Assembly: GCF_000346465.2 (NCBI RefSeq)
Contig: NC_034016.1
Location: forward strand, 148,958-212,957
Reading direction: 5' to 3'
Source: Prunus persica
Taxonomy: Eukaryota; Streptophyta; Magnoliopsida; Rosales; Rosaceae
DNA: 64,000 bases
Shown here piece after piece: positions 1-64,000 of the stretch. Every line of letters begins with the position of its first letter. Position 1 is the first letter of the stretch. The translations under genes were made by a program, and so were the position numbers. Below the pieces are notes generated by a model. The model saw only the letters and a list, made by a program, of their open reading frames with translations, was not told the DNA's origin and did not search any database.

Positions 1-46
1 ACCAAGCACGGTGGAATGAAGGCCGCTGTTTTTGTCCTTGGTCTCT

Positions 47-80
<34 letters not shown>

Positions 81-3000
81 GTTTGTTTATTTCATATTTT
101 GCACCATATTCATATGATCTTGAATGCATATCTTATTTTGCTCACCTCTTCGCATTAAGTATGTATGTACTACTATTTGTTACTATATATCAACTGTGAA
201 TATGGTAATACATGAACTTAATAGATGGATGCAATCAACAATGAGTTCCCTAAACCTCATGCATTCTTGCTGGTTTATAACAGAAAGAGAGATGATAAAA
301 TAACACATGTTCTATATCGTTGGTGGATGATATATTTATATTTATATATATTATATATTTATGCAGGTCTCCAAGGTTTTGAGATGATGGCAATAGCTGC
401 TGTTGGGAACAATCTGATTACCTATGTATTAAATGAGATGCACTTTTCACTGTCAAAGTCTGCGAACATTGTCACAAACTTTATAGGGACAGTCTTCCTC
501 CTCTCCCTCTTTGGTGGGTACCTCTCAGATTCCTATCTTGGGAGCTTCTGGACCATGATCATCTTTGGCTTGGTAGAGTTGTCTGTAAGTCGAATATTTT
601 CTTTTTTGCTTTTACTGCTCGCAATCTTTGATCATCATGATTTCAAGCACTATCTTGCAATTTGCATATTCAAGATTCTCTGTCTCTCCTGAAATCTTAG
701 TTTATCTTATTAAATTCTGAAAACTAATCTTACTGTAACACTAAATAAAGTTTCAAAAGTGGCTGATTCTTGTCATTTGATTTGCTATACACAACAAAAG
801 AGATGTATGTTTTACATGACGGTTTCTAGCAACACAACAGCCCATTGTTTTGCAGCCCAAAGAGGAAAAGGCATATTCTGTGTGAAATAATAGTATAAGA
901 ATTAGATTTCTTTTTCTTTTTTTTTTTCTATTTCCCTAGCAATAATTTTTGGTGTAAAATTGCTTGCAGGGTTTTATGTTACTCTGTGTTCAAGCCCATC
1001 TCCCAGAATTAAGGCCACCCCCTTGCAAGATTATGTCCCATGAGTACTGTCCTGAGGCAAAGGGGTACAAGGCTCTGATATTCTTTGCTGCAATTTATCT
1101 GGTGGCCTTAGGAAGTGGTTGTCTAAAACCAAACATAATCTCTCATGGGGCTGACCAATTCAGGAGGGATGATTCCAAGCAATCCAAGAAGTTATCATCT
1201 TACTTCAATTGCGCCTACTTCGCGTTCTGCATCGGAGAACTTATTGCATTGACTGTTCTTGTTTGGGTCCAAACACACTCTGGAATGGATGTTGGCTTTG
1301 GAGTGTCTGCAGCTGCCATGGCAATGGGATTAATTTGCTTGACTTTTGGTACACCTCTCTACAGGAACAAGCCCCCTCGCGGAAGTATTTTCACTCCAAT
1401 TGCTCAGGTAAGCTTTCACTTGCCTTTCTCCTTTAATCTATTTCTCTACAGAGTTTTATTGTAAATGCCTTTCTCCTTTTTTCTACTTTTTGTCTTTGGA
1501 AATTGAAGAGCCTTTAGGCTATATGCTAGCTTTTGTGTCAGTTATAAGCTAATTCAACTCCAGTAAAGGAAGTTTTTTTCTCGTTTGGTGTATGAGTGTG
1601 TTTGGTGTGTGTTTCTGTAATGTTTTAGAGACTTTCTTGTAGCTCAATTTGCTGTTATATATTTTAGTTATTCCTGGCACCCCACCCCTATGAAATTACC
1701 CCGACCGACCATACTTAAAATAATTATCAAAGTGCGCATGATCAATGTCTCTTTCCGATCCTTCAATTAATTTATTCATGTTTCTGTTGATCATCAGGTC
1801 TTTGTTGCTGCGTTTACAAAGAGAAAGCAAATCTGTCCTTCCAATACAGAAATGCTTCATGGAAACCAAAACAATGTGCCAAACCACCTCTTCGTTCCAA
1901 TGTCGCCTAACATCAGCCCTCTCCTCCATACTGAAAAGTTCAGGTGGGTTTGCTTTGCTTGCATGATTTAAAAGCAACGAATGAAACTAGAGTTGGATTC
2001 TTTTCTTTTTGTCTCAGAATCTGATATTAATCAAGGAGAAAAAGGTTTGAATTTGAAATGTCAATGTCAGTGTCAACTTCTTTACATGTGAATACACATG
2101 TATTAGCATTATCACACTTTTGATAGGAAAAGTTTGTTTTTCTTAATTTTATGGGTTCTATTCTATCTAGTGAGTACTTAACTCACTGTGGTTACTCAAA
2201 CTGCAGATTCCTAGACAAGGCATGCATCAAAATTGAAGATGGAACTCAGAGGAACGAAAGTCCCTGGAGATTATGCACCGTGGCTCAGGTGGAGCAAGTG
2301 AAAATAATCATCTCTGTGGTGCCCATTTTTGCTTGTACCATCATCTTCAACACCATTTTAGCTCAACTCCAGACATTCTCAGTCCAGCAAGCAACTGCCA
2401 TGAACACTAGGATCACAAGAGGCTTCAAAATTCCCCCAGCTTCTCTTCAAGCCATCCCTTACATTATGCTTATATTTGTTGTCCCTCTCTATGAAATTGT
2501 CTTTGTACCTGCTGCTCGAAAACTCACTGGAAGGGACTCTGGGATCTCGCCTTTGCAAAGAGTTGGCACTGGCCTCTTTATTGCTACTTTTTCCATGGTC
2601 TCGGCTGCACTGATTGAGCAAAAGAGAAGAAACTTGGCCTTGTCTTCAAACGAACCGCTTTCTATCTTTTGGATTGCTCCCCAGTTTCTCATCTTTGGCC
2701 TCTCGGAGATGTTCACCGCAGTGGGACTTATAGAGTTCTTCTACAAGCAGTCATTGGAGGGGATGCAATCCTTTCTAACTGCCATGACATACTGCTCATA
2801 CTCATTTGGCTTCTATTTGAGCTCCATCCTTGTTTCTGTGGTGAACAAGCTCACCTCAACTTCTTCAAGGGGAGGCTGGCTTAGTGACAATGATCTCAAC
2901 AGGGATAGGCTAGACCGTTTCTATTGGTTGCTTGCTGCCCTCAGCCTCATCAACTTCTTCAATTACCTTTTCTGGTCTAATTGGTATTCTTACAACCCGT

Positions 3001-3104
3001 CTTTATCACTCCCTTCATCACCAAAACAGTCCTACGGAAAAGACTTGGAAATCAATAACTTCAACCCTTCAAAGCATGTTGAAGCTCACAATATTAAAAC
3101 TTGA
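1..3104 (+). CDS. NPF4.4: NRT1/PTR family (NPF4.4-like) transporter, 5' partial
   Basis: This is a major-facilitator membrane transporter of the NRT1/PTR (NPF) family, whose members carry nitrate, peptides or hormones across membranes. Exons are 1-40 (cut by the window edge), 367-584, 970-1407, 1798-1943 and 2207-3104. All introns are GT-AG and phases agree, giving 579 residues after a missing N-terminus of perhaps 30. Family features seen are KHGGMKAA before TM1, GTVFLLSLFGGYLSDSYLGS around TM2-TM3, GSGCLKPN, the GADQF motif, and a hydrophobic C-terminal half ending in NYLFWSNWYSYNP. The sequence FEMMAIAAVGNNLITYV resembles the NPF4.3/4.4 branch. The ExxER proton-coupling motif is degenerate (QGFEM), and the position of NRT1.1 Pro492 holds leucine (codon 2754-2756), so active nitrate transport is uncertain. 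The order with the next two genes matches Arabidopsis At1g33440-33420 from memory. The family call is secure; the exact orthologue is inferred. Confidence 0.9.
41..78. repeat. CT microsatellite in intron 1 of the NPF gene
   Basis: An almost pure (TC)n tract begins directly at the 5' splice site of intron 1. It is a simple repeat of likely variable length. Confidence 0.9.
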
Positions 3105-3266
3105 AGCTCACCCCCTTCATCTCTCTTATAATTTTTTCTTGACCTAGCTAGACCCCTCTCTTGCTTATTAGTGCTCTTAGATATGTACAAAATTAAAAGG
3201 CAAATCTCCTCAAGTAAATGGTACCTCTAGATAGATACCCTTAATTAGTGCATGCTAGGTTGTTAA

Positions 3267-3298
<32 letters not shown>

Positions 3299-4292
3299 AG
3301 ACGGACCAGTCTAGAGAGAGTCAGCCAAGTCTTGGAATTGACATTGCCAAGAATGTGTGAGGAAGATAGGTCTAAATCCATCAACCACAAGGTTCAACGA
3401 ACCCTCCTACTTCTCTCCACCTTTTTCTTCAATGCTTCTTTCTGTTGATCATGTGAAGGGAAGGGAGGGGTCTAAATGTTTCTTTTGGGAGGAAAAAGTA
3501 GGATGTAAGTGGTGGGGTTGTTGCTTTATGCTTTGGTTAGTTTAAATAGGAGGTTTTTTTCCACAAAAGAAAAGCTAATCTAGCTATGGTGATGTAACTC
3601 ATGCATATTCATGGATGGATGTGTTAGATATGTATATATTATTATTGCTTGTAACTTGTAAGCACTTTCATAAGCTTAAAAATGGAAAACACTTTTGACT
3701 CTTTCTGGGGTCCTAGGGATAATGTGTTTGCTGTGCTCTTGTCTCTTTCTCTATCACTTTCACCTTAAGAATGAAACATGTCTCGTACATGTCTTGTGTT
3801 GGAAATGCATTATTATCTTCCTACCACTACTGGCTTTGAGAGTCGGAGTGTGGTATTTCAACATGATTTTAACTTTTTATGTTTCATTAAAGACTCTAAG
3901 GGTCCCCATGAGCAGCCATCTTTACCAGCAAACTTGTCCCCCATGCTTACTTACTGCTTATCCCTCTCCAAATGTTATGAGTAAATCATGGGTTAAGCGA
4001 GTAGATCATCATCGCTCTGATGATATTGATAGCTTAGCAGTGATTACCAACTGCTGATTCAGATTCAGATTCAGCCTAGGGGTTTACCGACATGCGACTG
4101 GTGATTCGTATTTGACTCCAATAACTGTGACCAACTGACTTTTTTTCCTGTCCCGTTATACTCTAAATTAATATTCCACATAAGGGCTGAATGATACATA
4201 CATATAGATATATATATATATATATAAGCATTTTCCTAATAAAGTTTCGATTTCCAAAGCATTCAAAGACATTTCATGTTCTATTTACACTT
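3105..4292. other. 3' flank of the NPF gene, no gene seen
   Basis: The stretch holds the likely 3' UTR of the NPF gene, a (TA)n tract near 3267-3298 and another near 4205-4226. Short open frames here have no recognisable protein features or neighbouring splice structure. Confidence 0.6.
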
Positions 4293-4902
4293 TGAGCAGT
4301 TCCAGCGAAGAAGTCAGGGGGCGGGTTGGGGGTGTTTTGAGCCCAAATCACGTTTTCAGCAGTAAAGGCTTGCCCTGATAGGAGGTGGGGGTCACGAGCT
4401 TAGGCTGGCCCGAGGGGGAGTTCAGCCCGAGTTTTGGGCTGATGTCATTGCTGGCGTCAGCCCACTCATTTGAATTTTTTTTTCTGTTGCCATGTGGCAT
4501 TATCTGGGCTCTCCGATCATATTTTTTCCTCCAATCTAACAGTAGTCAATTTTTTTGCAATAAAATACCCAAAAATTAATGAATTTTTTTCTATAAATAC
4601 CAGCCTATTTTTTTTTGAAATTTATCTGAAATTTGAAACTGAAAATTTTATCCGATTATGAGATATGAATAGTATTGACCCGTAGGAACCCGAAAATCTT
4701 ATTCGAAAATATTATCCAAATTAATTATTGAGGTAAAAAAATTTGTGAACAAAACACAAAAATGAATAGTAATTGCCCTTTGCCATGGCAACTGGTGGAA
4801 ACAGAAATGGCTTTTTGCAAAGGCAACTATTATGCACGTGAATAGTGGCTGCCCTAGCCCCCCCTTGCCATGACAAAGGGCAAATAGGTAGAGTTGCTCT
4901 TA
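4293..4902. mobile_element. Possible Harbinger/Tourist-like MITE
   Basis: The left edge reads TTGAGCAGTTCCA and the right edge, reverse-complemented, reads TTAAGAGCAACTCTA. These resemble the GAGCAACTCCA-type ends common on plant MITEs. The roughly 600-bp interior is non-coding and has G-rich and AT-rich halves. A 3-bp duplication is not clear, so both the ends and the class are tentative. Confidence 0.4.
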
Positions 4903-5174
4903 AGTACTCGGGTAATTTATTATCAGGGACGCCTAGCTAGCTTAACTAACACATTACTGACCAATGGAGAATCCAAGAACTTTTCTTTGTCAGGGTGGAA
5001 AAATATAATCAGCTGGCTACGTACCTTAAACTCTTTGAGGCATTTCTTCGAGCAGCTTGTCTTGGTCATAACAAGAAGCATATCAATGCATCAACCTTTT
5101 CATTCACAGCGAAATAGAGTAAAACCAAAGATTACTTTTGAGTGTCCACAGAATCACATTACCCACATGGGTTC

Positions 5175-5681
5175 TGTTTACACCATAATGAACCGAGCAG
5201 ACCCAGCATCAAGGCGACTAGCACCAAGGCAGCCACGCCTTCTCCCATGCCGAAGGAAGACACACTTCCGAGGTGCCAGACACCTGCCGAAGCTCTCAGC
5301 TGCCAAACCTAATCTCCAGGACACGTGTCGCCACCACAACGGCTTGCACAAAGTCCCACATTGGAACTTTGTGCAAAGCTCCCACTTTCACTTCCCTATA
5401 AATAGGGAACAGTACCCAGGTAAAACCAAGAGACTACTCTCCCACTTTTACTGTTACTCTGCCAGAATTACTACTTGTAATTGACTTAGGCATCGGAGAG
5501 CCTTCGGCCGGCACCACACCGGTGTCCGAAGCTTGACGATTGCTTCTCCTCTTTTTACCTTCTACAGGTCTCTCACCAACCCATTTCACCAAGGGCCTCA
5601 GCCCTCTTCTCTGCTGAAGACTCAGCACATCTAATCACTAAGTTGAACTCAATATTGGCCGGGCCATTTTGAGCATCAACA
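5175..5681 (+). repeat. 5' LTR of the Tat-type element
   Basis: The repeat is 507 bp with TG...CA ends. It carries a TATA box and an upstream inverted repeat (annotated separately) and matches 16526-17032 except for one base that I could find. Confidence 0.96.
5344..5404 (+). promoter_or_regulatory. LTR promoter: 11-bp inverted repeat plus TATA box
   Basis: TTGCACAAAGT (5344-5354) and its perfect reverse complement ACTTTGTGCAA (5366-5376) lie about 20 bp upstream of TATAAATA (5397-5404). Transcription of the genomic RNA probably starts about 30 bp after the TATA box. The same arrangement is in the 3' LTR at 16695-16755. The inverted repeat could be a transcription-factor site or an RNA/DNA hairpin; its role is unknown. 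Confidence 0.7.
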
Positions 5682-5684
5682 GTT

Positions 5685-5702
5685 TGGCGCCGTCTGTGGG
5701 AA
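5685..5702 (+). other. Primer-binding site
   Basis: TGGCGCCGTCTGTGGGAA starts three bases after the 5' LTR, as expected for minus-strand priming. The first nine bases fit a tRNA 3' end ACGGCGCCA, of the kind found on tRNA-Asp. The remaining bases do not settle which tRNA is used. Confidence 0.8.
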
Positions 5703-5793
5703 CTCGACACTTGAATCCCCTCTTTCTCTATCAGCCCAGCTGGCTCCTTCACCCCTCAGGCCCCGTCGCCTCTTCTTCACCCCACATTCTGCT

Positions 5794-8700
5794 ATGCCGA
5801 CCGAGGATAGCCGCGATACCCAGCATCATACCCCCCGCGATGGTACTTCTAGAAGGAAATCTTCGGAAGATGCCACTCTCCAGGCAGAAGTGGAGCGCCT
5901 CCGCGACAGTGTCACTAAAATGTCGGAAAAATACGACCACCTTCATTGCAGGAACATTGAGCTAGAACATGACTACCGTGTTTTAAAGCGGAACTGGGAA
6001 AGGACTCACACCCAGGATGCCCAGCAAGACCTCACCCAGAACGTTGGGCCTACTCAGCCGAACCAGCCGGTACATTCCAGCCACAGTGCCTCGGCCCAGG
6101 CTAGGCTCCGCAAGGGTAAAGACCACCTTCATCCGGAGATAGCCCAGTCACGACCCCTTTGCGTTCCCCCACCGAGGGACCGGCCCCATGAACCAGTCAG
6201 GATCTACCAAGATTGCAGGGATCGCCTCTCGGACCGCCAGCCAAGGCCGATCCCTATCCCTGTCAACCTCGAAGACCCACGGGTGACACACCTGGGCCCT
6301 TCGCCAGCCCCCGTCCGCATACCCGACGAGGAAGGTGTCGGGGACTCAGATACTTGGGACTTTTATAATTCGGAGACCTGGCCAAATTACCACACCGGGG
6401 CGCTGGAAAATTGGGAACAATCCCCAGTCCCTGTCTGCCCCGCCCCCAGGCCTTTGGCGCCTGAACCTCTTCCTCATGCCGACCCGGCCATGAGGCTTCT
6501 CTTCGAAAAGGTCCGGCGCCTGGAAAGCGAACAACAACGCAGCCATCAACCCCTCTGGGCAAAACCACGACCAGGGCCCTTTACCGAACGCATCCTCCAC
6601 TACCACCAGGAGAAAGATATCCAGCCCCTCCGCATCGCTTTCTACACTGGCACGGAGGACCCTCTCACCCACATCCACTCCTTCCAGTCTGCCCTTGGGT
6701 GCAAAGGCCTCACTGATGAAGGCATGTGCCTCCTTTTCCCTTCCACCCTTAGCGGCGCGGCCCTGAATTGGTTCTACAGGCTCCACCCCTGCACCATCAA
6801 CTCCTTCGATAGTCTCAAGCAGACGTTCCTGGACCATTTTATGATCCAGACTGATCGCCTATACTCTGCCGACGACTTGTATATGCTTAGGCAGGCTGAG
6901 GACGAACCCCTTCGGGAATATGCAGCTCGGTTCAGTCATGAATACTCTCGCTGCCCAGACACTGACGATCGCGCTGCCTTCGGCGCTTTTAAGAGCGGCC
7001 TCCGCGAGTCCAACTTTCGCTACCTGGTTCATAGCAACAGTTGGAACACATATGCAGAGCTGATGAAGCAGGCGGCAATCCACGCTAAGGCTGAATACTT
7101 CAATTCCAAGCGTGGCCCAGCCAACTTGGCGCGCAACACTTTCGCCGACCCTCCACCTGCTTCAGCACCCGCCCCGGCCCCACCTCTGCATTCTACCCCT
7201 GCCCCGATTGCCCAGGACAACCAACCACATAAGCGGAAGGATAGCTACCAGCATCCCTTCAGCAATCACAAACGTGGCAGACATGGCAACCCCCATCAAT
7301 CTAGTGGAAGCAACCCTCCCAGGCCTGGTGATCGGGCCCCACTTCCATTCGCACCCAGGCCCAGGTTTGAGGTTTTTACGACCCTCAACACCACCTACGA
7401 GAACGTCCTGGCACGTGAAGCCCCCATCATCCCCAAGCCACCCCCCCGGAGACCATCCAACAAGCCTATGCCAAACACGGGGGTCTTCTGCCGCTTTCAT
7501 CAATTCAGCGGCCATGACACCGAATCTTGTGTTGCCTTGCGCAACATAATTGAAGGGCTCATCCGGGAGGGTAAGCTGGACAACTATGTGCGCAACATAC
7601 CAGCCCCGCCTAACCCTCACCAACGACAAATCAACATGATCTCCACCATCAGCGGAGGTCCTACCCTGGCTGGCACCTCCAACAACTCCATCAAACATTA
7701 TGTCCGCTCCACCTATGCGCACCAGGTCTTCAGCACCGAGCAGGGACGATTGCCAAAGACCCACAGGACTGGCTGGGCCCCCATTACCTTCTGCGAGGAG
7801 GAGGAGCGTGGTGTTATCCTCCCCCATGACGATCCACTCATTATCCGGGCTGACATTTCTAACTTCGACGTTGGGCGTATCCTGGTGGACACTGGTAGCT
7901 CGGTCAGTGTGATGTTCGCCGGGTGCTTCAATGAACTCCAGGTCCCGCCTCACCTACTCGACCGAAGCATCACACCCCTTGTGAGCTTCTCAGGTGATGT
8001 GGTCCAGCCCATCGGCAGCATTCATCTCCCCATCTCAGTTGGGGCCGCACCCCAGCGGACGACGATCACCACCCCCTTCCTTATCGTCGATTGCCCCACG
8101 GCCTACAACGTCATCCTCGGCCGCCCAGCCTTGGCCCAAATGAAGGCTTTTATTTCCACGCATATGCTGCTGTTGAAGTTCCCCACTCCTAATGGCCCAG
8201 GCACGGTGCGCGGCGACCAACTCGGAGCCCGAAGCTGCTATGCTTCAGCCGTCAAATCCACCAATCGCCAACATAGGAGTGAAGCCCTAGCAGTAACCCA
8301 GGCTCCCGCCCCTCCTCAAGCTGGCACAGACCCACCTGAGGACCCCAGGGAGGAGTCCATCGCACCACAGGCCGAACCTATGGAGGACCTGGAGCTGGTT
8401 ACCCTCCATGACGATATCCCGGATCGACAAGTCCGGATCGGCACCTCCATCTCACCAGAGCTTCGCTCTGACCTGGTCGCCTTCCTCCGCCTCAACTCCG
8501 AAGTCTTCGCTTGGTCCTACAATGACATGCCTGGCATATCACCAGACATCATATCTCATAGGCTTAGCGTCAATCCTGCCGTCCGACCAGTCCGACAGAA
8601 GCGTCGAGCCTATGATCCCGAGCGCTATGAGGCCATGAAGGCGGAGGTGGATCGATTGAGTAGTATCCGATTCATCAGGGAGGTTGACTATCCCACATGG

Positions 8701-11658
8701 CTGGCCAATGTCGTGATGGTTCGCAAGCCAAGAAAGGGCTGGCGCATGTGTGTCGACTACACCAACCTTAATCGGGCATGCCCAAAGGACAGCTTCCCAC
8801 TACCCCGCATTGACCAGCTAGTCGACGCCACAGCCGGCCACGCCCTCCTTAGCTTCATGGATGCTTATTCAGGTTACAACCAGATCTTCATGCACCCCGA
8901 AGATCAGGCCCACACCTCTTTCATTACGGACCGCGGCCTCTACTGCTATAAGGTGATGCCCTTCGGCCTCAAAAACGCCGGGGCTACTTATCAGCGTCTG
9001 GTGAATCAGCTCTTTGCCCCCCTGATTGGCAATACCATGGAGGTCTATGTCGATGACATGCTAGTCAAGAGTCGCACGGCTGACCAGCACATCCCCAACC
9101 TCTCTGCCATGTTCACCATCCTGAAGCAATACAAAATGAGGCTTAACCCCACCAAATGTGCATTCGGGGTGGCTTCCGAAAAATTCCTTGGCTTCATGAT
9201 CAGCCAGAGGGGCATTGAGGCCAATCCAGAAAAGATCCAGGCCATCTTAGATATGACAATACCTAAGACGGTCAAGGATATCCAAAGCCTTACAGGGCGT
9301 GTCGCAGCCCTGACCAGATTTATCTCCAAAGCCACTGACCGCTGCGCCCCATTCTTCAAGGCCCTTAAAGGCACCAAAAGAAACATCACCTGGACTGCTG
9401 AATGCGACACGGCTTTCAGCGAGCTGAAGGAGTATATGGGCCGGGCCCCTTTATTGTCAACCCCTAAGCACGGAGACATCCTCGTGATTTATCTCTCCAT
9501 CTCAGCTTCGGCTGTTAGCTCTGTGCTTATCCGATCAAAAGATCACGCGGAGCACCCAGTGCATTATGTTAGTAAAGCATTGCAAGATGCCGAAGTTCGT
9601 TACCCGGACATCGAAAAATTGGCATTCGCCCTGGTCGTCTCGGCAAGACGCCTCCGACCATATTTCCAAGCTCACACCATCCATGTCTTAACCAACCAAC
9701 CGCTCCGACAGGTGTTGCAGAACCCAGAAACCTCTGGGAGGCTGGTCAAATGGGCCATTGAACTGGGCGAGTTTGATATTCACTACAAACCCCGCCCGGC
9801 TATGAGGGGCCAGGCCGTTGCTGACTTCCTATCTGAATTCACGGATCCCCAAGCTTCCGCAGCTACCCAGCTCATAACCGAACCCAACCCCCCTCCCAGC
9901 CAGGACCAAACCCCCACCAAAGGCAATCTCGACCTAACCCAGCCCCTGTGGACCTTATTCGTAGACGGCTCTTCTAATGCCCAGGGCTGTGGGGCCGGCC
10001 TCGTTCTCATCTCCCCAGACAAGGTTGCCCTCGAATACGCCCTTCGCTTCAAATTCAAACCCTCCAACAATGAGGCCGAATATGAAGCACTCTTAGCTGG
10101 TCTTCGATTAGCCAAAGAGATGGACGCCAGGCAAATTCAGATATTCAGCGATTCACAACTTGTGGTCCACCAGGTCAACCAGGACTTCACGGCTAAGGAT
10201 GCCTCTATGACGGCCTACCTCCAGCAAGCTCGGCACTTGCTGGCAAACTTCCAAGCCCACTCTATCAGGCAGGTGCCGCGCTCCGAGAATAGCCATGCCG
10301 ATGCACTAGCCAGGTTGGCATCAGCCTTGGAGCAAGGACTGGGTCGCCACATCCACATCGAGTTTTTGGCCCAGCCCAGCACACAAGCCCCACTCATCTG
10401 CACTATTGATCACAGCCCTACATGGATGGACCCCATCCTCCAATTCTTACAAAACCAAACACTACCGGCTAATCCGGCAGAAGCACGACGCGTTCGCCAT
10501 CGCTCTGCCCGTTACCTGATCATTAATGGCTCCTTATACAAGCGGGGTTTCAGCCTTCCTTACCTCCGATGCCTGACTCCAGAGGAGGGTCACTATGTCC
10601 TCCGAGAAATCCATGAAGGCATCTGCGGCAACCACTCGGGCGCACTCTCGTTAGCTCATAAGGCAATCCGCCAAGGATACTTCTGGCCTTCACTCCACAC
10701 TGACGCCCAGGCCTTCACCCAAAAATGCGACAAATGTCAGAGATTCGCCAACATTCCACAACTCCCGGCAGAACCACTGACGGCCATGGTCAGTCCTTGG
10801 CCATTTGCCCAATGGGGACTAGATCTCATTGGACCGATGCCAGAGGGCAAGGGCCAAGTCAAGTATGCAGTTGTGGCCGTAGACTACTTTACCAAGTGGG
10901 CTGAGGCCGAGGCATTGGCCACCATCACTGCGGCTCGCATCGAATCCTTTGTGTGGCAAAACATTGTATGTCGCTTCGGCATCCCCAACTCCATCGTCAC
11001 CGACAATGGCCGGCAATTTGACAACGCCAAATTCAAACAATTTTGTTCGAACCTCAAGATTCGTCTGTGTTTCGCCTCCCCAGCCCATCCTCAGTCCAAT
11101 GGCCAGGTCGAAGCCGTGAACAAAATTATCAAGAAGACCCTCAAGACAAAACTTGACAAAGCCAAGGGCTGCTGGCCAGAACTACTCCCAGAAGTACTCT
11201 GGTCCTACCGCACCACCTTCCGCACATCCACGGGTGAAACGCCGTTCTCCCTATCATTTGGAACCGAGGCCGTGGCTCCGGTAGAGATTGGCCAGCCCAC
11301 ATACCGAACCTCCACTTACGATGCCACGACCAATGACGAGCAGTTGGCCCTCAACCTCGACTTCATTGACGAACTCCGGGACCAATCAAGCATGCGCAAT
11401 GCCGCGTACAAGCAACGCATCGCCAAATACTATGACTCCCGAGTCAAGCCCCGTGCTTTCAAAATGGGGGACTGGGTCATGCGCAAGGTTTCCTTGGCTA
11501 CCAAAAATCCCAACGAGGGTACCCTCGGCCCTACATGGGAAGGTCCTTATGAGATTATCAAAATCTGCCGCCCCGGCACTTATCAGCTTCGTGATTCCAC
11601 AGGCAAGACGCTGCCTCACCCGTGGAATGCTGACCACCTCAAGTACTATTACAAGTAA
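5794..11658 (+). CDS. Gag-Pol polyprotein, Ty3/gypsy Tat type
   Basis: This is one uninterrupted 1954-residue frame. Domains in order are: a charged, coiled-coil-prone N-terminus (about 30-65); a retrotransposon Gag domain (about 262-437); a C-x2-H-x4-H-x4-C zinc-knuckle variant starting at residue 566; an aspartic protease with VDTGSS near 696; and reverse transcriptase (about 930-1110) with YVDD at 1085-1088. Next come the first RNase H with connection region (about 1229-1350), a second archaeal-type RNase H with FVDGSS at 1389, and an integrase. The integrase has an HHCC finger (about 1607-1650) and a DDE core of D1677, D1737 and E1773 with 35 residues between the last two. The frame ends at DHLKYYYK without a chromodomain. 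Every catalytic motif looked for is present, so the element may be competent for movement. Gag and Pol share one frame, so a protease must separate them. Confidence 0.96.
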   Translation: MPTEDSRDTQHHTPRDGTSRRKSSEDATLQAEVERLRDSVTKMSEKYDHLHCRNIELEHDYRVLKRNWERTHTQDAQQDLTQNVGPTQPNQPVHSSHSASAQARLRKGKDHLHPEIAQSRPLCVPPPRDRPHEPVRIYQDCRDRLSDRQPRPIPIPVNLEDPRVTHLGPSPAPVRIPDEEGVGDSDTWDFYNSETWPNYHTGALENWEQSPVPVCPAPRPLAPEPLPHADPAMRLLFEKVRRLESEQQRSHQPLWAKPRPGPFTERILHYHQEKDIQPLRIAFYTGTEDPLTHIHSFQSALGCKGLTDEGMCLLFPSTLSGAALNWFYRLHPCTINSFDSLKQTFLDHFMIQTDRLYSADDLYMLRQAEDEPLREYAARFSHEYSRCPDTDDRAAFGAFKSGLRESNFRYLVHSNSWNTYAELMKQAAIHAKAEYFNSKRGPANLARNTFADPPPASAPAPAPPLHSTPAPIAQDNQPHKRKDSYQHPFSNHKRGRHGNPHQSSGSNPPRPGDRAPLPFAPRPRFEVFTTLNTTYENVLAREAPIIPKPPPRRPSNKPMPNTGVFCRFHQFSGHDTESCVALRNIIEGLIREGKLDNYVRNIPAPPNPHQRQINMISTISGGPTLAGTSNNSIKHYVRSTYAHQVFSTEQGRLPKTHRTGWAPITFCEEEERGVILPHDDPLIIRADISNFDVGRILVDTGSSVSVMFAGCFNELQVPPHLLDRSITPLVSFSGDVVQPIGSIHLPISVGAAPQRTTITTPFLIVDCPTAYNVILGRPALAQMKAFISTHMLLLKFPTPNGPGTVRGDQLGARSCYASAVKSTNRQHRSEALAVTQAPAPPQAGTDPPEDPREESIAPQAEPMEDLELVTLHDDIPDRQVRIGTSISPELRSDLVAFLRLNSEVFAWSYNDMPGISPDIISHRLSVNPAVRPVRQKRRAYDPERYEAMKAEVDRLSSIRFIREVDYPTWLANVVMVRKPRKGWRMCVDYTNLNRACPKDSFPLPRIDQLVDATAGHALLSFMDAYSGYNQIFMHPEDQAHTSFITDRGLYCYKVMPFGLKNAGATYQRLVNQLFAPLIGNTMEVYVDDMLVKSRTADQHIPNLSAMFTILKQYKMRLNPTKCAFGVASEKFLGFMISQRGIEANPEKIQAILDMTIPKTVKDIQSLTGRVAALTRFISKATDRCAPFFKALKGTKRNITWTAECDTAFSELKEYMGRAPLLSTPKHGDILVIYLSISASAVSSVLIRSKDHAEHPVHYVSKALQDAEVRYPDIEKLAFALVVSARRLRPYFQAHTIHVLTNQPLRQVLQNPETSGRLVKWAIELGEFDIHYKPRPAMRGQAVADFLSEFTDPQASAATQLITEPNPPPSQDQTPTKGNLDLTQPLWTLFVDGSSNAQGCGAGLVLISPDKVALEYALRFKFKPSNNEAEYEALLAGLRLAKEMDARQIQIFSDSQLVVHQVNQDFTAKDASMTAYLQQARHLLANFQAHSIRQVPRSENSHADALARLASALEQGLGRHIHIEFLAQPSTQAPLICTIDHSPTWMDPILQFLQNQTLPANPAEARRVRHRSARYLIINGSLYKRGFSLPYLRCLTPEEGHYVLREIHEGICGNHSGALSLAHKAIRQGYFWPSLHTDAQAFTQKCDKCQRFANIPQLPAEPLTAMVSPWPFAQWGLDLIGPMPEGKGQVKYAVVAVDYFTKWAEAEALATITAARIESFVWQNIVCRFGIPNSIVTDNGRQFDNAKFKQFCSNLKIRLCFASPAHPQSNGQVEAVNKIIKKTLKTKLDKAKGCWPELLPEVLWSYRTTFRTSTGETPFSLSFGTEAVAPVEIGQPTYRTSTYDATTNDEQLALNLDFIDELRDQSSMRNAAYKQRIAKYYDSRVKPRAFKMGDWVMRKVSLATKNPNEGTLGPTWEGPYEIIKICRPGTYQLRDSTGKTLPHPWNADHLKYYYK

Positions 11659-11985
11659 ACATATCTAGACCCTAGGACAATACTTTGGTCTTGATTATTT
11701 ACTGTAAGTTAGACGTAAGGTATCTAGACCCTAGACCACTTGTACCTTCTGCCTTTCGGCATCTATTTCAATGAAATGCCTGACTCAGGCTCATTCTCAT
11801 GAACTCACATTGTTATCATTTTTAACACAATTGATATCAAGCTAAGTTCATATCATAAATAAAAACAGCCTTGCTCCAGGCAAGGACAAATGTTCATACA
11901 TAACCACAGTAAACAAAACAAACAAGTGTTCAAACACAATCACTAGAGTACAAAATAGCTATAACACATCACGAAGGCAACGCCT

Positions 11986-14211
11986 TCAGGACTCGGTCGA
12001 AGGAACATCCTCAGTGGCTGGCTCAGCCTCTGGTGTCGGGGCGCTAGCATCAGCAGGAGGGGTCTGTGCAGGAGGCTCGCCACTGGTGTCAAAGTTAATC
12101 TCCAGTGAGGGGTTGAACCTAACCAACCTATCTTCCCAGCGAAGCTGCTCATCAACCAGTCGGTCCATGATATAGCTCTTCAGCTCCTCTGAGGATCGGA
12201 AGGACTCAATCGCCTCGGCTCGGGCAACAGCCACCTCCTCGGCCCTAGATCTCTTCAGCTCCTCCACCTCCTTGGCCAGGGCCGCCTTCTGAACCAGCAA
12301 GGTGTTCTTCTCTCGGATGGCCTCCTGCGCCTCTGCCATTTTGCTCTTGGCTAGCTCATCCCGCCTCTTCAGCCTCTGGATCTCCTTGTCAGCCTTGGCC
12401 ATGCTGACGTACATCTCGCCAAAGGCCTGCAAAACCAAAACCATGTTAGTCAATCCACACAAATAATCCAACACAAATACATTCAAAAAGGGCCTAAACA
12501 CTTACATAGGCAGAGGTGAGGATCGTCTTTTGGGCCCGGTCGATGAAGGAAGCAGCTGGAGTCCTCGCCAGAGCCTCAGGGTCGCTCTTCACGCCTTCCA
12601 GGAAGACGTTCACTAAGGGCACCTCCTGCCGGTGCATAGCCAGGTTGACCTCCTTCTTCTGCTGGCGTAGCCTGCCGAAGTCTACCTTCTCTACCCCTTC
12701 AGCGAACACGTCCTCCATGCCGAAGGGTAGCTTCGGCGATGCCTGCAGATCAAAGGGCGGCAGCCTCGGCCCTGACCCCATCACATGCTGATGAGCCTCC
12801 TCCAGAGCCTTCCTCTTCCCCAGCACGTCCGCGACCCGACCCTCATCATCATCCCTGGGTCGTTTCCCAGCACTTTTCTTGGCCCGAGACTCCCTCAGCC
12901 GCTTCTGCATCTCGGCCTCATCAATGTCTACGGCCACCTTCGTGCTCCCCCTTATGATGCCAGCCACTGTCAAAACAAACAAAGCAATTCTATTACTCAA
13001 ACTTATAAAGGCTCAGCACACAACAAAAAGATAACCCAGGTACTTACTTCCTTGCAGCAGTCCGGACTCAAACAAATTCTTCTGCGTGACTAGGTTCCCG
13101 CACTCACGCTCAGTCTCTGATAGCTGCGCCCTCACCCACTCAACTTCGTCTTCTTGCTCCTTGGAGATAGGGCCCCACTTCACTGAACCTGCATCAAGAG
13201 TTAAAAACTACTTAGCCATTTACACTGGCACAGAGGAAGTACAGAACCAAAAATAGGAGCCAAAACAACACAATCAGGCATTGGACAATCTTAAGGGATG
13301 GGGCAAGGACCTATAGACTGGAAGTGGGTAGGAATGTGCTGGACAACGCTCTTCCCTGGAGGACATTCCCAGTCCCCATAGGCCAAACACCACCTGTTCC
13401 TCCAGGACTTTTGCGTTGTGGGCTTGTGTCCAATAAAATAGCCCCTCTCCTTCGCCTTTCGGCAATTGGCCTGTACCCAGCCAAAATTCCCCTGTTGCTT
13501 CGAAATGGAGTACAGGTACATGAACTGCTCAAACGTTGGCTCCCCTAACCCAGCCAACCACCAGGCGATATACACCCCATGAAGAAGAATCCAAAAGTTG
13601 GGATTATACTGCCCCGGTGCATACCCCAACTTGGCCAACATCATCTGAACCCACGGATGAAACGGTAGTCTGAAACCATGCCGATACATATCTGTAAAAA
13701 TCATCACGGAGCCATCCGAGGGATATCTGACTACATCAGCCTCCGTGGGTAACCTCAAGCCCACATAGGCTGGCACACAAAAGTCTGTTCGTAGCTGGGC
13801 CAATTTCGCTTCTGTAAGTGTATTCCGCCTCGGCAACGGGACACCAACCCGGATGTCTAATCCCTCTGACACCGAAGCCACTGCTATACCCACAGACCCT
13901 GATGGTGATGCCTGGTTGCTCGAACCCACTTCTTGCGTCTGAGGCAAGGCTAGAACCCGATTTGCTATAGCCTCTAACTCTATATAATTTCTCTGCATCT
14001 CCCTATATGCAGCCGACCCAGAGTCTCCCGATGGCTCAGCCCTCTCACCCCCAGGCCCTATCATCCTACTTTCTATGGTTCCTTCCACCATACCCTCTGT
14101 CTCTGAACTTTCCTCTTCATAATATATATATTGACTCGGCTCTGGACTCTCAGTATCATCCCCGCCGAAGGCAGGGGGGTCAAGACTTTCCCTATCAGAA
14201 CTTTCAGACAT
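11986..14211 (-). CDS. Antisense four-exon gene of the Tat element (putative gypsy-type transposon domain protein)
   Basis: On the minus strand four exons join with canonical GT-AG borders and consistent phase: 14211-13311, 13188-13048, 12966-12506 and 12426-11986. They give 647 residues. Exon 1 has an acidic, serine-rich start and then a conserved block (about residues 135-245) with RLPFHPWVQMMLAKLGYAPGQ-like sequence. I recognise this as the plant 'putative gypsy type transposon' family (Pfam Transposase_28). Exon 3 has a basic patch (KKSAGKRPR) that could be a nuclear signal. Exon 4 is a long heptad-rich coiled coil followed by an acidic Pro/Ala tail. Antisense genes in this position are known from Tat-lineage elements; their function is not established. 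The splice model is inferred from sequence only, but four phases agreeing by chance is unlikely. A spliced antisense message would carry no Gag-Pol frame. Confidence 0.8.
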
Positions 14212-14767
14212 CTACAAATACGGAAAAACAAGAAAAAGGAACTAAATGCACATGCGGAGAGGATCAAACCACAACAACAGAAATTTGACAAATCTTAATC
14301 CCAGGCAAGAATTCTACATGTTCATACAAATTCAAGGTGTTCATCATGTTCATGCTCATGTTCATGCATATTCAAAGTGTTCTTCCTAAGCCTTCAACAT
14401 GTTCATACAAAACAAGACATTTCAATTCAGAAGTTCTAGCGAAATAAGGTCTAACCTTGTTCGTAGCACCAAAAATGGATTGCCGGAAATCACCTCCGCC
14501 ACAAGCACCACCACAATCTTCTCGCCGGAAATCGCCTCCTCTCCTTCAAATCCTCACAATTTTTTCTCAAACTCAAGCCAAGTGTGATGCCTTCACCACC
14601 CAAGTTCCTATTAAATAGCCAACTAAGGGTACCACGTCTCGATTCACGAGCAAACCCTAGCACCCTTTCATCTTTTCCCTCTCAAAACCCTTGTACCTAC
14701 ACATTTTGAAATTCAATTTTCAAACTACACAATAAACCAAAAACAAAAATTTTGAGGGAAATAGGGG

Positions 14768-16063
14768 CCTTGCCGAACGGCAAGGCCCGTGCAAAAATAA
14801 AATGGAGTCCCAAATTTCAAGTTTGCTAGCCTACTCCATAAGCCCAAACCTACTACAGGGCTAGGGCCCAAAATTGTCCAAGGCCAAGACCCAAATTTGA
14901 TCAACACAACGGTCCAAATAAAAACCTGCTCAAGACACCCTTGCCGAACGGCAAGGGCTATGCATGCATCAAAAAGGGGGCGAAAGGAGACCATACCGAA
15001 GCACACCACCCAGCTGCTGCGCCGAGGACCTCCTGGGCTTGCCAAAACTGCCTGCCGCAGGACTCCCAAATCGCTGCCAAGTCCCCTGCCGAGTGGTAAG
15101 ACACGTCCGCCGCTCCAAATTGCTCAGCAGCTCCTTTGATCTCGGCAGCTCCACCTCACGCGGCTAGACCAATTGCCGAAGCCTACCTCACGCGGATCCG
15201 CCCCTGGCCCTGCTCAAAGTCCAGCCCACTTGCCGAAGTACCAGCCGCCTTACTCGACCTCTGACCAGCAGCTCCGTGGCCACGACCTGCCGAGTGGCAA
15301 GGGCCAGCCACTCGGGTGTGCTCCCAATCACTCGTGGTTCACCTTGCCGAAGCTGCACAGCCCAGCTTCCCTTGCCGAAACACCACACAACTCGACAACC
15401 ACCCAATCACCCTTGCCGAACGGCAAGGATCTTCCAAGTCAACTCGGGTGTAGTTTCTCGCGCCTTGCTCCAGCTTGCCAATGACAAGAAAAAGAATTTC
15501 CATCACCCTTGCCGAACGGCAAGGGTCTTCCAAATCCAATTCTCCATCCCTGCTGCAGCCTTGCCGAAGCCGATATTGCCAAAGCTGCCTAGCCCCTCCT
15601 TGCAGAACGGCACCCTCCACCCGTGCTCTTTGCCAAACCGTGAGCTACTCCACCCTAGCTCCAAGTTGCCGAACGGCACCCTCCACCCATGCTCTTTGCC
15701 AACCCGTGAGCTACCCTCAACCCTAGCTCCAAATTGCCGAACGGCACACTAGCAAACCCCAATACCAAAATCTACCAAACTGCCGAGTGAGGTTTTGCCG
15801 AACGGCATGATGCATCATCTCGTTTTTATACCCCCCTCCTCCAACAACCCTAGCCCTTCTTAATTGCCAAAGCCCAACTCGGGCCCAACTCTTGCCAATT
15901 GCCGAAGGCCCAATTCAAGCTAGGCCTTCAAGCCCTCTCAATATGACCTAGCTCCCAAGTTCAAAACAAAAAATATGTGAATTGAGCTAGACCCTTGCCG
16001 AACGGCAAGGGCCATGGATGGTTTGTGGAGAAGCCTAAAATTCCCAAATGGCCCAGCCATTCC

Positions 16064-16114
<51 letters not shown>

Positions 16115-16250
16115 GGCTACACCCTTGCCGAACGGCAAGGGCCATGGAGAAGTTATGGAGGGTTTAAAAAAATCCAAATGGCCCAGCCATTCCCAAAAAA
16201 AAAAAAAAAAAAAAAAAAAAAGGAGCTAGACCCTTGCCAAACGGCAGGAG
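14768..16250. repeat. Field of CCTTGCCGAACGGCAAGG palindromes
   Basis: The 18-base near-palindrome (8-bp arms around AA) occurs in perfect form at 14768-14785, 14939-14956, 15411-15428, 15507-15524, 15993-16010 and 16123-16140. Degenerate or half copies lie near 15082, 15287, 15594, 15667, 15735, 15793 and 16231. The rest of the region is proline- and leucine-rich nonsense in all frames, with no supported gene. The arms could form a hairpin with a GAAC loop in RNA from either strand. Confidence 0.85.
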
Positions 16251-16260
16251 CCATGAAAGA
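15986..16260. repeat. Tandem units of about 125 and 105 bp with long poly-A tracts
   Basis: Three successive units start GAGCTAGACCC or similar, contain the palindrome followed by GGGCCATGGA, and the first two end in GGCCCAGCCATTCCC followed by poly-A (46 A at 16065-16110, 27 A at 16195-16221). The third unit is degenerate. Amplified repeats just inside the 3' LTR are known from Retand-type elements. Confidence 0.8.
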
Positions 16261-16510
16261 ATTGGAGTCTCCAAAATTTTCAAAGTACCCGGGCTCCCCC
16301 GAAGGTCTGGCTCCCCTAGGGACCCAGCTCCCATCCTATCTGCAACATGCCCAAGCACCCAGGTACCCAGCTACCATGTGTTGACGCAACTCCTAGCTTG
16401 CCAACTTGGGGGACTAGGGAGTGCCCTGCGGCTCCCAATGAAGCTGGAACGCTCGGTTACAATTACAAAAGCTCACAAGTTCCCAACCCAGAAGTTACTT
16501 CTCGACCGCG

Positions 16511-16525
16511 AACTTGGGGGACTAC
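16511..16525 (+). other. Polypurine tract for plus-strand priming
   Basis: AACTTGGGGGACTAC abuts the 3' LTR. A near copy, CAACTTGGGGGACTAG, lies about 115 bp upstream. Confidence 0.7.
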
Positions 16526-17032
16526 TGTTTACACCATAATGAACCGAGCAGACCCAGCATCAAGGCGACTAGCACCAAGGCAGCCACGCCTTCTCCCATG
16601 CCGAAGGAAGACACACTTCCGAGGTGCCAGACACCTGCCGAAGCTCTCAGCTGCCAAACCTAATCTCCAGGACACGTGTCGCCACCACAACGGCTTGCAC
16701 AAAGTCCCACATTGGAACTTTGTGCAAAGCTCCCACTTTCACTTCCCTATAAATAGGGAACAGTACCCAGGTAAAACCAAGAGACTACTCTCCCACTTTT
16801 ACTGTTACTCTGCCAGAATTACTACTTGTAATTGACTTAGGCATCGGAGAGCCTTCGGCCGGCACCACACCGGTGTCCGAAGCTTGACGATTGCTTCTCC
16901 TCTTTTTACCTTCTACAGGTCTCTCACCAACCCATTTCACCAAGGGCCTCAGCCCTCTTCTCTGCTGAAGACTCAGCACATCTAATCACTAAGTTGAACT
17001 CAATATTGGCCGGGCTATTTTGAGCATCAACA
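16526..17032 (+). repeat. 3' LTR of the Tat-type element
   Basis: The repeat is 507 bp with TG...CA ends, a TATA box at 16748-16755 and the same upstream 11-bp inverted repeat (16695-16727). It is followed by the target duplication GGTTC. Confidence 0.96.
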
Positions 17033-17316
17033 GGTTCTGAAACCATTTATGAGCCTGATCGTCCATGTTATTCAAATGGGCTTCAAAATAATCAGGCCGA
17101 GCCCATTTAAGTATAACCTTTTTTTTTAGTTATCAAGTTCATTTCAGTTGCAACTTTCCCGCTCGAAAAACCACCACCCTAGGCCTAGAGCTGAAGAAAT
17201 TTTAGTATTGCTACGGTACAGCATCTCCTCCCTTAGGAAACTCTCTGTCTCTCTCGAAACCCCTTCTAATGGCACTGAGTTTTTCTTTGCCATCAATAAT
17301 CATCTTTATTTTTGAA

Positions 17317-17561
17317 TAATACTACTTTTACCACATTTCTATACCACCTTATGTGACAAATGAAGTGGACAGTCACATCAATTAAAATTATTTAATATTT
17401 TCTTTTCTTTTATGATTTATTAACACTTAAAAAAAACTGTTAATTAAACTTTCTTTATTAAAATACACTTAATTGATTTAATTAATGTGACATATGATAT
17501 GGACATGCCACATCATGTGGTACAGAAATATGGGATAAAAATATGGTAAGTGTAGCATTAC
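17317..17561. mobile_element. MITE-like inverted-repeat element
   Basis: The left end ATAATACTACTTTTACCA and the reverse complement of the right end, TAATGCTACACTTACCAT, form imperfect terminal inverted repeats. Matching inner blocks (ATGTGACA and TGTGGCATG types) continue inward. The interior is short, AT-rich and non-coding. Class and target duplication are not resolved. Confidence 0.5.
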
Positions 17562-18019
17562 TCTTATTTATACTAAAACATTGGGATGTGGTTATGTTAA
17601 AGGGTTAACAAATTAGTAAATTTTTTTTAATACAAGCGATAGTCAAGGGAGATAGGGTTTCTCTCTCACACAATATCAATGTGTTATGAGGGTCGAACAT
17701 GAGACTACTGATTTGCAAGTTAAGGCGTTTTTCCATTGGAATAGACCATGTTGGCAACAAATTAGTATTTTTGTTACTATAATTACTATAAAATTGTCAT
17801 TCATTATGTTTTTGATATAGAGATTTTAAGGATTGTACTCAAGTTTGAGTCCCTCTCTTTGGTAGTGTAGATAATTCATAGTAGTTTAGATTATCACTTA
17901 TATAAAAAATAATAATTTATTTTCATTAATTGAGAAAGGAAAAAAAAAGTCAAACAATAAATTAAACATATGCGTGATAGAAAAGTATTTTGATAAATAT
18001 AATCGTAATATATATGTAA

Positions 18020-18965
18020 TATACATAAATAAAAACTTTAAGTCTCACGTAATTTCCGATATGACCCGTTATACGATTCGAAACCTGCACAAAGAAAAAA
18101 TAACATGGACCCGCACGATAAAAATTTGGGTCATTTTCGAGTCAACCTGTCATGACCTATTTAATAAACATGTGGGTTTCGAGTCAACCCGCCAACCCAC
18201 TAAAACACATGTTTGTTTATTAAACACGTCGTGTCAACCCATGTAATATCTGCCAACCCGCCAAAAAATGAAAGGAAATGGAGACTTCAGCACACACACA
18301 CAAGGGATTGCCACTTTCATTCCTCTCCAACACCTTATCCACCATGTTGCAGACAACTTTGTGATTATATACTACATCATTTGATATTTATAATGTTTCC
18401 ACAAGTTGTTTTTCAAAGAAGTAGAATTTCTTTTCTTGTTTTTTCGGGTTTGGACAAAGAAGTATAATTTCACATGTATATATATAATTTGATATTTATA
18501 TTTATAACAATTATATGCATAACTATTTTAGTAATTTAGACATGTTTCTTTATGCATCATAACCAATTCTCACATTATTGTGACCATGGAAAAATTCTTT
18601 GCTTTTTCCAATCAACAAAACAAAAAAAAAACAAAACAAAACAAAAAATCTCATGTCTAATTTTTTTTTTTTCTTTTAAGCTCTCATATCATTATCATCA
18701 ATCTCACTCTCTCTCTATGGTTTCTCCTACTAAAAAAACAATTGATGGAGCTGTTCAAAATTGAATTCCACTAGTTACTAGTTGCTACCATTTTTAATTA
18801 AACAAATTATTAATAAGGTAACCTGTTTAATAACCTATTTAAGACGACCCGAATCCGACACAACATGTTTATTAAATGGGTCAGGTTCGGGTTGAGCATT
18901 CTTGACACGTTTATTATCTTGACACACACGAACCCGACACAATATGACTCATTACCAACTCTACG
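18020..18965. repeat. Degenerate GACCCG/GGGTC-rich dispersed repeat in two halves
   Basis: Segments 18020-18260 and 18810-18965 share words such as TTTAATAAACATG, GACCCG and GTCAACCC, partly inverted. An unrelated AT-rich block lies between them. They look like two parts of an old element; no coding capacity is seen. Confidence 0.4.
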
Positions 18966-19255
18966 CGTGATAAGAAAAAACATATCGCACAGACAAAAAT
19001 GCGTGCAGAGAGACTAGTCCTTAATGAAAAGAGTTGAAATCACACAACAAATTTTCTATTTTTTCTCCTGGTTTTTGGAGAAGAAGAAATGACATAAACA
19101 TAACATGCTTGGGTTCCTGCCGAGAAGGATTTTGATCTCACGTTTATTGTATGCTCCACCTACCAATCATGTCAACTAGAATTTCGTAGTGCCAGATGGT
19201 AAACCTGAATCAAAATTACAGTTGTGAGGCGTGTTGTATGTATCCATTAATTGTT

Positions 19256-19256
<1 letters not shown>

Positions 19257-19329
<73 letters not shown>
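19257..19329. repeat. AG microsatellite
   Basis: About 36 uninterrupted AG units form a simple repeat. Confidence 0.97.
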
Positions 19330-19332
<3 letters not shown>

Positions 19333-20963
19333 GAGTATGATTCCCACGATAAAAGAAAGTGGCAAGAGTAGCAGCAAGCATAGAGCCTCTGAATTAGGCA
19401 TCTAAACACCCCAAAATAAGGTCCATGTCCCAATCCAATCCAACACTTGAAATTAATCTTTCGAATAATATCGAGTGTCCTGCAATCTGTATGCTAATTA
19501 ACATATAACATGTGCTCTTAAACTTGTCTATTTACACCTATATTTCTCTCTTTTCTCACACATACATTATACATATACATGTAGTTGTACACACTCACGC
19601 AAACAAAAGATCAAAACCTTAATATATGTACTATATTATATATACCTTGTTCTAGGGAGAGAATTCCCAATACACACGTAAAAAATATATAGTGCTTTTG
19701 AGGACACCCAAACAAAATGGAGGAAGTTCTCTTATGTTAATGCAGACAATTTGTTGAACCATGAAAAGCACATGATTAAACTGCCAACGCTAACCATCCA
19801 AAGTCATCCTTCTAATAAAGAGATGGATTACAGAGGCCGCTGGTCATGAGAGAAATATAATACCAGATTAAGAAAAATGCATTTAAGGTCAAGGACTTCT
19901 CTCATCCTTCCATATTAAGCGCTTCCCCTCACGATCGCTCGCGTACAGATACTTTCTTAAGGTAATAATGAACTTTTCTTGTCTTCTTTTGAATTTTATA
20001 GCAAGTCTTTTGCTTTTTCTAACGAAGGTACGTAATAACTCATGTGGTCCATATAATTTTGCTCAGAGTCCTACATGTAGCTAGATATTCTACAAGACGA
20101 ACAGATGAAGATGATATCATATAGGTTACCAATCAGCTGTCTGAGCTGACTTCTGCACTCCCATGTATTTTGTTGAATATAGCTAGTGCAGATCACTCTA
20201 AAGATTATAAGCTTAGCAAAATGATACATGGCATGTGATGTACTTAATGGATTCTCCTCCATCTAGTTTCAATTGGATCTTTTTATGCCTGAAAACTAGT
20301 GGCTAAGATATATTGTTGTACTGGTTTGACATTAATTTGATTGATTGTATGGAATGAGCGTGTCATTAATTTTACTTGTTCAAGGTAACGCAGTGAAAAG
20401 CAAAGAGGGTGCTAGTAGGGGAGTTTGCGTCAAAAAATTTAATAGGTTTCAAATCAACATCCCATTTTTTGTCACATGAGCTGTATTTGAAGATGAAGAA
20501 GCACCACCTTTCTTGGTAATAATATTAATGGCTGTTGGGGATTGAAAGCTTAGATAAATGTATTTGCCACTTATAAGTAGTGTAGACCAAAAGAAGATTG
20601 CAAAACATGTCCAGCTCCTAGCCTAGTTCTAGTCCTATAGCTATAGGATTGCTACGTACATAATTTAAAACATTAATATTAACTAAACAGCATTAGACTG
20701 ATGATGTGATAAGATTAAACAATTAATTAATCATCTCAGATCAACTGCATATATTTTTCTTCTTCAATCTCTCCTTGATCAAGCCTTTTGTGTTGTTATC
20801 CAAAAATATGATCATCTTCTTGTATAGGGCCCTAATTAGAAACAGGTGGGTGATCTCAGGAAAGAAGCTGATTGCGGGAATATTTCGCTATTTGATACTG
20901 TGTGCAGGGCGGCTGTGGCGACTTGAAAACGACCGTGACTATTCAGGCAGGAAGAAAATCATC

Positions 20964-21485
20964 ATGAGGGGAAAGCAGGTTTCAGGAAGAGCCATGTTGG
21001 TGCTATGTCTTGCAAGTTTTCTTGCAGGATCACTGTTTTGTGCTAGCCGCATGACATGGACCACTCAACCATCTTCTGATCCGAACAAAGAAGGTCATCA
21101 ATTTCCCATCATTTCCAACCAGTTGAAGAAGCTAGAGGCCTCTGTCAAACAAGATTGTGATCACAAGCGGGTAAGTATTATTACTCTCATCAATAGTCAA
21201 CAATATACGTTATAGATGCTGTTATTCATTTTTCAATGTGATGAGACAGTTCACGTGTAAGTTAACACATGCAATCTCGATATCCTTCATATGATCAATT
21301 GGAAAGTTGATTGTGCATCTTCTTTTCATTCGTTTTTCAACTTAGTCAATGTGACATCTTGCTTATTTATTTTCTTCTTCTTTTCCCCTTTTTGAATCAG
21401 AAATTGGTTGAAGGAAAATCGGAAGATGTCATTATGGGGGAGGTGGCAAAAACCCATCAAGCTATCCTGTAAACTCTATACAACA

Positions 21486-21559
<74 letters not shown>

Positions 21560-23164
21560 ATACATTCGTTATATATAGTAGATTAATCTTATTAACTTTT
21601 CTCTTCTTGTTTATAAATTATATTGAAAAAACAGATCACTGGATAAAACAATTTCAAGGTTGGAAACGGAATTAGCAGCAGCAAGAGCAAACCAAAGATT
21701 AGATGGACAAGTCAAGTTAGACGGAGCATCAAACAAAGCCAGTCCTAAACAAAAAGCTTTTGTTGTCATTGGAATCAACACAGCTTTTAGCAGCAAGAAA
21801 CGACGAAAAACAGTTCGAGAAACCTGGATGCCTAAAGGTGGTTGTTATAAATTTCCAAAGAAAGAACATATCAATGTTAATGGAATGGAATTATAATTTA
21901 TATATGCGGTGGGTGCAGGAGGTGAGCTAAAGAAGCTGGAGGAAGAGAAAGGGATTGTTATAAGGTTCGTGATAGGGCAGAGTGCCAAGCCGGGGGGCAT
22001 GCTTGATAGAGCAATTGAAGCAGAAGAGGCAGAGCACAAGGACTTCCTTAGGCTCAACCACGTGGAGGGCTACCATGAGCTCTCCACCAAGACCCGCTTG
22101 TATTTCTCCACTGCCATCTCCATTTGGGATGCTGACTTTTATGTTAAGGTCGACGATGATGTCCATGTTAATCTCGGTATGTAAATACTTTTGCTAGCTA
22201 CAAGCCTACAACTAAATTCAGTCAACAAATTCAAAAGAATATTAATTGGGTTTGAACTTTGATTTGGTGCAGGAATGCTAGTGAGTGCACTTGCAAGCCA
22301 CCGGTCCAAACCCAGAATTTATATTGGCTGCATGAAGTCAGGCCCAGTTCTTTTTCACAAGTGAGAATATTTTTCACTTCTTCTCCTCTTCCTTCCAAAG
22401 AATTAGAGTCTAGCTAAATGAGATTAATTAAGAAAACAAGAATGTAATATTACAAATTGTGGGTGCAGAGGGGTCAAATATCACGAGCCAGAGTATTGGA
22501 AATTTGGTGAAGAAGGAAACAAGTATTTCAGGCATGCCACTGGCCAAATCTATGCTATCTCTAAGGACCTGGCTGCCTACATCTCCATCAATCTGTGAGC
22601 ACATTTTAATCACTCACTTCGTTTTTCCTTTTTATTTCTTTGGTTGGGCTGCAATTAACAATAACATATGCATTGTACATTTTCAGGCCCATATTGCATA
22701 GGTATGCCAATGAGGATGTATCATTGGGCGCCTGGTTAATTGGGCTTGAAGTTGAACACGTGGACGACCGTTCTATGTGTTGTGGGACCCCCACAGGTAT
22801 TTTTTATTTTACTTTTGACATAAATAGACTGATGCGACAATTTCTTATTTAGTGTGAATGAATAATGTCCAAATGAAATACTACCATACCATATCACTTG
22901 ATTGGTGTCTTGTATTACTCATGGTGAATTACTCAAGTAAAGGGATGATTAATGATGTCGTTAGTGATGTGACGATAGTTGAATTTGTGTTATGTGGAAA
23001 AATATATATGTACAGAATGCGAAAGGAGGGCAGAAGCAGGTAATGTATGCGTGGCGTCATTCGATTGGAAGTGCAGCGGGATATGTGATTCTGTGGAAAG
23101 GATGAAAGACGTGCATAACTTGTGCGGGGAGGGAAATGGTGCTGTTTGGAACATTAATCTTTGA
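20964..23164 (+). CDS. KNS4: Beta-1,3-galactosyltransferase (GT31), KNS4/UPEX1-like
   Basis: This is a Golgi type II membrane enzyme that adds beta-1,3-galactose, in this clade to arabinogalactan glycans. Eight exons join in phase: 20964-21170, 21401-21468, 21635-21837, 21919-22176, 22273-22360, 22469-22594, 22687-22796 and 23016-23164, for 402 residues, the usual length. Residues 10-32 are the signal anchor ([14 protein letters not shown]), followed by a stem with helical repeats. The catalytic domain begins near [11 protein letters not shown], with the nucleotide-sugar/metal motif VDDD at 237-240, IGCMKSGPV, and a conserved tail with [13 protein letters not shown]. The ATG at 20964 gives the normal N-terminus; an in-frame ATG at 20808 would add 52 unlike residues. 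Position next to the PHD gene matches Arabidopsis At1g33430 (KNS4, pollen exine), from memory. The family is certain; the orthologue is likely. Confidence 0.92.
21489..21556. repeat. CT microsatellite in intron 2 of the galactosyltransferase gene
   Basis: A pure (TC)n tract of about 34 units lies between exons 2 and 3. Confidence 0.97.
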
Positions 23165-23176
23165 TTTCAATACCTA

Positions 23177-23208
<32 letters not shown>

Positions 23209-24316
23209 GTGGTCTACTCTAGAGACTAAAGATGAAAATAGAGAGAGAGTGATAGAGTTACAAAATCCTCGCCAACTTTATTAATTTTTTTGAAAGATTT
23301 TGTGTACCTCTTTTGTCTTGTTTGTTTTACATTTTAGTGACACTAATGTTATAATGGAATAAATATGAGGGATATGCATTGCAATATTCTTATGTTAGTT
23401 TTTATTTATTTTTAATAAATACCGCTTGGCTTGACTCTTGAGAGCATTTTTAATCAATATGTTAAATTGTCATATGGACATGAAATAACAAAAACTGAAA
23501 GTTAAAGTTGCTCTAACCGAGTAGTCAAATCTTACATGAATTTGAAAGTTGGAAGAGATATGTCAAAAATAACATATCAAAAAACTTGATGTCAAATATT
23601 ATTTTAATATTTTTTTCAGTCTGGACCCTATTATCATTTATTCTCTTTTAAAACTTTATATATTATATGAGCCCCATTTGTTTTTAAAAACATAATAAAA
23701 TAATATGATATTTGGCATTTCGGATAGAGTTCAATTTTTTCCAAAGTGTCAAATTGCAACATAAGTCATCAAATTCAAATTTAACATTCTGCATTTAACA
23801 CTTGCCGTGGAGAAAGAGATGCTCTAATAGTAAATTAGTAACAGATAAAGTGTTTTTATTTAAGCAAATTTATATATTGTGAATGAAATATTGATTTGCC
23901 TGTGAACAGAAAATAAATCCTGAGTCGCTCAATAATTGGAAAGAAGAAGCTCGGAGTCGGAGAAACAAAAGCAAACAAAAGATAAAACCAAAATAATTAC
24001 TCATCATGCTATAGGTATAGGGTGGTCGGGTCGGGGTGGTGGTGGGGTCAGATAAATACATGTGTAGGGCCAAAAAGGTCCAAAAGGATTTTGCAAATAA
24101 GAGTTTATTGGTCCAAGAATACCGAAGACCGAAGACCGAAGACCGACTTTTGTTTTCCCATAGAAATTAAATACGATTATAAATATGAATTAAAAAGAAA
24201 AGAAAAGTGGGAAAGTGGGAATAGAAAAGGAAACAGAAGGCGAAGAAAAATGAGGAACCGCCATACGAAACCTTGGGATTTTAGAATTTCTCCTTCTCTC
24301 CTTCTCTCCTTCTCCT

Positions 24317-24324
24317 TATAAATA
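24317..24324 (+). promoter_or_regulatory. TATA box of the PHD-finger gene
   Basis: TATAAATA lies 343-350 bp upstream of the start codon, after a CT-rich stretch and before an A- and CT-rich leader. It is the best TATA candidate in the region. Confidence 0.55.
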
Positions 24325-24547
24325 AGACTCGTAAATAAAAAAAGTAAGAAATAGCAAAGCAAAAACGCAGCAGTTGAAGAAAGATTTACAAGAAGCGCTT
24401 TCCCTTCCTCCCCTCTTGTTTATCTAGATAGATTAATCTAATAGTCTTTATAATAAAAAGATTGTAAGACTGATTTATTATTAGCGACCGATTTCCCTCT
24501 CCTCTCCTCTCGTCTCTCTTCTTATTTATTTATTTCTTTATTTGTGA

Positions 24548-24568
24548 ATGTGTGTGAAGAAGTTTTGA
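24548..24568 (+). other. Six-codon upstream ORF in the PHD-gene leader
   Basis: A short ORF reading MCVKKF and a stop precedes the main start codon by about 100 bp. If the leader is transcribed from the TATA box at 24317, it could lower translation of the main frame. The effect is inferred. Confidence 0.4.
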
Positions 24569-24666
24569 GAGAGAGTTTTGAATTTAAAACACAACAGCAG
24601 AAGCAGAAGCAGCAGCAAATCAGTAACAAAACTAAACACAGTACCAAATACGAAACCAGATCTACT

Positions 24667-24996
24667 ATGGTCATGACCGAGAGACCTTCTAAGCGGCTCA
24701 GGAGGAGGGTGACCGCTGATCTCCCGGACTTTTTCACCTTCCCTCAGCCCCACAGCGACGTCGTTCCCCCACAGCCCTTCCGTGAGAGCGTCCGCAGCTT
24801 CCTCATTCGTCACGCGCACGTCACGTGCCCATCCTCCTCGTTGTTCCCGTCCTTGGTCACCTCACAGATCTCGCTCCGGGTCGGGCATCCGGGCGACCCG
24901 ACCGCCGTTCTTCCCTTGGACGTCGTAGAGGAGGACGTCACCCGCTCCAGACGATCCGTCTACTGCGACCAGTGCCGAGTCGTTGGTGAGTCCACT

Positions 24997-25043
<47 letters not shown>

Positions 25044-27268
25044 ATAGACGTAGATATACGTACGTTCAGATGGATGCTTTGCTTTACTCTCACTCGCTTT
25101 TTTGTTTTTGTTCGTAGAATATGTATTTTTATTTTGAGCTTTGGATAATGTTTTACGTTTGCTTTCTTTGACAAAAATTTTACGTTTGCTTCCTTTGACA
25201 AAAATACAAACAATAGGTTGGAGTGGGCATCCGGTGTGCAAAAAACGATACCATTTCATAATAAGAAGAGGCGCTGGGACTTGTGAGACTGAGATTCCCT
25301 TGCACCAGCAGCAGCAACAACAATACAACAACAACAACAAAAGTAACAACTGTTGCAATTCTATGAGTGCGACAATGGAGGATACGGATGATGTTGAAGA
25401 GTGGGCGTATCTTCAACTTCATGATAATACTCATCTTCTCCATGCCGTCATTCACTCCAACGGCTTTGCCCACCTTCTAACCCTCAACGGCAGACAAGGA
25501 GGCTCCACCCTTCTCTCTGGCCGTCACATTTTGGATTTGTGGGATAGGCTCTGTCAAACCCTCTCTGTCAGGTCCATAATTCCTTCCTTACTTGCCTTTA
25601 CTTCAAGCCATTGTCAAAATTATAATCATTCTCGTTGTTATAATTATTTTTTGATTGAGATATAAATGGGAAGTGATACTGAATTGCATTACATGTTTTG
25701 AACTTGAACAATGAACAGGAAAGTTAGTGTGATGGATGTTTCGAAGAAGTATGGGATGGAGTATCGATTGCTGCACACAATCATCAACGGCCATTCTTGG
25801 TATGGAGATTGGGGCTATGAATTTGGTGCTGGGAGCTATGCTCTCACTCAAAATTCTTACCACAAAGCAGTGGATACCCTGTCCAGCTTGCCTTTGCACC
25901 CTTTTCTATTCCAACCGAGGAGACCCCGGACTCGCATGCAGTCTGTTATTGCTTTTTACCAATCTTTATCCGACACCCAACTCCCAACAATCAAGGATCT
26001 TTTTACATACATGTTGAGTCTCATCCATAGATCTCGCAAGCCCACATCGTGTAAGAAACCCCAGCATCACACTTCCAATGCTTTATGTGCATGGACGGCC
26101 AATGATGTCGAACATGTGCAACAAGCTATGATCAAGCTGCTACTTGCAGCAGTTGGTGTTGGAGAGGATAGCTGGGTGTCAAAGCGTGCCCTCAGGGCCG
26201 CATTGTACAAGAGTTCCTCTCCAGAGCTTCTTGATTACAGCCTTAAACACCTGGGAGGGAAGTTGGCAGCCAATGGTATGGTAATTAAGGCCCGATGCAG
26301 TCCCGCTTCAATTGATGTAGAATACAGGTAAAGAGACCAGCATTGTTTGGTTCAATTGCTTTTGTCAACTTATACATGCTTTGAGTCCTGACACTCATTA
26401 TGGTAACAGGCTTGAGCCATTGATTATTGGGAACGTTGATGGATCCGAGGATTTGAATTATCCATCGGAAGAGCAAATCCTCTGTGACCTCAAATTTTTA
26501 TATGATTCCATTATCCACCCTGACACCATGCTAAGCTATACACCTCAAGCGATGAGGGAACGTGTTATTGACGCAGCAACTAAGCTTCTCGATTGCAAGC
26601 AATTTGTGAAGGACTACATGCCTGATAAAATGGCAGCGGAAAGCTCCTGTGGCATTCACCTCTGGTGTCATGTGGAGCTTTCAGATGAACCCAAAGATGA
26701 TTTGGTCCTGCCTCCAGAACTGATTGTCTTGCCTTTGAATGCAACCGTTGCTGACCTTAAAAGGGAAGCTACCATGGCCTTCCAGGAAGTATATGCCATG
26801 TTTAAGAGGTTTGAAGTTGAGGAATTGCTTGAATATGGCTCTATAAATGATTCATTTACAGTGAAACTTCTGGTTGGAACATGTGGCTCGATTCGTTTAA
26901 AAGGGAGATGCCCTGCAAAACATGGGCTTAACCGTTTCCGGATGGAGAGAGGACTTGAAAGCTGGACCGTTGATTGCACATGTGGGGCCAAGGATGATGA
27001 TGGGGAGAGGATGTTGGCTTGTGATACATGTGGTGTTTGGCAGCACACAAGGTGTGCCGGGATTCATAGCTCTGATGCGATCCCTGCAAGGTTTGTTTGC
27101 ATGAGATGTGTAATCTCATACCGCAAGAAAAGCCAAAACACCAATGATCCTGCCAAGGAAGCTAATATTAGTGTCCCCTTCTCCAACACAACTTGCAGAG
27201 CCAAGGCATCTGCAACTGATAGTCCAAGCGTTGCATCAAACATGAACATGACATTTAGTGTACTTTGA
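24667..27268 (+). CDS. PHD-finger protein of the MMD1 family (At1g33420-like)
   Basis: This is a nuclear chromatin-reader type protein. Four exons, 24667-24985, 25217-25571, 25719-26327 and 26410-27268, join in phase with GT-AG introns to give 713 residues. The N-terminus (KRLRRRVTADLPDFFTFP) and YCDQCRVVGWSGHPVC are hallmarks of this plant family. A glutamine/asparagine-rich insert follows (about residues 138-155). The C4HC3 PHD finger is at about 617-661, starting CTCGAKDDDGERMLACDTC, and would bind two zincs and probably a histone tail. MMD1/DUET, a relative, is needed in male meiosis; the At1g33420 branch itself is less studied, so a meiotic role is only suggested. The previous gene (KNS4 type) is the same neighbour as in Arabidopsis, from memory. 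Intron 1 holds a CT microsatellite (about 25004-25039). Confidence 0.92.
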
Positions 27269-27494
27269 TTGTAATATTAACCTTATGTACATATGACATT
27301 TGGTAGGGGGCAGATTTTTTCACGTTTTAGGAGTTCCTTGCGAACTTTGCCCCATCGCCTCATTTTGAGGGGAGTTTTTTTTTGTCTTTGTATATAGCTC
27401 AATGAAAAAGAAAAAACAAATATTTATTGTGTTACTAAAATTTTCAGTCCTGGTTACTGATCTTGAAAAATGCAATAGGTACAGAATTACCTCT

Positions 27495-30400
27495 TCATTG
27501 CCCTACTCTTTGATCAGAATTCTTACCTGTTTTCTCGGGCTGTCTTAAGAAAACATTTCTAGCTTCTAAATTAGTGACATGGGGTTCTGTCCTAGAAAGA
27601 GAAAGGTGTTTAACGGCTGTGCAAAGACCAGTATACTTGGTAACAACTTGTTTGTACACACTCAGCAGCCTCTCCACATCTCCAATTGTCAAATCCCCAG
27701 CTTCTTTGTCCATATAAGGGTAATTTGACGCACCTGTAGTTTTCAATAGAATGTTTAGATGGAATATAACAACCAAAAGTATAACAAACGAATATTTCTA
27801 ATGGTTTATACATTTATCTGCATAGTGTTGGATGGAACATAACCAAATAATTTTATACCCTTCTATCCGCATACCTAACTCCTATTATTTAAAGTTCATA
27901 TTAGAAAAAATTATTACTTAAAAACAAGTAAAAACGAGAGGGAAAGAACAATTGAAGTTGCACATTATGTCTCTTTAAGGGGACAACTCGATGGCTAAAG
28001 TCATGCGGTTCTCTCACAATGGTTGGTATTGGTTGCATGTATTGTACTATGTAATATAGAAAGGAAAGAAAAAATTATACTATATAGGCTTGTGATTTGA
28101 TGATGTTCAATCACAATGCATTATCTTAGTAATCCTACACCAATTAAAATTATCTGGCGGATTCAAACACCACAACTAAGGACTGAAGAAAGGGTAACCT
28201 TTAGGAAAATTAACAATATAGTTTGAAACTTACCACTTGTTTCTTTATCATGTGATCTTGCTGAAGGGCCAGGATCGGTCTGGCCTTGCGAGGTTGTCCT
28301 TTCTTCCAAAGTGGGCGTGGCTTCCTTTTCTGTCTCTTTATTGGTCATTCTTGCTGCTTGCATGCTCTCTTCAAATTCGATTTCATCGATAGAAAGAGAT
28401 TTAGCATTTAACTCAAAAATAAATGTTTTGGCTGAGACAAGATTGGTGAGGTAATAGGCTGCTTCAGACACAAGTTTTGTCTGCCTTCGATATAACTGAA
28501 TGAATTTGAGGTTGGAATGCAACTGTGGAGGATTGGCCTGTTAGTACAAAGACAAAAGACTTAGTAACTTGTGATGCAGCACAAGGGAAATAAAGCTACA
28601 GCTAAGGGGACATTTCTTCTAAGACTTGAAATGATTCATCAACATCAAACACCAAATTCTTAATTAAATAACTCAAAAGTCAAAACAAGTGCGAACACCT
28701 AAGGCACACGAATATAGATGTAGCTATGAAGGATTCTATCAGACTAAGAATTATTAATTTGTTAATAAGCAATGACTTCTTATTTAACTTTTGGTACAAG
28801 AATGCCACAACACATAAGAAATGCCACTAATTTTACTATAGTAATCTACATGATCCTGGACAGTAAGAGAATATTATCCAATGACTTAATCAATTTGTAT
28901 GTGGTAAGAAAAACATTATTCTGATGTTGCTAAAAAGACGATCAATATTAAGAAAAGATCATATTCTAGCGCACACAGCAGGACCAAACAAATGAACTAA
29001 AGAAAAAGAGAGAAGTTTATATTTCAGGCATGTGAAGGCACAATTTTCAAATATAGTATCACATCAAACTGTTAAAAGTTGAAAAACATAGGAACCATAG
29101 TTAACAACTGGACATGATTAATAGAATGGCTTATTACCAAGGAGAGCTTGCCTTGATCATAACATATATAAGGACAGGAAGAAAGTCATCAGCTCCTGCC
29201 AGTACATGATTTTCTGACATTGATGCATTCAACAATAAATTGTTGATGACCTTGCAACAATTCATAACACACAGAAGCTTCTCACGAGGGGCTTTGAAAG
29301 CATTAATTTTCTGCAATTCTTTTTCTGCAAGCTGAATAAAAAGAGAATTATGTCCTTGCTGCTTATCAGGAATAAGTCAAATATCTTCGTCCAAAAAAAA
29401 AAAAAAGAATAAGTCAAATATCAATGTAAAAACGAAAACAAGAAAGGATGACTTAAATTGATAACAAAAAAACAAAAGAGTGAAACAAACTAAAGCAATT
29501 ATAAAACACTTTTACGAATCTAGTTCTCTGAATGGCCATTCGTCTTCATAACACCAATCTATTCAACAAACATCTGAGAGGGAGGAGGCTATTATCCAAG
29601 ATTCTACACATTATTCAAACCAACGAAGTTCTTTTAAGAGTATTTATTATCTCCAACTAAATGTAATCGATAACTTATTTGTATGCATCCGTGGAACGAA
29701 ATCATAACATATGTCACTTTTAAATAAATGTATGCTACGTCCTGTTTGTAGTCTAGATTTTACCTCTCATGTATGTGGTTTATATATCTATAACGTGTGA
29801 CACACAAAGTGATCCAAAAGTACAAAGTGAGAAATAAGCACCATCCCTCTACAAAGTAATAAGGGGAAGGAAAAAAAAAGGAAAGAGCAGTAATATCCTT
29901 TTTGCTTATACGTAACAAAAGGTTGAAATCAAAAGCTGTTACAAGTTTGAACCTAAGCTGCAAACATATACATGTGCTTAACTTAAAATTTTGAATTCCA
30001 TATTATACACATTCTTTCATATTTTAGTTGTGTGCAGGCAGGGAAACAAGGCTGTTGTTTTGGTGTTTTTAGTTCATAAAGGGAATCAGACCTCCTCTGT
30101 TAAAAAATGAAACAATTTCAGTTCTAAATACTACCATTTCTCAGCAAATGTTGTCTACTGAACACGGTCACTCAAACTGAAAACACAAGGTGAAATAATC
30201 AATCTTGAACTGGGAAAAATGATTATTAAGTTTCACTTTATTCAAGGTTCCAGGTAGCTATAACCATTGAGATAGAAACTAAAACTGTGAGCATAAATGA
30301 CATGTCTCTTATGGTCAATTCACGTTTTCAAGAAAAGCAAGCAAAACCAAGCATGTGGCTGGAAATCATCACCTTAGAATATAATGACTCTACTATAATG

Positions 30401-31412
30401 TATCGCATCACATCAATGATAACATAACCATGAAACTAACAGCACTAAATCTAAAATTAAAAGCAATGTACTAAGCACGGTATTGGTATAATTAAATGGA
30501 GATAAATATAAACTAACTACCAACACAGTGCCAAAAATAATTTGCACTCCCCAACAATCAGATTAAATGCAGCAAGCATACCAGCCATGAAGCTTCATTG
30601 CGTAGAACTGCTGGAATATCCAAATGCTCAGGCTTCAAGAAGGTCTGCAACAAGTGTATTTTCTGCGAGGTTTCAAGGTCAATCTTTACATCCTCGGGAG
30701 TAGAAGAAAAGGTCCGGGAGAACAATTTTGTCATGACATATTTCTCCAAACCCTGCAGTAGCAATTATAGGAAAACACAAATCTAACTGAATATCTCACA
30801 TAAAAGTACAAATTGGTGGTACACGCTACATTTTCCTCCCTTAATTTTAATCACATTTGGTTCTTACGCTGTGTTTTTTGTTTGGATAATAGTTTAACTA
30901 GTATGAACTAGAAAGGAGGGAAAGGGAATTCAATGATCAAAAAAGGAACTTTCTTTTTTCGGGTGAAGCTAATCGTCAGAATCTTAAGAAAACCCACATA
31001 AACTAAACTAGATCCATCCACAGTGTTTGAAACAAGCATCGAGAAGTTGACAAATAAGAGCAGGCAGAGAGTACCTCCATTGCACAATCAACCTCCTGAT
31101 CAGTGGCACCTGCCCACAATGGATGATCCCTAATAGCATCTTCCATTGTTGTGTAGAAATCTTGAACCTTTTTGCCGTCATTTTCAGGGTTGGCCGCGTA
31201 AAACGAAAATGAGACAATAAAGCTAACGAAGAAAAAAGAAAAGGGATACAGTCTATGAATGAAACCAAACAATACAAATATGTATGAGTATGAATTAGGG
31301 TTTGAGCTCTAAAGTACCTTTTGATGGATCGGACGAGATCGAGGGAAGCAGGGTTTCGCATTCGATCGAGAAAATCATAGAAGATAGCCGAAGAGGATGA
31401 AGATCCCTCCAT
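27495..31412 (-). CDS. VPS9A: VPS9-domain Rab5 guanine-nucleotide exchange factor, VPS9a-like
   Basis: This factor activates Rab5-type GTPases (RABF) on endosomes. On the minus strand six exons join in phase: 31412-31318, 31222-31075, 30752-30582, 29331-29152, 28537-28234 and 27733-27495, giving 378 residues. FYDFLDRMRNPAS at the start, HPLWAG, GLEKYVMTKLF, LDIPAVLRNEASWL, KAPREKLLCVMNCCKVINNLL, ADDFLPVLIYVMIKA and NPPQLHSNLKFIQLYRR reproduce the helical bundle and VPS9 domain of Arabidopsis VPS9a in order. The invariant Asp and Tyr of the VPS9 fold are in the ADDFLPVLIYV block. The C-terminal tail keeps the DLTIGDVERLLSVYKQ element. The protein is shorter than VPS9a (about 520) because the variable linker is reduced. 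Intron 4 uses a GC donor (29151-29150) in an AG|GCAAGC context. The gene converges on the PHD gene, with 226 bp between stop codons. Confidence 0.9.
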
Positions 31413-31738
31413 TCTCTTTGAACTCTTTGATTGATATGAAATTGAGACCAATTTAGACGAGCACTGCCGCCAACAACACCATAACCGGCAATCTCTATCT
31501 GGAGAATTTGACAGAAACAGAGTATGGAGGTGGAAGAGGGTAGAAGAAGCAGCATAGTATAAGTCGTTAATAAGACCGACAACTGTTGGAGAGAGAGAGG
31601 GAGAAGAAGGAAGAATGGTAGGTTTGGCACGTGACCCCCACGTTTTTCTTGCTGGTTGCTTGTTGTTAAGGGTTAAATACTGTATGGGTGAGCATTATTA
31701 CCGAAAACCTGATCAAACCGGTGGAACCGGACTGGTTT
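31413..31738. promoter_or_regulatory. Upstream region of the VPS9 gene
   Basis: About 330 bp separate the VPS9 start codon from the candidate solo LTR. The stretch is CT/GA-rich and must contain the leader and promoter, unless these extend into the LTR. No clear TATA box was found. Confidence 0.4.
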
Positions 31739-34256
31739 TGACAGGATTTGTTCTGAATTTTACGAAATTCGAGATGAATTATGTGAAAATTTCCCGACAT
31801 CACTCCGATGTCGGGTCCACTTCTAAAACTATATCTTTTTTCCCAAAAAGGAATAAGAGCACGAGATTTTCTACCGAAATTTCGGCAGAGTCTCTCCTGT
31901 AAACTGAATATTCTCCAAATTTCAACCTGCACAAAATTCATAATTTAATATCCCAACAGGCAACACGCACAATATAACTTCATGCAATTCACATAAACGG
32001 CTTTCGGCCTTCAAATAACTCGAAACAGAACCGCCAACAATGCTCTTGAATCAAATTAATGCATTAAACAGTGCATATAACAAACTCAAACTTATTTATG
32101 AATGCCTACTGAAATCAACATAGAATAACTTTTTAATCAAGCCTCGTTTCTATCCGAATTTCAAGACCAACTACAAATTCAGCACCCCCACTCACTAAAA
32201 CAACATAAGTAAAGTTTAGCCCGTGGCTGTACCAAGGCACTACCCTAGGCTACCTACGTACCCTTACTAAGGGATTAAGCCACACGTAGTTCTTCCCACT
32301 AAAATTCCGATTCCAAACACATACAATACATTTATTCATCTCTCTGGTAATCACAAAATCTCCCCATAGCCGGAACATCCAACGCCACGTATGAGGTCTG
32401 TCAACATGCTGGATAATCTACGCCACGTGTGACCTAACCATCACATAATCTCCCCCATACACCAAAACATCCAACGCCATGTATGGAGTCTGTCCTCACG
32501 CCGAATAACCTACGCCACGTGAGACCTAACAATCACAGGATCTCCCCATACGCCGGAACATCCAACGCCACGTATGAGGTCTGTCAACATGCCAGATAAC
32601 CTACGCCACGTGTGACCTAACCATCAAATAATCTCCCCCATACGCCGAAACATCCAATGCCACGTATGGGGTCTGTCTTCACGCCGGATAACCTACGCCA
32701 CATGGAATCTAACAATCACAGGATGGTTCATACAGTATCAATATCCGGGGAGGTACATAGGGTAGTGCGTATAGCACTTCAAACTAACATTCTAAACTAT
32801 TTTTATACCTTTATAAATATATATAAATATATATATATATTAATTTCTAATATTGTCTAAAATCTAGCATCCCATAAACCCCTCAATTTAAAATAATAAA
32901 TTAATATCCTAATTCCACATAATCAACATAACTCAACAACGCTCAAGACCTGTCACTAGGGTCATTATAATCTTCCTAGGGAGGTAAAAATATTTCGGAA
33001 GACTCACGGTCAACCAAGAGTCAAATTGCCCAAACTTGGTCAAATGGGCCCACGGGACCCACAACGTCCAAATTTTGATCCGAAAGTTCCTATGGTTCTA
33101 CAAGGTTCAGGATACATGTCCTGCAAGTTTGGTCCCAATCAAACGGTCTGATCGCTTGCGATCGCACGATCGGACGTTTATTGTAAAACACAAACTTCAA
33201 GTTATTAAATTGGAACATCCGGGGCACCGATTCATGATCCGTGAATTCCTACACGATCCTAGAAATGCCTAGATTAATATATATTAAATTCAAAGCTATC
33301 CACGGTTCAAACCTATCGAACCCGGATAACGTACAATAGGTGAAATCAGTTCGGGGTTCGAACGTCAACCAAATTGGAATCCGAGCATACCTACGCGCTC
33401 AGGACAACAAGGGGATTGCATCGGAACACAATGCCCCTTTTCAATAGTGCCCACGCGCCGGCAGCGCGTGGGTGTCCAAAGAGATAACGTATCGCCGGAA
33501 AATCTCAAAACCACGGCTCAGGACTCTTACCCTAGGTATAACACCCTATTTGGAACCACTTTTGTTCTTAGACCTACCCCAAAAACTGACCGAAAGTAGC
33601 CGGAATCGCTATCCCAAAACCGGCCCAAAATCCAATTTGAAAATCAAGCTACCTATGCTCAAAATTGATGCAATCCTACCCAACCATCAACTAGATTATG
33701 AAGAATAGGTAGAAATCCATACCTAGGTAGAAATCCATACCTTACTCGTCCAGTTTGGTGGAGAATTGGGAGAGAACGAGCGGCAGGAAGTTTTGTCAAA
33801 AATTGGCGCAAATTCGCAGTTTTCTGGCAACAGGACGACGGCTTGCATAGGGAGGAGGCTGGGGTGTGACGGCGGAGCTGGACCGGTCCTTTTGGCACCG
33901 GTCATGGCCTCTGGTGGCAGCTGCAAATCCGACCAGGGGGGTTTCACGCAGAGGGAGGAGAGCGCGCGGAGGGGGAGAAAGTGAGAGAGAGAAATCATAT
34001 TTTTATTAACTCTCTTTTCAAAATAATTACGATCGTGCCACTGAGTTTGTTTTGCTCGTAACTTCTTTGTTACAACTCCGATTCGAGCCTACCGCATGTC
34101 TACGGACTCGTCTCAATACGACCTACATAACCATACCACTCATTGTCTCAAAATCTTACTGGATAATAAAATGACCAAATTACCCCTACCAAGGGTAGAT
34201 TCATAATTTCAATTAAATAATTTAAATATAAATTAAATTTGGAGTCGGCGTGTTCA
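31739..34256. mobile_element. Candidate solo LTR, about 2.5 kb, inside an older repeat
   Basis: The block starts TGACAGG and ends GGAGTCGGCGTGTTCA, the TGACAGG...CA pattern of large Ty3-type LTRs. GTTT occurs directly outside both ends (31735-31738 and 34257-34260). Outside these ends the flanks share an ACCGG/CCGGTT-rich character, as if one older repeat had been split. No internal domain or second LTR is present. Inside are a four-unit tandem repeat and a 9-bp-arm hairpin (CCCACGCGC at 33450-33458 with GCGCGTGGG at 33464-33472). The 4-bp duplication and boundaries are weak evidence. Confidence 0.5.
32339..32715. repeat. Four tandem units of about 92 bp with alternating dimer pattern
   Basis: Each unit contains AATCTCCCC or similar, CGGAACATCCAACGCCACG or a variant, GTCTGTC and CTACGCCACGTG. 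Units 1 and 3 share ATGAGGTCTGTCAACATG, while units 2 and 4 share a different middle with CTCACGCCG or TTCACGCCG. The true period is therefore a dimer of about 184 bp. CACGTG cores resemble G-box sites. Confidence 0.85.
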
Positions 34257-36169
34257 GTTTTAGGTGGTTTGATTTGGTTTTTATATTAAAAATTTAAAAA
34301 CTAGCCGAACCGGCTTTGAACCCGATTAGACCGGTTTTATTTTACTGCGAACCGCTGAAAATCGGACCAGACCTAGTATTTTAATTATATTATTAATTAA
34401 AAATAATACACGTGTCAGCGGATGATTAGTGGATTGTATGGCATATCCTACTCATTCCTACACTAGATTGAGATTCTGCTATCAGGGCTTTTTTTCTTCT
34501 TGCAGCTACAAACGGGCTGGGCTGCCGTAAAGAGCAGATGGATGAAATTATCCCCTATGCCTGAGTTCAAAGATCAAGCTCCAAAAATAATTTGAAAGAA
34601 TAGAGAAGCTTTAGGAAACACCTTGGTTACCTTCACCAATGAAAATAACAACAGCTTACAGATAAATTTTCTAGCTTAGCATGAGAAGCTTGTGGCATGG
34701 GAGCAAAATTATCATGAGTTTAGCACTGAAGAGAAAACTAAGTGTTCCTGGGGGGAAAATGGGTACTAAGGTAGGAGATGAAGAGTTTGTAGAGATGTTT
34801 GGCTGAGAATAAGGAAAAAGAGAGGAATGGGTGGCTTGAGTATTATGTCCGGCAGCTTGACAGTGACTCTGTCAAATGCTAGAGCAGCCTGCTAGAAGGG
34901 GGGAAAATGGGGAGGAAGATGAACAGAGCACGAATTTGCTGGGTGTTGCAGGTGAAAGAGGAAGTTTGCTCTCTGAAATGTGGGTTGTTTTTTTGGTTGG
35001 GTAGAAGAGGCCTTCTTTTATAGCTGCTGAAAGCTATCTTTTTTCAAAAAACCCTAGTGGTTTCCATCCAATTTGGCCAAGCTTTTTCCTTCATTTCTCC
35101 TTAATTTCTTTGACTTATCCTACTCTAGCAAAAATCTCCTCTGCCCAATCTCACAAAATCAGAGATTTTTAGGAGCTCAATGCTCTTCCCGCAGCAGCCT
35201 TTATGGAGAATTCCTATTCCCAGCCATCTTCTTCCTTCATTTTCCTTCCTTCTTCCATGGCTAGGTCTGATGAGGGAAAGAGAATGGGCATATATGCTTG
35301 TTCAAAGAGGGGTTCTCCTCTGCGCGCCAATATCCTTTGGTCCATTGGGTGTCGTGTGCTTGAAACTTGCTCCCTTCCCATGTGCTGGAACCTCCCAACA
35401 GCTTTGTATAATGGACCTTCAGACTTCCCCTTCGTGGCTTTTGTTTTTCCAGCCAAGTGCTGGGGCTTTTGTGGCTCATTATGGTAATTGTATGGGCAAA
35501 GGTGAATCATTAAGTAAGTGGGCTTTCTTTATCAAACGTTTGGGCTTTTTGGTTGAGTCAATAGGCTATTTTGGTTGGGTTATTTTTGTTTGGAGTGATG
35601 GGCTATTCTTTTCTCTCTTGTGCTCACCCACATGTTTGGGCCTATGAAATGGACTTGAGTCTCGAGGCTCCCAAGCAACCCGGGACTTCCATTTCTCAGC
35701 CCATCAATGGGCCTCATGACAATTTATTACCATCCATACCACAACCCACTCAAGCAAGCTCCGGGTATTTGAGTGGCTTGGGCCCACTTAAGCTTATGGC
35801 GTGATTGGGTACGGAATAATAATTCCTTACTTGACGTGGCGTGTCGCTTGGCATGCTTCAATTTTATCGTCCTTGAATAGGGACACGGTGCTTAGTTTAG
35901 CATGGGCTTGTATTTTATAATATTATCTCAGTCCTTGGCATGACAAATTATTTATTTAGCATGGCATGTGGACTATGACTTGTATATGACGAGCCTTCAT
36001 GTACTCCGATATGTAACTTTTCTTAATACAGTATCATATTGGACCGAAAACTTATTTGGGCCCAACCATAGACTTTTTTGGGCCTCAACATCTGCGAAAC
36101 CCTAAAGTGATCTGAAGGGCTTCGAATTTTTTTCACTACTGCGCCTCTTTCTTCCTCTTAGTCTCAGTC
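34257..36169. other. Repeat-like non-coding region
   Basis: No gene could be supported. Open frames around 35180-35650 lack recognisable features and exist on both strands. Words such as CCGGCAGCTTGAC, GCTT(A/G)GCATGAGA and TTGGGCCTCAACA are shared with 57545-59020, so the two stretches may be old copies of one repeat family. Confidence 0.4.
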
Positions 36170-36383
36170 ACCTGACTCTCTCGCCTCTGTCTCTCTCAAT
36201 CACTCTCGCCTCTGCCTCTCTTTTTTTCCAGATTTTCTCACACGATCTCTCAGTCACTCTCTCTCTCTCTCTCTCGTCACTCAACTTTCTCGCCTCTGCC
36301 TCTCTCAATTCCTCTCAAGTTCCTCTCTTCTTCTTTTTTCCAGATTTTTCTCACTCGATCTCTCAATCACTCTCTCTCTCACC

Positions 36384-36450
<67 letters not shown>

Positions 36451-36460
36451 TCCCTCAGCC

Positions 36461-36501
<41 letters not shown>

Positions 36502-36585
36502 CACTCTCGCTCTCTCTCAGCGGCTCTCTCTCAGTCTCTGTTAGCGACTCTCTCTCAGTCTCTCTCGCTCTCTCTCAGTTTGAGG
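36170..36585. repeat. CT-rich low-complexity block
   Basis: Long (CT)n runs, the longest around 36386-36446, alternate with CTCTCTCAGT-type variants. The block lies before the hAT first exon and may be its CT-rich leader or promoter. Confidence 0.85.
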
Positions 36586-37375
36586 TATTAATATGTGTAA
36601 ACCCTAATTACAAAAATTTAGGGATTTGACCATTTTTGTTAATTCTATTTATCTGATCTGACTCTGATGTGATTTTTGGTGGACATAATTGATTTTGGGA
36701 TCATAGGAAACGATTGGCTTGCTCTAGGTAATTTCTCTTATTTGGCTCTGTTGTTGTTTGATTTATTTCTGGTGGTGTTGTAATTTCTGGTAATATCTGG
36801 GATCATAGAATTGATTTTGGGACAAAAGTGATTTTTTTGTTGCTGTTTGATTTATTTGTGGTTTTCAGTTGTTGTTTTATTTGTTATTTTTGGTAGTAGT
36901 TTTATTTGTTATTTGTGGTTGCTTTTTTATTTGTAGTTTACGCACAGAAATTATTTATGTTAGATATTGAGTAACAATTTAAGTTTAATGATTATTGTAA
37001 AATTGCATTTCGGATTTCATGTCATTTAAGCTTTATTTGTGACATTAATAATTTAAGCTTTATTTGCGATTTCATTTCGGATTTTGGAAAATTACATCAT
37101 TCAATAATGTGATTTGGTAGATATTGAGTAATAATTTAAGTTTTATGATTATTGTAATGTCACACTAAATTTGGCACCAATACACATAGGCTAAAGGCAT
37201 AAATAAGAGGTTAAAAAAGTGGAATTATTAAATAATGTGATTTGGAAGATATGCAATATTTGTATTTTGGTTGCTGCTTTATTTGTAGTTTACAGAAAAT
37301 ATTGATGTTAATGCTTATTGTTTTTGGTTATTGAAGCATTAAATATTTTTATTTTCGTTGGGTATTATTAAGTTA

Positions 37376-38140
37376 ATGGAAGGAGAATCTGAAACCCATG
37401 TTTCAACTAACTCATCACCACCATCAGCCCTTCCACAATCAGCCCCTTCACAATCAGCTCCTAGCATTTTAGGAAAAAGAAAGACTTGTAAGAGTGATTC
37501 GGGGGTTTGGGATCATTTCACAAAGATAAAGTAGGAGAATGATAGTAGTGAGCCTAGACGCATATGCAAGTACTGTAAAAAGGACTATGCTGTAAGTTCT
37601 TAATAAGCTATAAAATCAAATATACTAACCTTGGTTCTCAGCTGCCATTGTTCAGAATAATCGTAGGAATTAGAAAGATCTTCTCCAAGAAACCAACACT
37701 GTATGCTTATTCTGATGGGTGAATATCTTATAGCTAAAACGTGTGTTGTTGGTTCTGGTGGGAGCTCTCTATTTATATGCATATATCTCTTAGAGTTTTG
37801 CCCATCAAGGAACTCTAAGAGATGTCCTTAATGGGCAAAACTCTAAGAGATGTCCTTAATGCAGTAGATATTGGAGTCTCAATCCTAATAGAATTAGGAA
37901 TCCCAAAGGCTTTAGATTTCTATTTAACATATTATCCAAAGCTGCTGGTTGAGTAAGTCTTTGAGTTCTTGATTAACTTGGAGTCCTAGCAATTTCTCAA
38001 TAATTAGAAGATCACTTTAAAGAGTCAAAGACGTATTACCATCTTACATATGCATGTGATGGTAAAAGGAATGGCACATCCACTTTGTGGCACCATTTGA
38101 GAAGCCAATGTAAGAATTCTCCATTGAGATATGAGAAAAA
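37376..38140 (+). pseudogene. Broken BED zinc-finger N-terminus of a hAT transposase
   Basis: From ATG 37376 the frame encodes a Ser/Pro-rich start, then GVWDHFTKIK, CKYCKKDYA and, after an inserted solo LTR, CDGKRNGTSTLWHHLRSQC. Together these make a BED finger (C-x2-C ... H-x4-C) like RICESLEEPER-type hAT proteins. A TAG stop after DHFTKIK, the LTR inserted at 37591-38048, and element A at 38157 each break it. The catalytic hAT domain is not seen. Removing one copy of the TATGC duplication makes the frame run straight through the LTR insertion point, which supports both calls. Confidence 0.85.
37591..38048. mobile_element. 458-bp solo LTR inserted in the hAT BED exon
   Basis: The block begins TGTAAG and ends CTTACA (TG...CA with 6-bp inverted ends), and is flanked by the 5-bp target duplication TATGC (37586-37590 and 38049-38053). 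It contains a TATTTATATGC promoter-like motif and a hairpin with 20-bp perfect arms (37786-37805 with 37831-37850). There is no internal domain, so it is a solo LTR left by recombination, or a small non-autonomous element. Confidence 0.85.
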
Positions 38141-38156
38141 ACAAAAAGTCGTATCT

Positions 38157-38662
38157 TGTTGTAAAAGTTTTTGTGTGGAGCCCACTAACTATTCATTTGG
38201 AGACTTTGGGTAACGTTTGTCTGCAACTTTCTCTTATTGTACATTCACGGGCATCATTTCCTTAGCCTATAAATAAGCCTTTGCATGTACACCTCCGAGA
38301 GAAGAGAAAGGGAGAAATGGAAAGAAACAAAGAAGAGGAAAGAGAGAAGAGAGAAGAGGAAAGAGAAGAGGAAAGAAAGAAGGGGAAAGAGAAAAGAGGA
38401 AAGAGAGAAAAGGAAAGAGACAAGAGGAAGAGAAGGAAGAAAGAGGAAAGAGAGAGCAGAGAGAAATTCTCCTAGAGAGAAAATTCAGTGAGCCACACAT
38501 ATTGTAAACACTAAAGTTGTAGCCCTATTATTTTACATAGTGGAAAAGTTACTACTGCTGCTCTCCGGGGACGTAGGCATAGCCGAACCTCGTTAAATAC
38601 TGTGTCTCATCTACTTTACGTGCAGCTCAATATTCGCACATATTCCAGGTTATTTTATAACA
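38157..38662 (+). repeat. 5' LTR of element A
   Basis: The repeat is 506 bp with a TATA box TATAAATA at 38268-38275, then a purine-rich GAAA/GAGG tract (about 38298-38473) likely in the transcribed R region. A U5 region shared with element B follows. Confidence 0.93.
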
Positions 38663-38910
38663 CGTTATCAGCACGAGAAGCTCTCAGGTATAATTTTTGT
38701 GCTGCACTATTATTTATACTACTAACCATTATGTTGATGTAAAGAAGAAAAGCCAACATAATTTGTCTAGCTTTCAAACTAATGAATCATGGTGTTGATA
38801 AGATTCCAACGAAGAAAAAAAAAGGGGGGGTTGGAAAAGCTTCCTACAGTAATTTTCACTTTCTTATATTTTTAGTGGTGGTTTTTATTCCCACATTTAT
38901 TTTATTTATG

Positions 38911-39267
38911 GTATGGTGTAGGTTTATTACCCATACGACAATATTTAAAGGGTGGTGCGGGTTTATCGTCCACGTCTTTGCTTATTTATTTTATTTATGG
39001 TATGGTGTAGGTTTATTACCCATACGGCAATATTTAAAGGGTGGTGCGGGTTTATCGTCCACGCCTTTGCTTTTATTTAAATGTATGGAGCAGAATTAGT
39101 GCCCATACAAGCACGTTTACTTTACAAATTTAATTTACCGCACATTTAATTTTATTTAAGGTATGGTGCGGGATTAACGTCCATACAGCAAGCAATTTAA
39201 TTTATGAATTTAATTTCCCGCACATTTACATTTATTTAAAGTGTGGTGCGGGTTTATCGTCCATACC
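38911..39267 (+). other. Leader array of repeated 26-nt stem-loops (element A)
   Basis: At least seven units share one design: 6-bp stem, one unpaired base, 3-bp stem, 7-base loop. Examples are 38911-38936 (GTATGG/CCATAC and GTA/TAC), 39083-39108 (GTATGG/CCATAC and GCA/TGC), 39161-39186 (GTATGG/CCATAC and GCG/CGT) and 38952-38973 (GTGG/CCAC and GCG/CGT with one wobble). Units are separated by ACCGCACATTTA-type or T-rich spacers. The stems change while pairing is kept, which favours a role as RNA structure. Lying just after the primer site, they could act in packaging or in binding a helper Gag; this is inference. Confidence 0.75.
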
Positions 39268-39310
39268 AGTAATTTATTTACCAGCAATTTATTTTATGGA
39301 CTAAATGTGC

Positions 39311-40430
39311 TGTATGATGAGTTTTTTTTTACAGTATATAGATCAGGACCAGAAGTTCCTTGATCCTCATCATACAATTACATCAGGACTTGAAGATCCT
39401 TGATGATGATGCTAATATAAGAGCTGGCAGTCTCTCCGGTACTATATTTGTAAACATGTGATTGGACTTGAGGGTCCTTGATCCCTGACATGTAAATAAG
39501 GACCTGGGGTTCCTTAATGATGTAACAGTACCGTATTGATTCATAATGCCGTACACATTGATGATAACTGTACTGGCAGATGAATAGATACGTATTCATG
39601 ACTTGATGAATAGTACTATTCACATGAATAGTGACGTATGCATAAATATTAACCATTTTGGGTAAACCGTCACTATATACAAAAGGGAACCTGCAGTTCC
39701 TTAAACTCATGGATGAGCAATTAAATGAGATGCCAGAAGTTCTTCAAAATATGGACAATTATGTAAGGGCTTGAAGTCCCGAAATATGTACAGAAAATTG
39801 TAAAAATGTCCATACCATGAGAATATGTGGCTTTGGCCTGAAGTTCAAAATTTAACAGTGTTGAGAACCTGAAGTTTCAACAATTAAATGGACAACCCTT
39901 GAGGTATTATTGCAAATTGTGGTATGCCACATATTTCTTTGGCATAAGAAGATGATGAATTTAAAGTTCGATTCTGTTATAATCGACACCTCAAGGAAGA
40001 AATATATTTTGTGAATTCCGGTTGTTAAGAATACACCGCGAAATGGATAATATCAATATAAACCTCAAATAATGAATTGAGGCTCCCCACATATTTTGTT
40101 ATATCTGGGCCGGAAGCCCATGGATCCAAATATATGAGAGATCCTGAACTTGAAGTTGTCGGTATATAGTAGTTAATGCTCTTCACTACTATATTGCGAT
40201 ATTATCATGGCTTTTACTCAATTCACATTTCATGTCCATTTGAAAAGGGCAAATAAATTCTGAGTTTGTGCCCAGGCCAAAAGTTCCGGGCTACCATGCA
40301 ATTTGGGAGAGACAATGTGGTTATTTGAACCTATAAGGCACAAGGTTCCAAACCGTCATTTTGAAAAGACGTAAAAACCATAGGTGCAAGTTTAAGAATG
40401 TGCGCAATTATTATTACAGGAACATACAAC
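39311..40430 (+). other. Interior run of small stem-loops with CTGAAG-like loops (element A, first part)
   Basis: Units of another design follow the leader array: outer stem, GGA/TCC inner stem, 8-base loop, often one bulged T on the 3' side. Clear cases are 39341-39365 (GATCA/TGATC), 39381-39405 (CATCA/TGATG), 39497-39516 (TAA/TTA) and 40106-40120 (TGGGC/GCCCA around CGGAA). An 11-bp stem, TGTATGATGAG (39311-39321) with CTCATCATACA (39366-39376), encloses the first. No protein is encoded here. Confidence 0.65.
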
Positions 40431-40489
40431 AGATAGATTTTTTCCACCTGCAATGAAGGTGCAGGTCCTGTAAAATCTATAAAATTACA

Positions 40490-41041
40490 TTATGTTCTGG
40501 AAGCCTCTGAAGGAAGAGTACGGCGCCTCTTAAGCTTGGCCATGAGCTTCTCGTGGTCTCCCAAAATTCTTTCATTGGAGACCTGCAGCATGTCTAGCCT
40601 TCTCAGTGTATCAACAGAGTACGAACTCACCAGTTTCAACAAGGAATTATTCTCTCCTTTAAGTTTCTCAACCTCCTGTTGAGACTCATGAAGCATTCTT
40701 TGAAGAGACGAATTTTCAGTTGTCAGCTTCTCAACCTCGTTTGCTCTAGCACGCAAACGATCAGCTATGTTAGAAACAGAAGCAGCACTCTGAATGCTAA
40801 AAGCCATTGAGTCATCAATAGCCTCTTCCTCAGACCTCCCTGTTAACAGCATTTCATCCATCGGAGTAATGAAATTCCTAGCTACTATGACAGCAGTAGC
40901 ATCATTCATCATCACAGAATCATTAACTGTGAGATGACGATTTTGGGATACAAAGGATGGACGCCAAACTTTGGCGTCACTGGTTGTTGTGGGAGCATCA
41001 TTTAAATTGAAATAATTTGGGCAGGAAGAAGAGGAAGCCAT
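40490..41041 (-). CDS. Antisense ORF of element A, coiled-coil protein of unknown function
   Basis: The 183-residue frame runs against the direction of the LTRs. The N-terminal half (starting MASSSSCPNYFNLND) has no family I recognise. Residues about 90-170 form a heptad-rich coiled coil (LTTENSSLQRMLHESQQEVE), ending in a basic KLKRRRTLPSEASRT tail. Element B has the same ORF with about 13 residue changes, no frameshift and the same start and stop, although the surrounding DNA has indels. That suggests the frame has been kept by selection or by recent common descent. It lies mid-element, away from LTR promoters, so it would need its own promoter. It may be a captured host gene or an element-encoded accessory protein. 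Confidence 0.7.
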   Translation of the reverse strand: MASSSSCPNYFNLNDAPTTTSDAKVWRPSFVSQNRHLTVNDSVMMNDATAVIVARNFITPMDEMLLTGRSEEEAIDDSMAFSIQSAASVSNIADRLRARANEVEKLTTENSSLQRMLHESQQEVEKLKGENNSLLKLVSSYSVDTLRRLDMLQVSNERILGDHEKLMAKLKRRRTLPSEASRT

Positions 41042-42199
41042 TTTTAAGAAGGTTTCGAAGAAAGTCTCAGGAAAACTAAAGTTTCAGAAAATGAAGAAAT
41101 TTGAGTCGAAACGCAGTTGCTCCAATCAAGTTTTGCAAAGGCCATATCTATAGGAGGAAATATGGCTACTGTTTTTCAGGACCCCAATATCTTCTCGAAT
41201 CCTCATATTATCTTTTTCTTTCCCAGAGTCCAACACTTCACGTAGCCTCTAATAATGCCTGTCGGCACTTTCGGCGTTTTCAAGTATTATTTTCAAAGTC
41301 GATCTTGCTTTACGGATTTCACGGAGCTACTTTTTCAAAAGCATCCCGAGAATCTCGCAATTTTCCTATGGTTAATTTGAAATTCACCGGTTCTACCTAT
41401 TCATTGTATTTGTGTATAAATGTGTTACTAACGAAATTTTCTTTGCAGAAGACATCCAGTTTACTCCATACCTAGTGATGCGATATCTACTTGTTTTTCT
41501 TATCAGTGAGCACTCAATATGCCCGAGAAGCAAGACTATCTCTGATCATCCATTCAGGAAGCGAGACTATCCCTGATCACGTTTCTGCCACATCCGGGAA
41601 CTGTGAAGGCAACCTTATGCTCTAATCTCCGGAAGTTCTTCTAGACTAGAAGAAATGAGAGCTTGTTGTTTGCTCCCACCAGCTTCCTTCCCTGATTGCT
41701 TACCTTCTCTTGCAATCAATATCACAATTTTTTTTGCATTTTTTCTCTTTTTGTAACTCTCTGTTCATAAGAGATTTTATTTCTTTAGAATGAACATCTG
41801 AAGAATGAATCCATGCAGTGATCCTAACTCTGAGAGTTATTTGTTTTTGACAGAGAAAAGAATTGTGATTTTTGCTCCTGCAGGATATAACAAGATCATC
41901 AAGCGATACTTTATATTTACTGGGCCGATACGAGCTTGAATGATACTTGAGAAAAGTTTCTCCCACTTAAGGATGTAAGCAATACTTGTGTTATTTTATG
42001 CTTATATACCTATTTGATATTTTATCTTGAAAGGTAACCAAATGGGGAGATAAGTCCGTTCCAAAAGAATGGCTTGTATGTATCCATGAATTATTAACGC
42101 AAATTTTACAGATTGCAAGTTGGATACATTGATAATACACTGCACAGATTAAAGTCCCATAAGAACAGAATATGGGTATAGCAGTGATCAATATGATGC

Positions 42200-43083
42200 A
42201 CGCCTGTTGCGTAGCAAATGATGTGGATTGAAGTCCCGAAAGGTCAATCCTTTGACATGTCAATATTGATATTATGCACGCCTAATGCGTAGCAAATTAT
42301 ATGGGTTAAAGTCCCATAAATTAATTGACATGTATGTTTTAATCTGTGGCATGCCTGCAGCATGACAGATATATGGGTTCTAAATGTTCCAACTCCCTAA
42401 ATGGAGATTATCCACGCCCTACTATAAAATAACGCTCCATTGGAGGTTATAATCCACATTCTCACATAATAAAAGCCCCCTGCAGTGGCTTGGGTACCCA
42501 AAAGCAAAGAAATGCTTATAATTGATGCATGCGCATGCACATGAGAATGGTGGGATCATGAATTGATGAATGACAATTTTTGATTTTGGAGTAGCTACTC
42601 AAATCATCAATGGGCTGTGTTGATTGGAACCACGTTCAATTATTAAATGTCGACAATATCATTGGCCAAAATGGAAAGAGGTAATTCCATTATAGATAAG
42701 AATGAACGTGAAAGAACAAACCCACAGTACGAACCCCAAATTTGTCAATACTGAAAGTTATACTTGGGTGTTCGGAATAAAACGGAATATACCTACTTTG
42801 TATGACACAATGTTTCTGGCAGAAACAAGGAATGTTGGGTTTTCTCCATATTTACAGATTCAATTGTGTCCCCCTTATTACACAATTACGGAGACCAACA
42901 TATTATCTTTAAGGGTTATTAAATGCACGGAGCATATCGCCAGAAGCGATTTCCTAAAGATGTATAAATAGCTGGGTAAAAGCTATATAATGTGTCATAA
43001 AGTTTAATCCCTTTTAGACAAAATCCTTTGAGAGGATTGACATTACATAAAGCAAGTCCCTAAAGGACATGTGCTTGAAGCAC
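42200..43083 (+). other. Interior run of small stem-loops (element A, second part)
   Basis: Between the antisense ORF and the 3' LTR are further hairpins with 5-7-base loops, mostly beginning CT or TT: 42200-42212 (ACGC/GCGT around CTGTT), 42278-42290 (ACGC/GCGT around CTAAT), 42300-42318 (TATGGG/CCCATA), 42350-42364 (CATGC/GCATG around CTGCA, inside ATCTGT/ACAGAT), 42393-42406 (CTCC/GGAG), 43022-43038 (AATCCT/AGGATT), 43056-43068 (GTCC/GGAC) and 43071-43083 (GTGC/GCAC). No supported gene lies here. Confidence 0.65.
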
Positions 43084-43748
43084 AAAATTTGTACTCAATA
43101 TTAATATGCATAAATTACCTCAGTGAGTACATTGATTATAATGTGATTGCAACACATTAAAACTTCTGCAGAATTCACGAAATATTTATCTCGACTTAAA
43201 AATCGAGCATTATGCCAACGAGATTCTTGCTTATACTGAGAAAGTATTGAAGCATTTTTATGAGGATTATCCGTTGGGCACTTTAAGGATTTTCCGGAAG
43301 TATATTGGACCGGACATCATATTTTCCAGATAAGGCTCAACTCTATCACTATCATTTTGGGATGATGTGAGGTATATTTGATGCTATCTCCGCATAACAC
43401 CATGTATGGGCATATTCTTTCATATGATCTTACAAATAGCCCAGGTTTTGTTGGAAACGCGGACTCTGAAAATTTCTATGATTTACATAGAGATAGCTCA
43501 CTGGAAATATATTTACTATATGAATTGTTGGTGGCTACATCATTCACTCACTCCGAAAGATTCTCACTCCAAAGATAGTTATGAAGACATCAGGGGGAGA
43601 TATTAATCAGGGGGAGCATCCAGAAGTATGCTATACAGATTGTTGTACTCTTCTTTCTTCCTTTCATCAGTTCTCTACCTTACTAGGTTTTCACCAAGCA
43701 AAGTCTGATGAAGCAACTGACATATCATCTGTGGTCTCCAAGGGGGAG

Positions 43749-44254
43749 TGTTGTAAAAGTTTTTGTGTGGAGCCCACTAACTATTCATTTGGAGACTTTG
43801 GGTAACGTTTGTCTGCAACTTTCTCTTATTGTACATTCACGGGCATCATTTCCTTAGCCTATAAATAAGCCTTTGCATGTACACCTCCGAGAGAAGAGAA
43901 AGAGAGAAATGGAAAGAAACAAAGAAGAGGAAAGAGAGAAGAGAGAGGAGGAAAGAGAAGAGGAAAGAAAGAAGGGGAAAGAGAAAAGAGGAAAGAGAGA
44001 AAAGGAAAGAGACAAGAGGAAGAGAAGGAAGAAAGAGGAAAGAGAGAGCAGAGAGAAATTCTCCTAGAAAGAAAATTCAGTGAGCCATACATATTGTAAA
44101 CACTAAAGTTGTAGCCCTATTATTTTACATAGTGAAAAAGTTACTACTGCTGCTCTCCGGGGACGTAGGCATAGCCGAACCTCGTTAAATACTGTGTCTC
44201 ATCTACTTTACGTGCAGCTCAATATTCGTACATATTCCAGGTTATTTTATAACA
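43749..44254 (+). repeat. 3' LTR of element A
   Basis: The repeat is 506 bp and follows the polypurine tract AAGGGGGAG. Its TATA box is at 43860-43867. Six differences from the 5' LTR were seen by eye, all transitions. Confidence 0.93.
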
Positions 44255-45405
44255 CATCTTTGATTATTTGTTGCAAGCAAATTCGTTAAAAATAAAAAAA
44301 AAAATAAAAAAAAAAAAAAACTGTAGCAAAAAAAAAATCAAAAATCAAATGTGCGTTTCAGTTCAAATTTTTAAAAGGCTACGTATCTATACGACCTCGT
44401 TACTGTGCGAGGTTATATAAAATAAAAAATAGGTCGAATGCGGCGTCTTTTTCCTCGCGTTTGCCTCTGCAACATGGTAGCCATCGGCTATAAGGCGCCC
44501 TGTTTAGAAAAAAGATAAAAGAACCCAGCAGCACCGGCTGAGTCCTGCGCGCGAGTCGCCAATTAATCTTTTGGACATCTGAATTCCGCCGCACCCATCG
44601 CCTCGCAGTCGCCGAATTTGGGTCCTCATCTCCACTCGGTTTAATTCCTTACCAGTACGGTGTAAGTTTTTCGTTCGCATTATAATCCTTGCTTCTTAGA
44701 CTCCTATTTATGTCTGTTTCATCAAAAAGTAGTTGTTCTCTGTATGTTTGTTTGCTTATGTTCTGTGTAGAAATTGAATAACCTACTTACTCAACGAAGC
44801 AATTCTATTTTCTGGGTTTCTATTTATTATTTTGTTATATTTTTCTCGATAAGTGAATCATCCAATTTTTCGCAAGCCGTGCAGCTCCTTGTTTAGTTCG
44901 TTTAAATCATTTGGTTTATATTATTTTTGGGATTTTTCGTGATATTTAGAGCTTAGCTGAACTAACCCAAATTGTTCGGTTAAGCAGCTTTATTGAGTTG
45001 TAAATTGTTTGTTTCTGGCCAACAACAATGAGAATATGAAATTATTGCTGCATATTAGTAAGTGATAAACGTTTGTAGGTCATTATTTTTTAGTAGATTT
45101 TGTATTGAGTTAGTTTTCTTTGGAACTGTATTAAATGAGTTTCAAATGTGAATTATGTACACGCAGCTATCTGGTTGCCTTAGCATGTGGAGTTTAATTG
45201 CATTTTTGTGCTTTCTCAAAGATAGGATGGATTTACTAATTTTTTTCTTGGACATAGAAATGTTTGGATTCTTATTTTTTATCAAGTAACCTGAATTGTA
45301 TGTGGGGTATATGCCTTACTATCTCAGTTACTTATAGATATGGGTTTCCTTCAATCTCAATGACCGGAACCTTACTTGGCCATGTATTGCAACAGATAAT
45401 CAAAG
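44255..45405. other. Promoter, leader and probable leader intron of the BCCIP gene
   Basis: After A-rich remnant sequence, 44580-44660 is GC-richer and ends in a good donor (GGTGTAAGTT near 44660). TTGCAACAG near 45395 is a good acceptor just before the start codon. A leader intron of about 730 bp is therefore likely. No separate gene is supported. Confidence 0.5.
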
Positions 45406-47649
45406 ATGCCCCGTAAACCGATGAGACATCGCCGATTGATGAAATATCAACCTCTGACTTTTTCCCCATTTGCTCGTCAAGTCGCTCGAGTTGCCTCCAG
45501 CTGCATGTCGAACCGCCAAATGCATGGCCCAGACCTCCCGAAAAAATCTCAACCTAACTCCGTAGGTATTATTATCATCATCTAAATAGCCCTTTTCCTT
45601 AAGATTAGGCGTCACTTCATAATTAACATTGCTATCTGTTAACTGTTTAAGAATGGACGTGCTAATGACTCCTTATCTTTCTTTTTAGGTAATGGATCGA
45701 GAAAGAACACTTTGAAAGTCAAGAATGAACACTCCGAGTCTTCTGATGAAGAAGAGTTTGATGTAAGCACGTTCTTCTGGTACTATTTCTTTTAAGGGAT
45801 AGAAAATTCTGATGATTCGTTGTCCATATAGTTGCATTTGTGTATCAGGATAGCTGAAATACAAAGGTAAATACTCTTTTATATTGTATCTACTAGCAAT
45901 TTTATGAGAATTTGGTTCATACTTTGAAGGGAACTGTGCAAGCAGATTTTGCTTTCTTTGATCCAAAACCTGATGACTTTCATGGAGTGAAGACCTTGCT
46001 ACAGACCTACCTTGATGATATAGAATGGGATTTGAGTGGTTTTGTAGACTTAATTTTGGAACAGACCACTGTAGGAACTGTTGTTAAAATAGAGGATGAT
46101 GAAGACAATGGAATTTTTGCTCTTGCTACTGCCCTTAACTTGGGCAGATATAAGGCGAGTAATCTATACTTTTGTATTCCAGTTATTCACATGGCTACAT
46201 CTTTCTAACATTTATCTGTTGGTAGGCATTTTCTTAGCTTTGCATAGCTTTTTCCTACTATTTAGATCCTTGATTGCGTTTCTTTAATTCTTAATAGGAC
46301 CACAAATGTTTTATGGACGTTAAGGAGTTTCTCCTTAAGGTATCTCAAGCGAAGGATGTAATAGATGACCTGCGATCACTTTTGGGAAAGGAAGCAGAGA
46401 GTGTCGGTCTCTTGGTCTCTCAACGGGTGATGAATTTACCTCCACAGCTCTTGCCACCTCTTTATGATGCGCTCTTTGATGAAGTCTCTTGGGCTACGGA
46501 AGATGAGGTTAGATTCAGATTATATGGGATTGAGGTTATGTATATTTCCTTACCTGCCGGGAACAAATTCTTTTACTTAAATAACATCCGTTGTTTCACT
46601 TTTTGTAGCCAACAGAGGAGCTCCGCAATTTCTTTCGTTTTAAGTTTTATATAATAGTCAGTAAAGTTTACAAGGTATGCCATTTACGCATTCTCCATGC
46701 TCGTTGAAGCCTCTTCCCCTCTCTCTGCCATATATTTATTTTGTTTTCGGATGGAAAAATACAGCACAAAAATGCACACCAGAAAAAGGGCATGAGTGCT
46801 AGTGACGAGGAAATAATATATATAAAGCCAGAAGATGAAATTTTTCACGAGGTACTGATCATTTCACATAAATAATATTTCGTGTCTCTTTTGCTTCATT
46901 TACTAATTGTTTCCTTAAACACATTTCAGCTAAGCTCCTGGTCGTTTGAATTTTCTTTGCACACTCAGCAGCTTGCAACTCGTGAGGCAAGTATTAAAGA
47001 TATTGGCAGCCTGTCCTGATTTCTCGTATTGATTATTCAACTTCAAACTCTTTCTTGGCCCTAATCCACTAACGTACTTATGAGTAGTTCACCTCCAAAG
47101 AAAGAAAGGGATGGAAAATTTGAAAATTTCTTCTTAAGTTACTATTTGATTTGTGAACGAGGATTGGAAAAAACAAATAAACAAAAACAGTAGTTCACCT
47201 CCAAAGAAAGAAAGGGATGGAAAATTTGAAAATCTCTTCTTAAGTTACTATTTGATTTGTGAACGAGGATTGGAAAAAACAAATAAACAAAAACAGTTTG
47301 GGAAATTACACGGAATCTTGCTATTAAGTCCAGTTCCCACACTTTTTCTCAAATAGTTCGTAGCATTTTTCATGTGGACAATTTCTCGAGATCGCAGCAA
47401 TACCAATTAGCTCAAAAGTTCCTTATGCTGAAGACATTCAAACTCTATCACGAATGTCTAATTAAGTTGATTGCGCCTATGGCTAAATTATCGCAATTTA
47501 ATTCCCTTTATGACAATAACGATTTCTGTTTTTCTTTTTAAATTTTGCAGCTGAGAGACTATCGGCAAATGGGGTTAGTCATGGCGGTTAAAGCAGACAA
47601 GATCCCTGCATTTCGACAGCAGTTAAAATCTTTCATAGAGGGATCGTGA
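45406..47649 (+). CDS. BCCIP: BCCIP homologue (BCP1-type nuclear protein)
   Basis: BCCIP/Bcp1 proteins act in the nucleus in ribosomal-protein chaperoning, export and genome maintenance in yeast and animals. Eight exons join in phase: 45406-45565, 45689-45762, 45930-46154, 46298-46507, 46609-46674, 46765-46851, 46930-46986 and 47551-47649, for 325 residues, the family's plant length. The N-terminus is basic (MPRKPMRHRR), an acidic ESSDEEEFD stretch follows, and then the BCCIP fold with QADFAFFDPKPDDFHGVKTLL, ILEQTTVGTVVKIED, SQRVMNLPPQLLPPLYDAL and the C-terminal FEFSLHTQQLA and VMAVKADKIPAF. Introns 3 (46155-46156) and 7 (46987-46988) have GC donors in AAG|GCGAGT and GAG|GCAAGT contexts. No GT donor nearby keeps the frame. 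Intron 7 contains a 107-bp tandem duplication. Confidence 0.92.
47084..47297. repeat. 107-bp tandem duplication in BCCIP intron 7
   Basis: 47084-47190 and 47191-47297 are the same 107-bp unit (start GTAGTTCACCTCC, end AAACAAAAACA) with about one difference, so the duplication is recent. Confidence 0.93.
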
Positions 47650-50600
47650 TGCTAATAGAAAGGTTTAGCAAATTCTTTACTCAAGTACCTTAATTACTAT
47701 CTTTAAACTTGTCTGCAACAGATGTCGTAGTCACCAATTCATCGGTAGCTGTCCGCAAGGTGTTGCAGGTGGCAAATTTTGATTTATATTCGAAGGCATT
47801 AGGACATTCACATGGTGAAGGTTTTGGAAGCGCTCGTTGGTCCCAAATGGTCTCTCAAAAGATTCATCGAAAAAGCAGAGCAAGGTACAGAAATATTGTA
47901 TTGAGAAACGTGTCATGGACCATCATAAGCTATTATCTCCCAGATTCTATATGAACCAGAAAGGAAAATAGAGAAAGTTTGAAACCATCCAAAAGAAGTG
48001 GAACTTTACGTATGAGGCCAAAGAAGAGTACCATTATCTTATAATATTTGTGATTTTAAATTTTGTGTGGCGATAAGAACAATATACATGGAATATTTGC
48101 TTCAACTTGTTTGCACACAGATAAGGATTTCAATCGTATCTAAATGTGGAAGTTGGCAAAGAAAACGGCAGTGGATTTGTGTTAGTGACGATGTCAATTT
48201 TGATCATGAATGAGAGTAATCTTTCATGAGTATAATTAATAATACCATTAGCTGGTAATCATATTTATAATAATGAATGATTGCGTTTTTGTTTATTAAA
48301 AAAAAGAAGGAATATTTGATTTTCAATTATCGCCTGCATTATGTGAGCACATGTGTCGTCGTTTCTTCTTGTTTTAGGACTCTATTTAAGTGAAATATAT
48401 AATTTCCATGTGCTTCTTACACAATAATTGTAATTGACCATTTGAGGTTAAAGAATTCCTGATTTCTGAAATTTTTTCTTTTCCTGGGTGTGAGAATTTT
48501 TACAGGGTTTTACTTTTCTCTCTTTTTGGTGATCAGAGTTTGAGAGAAATAGCGATAAGTTTTTACTACAAGGAAGTGAAGGTACAAAAATAATAAGATC
48601 TAGAACACCTCTCCTTGTAGTAACGGGCCATTGCCATTACCGAACACCTCTCCAAAGTTTATTTGAAGTCCCAATGTTTGAGCCCTGGCTCTTCGCAGTG
48701 TGCAGCCAAATTGTTTTGAGCATGATAGTTAATTAATCTTAGCTAGTAAGCCCAATAATTGTCACTAGATGATCCAAGAAGATGAGTAGTGTTGTTAGGT
48801 GGTTAAATTGTGAATAATATCAGTATTGCTAGTAGTGAGTCGTTGATCTATCTCTCTAAAATTTAACAAAACACAAGAACAAACAAATAATTTTTGGCCT
48901 TTTATTTTATTTTATGATTTTTAAAATTTAGATATGCTTCGGGTGTTTGTTTTTCACATATTTTGTAATCACATTCTTGTGTAACACATCGGCTCGCAGC
49001 AAGCAACAATGATTATATCACCCTAATTGGAGGATGAGGACTTATAAAGCATGCATGCATACATGTAATTTGTAAACATCAAGCACTCAATTCTCTTTAT
49101 GCTGTGCTGTGCATCATCTGTGTTCAGCTTTTGGGAAGCAGTTTCACGTGTACCCTTCACACCCTCATTGAAAAGGGAGCATTTTCACTTACCACTTTAA
49201 CCTAAAGTGTACCCTCATCACCATTATCAAATGTTGCCATATGTCTCTGAGTTTAACTATAGTTAACTCTTTACTTTTTGTTTGTTTTATTACATTATTA
49301 TAAGACATAAACAATTCTTAATAAGGTTTTCCCTAATTTATTCTTATTCTAACCCTGCAAACTTTTCACTTTTCTTAATTAATTACAAAACAAGCGAACA
49401 AAAATGTTAACACATATGGAGCAGGACCATCATTACTCACAAAATAATTGGTACATGGTACACTTTGACAACAACCAAAAAAAGGAAAAAAGAAGACTCT
49501 TGAACACCACTTCTAGAAAAAATATATATATATAAATTAACACCACTTCACAAAAAACAAAAAACAAAAAACGAAACCATAAATTGGCCCAGGCTGGTCT
49601 CTCTGTAACTGAAGCTCCTACCCCAAAAGATCATATATATGTTGTCTTGTTGGAAGACTTGCTGTAGTTTTGCTTTGAAACTTAATAAACCATCGGTTTA
49701 TCTATAAAATAAAAACAAACAAAATAAAAAACTGATGGAACAAGAAAAGAGAAGACAAAATGAAAAACTTCTGGTAAGCATGTATAAAAGCATGAGTTGT
49801 TATAGTCGAATTTTTGGCTTTGATACAGAGTTCTTAAAAAAATTTAAAAAAATTTTAAAAAAAAGTAGCAGCACATATGTTACCTATCTTTCGCTTGACT
49901 AAAGTAGGGCTGGTCATTTATACCGAAAATCCGACTGAACTTGCCAAACTGGATCGATTTTGGCTGGTTGGTCCGTTTTTTAATTAATATTATTGAAATT
50001 GGCAGAAAAATTGGCCTACCCGATGATGAACCGGTTTGAATTTTTTAAACCATTAAAACCCAAACCAGACCGCTTCCATGTAAATTGTCTGAAAATTCGA
50101 AGTAAGTGCGCTGATGGGTAATCGAACTCTATTCAAAATGCAAATACAAGGCCCAGATACCACTGCATTGGTGCATCTTCTTGTGGAATCTGTGTATGAT
50201 TGTAATATTTATTACAATCTAAAAGAATTAAAAAAATATTTTTAAAAAAAGTTAGGTTTCCCCTGCCCCATGAACTCTACTTTTCCTTTTATTTTCTCCC
50301 AGCCGTCACTTTCTTCTATTCTCTCTCCATTTTTTCTTTCTTTCTTCTTCCTCCCGCCACTGCTGGCTACATCTTCTTCTTCCTCTTTCCTTCTTCTCTC
50401 CATCTTCTTCTTTTCTTCTTCTTCCTCCCCACGAAGTGGTCCTCAAGCCCTCAATCTCAGTTCAATCCCCTGCCATCGATACTCGCCGAACCAAACTGCA
50501 CCGCATTGAATTCTCGACGTGCCGATTGTAGTCGGTCTTACATTTCCTCGGCGTGGCGGCGGTCTCCAAAATTGGTATGCCGATGACCTCCGGTTTGGTG

Positions 50601-50851
50601 GTCGGCAACTCTTCCAAGCTACGGTTATTGAACTGTGAACACTCCTAAAATACTTTTCCTTTTTATCACAAAAAGTCATGAGGTTTGTGAAACTATGAGG
50701 TTGCGTTATTTATGTTTTTTTTTTGTTTTTTGTCAATTGTAATTGTTAAGGTTAATATGATATCTGGGCTCACAAATTGTTCTGAAGTCATGTTCCATTC
50801 AGAAATTTGTTAAATTGATGTTGTGGCACACATACGGGTCTCACATATCCA
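47650..50851. other. Intergenic region after BCCIP, no gene supported
   Basis: The first 400 bp are probably BCCIP 3' UTR. An 81-codon frame at 47709-47954 has gene-like composition but no recognised family or partner exon. The segment at 49905-50100 is rich in ACCGG/AACCGG-type words like those flanking the solo LTR near 31.7 kb. 50280-50430 is CT/TCC-rich low complexity. Confidence 0.5.
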
Positions 50852-51054
50852 CAGTCCTGATCTCTTGGATCCCTGTAGTCTAAGAGATTTATGGTCACCC
50901 ACCGTTGGATGTAAATTCAACGGTTGACTTGAATCGGGTAATAATCATTTATGTCATATTGCATTTATATATATCATTTTGAACCATTGGATTAATATCC
51001 AACGGTGGGTGACCACAATCTCTTGGACTCCTGTGGTCCAAGAGATCGGGACTG
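50852..51054. mobile_element. Mutator-like MITE with long terminal inverted repeats
   Basis: The 203-bp element begins CAGTCCTGATCTCTTGGA and its right end, reverse-complemented, begins CAGTCCCGATCTCTTGGA. Inverted repeats extend about 70 bp on each side, with scattered mismatches. It is flanked by a 10-bp direct repeat CACATATCCA (50842-50851 and 51055-51064), in the size range of MULE target duplications. Each arm holds its own smaller palindrome (CTCTTGGA/TCCAAGAG type). No coding capacity. Confidence 0.9.
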
Positions 51055-51283
51055 CACATATCCAATGATATGACGTTACATGGATTAAATACAAAAAAAA
51101 ATTTTAATTAAATTTAAAAATTATAAACCATTAAAATAAAAAAAAATTCACCACCTCCTCCATATCCCAACCCGCTATACCAAATCAACACCCACAACAG
51201 CCAACCCAAAGCTTGATATGACATGAACTCCCCCTCACCCACTGCCCTCTATTCTCCACCATCAAAGACCAAAATTAGATGTT

Positions 51284-51720
51284 TGTTATAAAATAAATGA
51301 AGCCCACATAGGTAAAATTAGGTGGGAATTAGTGGAGATAAAGCTAGTAGGTATTAGTCAAAAGATGGGATAATGATGTTGGGGATAAATCATTATGTCT
51401 CCATTAAGAGCCATTTGCTTTGCCTATAAATAGGCATTATATTTGCTTGTAAAGACACATATAGAAGAGGAAGAGAAGGAAGAATGAGGGTGAGTGAGTT
51501 GAGAGGAAAGAGAGCAAGAGAGAAATTCTCCAAGAGAGAAAATTGAGTGAGCCATACCTATTGTAAACACTAAAGTTGTAGCCCTATTATTTTACATAGT
51601 GGAAAAGTTACTGCTGCTGCTCTCCGGGGACGTAGGCATAGCCGAACCTCGTTAAATACTGTGTCTCATCTACTCTACGTGCAGCTCAATATTCGCACAT
51701 ATCCCAGTTATTTTATAACA
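51284..51720 (+). repeat. 5' LTR of element B
   Basis: The repeat is 437 bp with TATAAATA at 51425-51432. It shares U5 with element A from GAGAGAAATTCTCC onward, but has a different U3 and a shorter purine-rich tract. Confidence 0.93.
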
Positions 51721-51976
51721 CGTTATCAGCACGAGAAGCTCTCAGGTATAATTTTTATGCTGCACTATTATTTATACTACTAACCATTGTATATATATAT
51801 GAAAAGTTGATGGTAATATAATATGCTATATCTATTCACTTTTCTATTACTAACCACTAACAAAAATGGACCCTTGGTAATACTAAACATATTATCAGTG
51901 GGAGACCGTTACTAATACTAACATTTTTCTTATTTTATTCGGTGGTGGTTTTAACCCCATATTTATTTTATTTACT

Positions 51977-52551
51977 GTATGGTGTAGGTTTATTACCCAT
52001 ACAAGCACGTTTACTTTATCGCAAATTTACTTTTACTTAAAGTATGATGTGGAATTAACCCTCATACTTTATGAAATTTACTTTACCGCACATTTATTTT
52101 ATTTACTGTATGGTGTAGGTTTATTACCCATACAACAGTATTTATTTAAAAGGGTGGTGTGGGTTTATCGTCCACGCCTTTACTTTTATTTAAATGTATG
52201 GAGCAGAATTAGTGCCCATACAAGCACGTTTACTTTATCGCAAATTTACTTTTACTTAAAGTATGATGAGGAATTAACCCTCATACTTTATGAATTTACT
52301 TTACCGCACATTTAATTTTATTTAAGATATGGTGCGGAATTAACGTCCATATAGCAAGTAATTTATTTTATCGCACATTTACTTTTACTTAAAGTATGAT
52401 GAGGAATTAACCCTCATACTTTATGAATTTACTTTACCGCACATTTACTTTTACTTAAAGTATGATGAGGAATTAACCCTCATACTTTATGAATTTACTT
52501 TACCGCACATTTACTTTTATTTAACGTATGGTGCGGGTTTATCGTCCATAC
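51977..52551 (+). other. Leader stem-loop array (element B)
   Basis: At least ten units with the same designs as in element A are present. 52327-52352 has ATATGG/CCATAT where other units have GTATGG/CCATAC, a paired change. Four units of another type (from about 52039, 52258, 52396 and 52456) pair AAGTA with TACTT and, in three of them, TGAGG with CCTCA. The array is longer than in A by extra copies of the latter unit, so units expand and contract. Confidence 0.75.
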
Positions 52552-53790
52552 AAGCAATTCATTTACCAATAATTTAATTTACAAGCAATTTATTTTATGG
52601 ATTAATTGTGTGGTATGATGAGTTTTTTTTTTTACAAGGATACAGATCAGAACCAGAAGTTTCTTGATCCTCATCATACAACTACATCAGGACTTGAAGA
52701 TCCTTGATGATGATATTGATATGAGAGCTGACAGTCTCTCTAGTACTATATTTGTAAACATGTGATAGGATTTGAGGGTCCTTGATTCTTGATATGTAAA
52801 TAAGGACCTGGGGTTCCTTAAATGATGTAACAGTATTATATTGGTTAATAGTGCAGTACACATGAAAATAACTGTATTGGCAAATGTACTGTACACATAA
52901 ATAGTGCCGTATACATAAATAGTGATGTATGCATAAATATTTACCATTTTGGGTAAACTGTCACTATTCAAAAGGGAACCTGCAGTTCCTTAAACTCATG
53001 GATGAGCAATTAAATGAGATGCCAGAAGTTCCTCAAGATATGGACAATTATGTAAGGGCTTGAAGTCTAGAAATATGTACAAAAAATTGTAAAAATGTCC
53101 ATACCATGAGAATATGTGATTTTGGCTTGAGGTTCAAAATCTAACAGTGTTGAGAACCTGAAGTTTCAACAATTAAATGGACAACCCTTGAGGTATTATT
53201 GCAAATTGTGGTACGCCACATATTTCTTTGGCATAAGAGAATGATGAATTTAATAAAGTTCGATTCTGTTATAATCGACACCTCAAGGAAGAAATATATT
53301 TTGTGAATTCCGGTTGTTAAGAATACACCGTGAAATGGATAATATCAGTATAAACCTCAAATGATGAATTGAGGCTTCCCACATATTTTGTTATATCTGG
53401 GCCGGAAGCACATTGATTCAAATATATGAGAAATCCCGAACTTGAGGTTGTGGGTATATAGTAGTTAATGCTCTTCACTACTATATTGTGATATTATCAT
53501 GGCTTTTACTCAATTCATATTTCATGTCCATTTGAAAAGGGCAAATAAATTCTGAGTTTGTGTTTAGCCCAGGCCAAAAGTTCCATACGTTGAAATATGA
53601 AATTTGGGAGAGTCGATGTGGTTATTTGAATCTATAAGGCACAAGGTTCCAAACCGTCATTTTGAAAAGACGTAAAAACCACAGGTGCAAGTTTAAGAAT
53701 GTGCGCAATTATTATAACAGGAACATACAACAGATAGATTTTTTCTACCTGCAATGAAGGTGCAGGCCCTGTAAAATCTATAAAATTACA

Positions 53791-54342
53791 TTATGTTCTG
53801 GAAGCCTCTGAAGGAAGAGGACGGCGCCTCTTAAGCTTAGCCATGAGCCTCTCGTGGTCTCCCAAAATTCTTTCATTGGAGACTTGCAGCATGTCTAGCC
53901 TTCTCAGTGTATCAACAGAGTACGAACTCACCAGTTTCAACAAGGCATTATTCTCTCCTTTAAGTTTCTCAACCTCCTGTTGAGACTCATGAAGCATTCT
54001 TTGGAGAGACGAATTTTCAGTTGTTAACCTCTCAACCTCGTTTGCTCTGGCACGCAAACGATCAGTCATGTTAGAAACAGAAGCAGCACTCTGAATGCTA
54101 AAAGCTATTGAGTCATCAATAGCCTCTTCCTCAGATCTCCCTGTCAACAACATTTCATCCATTGGAATAATGAAATTCCTAGCTACTATGACAGCAGTAG
54201 CATCATCCATCATCACAGAATCATTAACTGTGAGATGACGATTTGGGAATACAAAGGATGGACGCCAAACTTTGGCGTCACTGGTTGTTGTGGGAGTATC
54301 ATTTAAATTGAAATAATTTGGGCAGGAAGAAGAGGAATCCAT
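53791..54342 (-). CDS. Antisense ORF of element B, coiled-coil protein of unknown function
   Basis: The 183-residue frame has the same start, stop and length as the ORF of element A and about 13 substitutions. The changes concentrate in the N-terminal half (for example A2D, N46D, T59I), while the coiled coil and the basic KLKRRR tail are nearly unchanged. The direction is opposite to the LTRs. Function is unknown; the same alternatives apply as for the element A copy. Confidence 0.7.
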   Translation of the reverse strand: MDSSSSCPNYFNLNDTPTTTSDAKVWRPSFVFPNRHLTVNDSVMMDDATAVIVARNFIIPMDEMLLTGRSEEEAIDDSIAFSIQSAASVSNMTDRLRARANEVERLTTENSSLQRMLHESQQEVEKLKGENNALLKLVSSYSVDTLRRLDMLQVSNERILGDHERLMAKLKRRRPLPSEASRT

Positions 54343-57107
54343 TTTTAAGAAGGTTTCGAAGAAAGTCTTAAGAAAACTAAAGTTTCAAAAAAAAAAAATG
54401 AAGGAAGTTAAGTTGAAACGCAGTTGCTCCAATCAAGTTTTGCAAAGGCAATATCTATAGAAGGAAATATGGCTATAGTTTTTCAGGATCCCAATATCTT
54501 TTCGGATCCCCATATTCTCTTTTTTCTTTCCCAGATTCCAAAACTTCACGTGACCTCCATTAATGTTTGTCGGCACTTTCGGCGTTTTCAAAGTATTATT
54601 TTCGTCAAAAGCCGATCTTGCTTTGCAGATTTCACGGAGCTATTTTTTCAAAAGCACCCCGAAAATCTCGCAATTTTCTTATGGTTAATTTGAAATTCAC
54701 CGGTTCTACCTATTCCTCTTATTTGTGTATAAATGTGTTACTAACGAAATTTTCTTTGCAGAAGACATCCAGTTTTTCTCCATACCTAGTGATGCGATAT
54801 CTACTTGTTTTTCTTATCAGTGAGCACTTAATATGCCCGAGAAGTAAGACTATCTCTGATCATCCATTCAGGAAGCGAGACTATCCCTGATCACGTTTCC
54901 GCCACATCAGGGAACTGTGAAGGCAACCTTATGCTCTAATCTCCGGAAGTTCTTCTAGACTAGAAGAAATGAGAGCTTGTTGTTTGCTCCCACCAGCTTC
55001 CTTCCTTGATTGCTGAGCTTGTTGTCTGCTCCCACCAGCTTCCTTCCCTGATTGCTTACCTTCTCTTGCAATCAATATCACAATTTTTTTTTGCATTTTT
55101 TCTCTTTTTGTAACTCTATGTTCATAAGAGATTTTATTTCTTTAGAATGAACATCTGAAGAAAGAATCCATGGAGTGATCCTAACTCTGAGGGTTATTTG
55201 TTTTTGACAGAGAAAAGAGTTGTGATTTTGTTCTTGCAGGATATAACTAGATCATCAAGCGCTACATTATATTTACTGGGCCGATACGAGCTTGAATGAT
55301 ACTTGAGAAAAGTTTCTCCCACCTAAGGATGTAAGCAATATTTGTGTTATTATATGCTTATATACTTATTTGATATTTTATCTTGAAAGGTAACCAAATG
55401 GGGAGATAAGTCTGTTCCAAAAGAATGGCTTGTATGTATCCATGAATTATTAATGCAAATTTTACAGATTGCAAGTTGGATACATTGATAATACAATACA
55501 CAGATTAAAGTCCCATAAGAACAGAATATGGGTATAGCAGTGATCAATATGATGCACGCCTGTTGCGTAGCAAATGATGTGGATTGAAGTCCCGAAAGGA
55601 CAATCCTTTGACATGTCAATATTGATATTGTGCACGCCTAATGCGTAGCAAATTGTATGGGTTAAAGTCCCAGAAATTAATTGACATGTATGTATTAATC
55701 TGTGGCATGCCTGCAGCATGACAGATATATGGGTTCTAAATGTTCCAACTCTCTAAATAGAGATTATCCACGCCCTACTGTAAAATAACGCTCCATTGGA
55801 GGTTATAATCCACATTCTCACATAATAAAAGCCCCATGAAGTGGCTTGGGTACCCAAAAGCAAAGAAATGTTTATAATTGATGCATGCACGTGCAAATGA
55901 GAATGATGGGATCATGAATTGATGAATGACAATTTTTGGTTTTAGAGTAGCTACTCAAATCATCAATGGGCTGTGTTAATTGGAACCACGTTCAATTATT
56001 AAATGTCGACAATATCATTGGCCAAAATGGAATGAGGTAATTCCATTATAGATGAGAATGAACGTGAAAGAACAAACCCACAGTACGAACCCCAAAAGAT
56101 GTTAATGCTGAAATTTATACTTGGGTGTTCAGAATAAAAGGGAATATATCTACTTTGTATGACACAATGTTTCTGGCAGAAACAAGGAATGTTGGGTTTT
56201 CTCCATATTTACAGATTCAATTGTGCCCCCTTATTGCACATTTACAGAGACCAACATGTTATCTTTAAGGGTTATTCAATGTACGGAGTATACCACTAGA
56301 AGTGATTCCCTAAAGATGTATAAATAGCAGGGTTAAAGCTATTTAATGTGTCATAAAGTTTAAATCCCTTTAACCAAAATCCTTGAAAGGATTAAAATTG
56401 CATGAAGCAAGTCCCTGAAGGACATGTGCCTGAAGCACAAAATCTGTACTCAATACTAATGTGCATAAATTGTCTCAGTGAGTACATGGATTATAATGTG
56501 TTTGCAACACATTAAAGCTTCTGAAGAGTTTAAGAAATATTTGTCTCGACTTAAGGATCGAGCATTATGCCAACGAGATTCTTACTTATACTAAGAAAGT
56601 ATTGAAGCATTTTTATGAGGATTATCCGTTGGACACTTTAATGATTTTCCGGAAGTATATTGGACCGGACATCATATTTTTCAGATAGGGCTCAACTCCA
56701 TCACCATCATTTTGGGATGATGTGAGGTATATTTGATGCTATCTCCGCATAACACCATGTACGGGCATATTCTTTCAAGTGAACTTACAAATAGCCCAAG
56801 TTTTGTTAGAAACGCGGACTCTTAAAATTTCTATGATTTACATAGAGATAGCTCACTGGAAATATATTTACTTACTCAACTACGAGAATTATTAATGGCT
56901 ATATCCTCCACTCACTCCGAAAGATTCTCACTCCAAAAGATAGTCATGAAGACATCAGGAGGAGATATTAATCAGGGGGAGCATCCAGAAGTATGCTATA
57001 CAAATTGTTGTACTCTTCCTTCCATCAGTTTTCTACCTCACTAGGTTTTCTCCAAGCAAGTCTTTAATGATGCAACTAACATATCACATGTGGTCTTCAA
57101 GGGGGAG

Positions 57108-57544
57108 TGTTATAAAATAAATGAAGCCCACATAGGTAAAATTAGGTGGGAATTAGTGGAGATAAAGCTAGTAGGTATTAGTCAAAAGATGGGATAATGA
57201 TGTTGGGGATAAATTATTATGTCTCCATTAAGAGCCATTTGCTTTGCCTATAAATAGGCATTATATTTGCTTGTAAACACACATATAGAAGAGGAAGAGA
57301 AGGAAGAATGAGGGTGAGTGAGTTGAGAGGAAAGAGAGCAAGAGAGAAATTCTCCAAGAGAGAAAATTGAGTGAGCCATACCTATTGTAAACACTAAAGT
57401 TGTAGCCCTATTATTTTACATAGTGGAAAAGTTATTGCTGCTGCTCTCCGGGGACGTAGGCATAGCCGAACCTCGTTAAATACTGTGTCTCATCTACTCT
57501 ACGTGCAGCTCAATATTCGCACATATCCCAGTTATTTTATAACA
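57108..57544 (+). repeat. 3' LTR of element B
   Basis: The repeat is 437 bp, preceded by GGGGGAG and followed by the ATGTT target duplication. Its TATA box is at 57249-57256. Confidence 0.93.
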
Positions 57545-57549
57545 ATGTT

Positions 57550-59020
57550 GTAATTATTTATATAATACAAAAATGGGTGAAATTACATGAATTCTTGCTG
57601 CTGCTTTCTTCGGAGTCGTTGGTGGAATCAAGGCATCCACTGGAGGAGATGGTGGTTAGTAAAGGCCAAATCTAGAGTGGGTTGGGTTTAAAGTGTTGCA
57701 ATCTGTTGGGGTTTTTTTTCGTCCAAAGGCTCATTCGGGCTTTGTTGATTCTTGGATCGCCAGAGAGTGATGAATGCAGACTTCGTTGCTCCTTTGTCTG
57801 AGTTAGCGAGAACTAGGCCCAAAGTATCCCGAGGGAGAAGCAAGTCCCGGGGAAGTACTTTGTTCTTCCTCCAGCGGCTGCGTGTTTTGTGTTGATGTTT
57901 CCGGCAGCTTGACGAAGAGTTGAAGATGACTTGCCGATGTTAATATGAGATTATGTGAGCTTGGCATGAGAGCTTGGAGTGTGGGAGCTAAAGACCCACA
58001 AGTTTAGCAAATGAGAATGCATGTGCTTGGTTTGGTGTTGGATATTTTTGAGTTTGGTGTTGATAATTTGTTGTGTGTGGCTATGGCTATGGGGATTTAA
58101 GAGTTTCAAGAGAAGGAGGATGGAAGGAAAAGCTTGAGGTTTGAAGGCTATGATGTTTAAAGCTTGGAAGGAATGAAAAGCTTGGAGCTAGGTGATGCTT
58201 TATGGGGGTTGGTGGCTGCTGAGATGCTCGCAGCAGCTAAATAGATTGTTGGCTGAAGAAAAATTAGAAGCTGCTGGAATGCTTGCAGCAGCTGAAGAAA
58301 GGTGAGTTCTCATAGTTGTTGAGAAGCTTGCAACAACCAAGATGGGTTGGTTTTAGTTGAGAAATGTCTATCAATTTATAGAAGGTGAGGGTTTTCCTTT
58401 ATTTCCAATAGGTAAATGGAGGTGCTCGAACCAGCTTATTTCTAATGGTTAAAAGAGAGCACTAGGACATGTTATTTTTCAGCAGGTGAAGCCAGGTACC
58501 ATAAACTGATTATTTCCTATGGGTAAAAGGAAGTGCGGAAACAGCTTGTTTCCAGCGGGTAATAGGGAGTGCTGGAAAAGGCTTATTTCCAATGGATAAA
58601 GCTAGTATTTGGAAAATGACTATTTCCTATAGGTAAAAGAAAGTGCTTGGAAAATATCTCATTTGCTCACCCATATTGGAGAACTCTAAGTAGTGGGCTT
58701 GGACTTTGGTCCTCCCAAGTAGCTAGCTCAAAGTCTCCATTATCCAAGAGCTTCCGTGGGCCTTGTGGACCTCCGTAACCTTCCACACCACAATTCCTCG
58801 TGCAAGCCCCGTAAACCGCATGACTTGAGTTCATGTGAGCTTGATAGGTGATTGACATAGAAAAAATGTATTATTGATTTGGCATGACATGTAACACTAT
58901 TTATATATTTATTTAATAAATTAATTTCTAAAATACAGCTTGAATTAACACATGACAAACATTATATTATATTCGGCTTTGAATGTCTTTGAGCTTCCCG
59001 TGACTTGTTTGGGCCTCAAC
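57550..59020. other. Repeat-like non-coding region
   Basis: No gene could be supported. The middle has repeated phrases such as ATTTCCTATGGGTAAAAGGAAGTGC-like 25- to 60-bp units (about 58400-58640), which look like a decayed minisatellite. Several words are shared with 34257-36169. Confidence 0.4.
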
Positions 59021-59234
59021 ACAATCCATCACTTATGTCTAATTCCGTTAAAGTTTCTGTTAAATTTAAGGGCATTTTTGTCAATTCACTATAACTAAAA
59101 ATAATTATAACCCAAAAAAAAAAAAACAGAATTTAAAAAATATAAAAGTTAACCTGATTACACCATAGCTTCCACACAAAAAAAGTTAACCTAATTACAC
59201 TCACCAACCCATCCATGAATGAGCATGCTATGGC

Positions 59235-60096
59235 CAGTGGCGGATCCCGGAATTTTTCAAAGAATGTGCAATTTTTAAAAGACTAAAAATTCACAAAGAA
59301 CTCAAGCAAGGTCCAAGGTTCAAGTTTAATATCCTTGTAGTGTTTTAAAAAAAGGCTAAAAATTCAAAAATTAATTTAGACAACCAAATGCCCTTAGAAT
59401 TTAAATAATACTAATACCATTCATAATTTAAACAAATAAGAGTTCTACGTGTATTACTAATTGATTATAGTCTGTATGGAATATCAATTAATATGAACAA
59501 AATTCATGCCAATGACACAATTAGTTTATCAAAATTCATATCAAATATGAACAAAATCCATGTCAATTACATAATTAATATAACAAAAAGAAATACTAAT
59601 TAATCTAACTAAAAGCACATGTGATTTGGAGGTCACGTGATTAAAAGTTTGGGGTAATTTTCGGTGAATTTTTTGGCACACATATGAGTTTTTAATGAAT
59701 TTTTTAAGTTAGGCCAATTAGAAATGGACATGTGTCAGCTTGCTATTGGACCATTTAAAAAAGAATCAAAAGTGAGAAGCGCGCAGAGTCAGTCTTCTTC
59801 CTCGAAGAGCCTCTACACTCAACTTTAGTTCTAGAAAAATTTCGAAAATTCATAACTTTGGTTGTGAAGCTCCGATTGATGAACGGTTTTCTCCTACATG
59901 CTCGTGAGATCGAGACCAACAATCTAAGGTAAATATTCAGGGTCTTACACAGCAGCAAACAAAATAACATCTTTGAGGCATTTAGTCGAACAATTTGTGG
60001 GCACTAGCAAAGGGGCAAATTCCGACATCCCAAAGGAAGTTTCCGGCCAGGGGAGGTGCAGCTGCACCTCCTTGCGCCTCTGTAGATCCGCCAGTG
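59235..60096. mobile_element. Non-autonomous hAT element
   Basis: The ends are CAGTGGCGGATC and GATCCGCCAGTG, 12-bp inverted repeats with one mismatch. They are flanked by the 8-bp duplication GCTATGGC (59227-59234 and 60097-60104). Both the CAGTGGCGGA-type end and the 8-bp duplication are typical of plant hAT transposons. The 862-bp interior has no transposase frame. Confidence 0.85.
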
Positions 60097-60479
60097 GCTA
60101 TGGCTATGGCTATGCACCTAAATTAAATCTAATATAAACGGTATATATCGCAGGTGGTCCAAATGATGGATGAGTTTCTGATTTTCCCCCCTAAAGTTTT
60201 GTATAAAAAGATAAAAATGAGTTTTGAATCTTTAGCTCTCCATGAGAGTGAGGTTCAATTTGGGATTGCTGTCAGTTTTAAAAAAAATTTGCTTATACTG
60301 TGCTTTGAAAATAATTAGCTGTAAAGTAAAGCAACTCTATGTTTGGTAAACAATATTTTTAAAGTGATGTTAGTACAAAAAGCAGTGTCAAAATTGTCTG
60401 GTAAAATTTAATATAAAATTGTTGTAACTGTGAATAATGACTAAAATAGACATGATGTTGAAAATGTTATATACTAATC

Positions 60480-60650
60480 ATGTGGTGGTAGTAGTGGTGA
60501 TGGAGTGAAGGTGGTGGCGGTGATGAAGGTGGAGTTGGTAGTTGTGGTAGTGGTGGTGTTGGTGGTGCGAATGGCAATTGTGGAGGTGGGGGTGGTGGTG
60601 GTGGTGGTGGTGGTGGTGGAGGAGGTGGTGGTTGTGGAGGTGGTGTCATT
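60480..60650. repeat. GGT-rich trinucleotide repeat
   Basis: Imperfect (GGT)n, purest at 60580-60625. A polyproline frame on the other strand is a by-product of the repeat. Confidence 0.9.
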
Positions 60651-61018
60651 TTTTTAAATGAATGATAGTATTTTGGGAATTCAGAAATTCATTAAAGGTT
60701 CATCTTTGCTTCTTTTGTAAGCAGCTTTGAAAAGCAACTCAGAGCCCGTTTTTAAAAGCTGCTGTCAAAAGGCCACTGCTTTTAAAATAATCGGGATATA
60801 TGTATTTTTTTTTTATACCAAACACCTTAAACTACTTAACTTTAAAGTGAGAATTGGTGTTGAAAAATGGTAGGGAAGGTGTGATGCAATAGCTTAACTT
60901 TTTTTACAGAAATTTTTTCTGTTTTTTATAATTATTTTTAGTTATAGTGAGTTGACGGAAATGCCATTAAACTTAACAGAAATTTTAACGAAGTTAGACA
61001 TAGGTGGTGGATTGCAAC

Positions 61019-61145
61019 ACTTTACAAAGTCCAGGTTGTTAAAAATAAAAATTCAAAATCCAGGTGGTATATTAGTGCACATGTCCAAAAGTTCAGGTAA
61101 TATCTATGCAAATTTTACACGTGTATATATATGTGTGTGTGTGTC

Positions 61146-61176
<31 letters not shown>

Positions 61177-62078
61177 GGCTGTACAAGATGTACCACGAGT
61201 CGTATTACCATAGTATTGTATAATCACTGAATGAGTTATTATGCTTATCAATTAATTAAACCCCAAAAGCAGTTAAACTAAAGCCCTTGCAATGTTTAAT
61301 GACTCGGAAGTAGAGTGGCAAACATCATCAAATTGGCTTGTGGGTAAAGGTTTCCGTGGTTTTACTTGTGGCCTCTTCAATCTTGTGATGGTATTTCTCG
61401 AAAGTCTAAGACCGTTTTGTTTAGGGTCTTGTGTTGCTTTGGTGCTTTTTTTCTTTCTTGTGCTCTCCCTTTGGGAGTAATTTGTCCCCTCCTCTTGTCA
61501 TGGTTTGTGTTGTGCTTCCCTCCTCTTTTCTATACCTTATTTTATTGGTTAAAATAAAACATGCATTACTTCCTTCCAAAAGAAAAGAAAGTTGCATATC
61601 TGCAATGAACTTGAGAGAATGTTACCTCTCGATACTAGCCATAAGTTTAATATGATTTCATTATGAAGCACGCACAAGTTCAAATTTAAAAAATTACCAA
61701 TTTGTAAAAATATATAGACACAACACAGCCATGGATTGCAAATGTTTTGTATTATATTGTTGATTAATGGAAGGACCTTTCATTGATTGCATGTTATGTT
61801 ACATCCTTGTCCCATTGCTAAATACGTTTTCAACTCTAATCTTCATTTCTCATCATCATCATCAGGCGACATTGTGAAAACAACCATAACCATTCTATGC
61901 TGCCGCAATGCTTTTTACAGTTTACCACTATATTTGTTTGGGGATTGATTTTCCTACTCCCTTTAACGTTGGTGGATACATCTGCTGATAGCTCCTTAAA
62001 GGTTCTTTTCTTTAAATAAGTCTAACAATGCAAGTGCCTGCAGTGAATCCAATTCCAAATGTTAAAAAGCCAAGCCAA
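61019..62078. other. Intergenic region, no gene supported
   Basis: It holds a GT/TA/GA compound microsatellite (about 61125-61177) and AT-rich sequence. Overlapping short frames at 61292-61655 have no recognisable features. Confidence 0.5.
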
Positions 62079-64000
62079 CACTACTACAAAAAGTGAAAAA
62101 GACGACCAGAAAACAACGACGGTCTAAGTGAAAACCGTCGTGGTTTATAAAAAGACGACGGTTCTAAAAACACCGTCGTGTAATACAACCTTAGACAACT
62201 AAAAAATGGAGTTTCAAATGGCTGTTCAAAAACAACGACGTACATAATTAAACAACCGACGTCTATTTGAAACAGATTTCCTCAGTGTAAAATCAATGCC
62301 AACAAAGAACGGCAGAAGTTATGAATCGACCGACGTAGAAAGTAAAGACGACGATTTCAATAAAAACTGCCGTTTTTACTCATAAAATAACACGACGAGG
62401 TTTTCGTATAAGACGCCGTATAATTACAAACAAATCCACGGCTTTAAAATACAAAATATCGCCGTATTAAATTAATTTACAACGACGAAAAATATAAATA
62501 TATCGACGTCATTCTCGTATAGTTCTACTACGTTATCTTTAAATCGTACAATAAAATTTATCGTCGTATTTATTCATTTTATACGTCGTACCTTTAATTT
62601 TAACGGTCGTCTTAATAAGAATTTTTGTTAACAATTTTTTTCTTTGATTTTCTTATCCTACGTCGGTAGATCTACTTAATGACAAGAATTGAAATAACCA
62701 CGACGGTTTATATAGAACACCGCCGACATAATCAGTTTTGTCTGAGATCCCAAGGGTTACGAAATCTTACCAGATGGAACTCTGTTCCACATCATAATCT
62801 TAACAGATGACACAGATTTGCAAATATTGCGTCGTGTTAGTTTACAAATTCTAGAACATTAATTTCCCTCATTTTAAATTTCCTCGGGAAAGAAAAATCT
62901 ATTTATCACGCTTTGGAATTGAAAACTAAAACTGAAAGAATACGGGAAAAAAAACTCCATTTATAATTTAAAATTAAAATCCACGTCGGTTGTAGTACAC
63001 TTAACGACGTTTAACAAAATAATCTACGTCGGTAATTATAAATCTACCGCCATCGTAACTTAATATAGACGACGAGAAAAGACGACGGTAGAACAGAAAA
63101 CCGCCGTTGTTTCAGTTTCTTTAACATATCTTTCTGCAGGACTTGTGTAGTTCAAAGCATTGACAATGTCTTCATCATATCTCCCAGAAACTACTGATTC
63201 AATTGCTCATGCTTTAGAGGCCATCTGAAGCCATTTCTATTCTTTATCGCATTCTTGAAACCCATCTTCTTCTTCTGAAGCTCTACGGATAAAGGAAGAG
63301 GCTATCACAATAAATCCGACGGATCTTCTTAGGCAAGAAAATCAAGCAGAGGATCAGGCACATCTGATCTTCAGATTTCCCTGAGAAGCGAACTTTCCTT
63401 CGACAGCGAGTGGAGGCCAGGCTTGCATCTCTTTTGATGGAAAGCAAGGAGTATTCAGAAGCACTAAGTGTCCTATCAGGCTTGATCAAGGAAGTGAGAA
63501 GGCTAGTTGACAAGCTTCTTCTTGTGGACATATATTTGATGCGAGTAAGCTCAATTTCTCTTTGAGAAAACATCCAAATTATTATCTTTGAGACATGAGA
63601 GACTGAGAGAGGAAGAACTTGGAACCTTAAATGTAAACCGAAAATGAATGAAAGCGACAAATTTATAGAATAAATTTTTAAAACCAACGGCGGTCCTTAC
63701 AAAAAAACCGCCGTTTAAATTGTAAAATCAACGTCGGTATGATCGACGTATATTACAGAAATCTACGTCGGTAAATTAATAAAAACGACGTGTTAAATAA
63801 TATCCCATGACGCGAGTTATTACTTATGTACTTTAATTTTTGAGTTTACTACGACGGTACCTACAAACTACTGTCGTATTAATTTACCACGTCCGAAGTT
63901 AAATGTACCGTCGTATTTTGTAATTTATACGTCGTAGTTATATGTAACCGCCATATTATTTTTCGAAATGGTGTTATATCTAAGCAACTTTTCGTCTACC
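62079..64000 (+). mobile_element. CACTA (En/Spm) transposon, cut by the window edge
   Basis: CACTACTACAAAAA at 62079 is a typical CACTA terminal sequence. It is followed by a dense field of ACGACGGT-type motifs and their complements (ACCGTCGT) from about 62100 to 63110, and again from about 63680 to 63970. These are the subterminal transposase-binding repeats of such elements. Between the two fields lies a captured host-gene fragment and no transposase, so this looks like a non-autonomous gene-carrying copy. The other end and the 3-bp target duplication lie outside the window. Confidence 0.85.
63166..63590 (+). pseudogene. RPN6: Captured, broken fragment of proteasome subunit gene RPN6 (PSMD11)
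   Basis: Read on the + strand in shifting frames, the segment matches the N-terminal third of the 26S proteasome lid subunit RPN6. It has MSSSYLPETTDSIAHALEA at 63166, then SEALRIKEEAIT and LLRQENQAED, SDLQISL, LRQRVEARLASLLMESKEYS, and finally LIKEVRRLVDKLLLVDIYL. At least three small frameshifts and an internal deletion (between about 63345 and 63365) break it. The parts are joined without introns or with introns lost. It is flanked on both sides by CACTA subterminal repeats, so it is a transduplicated fragment and not a working gene. The minus-strand frame over the same bases is a shadow. Confidence 0.85.

What the first reader, a model, noticed from the sequence alone, without database searches (positions are those of the whole stretch)
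38663..43748. A gag/pol-less LTR element whose interior is an array of small stem-loops
Seen directly: in element A the 5.1-kb interior shows no retroviral-type enzyme motif, but at least fifteen short stem-loops can be paired by eye, in two or three recurring designs. Design 1 is a 6-bp stem, one unpaired base, a 3-bp stem and a 7-base loop. Design 2 is an outer stem, a GGA/TCC inner stem, an 8-base loop and a bulged T. Design 3 is a 4-6-bp stem with a 5-7-base loop such as CTGAA, CTAAA, CTGCA or CTGTT. Unit stems differ but stay complementary. Inference: the RNA itself is the functional product, perhaps a multivalent platform for a helper element's Gag or for packaging and dimerisation. I know of no described family with this layout.
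Basis: partly seen in the sequence, partly recalled or inferred. Interest (0 to 1): 0.88.

Follow-up and report, generated by a model that had tools for sequence, protein, structure and literature searches.

The report
Retrotransposon RNA studded with shared-loop hairpins
This plant jumping element, probably from a Prunus tree, has no recognisable copying enzymes of its own, but one strand of its interior carries many short self-complementary sequences that share one loop motif on differing stems, plus one conserved reading frame on the opposite strand; the hairpins are likely docking sites by which a helper element's proteins would recognise and copy its RNA.

Summary
Element A (38157-44254) is one of hundreds of related copies in a 227.5-Mb, probably Prunus, genome. 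It has LTRs, a half-tRNA-Ile primer site (the Bianca type of Ty1/copia), a polypurine tract and no gag or pol that I could find. Its hairpins exceed shuffled sequence; five control regions do not. Leader-array units covary: 91.5% of pair cells paired against 84.2% shuffled, 0/500. Applied afterwards to another element type, the rule gave 5:0 in 1 kb, one of the five shared by descent. The sense RNA is therefore very probably selected for these hairpins. Binding by a helper's Gag is inferred; no helper was found. Against: folding energy is weak and not sense-specific, recent copies show no extra conservation of hairpins, two other primer-bearing loci lack them nearby, and the rule was chosen on A.

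The parts
38157..38662 (+). 5' LTR of element A (TGTT...AACA); TSD TATCT (38152-38156) against CATCT (44255-44259)
   Evidence: 98.8% identical to the 3' LTR; flanks printed
38663..38677 (+). primer binding site CGTTATCAGCACGAG, complementary to the anticodon arm of tRNA-Ile(AAU) with C opposite the base edited to inosine (half-tRNA-Ile priming)
   Evidence: tRNA-Ile(AAT) called at 4 of 4 fetched loci of 20 holding the arm; Neumann 2019, passages: Bianca elements use edited 1/2tRNA-Ile
38911..39266 (+). leader array of class-1 hairpins (6 pairs, 1 unpaired base, 3 pairs, 7-base loop); units at 38911, 38950, 39000, 39039, 39083, 39161 and 39241
39311..39376 (+). extended hairpin: 11-bp outer stem TGTATGATGAG/CTCATCATACA around the class-2 hairpin 39341-39365; homologous in L081
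   Evidence: (A z -3.93, 0/200 shuffles; L081 z -3.13, 0/200; B z -2.23, 4/200)
39381..39405 (+). class-2 hairpin CATCA-GGA-C(TTGAA)G-a-TCC-t-TGATG
39497..39516 (+). class-2-like hairpin, loop CTGGG
39684..39702 (+). class-2 hairpin GGAAC(CTGCA)GTTCC
39767..39779 (+). class-2 hairpin GGG-C(TTGAA)G-TCC
39859..39882 (+). class-2 hairpin TGTTGA-g-AAC(CTGAA)GTT-TCAACA, motif in 29 of 29 rows
40106..40120 (+). class-2 hairpin TGGGC(CGGAA)GCCCA (stem broken in element B)
   Evidence: weak by energy, z -0.90
40490..41041 (-). antisense ORF, 183 aa, coiled-coil; the only conserved coding sequence found in the interior
42197..42364 (+). 3' block hairpins with loops CTGTT, CTAAT and CTGCA (42197-42216, 42275-42294, 42350-42364)
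42811..42827 (+). class-2 hairpin TGTTTC(TGGCA)GAAACA
42936..42950 (+). class-2 hairpin ATCGC(CAGAA)GCGAT; in element B one pair changes G-C to A-T and another is broken
43053..43084 (+). two neighbouring class-2 hairpins, GTCC(CTAAA)GGAC and TGTGC(TTGAA)GCACA
43615..43632 (+). class-2 hairpin AGCAT-C(CAGAA)G-t-ATGCT near the 3' end
43740..43748 (+). polypurine tract AAGGGGGAG
43749..44254 (+). 3' LTR of element A
51284..57544 (+). element B, same family with a different 5' part of the LTR; LTRs 51284-51720 and 57108-57544 (99.3%), TSD ATGTT on both sides, antisense ORF 53791-54342 (-)
51960..52551 (+). longer class-1 hairpin array of element B

Best explanation
Element A is an LTR retrotransposon without recognisable gag or pol, whose sense RNA is predicted to fold into a leader array and dispersed hairpins sharing a C(YNGAA)G loop, and these likely serve as many weak binding sites for a helper element's Gag, so that the RNA would be packaged and then reverse-transcribed from a half-tRNA-Ile primer. 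Shown from sequence: LTRs, primer site, polypurine tract, a duplicated target site at element B, hundreds of related genomic copies, hairpin excess, covariation between leader units, a strand-specific loop motif on stems of differing sequence, the same rule in 1 kb of another element type, and a conserved antisense ORF. Inferred: that a protein reads the loop, that it is Gag, and that the helper is a Bianca-type copia element. Why many copies of one loop on different stems: a multivalent RNA would be picked out against cellular RNA, as the dispersed packaging signals of some RNA viruses and of hepatitis B virus are described to do. The antisense coiled-coil protein is probably an accessory factor; its role is open.
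For: Leader units: 47 distinct units kept of 60 extracted; 91.5% of cells paired against 84.2 +- 0.7 shuffled and 50 two-sided changes against 19.2, 0/500 for both; sliding the partner drops pairing to 25-56%. With nothing dropped, an earlier set of 36 units gives 84.9% against 75.8 +- 1.1, at most 80.2 in 1000 shuffles. Loop motif CYNGAAG: A 12 sense, 0 antisense; B 11 and 1; rest of the window 15 and 21 in 51.6 kb; 10 of 12 in A and 7 of 11 in B flanked by stems of 3 or more against 5 of 36 in the rest; swapping 3' flanks among the occurrences reaches the observed value in 5 of 10,000 trials for A and 66 for B. Copies: mean 7.4 sense motifs against 0.07 antisense in 29 rows, 2.0 against 0 in 30 rows. 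After the rule was fixed: L081 gives 5 sense, 0 antisense in 1 kb, against 0.33-0.35 per kb per strand in 12 other loci; 28 of 30 primer sites of the L081 type on contig C1 have the hairpin TGAACYNGAAGTTCA within 1.3 kb downstream on the same strand, so the trait is kept through that family. Primer site.
Against: No helper was identified: tblastn with 8 Copia pol frames found nothing in the interiors better than reversed sequence, and none of 28 RVT_2 and 25 Retrotran_gag_2 matches listed on C1 (lists capped at 150 genome-wide) lies within 9 kb downstream of 138 primer sites. No binding data. L077 and L078, which share the primer site, show 2 and 0 sense motifs (0 and 1 antisense) in 1.5 kb downstream and no match to A or B there. 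Recent copies show no lower diversity inside hairpins than outside (random placements as low 1714/5000 and 4223/5000). A-to-B single-side changes in stems break pairs about as often as they keep them (kept:broken 5:5 and 4:12 in the 5' block, 10:13 and 16:18 in the 3' block, from A and from B; two-sided kept:broken 1:1, 2:1, 2:0, 0:0). Folding energy is weak and no better on the sense strand. Two of five measures do not stand out (pairs with two-sided change 5 against 3.5, 35/500; further pair types 12 against 11.7, 301/500), and one class-1 pair fails in 15 of 47 units. The loop rule was chosen on A, and B is homologous to A; one of L081's five motif sites is shared with A by descent. Shuffle controls do not allow for relatedness of units. 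RNAfold draws some loops as 3 or 8 nt rather than 5.
Confidence: 0.48

Rival explanations
1. The hairpins are binding sites for the element's own antisense-encoded coiled-coil protein, which would act as an adaptor or export factor for the sense RNA.
For: The ORF is open in 137 of the 150 best matches, under purifying selection, conserved across eudicots, and lies between the two hairpin blocks; the model is one long helix with a lysine/arginine-rich stretch near the C-terminus (sequence).
Against: L081-type elements bear the hairpins, yet 0 of 30 such primer sites on C1 have a listed antisense ORF (hand-copied lists from searches capped at 150). No RNA-binding domain was recognised.
Confidence: 0.15
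2. The hairpins act in cis without an element-encoded binder: a structured leader that controls translation, export, stability or small-RNA silencing of the transcript.
For: Class-1 hairpins are confined to the leader; class-2 hairpins begin about 0.7 kb after the primer site in A and about 0.25 kb in L081.
Against: A fixed loop motif on varied stems suggests sequence-specific recognition rather than bulk structure; bulk folding energy is near shuffled; the 3' block holds hairpins too.
Confidence: 0.2
3. Relics of ancient duplication: one or two hairpin units spread by tandem and template-switch duplication and have no present function.
For: Class-1 units are clearly tandem duplicates; recent copies show no constraint; A-B changes are not biased to keep pairs.
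Against: Class-2 stems differ in sequence while the loop stays fixed and strand-specific; two-sided changes exceed shuffles in class 1; the rule holds in L081, which aligns to A at E below 0.001 only at the primer site and over about 75 bp at one hairpin.
Confidence: 0.13
4. Chance or base composition: an A+T-rich repeat-rich sequence that happens to form hairpins.
For: Mean folding z is only -0.66; strict hairpin counts in the 5' block are at the shuffled level.
Confidence: 0.04

Closest known systems
LARDs (large retrotransposon derivatives, such as Sukkula of grasses)
   Same: LTRs, primer site, polypurine tract, long interior without gag or pol; [quoted passage not shown]
   Different: LARDs are described there as encoding no protein products; this family keeps an antisense ORF. 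A dispersed hairpin set with one shared loop motif is not mentioned in the passages I read. The original LARD paper was not held.
Bianca lineage of Ty1/copia
   Same: Primer site for edited half-tRNA-Ile; Bianca is the only lineage for which PMC6317226 (passages) reports it.
   Different: No polyprotein here, so the RT phylogeny that defines the lineage cannot be tested.
LTR elements with antisense extra ORFs (maize Grande, rice RIRE2, Silene Retand, PvRetro13)
   Same: A conserved ORF antisense to the element, function unknown (PMC7264820, passages).
   Different: Those lie between pol and the 3' LTR of gag-pol elements; here the ORF sits mid-interior between hairpin blocks and no gag-pol was found.
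HODOR, high-copy LTR repeat of apple and pear
   Same: High-copy Rosaceae LTR element (PMC6901071, PMC8558331, PMC13334179, passages).
   Different: 9.7 kb and reported from apple and pear; its sequence was not held, so homology was not tested.
Dispersed packaging signals of RNA viruses and hepatitis B virus
   Same: Many stem-loops sharing a short recognition motif in the loop; HBV core protein is described as recognising -RGAG- loops (PMC6281560, PMC7612645: search listing only).
   Different: There the binder is the virus's own coat or core protein; here it is unknown and would be supplied by another element.

Membership tests
LARD | LTRs with primer site and polypurine tract, flanked by a target site duplication | tested here: met
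   TSD exact for B (ATGTT), 4 of 5 bases for A
LARD | no gag or pol | tested here: met
   tblastn with 8 Copia pol frames: best E 0.39 in A and 1.5 in B, reversed sequence 0.35; sense ORF 41101-41475 has no Pfam family. Absence within these searches only
LARD | encodes no protein products | tested here: not met
   antisense ORF: A-B pN/pS 0.38, pooled 0.27, 1 of 24 distinct ungapped copies with a stop; 1444 related proteins by profile. Expression not tested
LARD | conserved RNA secondary structure of the interior | tested here: met
   local hairpins, not a global fold; not seen as lower diversity among recent copies
Bianca (Ty1/copia) | primer site for post-transcriptionally edited half-tRNA-Ile | tested here: met
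   editing itself not tested
Bianca (Ty1/copia) | Bianca-type RT, RH and INT domains | not testable with these tools
TRIM | short LTRs and almost no internal domain | tested here: not met
   interior of about 5.1 kb
Dispersed packaging signals | many stem-loops with a common loop motif and varied stems in the packaged RNA | tested here: met
   at sequence level; that the RNA is packaged is not shown
Dispersed packaging signals | the loop is bound by the coat or Gag protein and promotes assembly | not testable with these tools
   needs binding experiments

The most novel reading that the evidence does not exclude
Different plant LTR retrotransposon families that share the half-tRNA-Ile primer also share an RNA address code, a C(YNGAA)G loop repeated on ever-changing stems, by which parasitic elements without gag or pol ride on a common Gag: dispersed packaging signals in plant retrotransposons.
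Probability: 0.3. Interest if true: 0.85.

Novelty: new variant of a known kind. Interest (0 to 1): 0.67.

Why it matters
How elements without genes of their own are chosen for packaging is, to my knowledge, largely open in plants. A short, testable loop motif repeated on varied stems, present in more than one element type, offers a defined RNA ligand: one can ask at once which protein binds C(YNGAA)G hairpins. If the binder is Gag, it would explain how a high-copy family without gag or pol spreads; if it is the antisense protein, it would give a first clue to a protein family found in several eudicot genera with no known function.

Tried and rejected
Bulk folding energy: weak and as low on the antisense strand, kept as a negative. 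A first run over the whole window timed out. A-versus-B pair counts: too little divergence, no bias to kept pairs. Diversity in hairpins among recent copies: no difference. Nine single hairpins folded alone gave z -0.90 to -2.79. Rfam: no family at gathering score in the window and none up to E 1 in the interior.

The genome count of TGAACYNGAAGTTCA, 308 against 19 for the reversed pattern, is mostly one repeated family counted many times; I use it for where the hairpins lie, not as independent proof of enrichment.

Pol remnant: by eye I thought 43230-43600 looked like a decayed copia RT-RNase H end. tblastn with 8 Copia frames gave nothing better than reversed controls, so I do not claim it. 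Helper: no listed gag or RVT_2 match on C1 within 9 kb downstream of 138 primer sites (from capped lists).

Homologues of the antisense protein in viral and prokaryote contigs: none confirmed. Solved structures: best E 0.0009, coiled-coil only; Foldseek: none at E 0.001 or below. Pfam: coiled-coil matches, all below the curated cut-offs. TGTT/AACA elements of Rosaceae (PMC5659011: outline, first part of the text and passages) end TG..TT or AA..CA, unlike this TG..CA element. Literature searches for prior descriptions; I saw none of this hairpin set or this antisense ORF in their listings, which is no proof of absence.

Dropped rows: 13 of 60 extracted unit sequences left out as not of class 1; I judged by sequence, but their pairing was in view when I did so. 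Five of the 36 rows were likewise of another class and were kept there. 11, 7 and 6 rows were lost for incomplete coverage. In one search, 7 of the 30 loci L031-L060 are not in the set (4 printed as partial or gapped), and L031 is element A itself, so its 25 rows are 24 distinct copies. 5 of 34 had no anchor.

Full report
What it is. The window lies at G000:C8:148958-212957 of a 227.5-Mb assembly. Size, eight large contigs and Prunus protein hits point to peach or a close Prunus; the species is my inference. Element A spans 38157-44254. BLAST pairs its LTRs at 98.8%; by the TG...CA ends the LTRs are 506 bp. Element B (51284-57544) is a second member with a different 5' LTR half and an interior about 91% alike. 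B has an exact 5-bp target duplication, A 4 of 5 bases. The genome holds 170 exact copies of a 40-base primer-site-plus-leader string, and 407 and 21 sites of two related strings; the strings read backwards occur 0 times.

Priming. Right after the LTR comes CGTTATCAGCACGAG, complementary to the anticodon arm of tRNA-Ile(AAU) except that C faces the first anticodon base, which is edited to inosine. A string of that arm occurs 20 times in the genome with 0 reversed controls, and ARAGORN names tRNA-Ile(AAT) at the 4 loci fetched. A survey of plant LTR elements reports half-tRNA-Ile priming for the Bianca lineage of Ty1/copia and explains it by the A-to-I editing (PMC6317226, passages). So reverse transcription is probably of Bianca type.

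No gag or pol was found: tblastn of eight Copia frames from the same genome gave nothing better than reversed sequence. A sense ORF at 41101-41475 has no Pfam family.

A conserved antisense gene. The ORF 40490-41041 (-) has 183 codons. Of 24 distinct ungapped full-length copies one has an internal stop; pN/pS is 0.38 between A and B (10 synonymous, 13 other changes) and 0.27 pooled against A, while the other five frames of A-B give 0.46-1.37. Relatives: 49 proteins, mostly Prunus where named and including one Actinidia; with an alignment 1,444 proteins, of which 120 were listed, the named ones from Prunus, Actinidia, Alnus and Malus. Unlisted weaker matches may include unrelated coiled coils. 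AlphaFold2 gives one long confident helix (71-174) and a poorly predicted N-terminus; no solved structure matches at E 0.001 or better by fold. It is a coiled-coil protein of unknown function.

The hairpins. Counting contiguous Watson-Crick hairpins, A has 49 against 32.9 +- 5.3 in dinucleotide shuffles and B 56 against 35.8 +- 4.2; none of five control regions stands out at stems of 5 or 6. Bulk folding energy is a poor detector: mean z sense/antisense -0.66/-0.77 in A and -0.69/-0.79 in B, against -0.29/-0.07, -0.10/-0.26 and -0.35/-0.62 in three other stretches and -0.79/-0.84 in a Gypsy ORF.

Class 1 is the leader array (38911-39266). Of 60 distinct unit sequences extracted by loop anchor, I kept 47 as of the class; 91.5% of 423 pair cells are standard pairs against 84.2 +- 0.7 after shuffling partners (0/500), two-sided changes number 50 against 19.2 (0/500), and sliding the partner by 1-3 columns drops pairing to 25-56%. 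Two other measures do not stand out (35/500 and 301/500), and the second pair fails in 15 of 47 units. An earlier set with nothing dropped, 36 units, gives 84.9% against 75.8 +- 1.1. The inner stem occurs as GTA/TAC, GCA/TGC and GCG/CGT. One L075 unit replaces an outer G-C by T-A on both sides. The shuffles do not allow for relatedness; the slid control keeps it.

The rule is a C-G pair closing a loop YNGAA, often with one bulged base on the 3' side, on stems of differing sequence. The 7-mer CYNGAAG occurs 12 times on the sense strand of A's two blocks and 0 times on the antisense strand; in B 11 and 1; in 51.6 kb of the rest of the window 15 and 21. Shuffles of A's blocks give 0.77 on average, at most 5 in 300. 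Ten of 12 in A and 7 of 11 in B have 3 or more flanking pairs, against 2 of 15 and 3 of 21 elsewhere. Swapping 3' flanks among occurrences equals the observed count in 5 of 10,000 trials (A) and 66 of 10,000 (B). Among all C-N5-G hairpins with 3 or more further pairs, loops of the wider type YNG(A/C)A or YNAAA are 14 sense to 0 antisense of 22 in A, 11 to 0 of 23 in B, and 4 to 5 of 196 in the rest. The strand bias of the loop says RNA, not DNA. In genomic copies the means are 7.4 sense against 0.07 antisense (29 rows, 5' block) and 2.0 against 0 (30 rows, 3' block to 43260).

Out-of-sample check. The rule was chosen on A, and B is its relative. I then fetched 1 kb downstream of a primer site of another type, L081. 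It aligns to A at E below 0.001 only at the primer site and over about 75 bp around one hairpin. It holds 5 sense CYNGAAG and 0 antisense, and 4 sense-type against 0 antisense-type loops among 7 C-N5-G hairpins. One of the five is the shared, homologous hairpin. Twelve other loci of the genome give 0.33-0.35 per kb per strand. The shared hairpin has an outer stem TATGATGAG/CTCATCATA kept in A, B and L081; it folds better than all 200 shuffles in A and L081 and than 196 of 200 in B. Nine single hairpins folded alone gave z -0.90 to -2.79. The hairpin TGAACYNGAAGTTCA occurs 308 times in the genome against 19 for the reversed pattern; this is mostly one repeated family, so it shows location rather than independent enrichment. 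On contig C1, 74 of 94 lie within 1.3 kb downstream, on the same strand, of an exact primer site, and 28 of 30 primer sites of the L081 type have one; none of 33 and 30 sites of two other types has this particular stem. Of the latter, 12 and 4 have a listed antisense ORF, against 0 of the 30 L081-type sites; the ORF lists are capped and hand-copied.

Against my reading. Two further loci with the primer site, L077 and L078, show 2 and 0 sense motifs and 0 and 1 antisense in the 1.5 kb downstream, and no match to A or B there; L075 and L076 show 1 and 0 sense and 0 antisense there. Recent copies show no lower diversity in hairpins than around them. Between A and B, single-side changes break pairs about as often as they keep them. 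Some stems kept in A are broken in B (40106-40120). RNAfold draws several class-2 loops as 3 or 8 bases. The antisense-ORF region has hairpins in excess without the loop motif; I have no explanation. Most differences among recent copies probably arose after insertion, when no selection is expected, so deep comparisons carry the argument.

Mechanism. A fixed loop on varied stems, repeated on one strand of the RNA and present in more than one element type, is what one expects of a protein recognition site used many times, as described for dispersed packaging signals, including those of hepatitis B virus, which also reverse-transcribes its RNA (PMC6281560, PMC7612645; search listing only; the last clause is general knowledge). 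A helper's Gag is the natural candidate because the element needs one. This step is inference, and no helper was found: none of 28 RVT_2 and 25 gag matches listed on C1 lies within 9 kb downstream of 138 primer sites (capped lists). The antisense protein is the main rival binder.

Modularity. L075 and L076 carry another LTR end, about 0.8 and 1.3 kb of unrelated sequence and then the class-1 array. The array may mark a place where leaders are exchanged.

Novelty. LTR elements without gag or pol and with conserved RNA structure are known (LARDs), and antisense ORFs in gag-pol elements are known. The combination, and a shared loop on varied stems, I did not find in the listings. I rate it a new variant of a known kind.

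Noticed in passing
window 5174-17036: A Ty3/gypsy-type element with 99.6% identical terminal repeats (5174-5685, 16525-17036), an open 1954-codon gag-pol frame and antisense ORFs between pol and the 3' repeat; one antisense ORF (13291-14211) has a weak Transposase_28 match below the curated cut-off, a domain reported for Retand elements.
   Followed up: partly
L075 and L076, downstream of the primer site; window 51816 onward: Elements with a different LTR end and 0.8-1.3 kb of unrelated sequence joined upstream of the same class-1 hairpin array: the array looks like a junction for exchange of leaders.
   Followed up: partly
38157-38421 and 51284-51464: The 5' halves of the LTRs of A and B show no match to each other while the 3' halves are about 89% alike, as if the promoter part had been swapped.
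   Followed up: no
40451-41100 and 53751-54400: The antisense-ORF region has twice the expected number of hairpins, without the loop motif (10 against 4.0 in A, 9 against 4.4 in B).
   Followed up: no
G000:C4:7280091, C6:599620, C3:19519562, C3:17957652: Antisense ORFs with open frames of 194-219 codons that may be further subfamilies; the DNA could not be fetched.
   Followed up: partly
window 225-3104 and 24544-27268: Host genes: a POT/NRT1-type transporter and a PHD-finger protein of the At1g33420 type.
   Followed up: no
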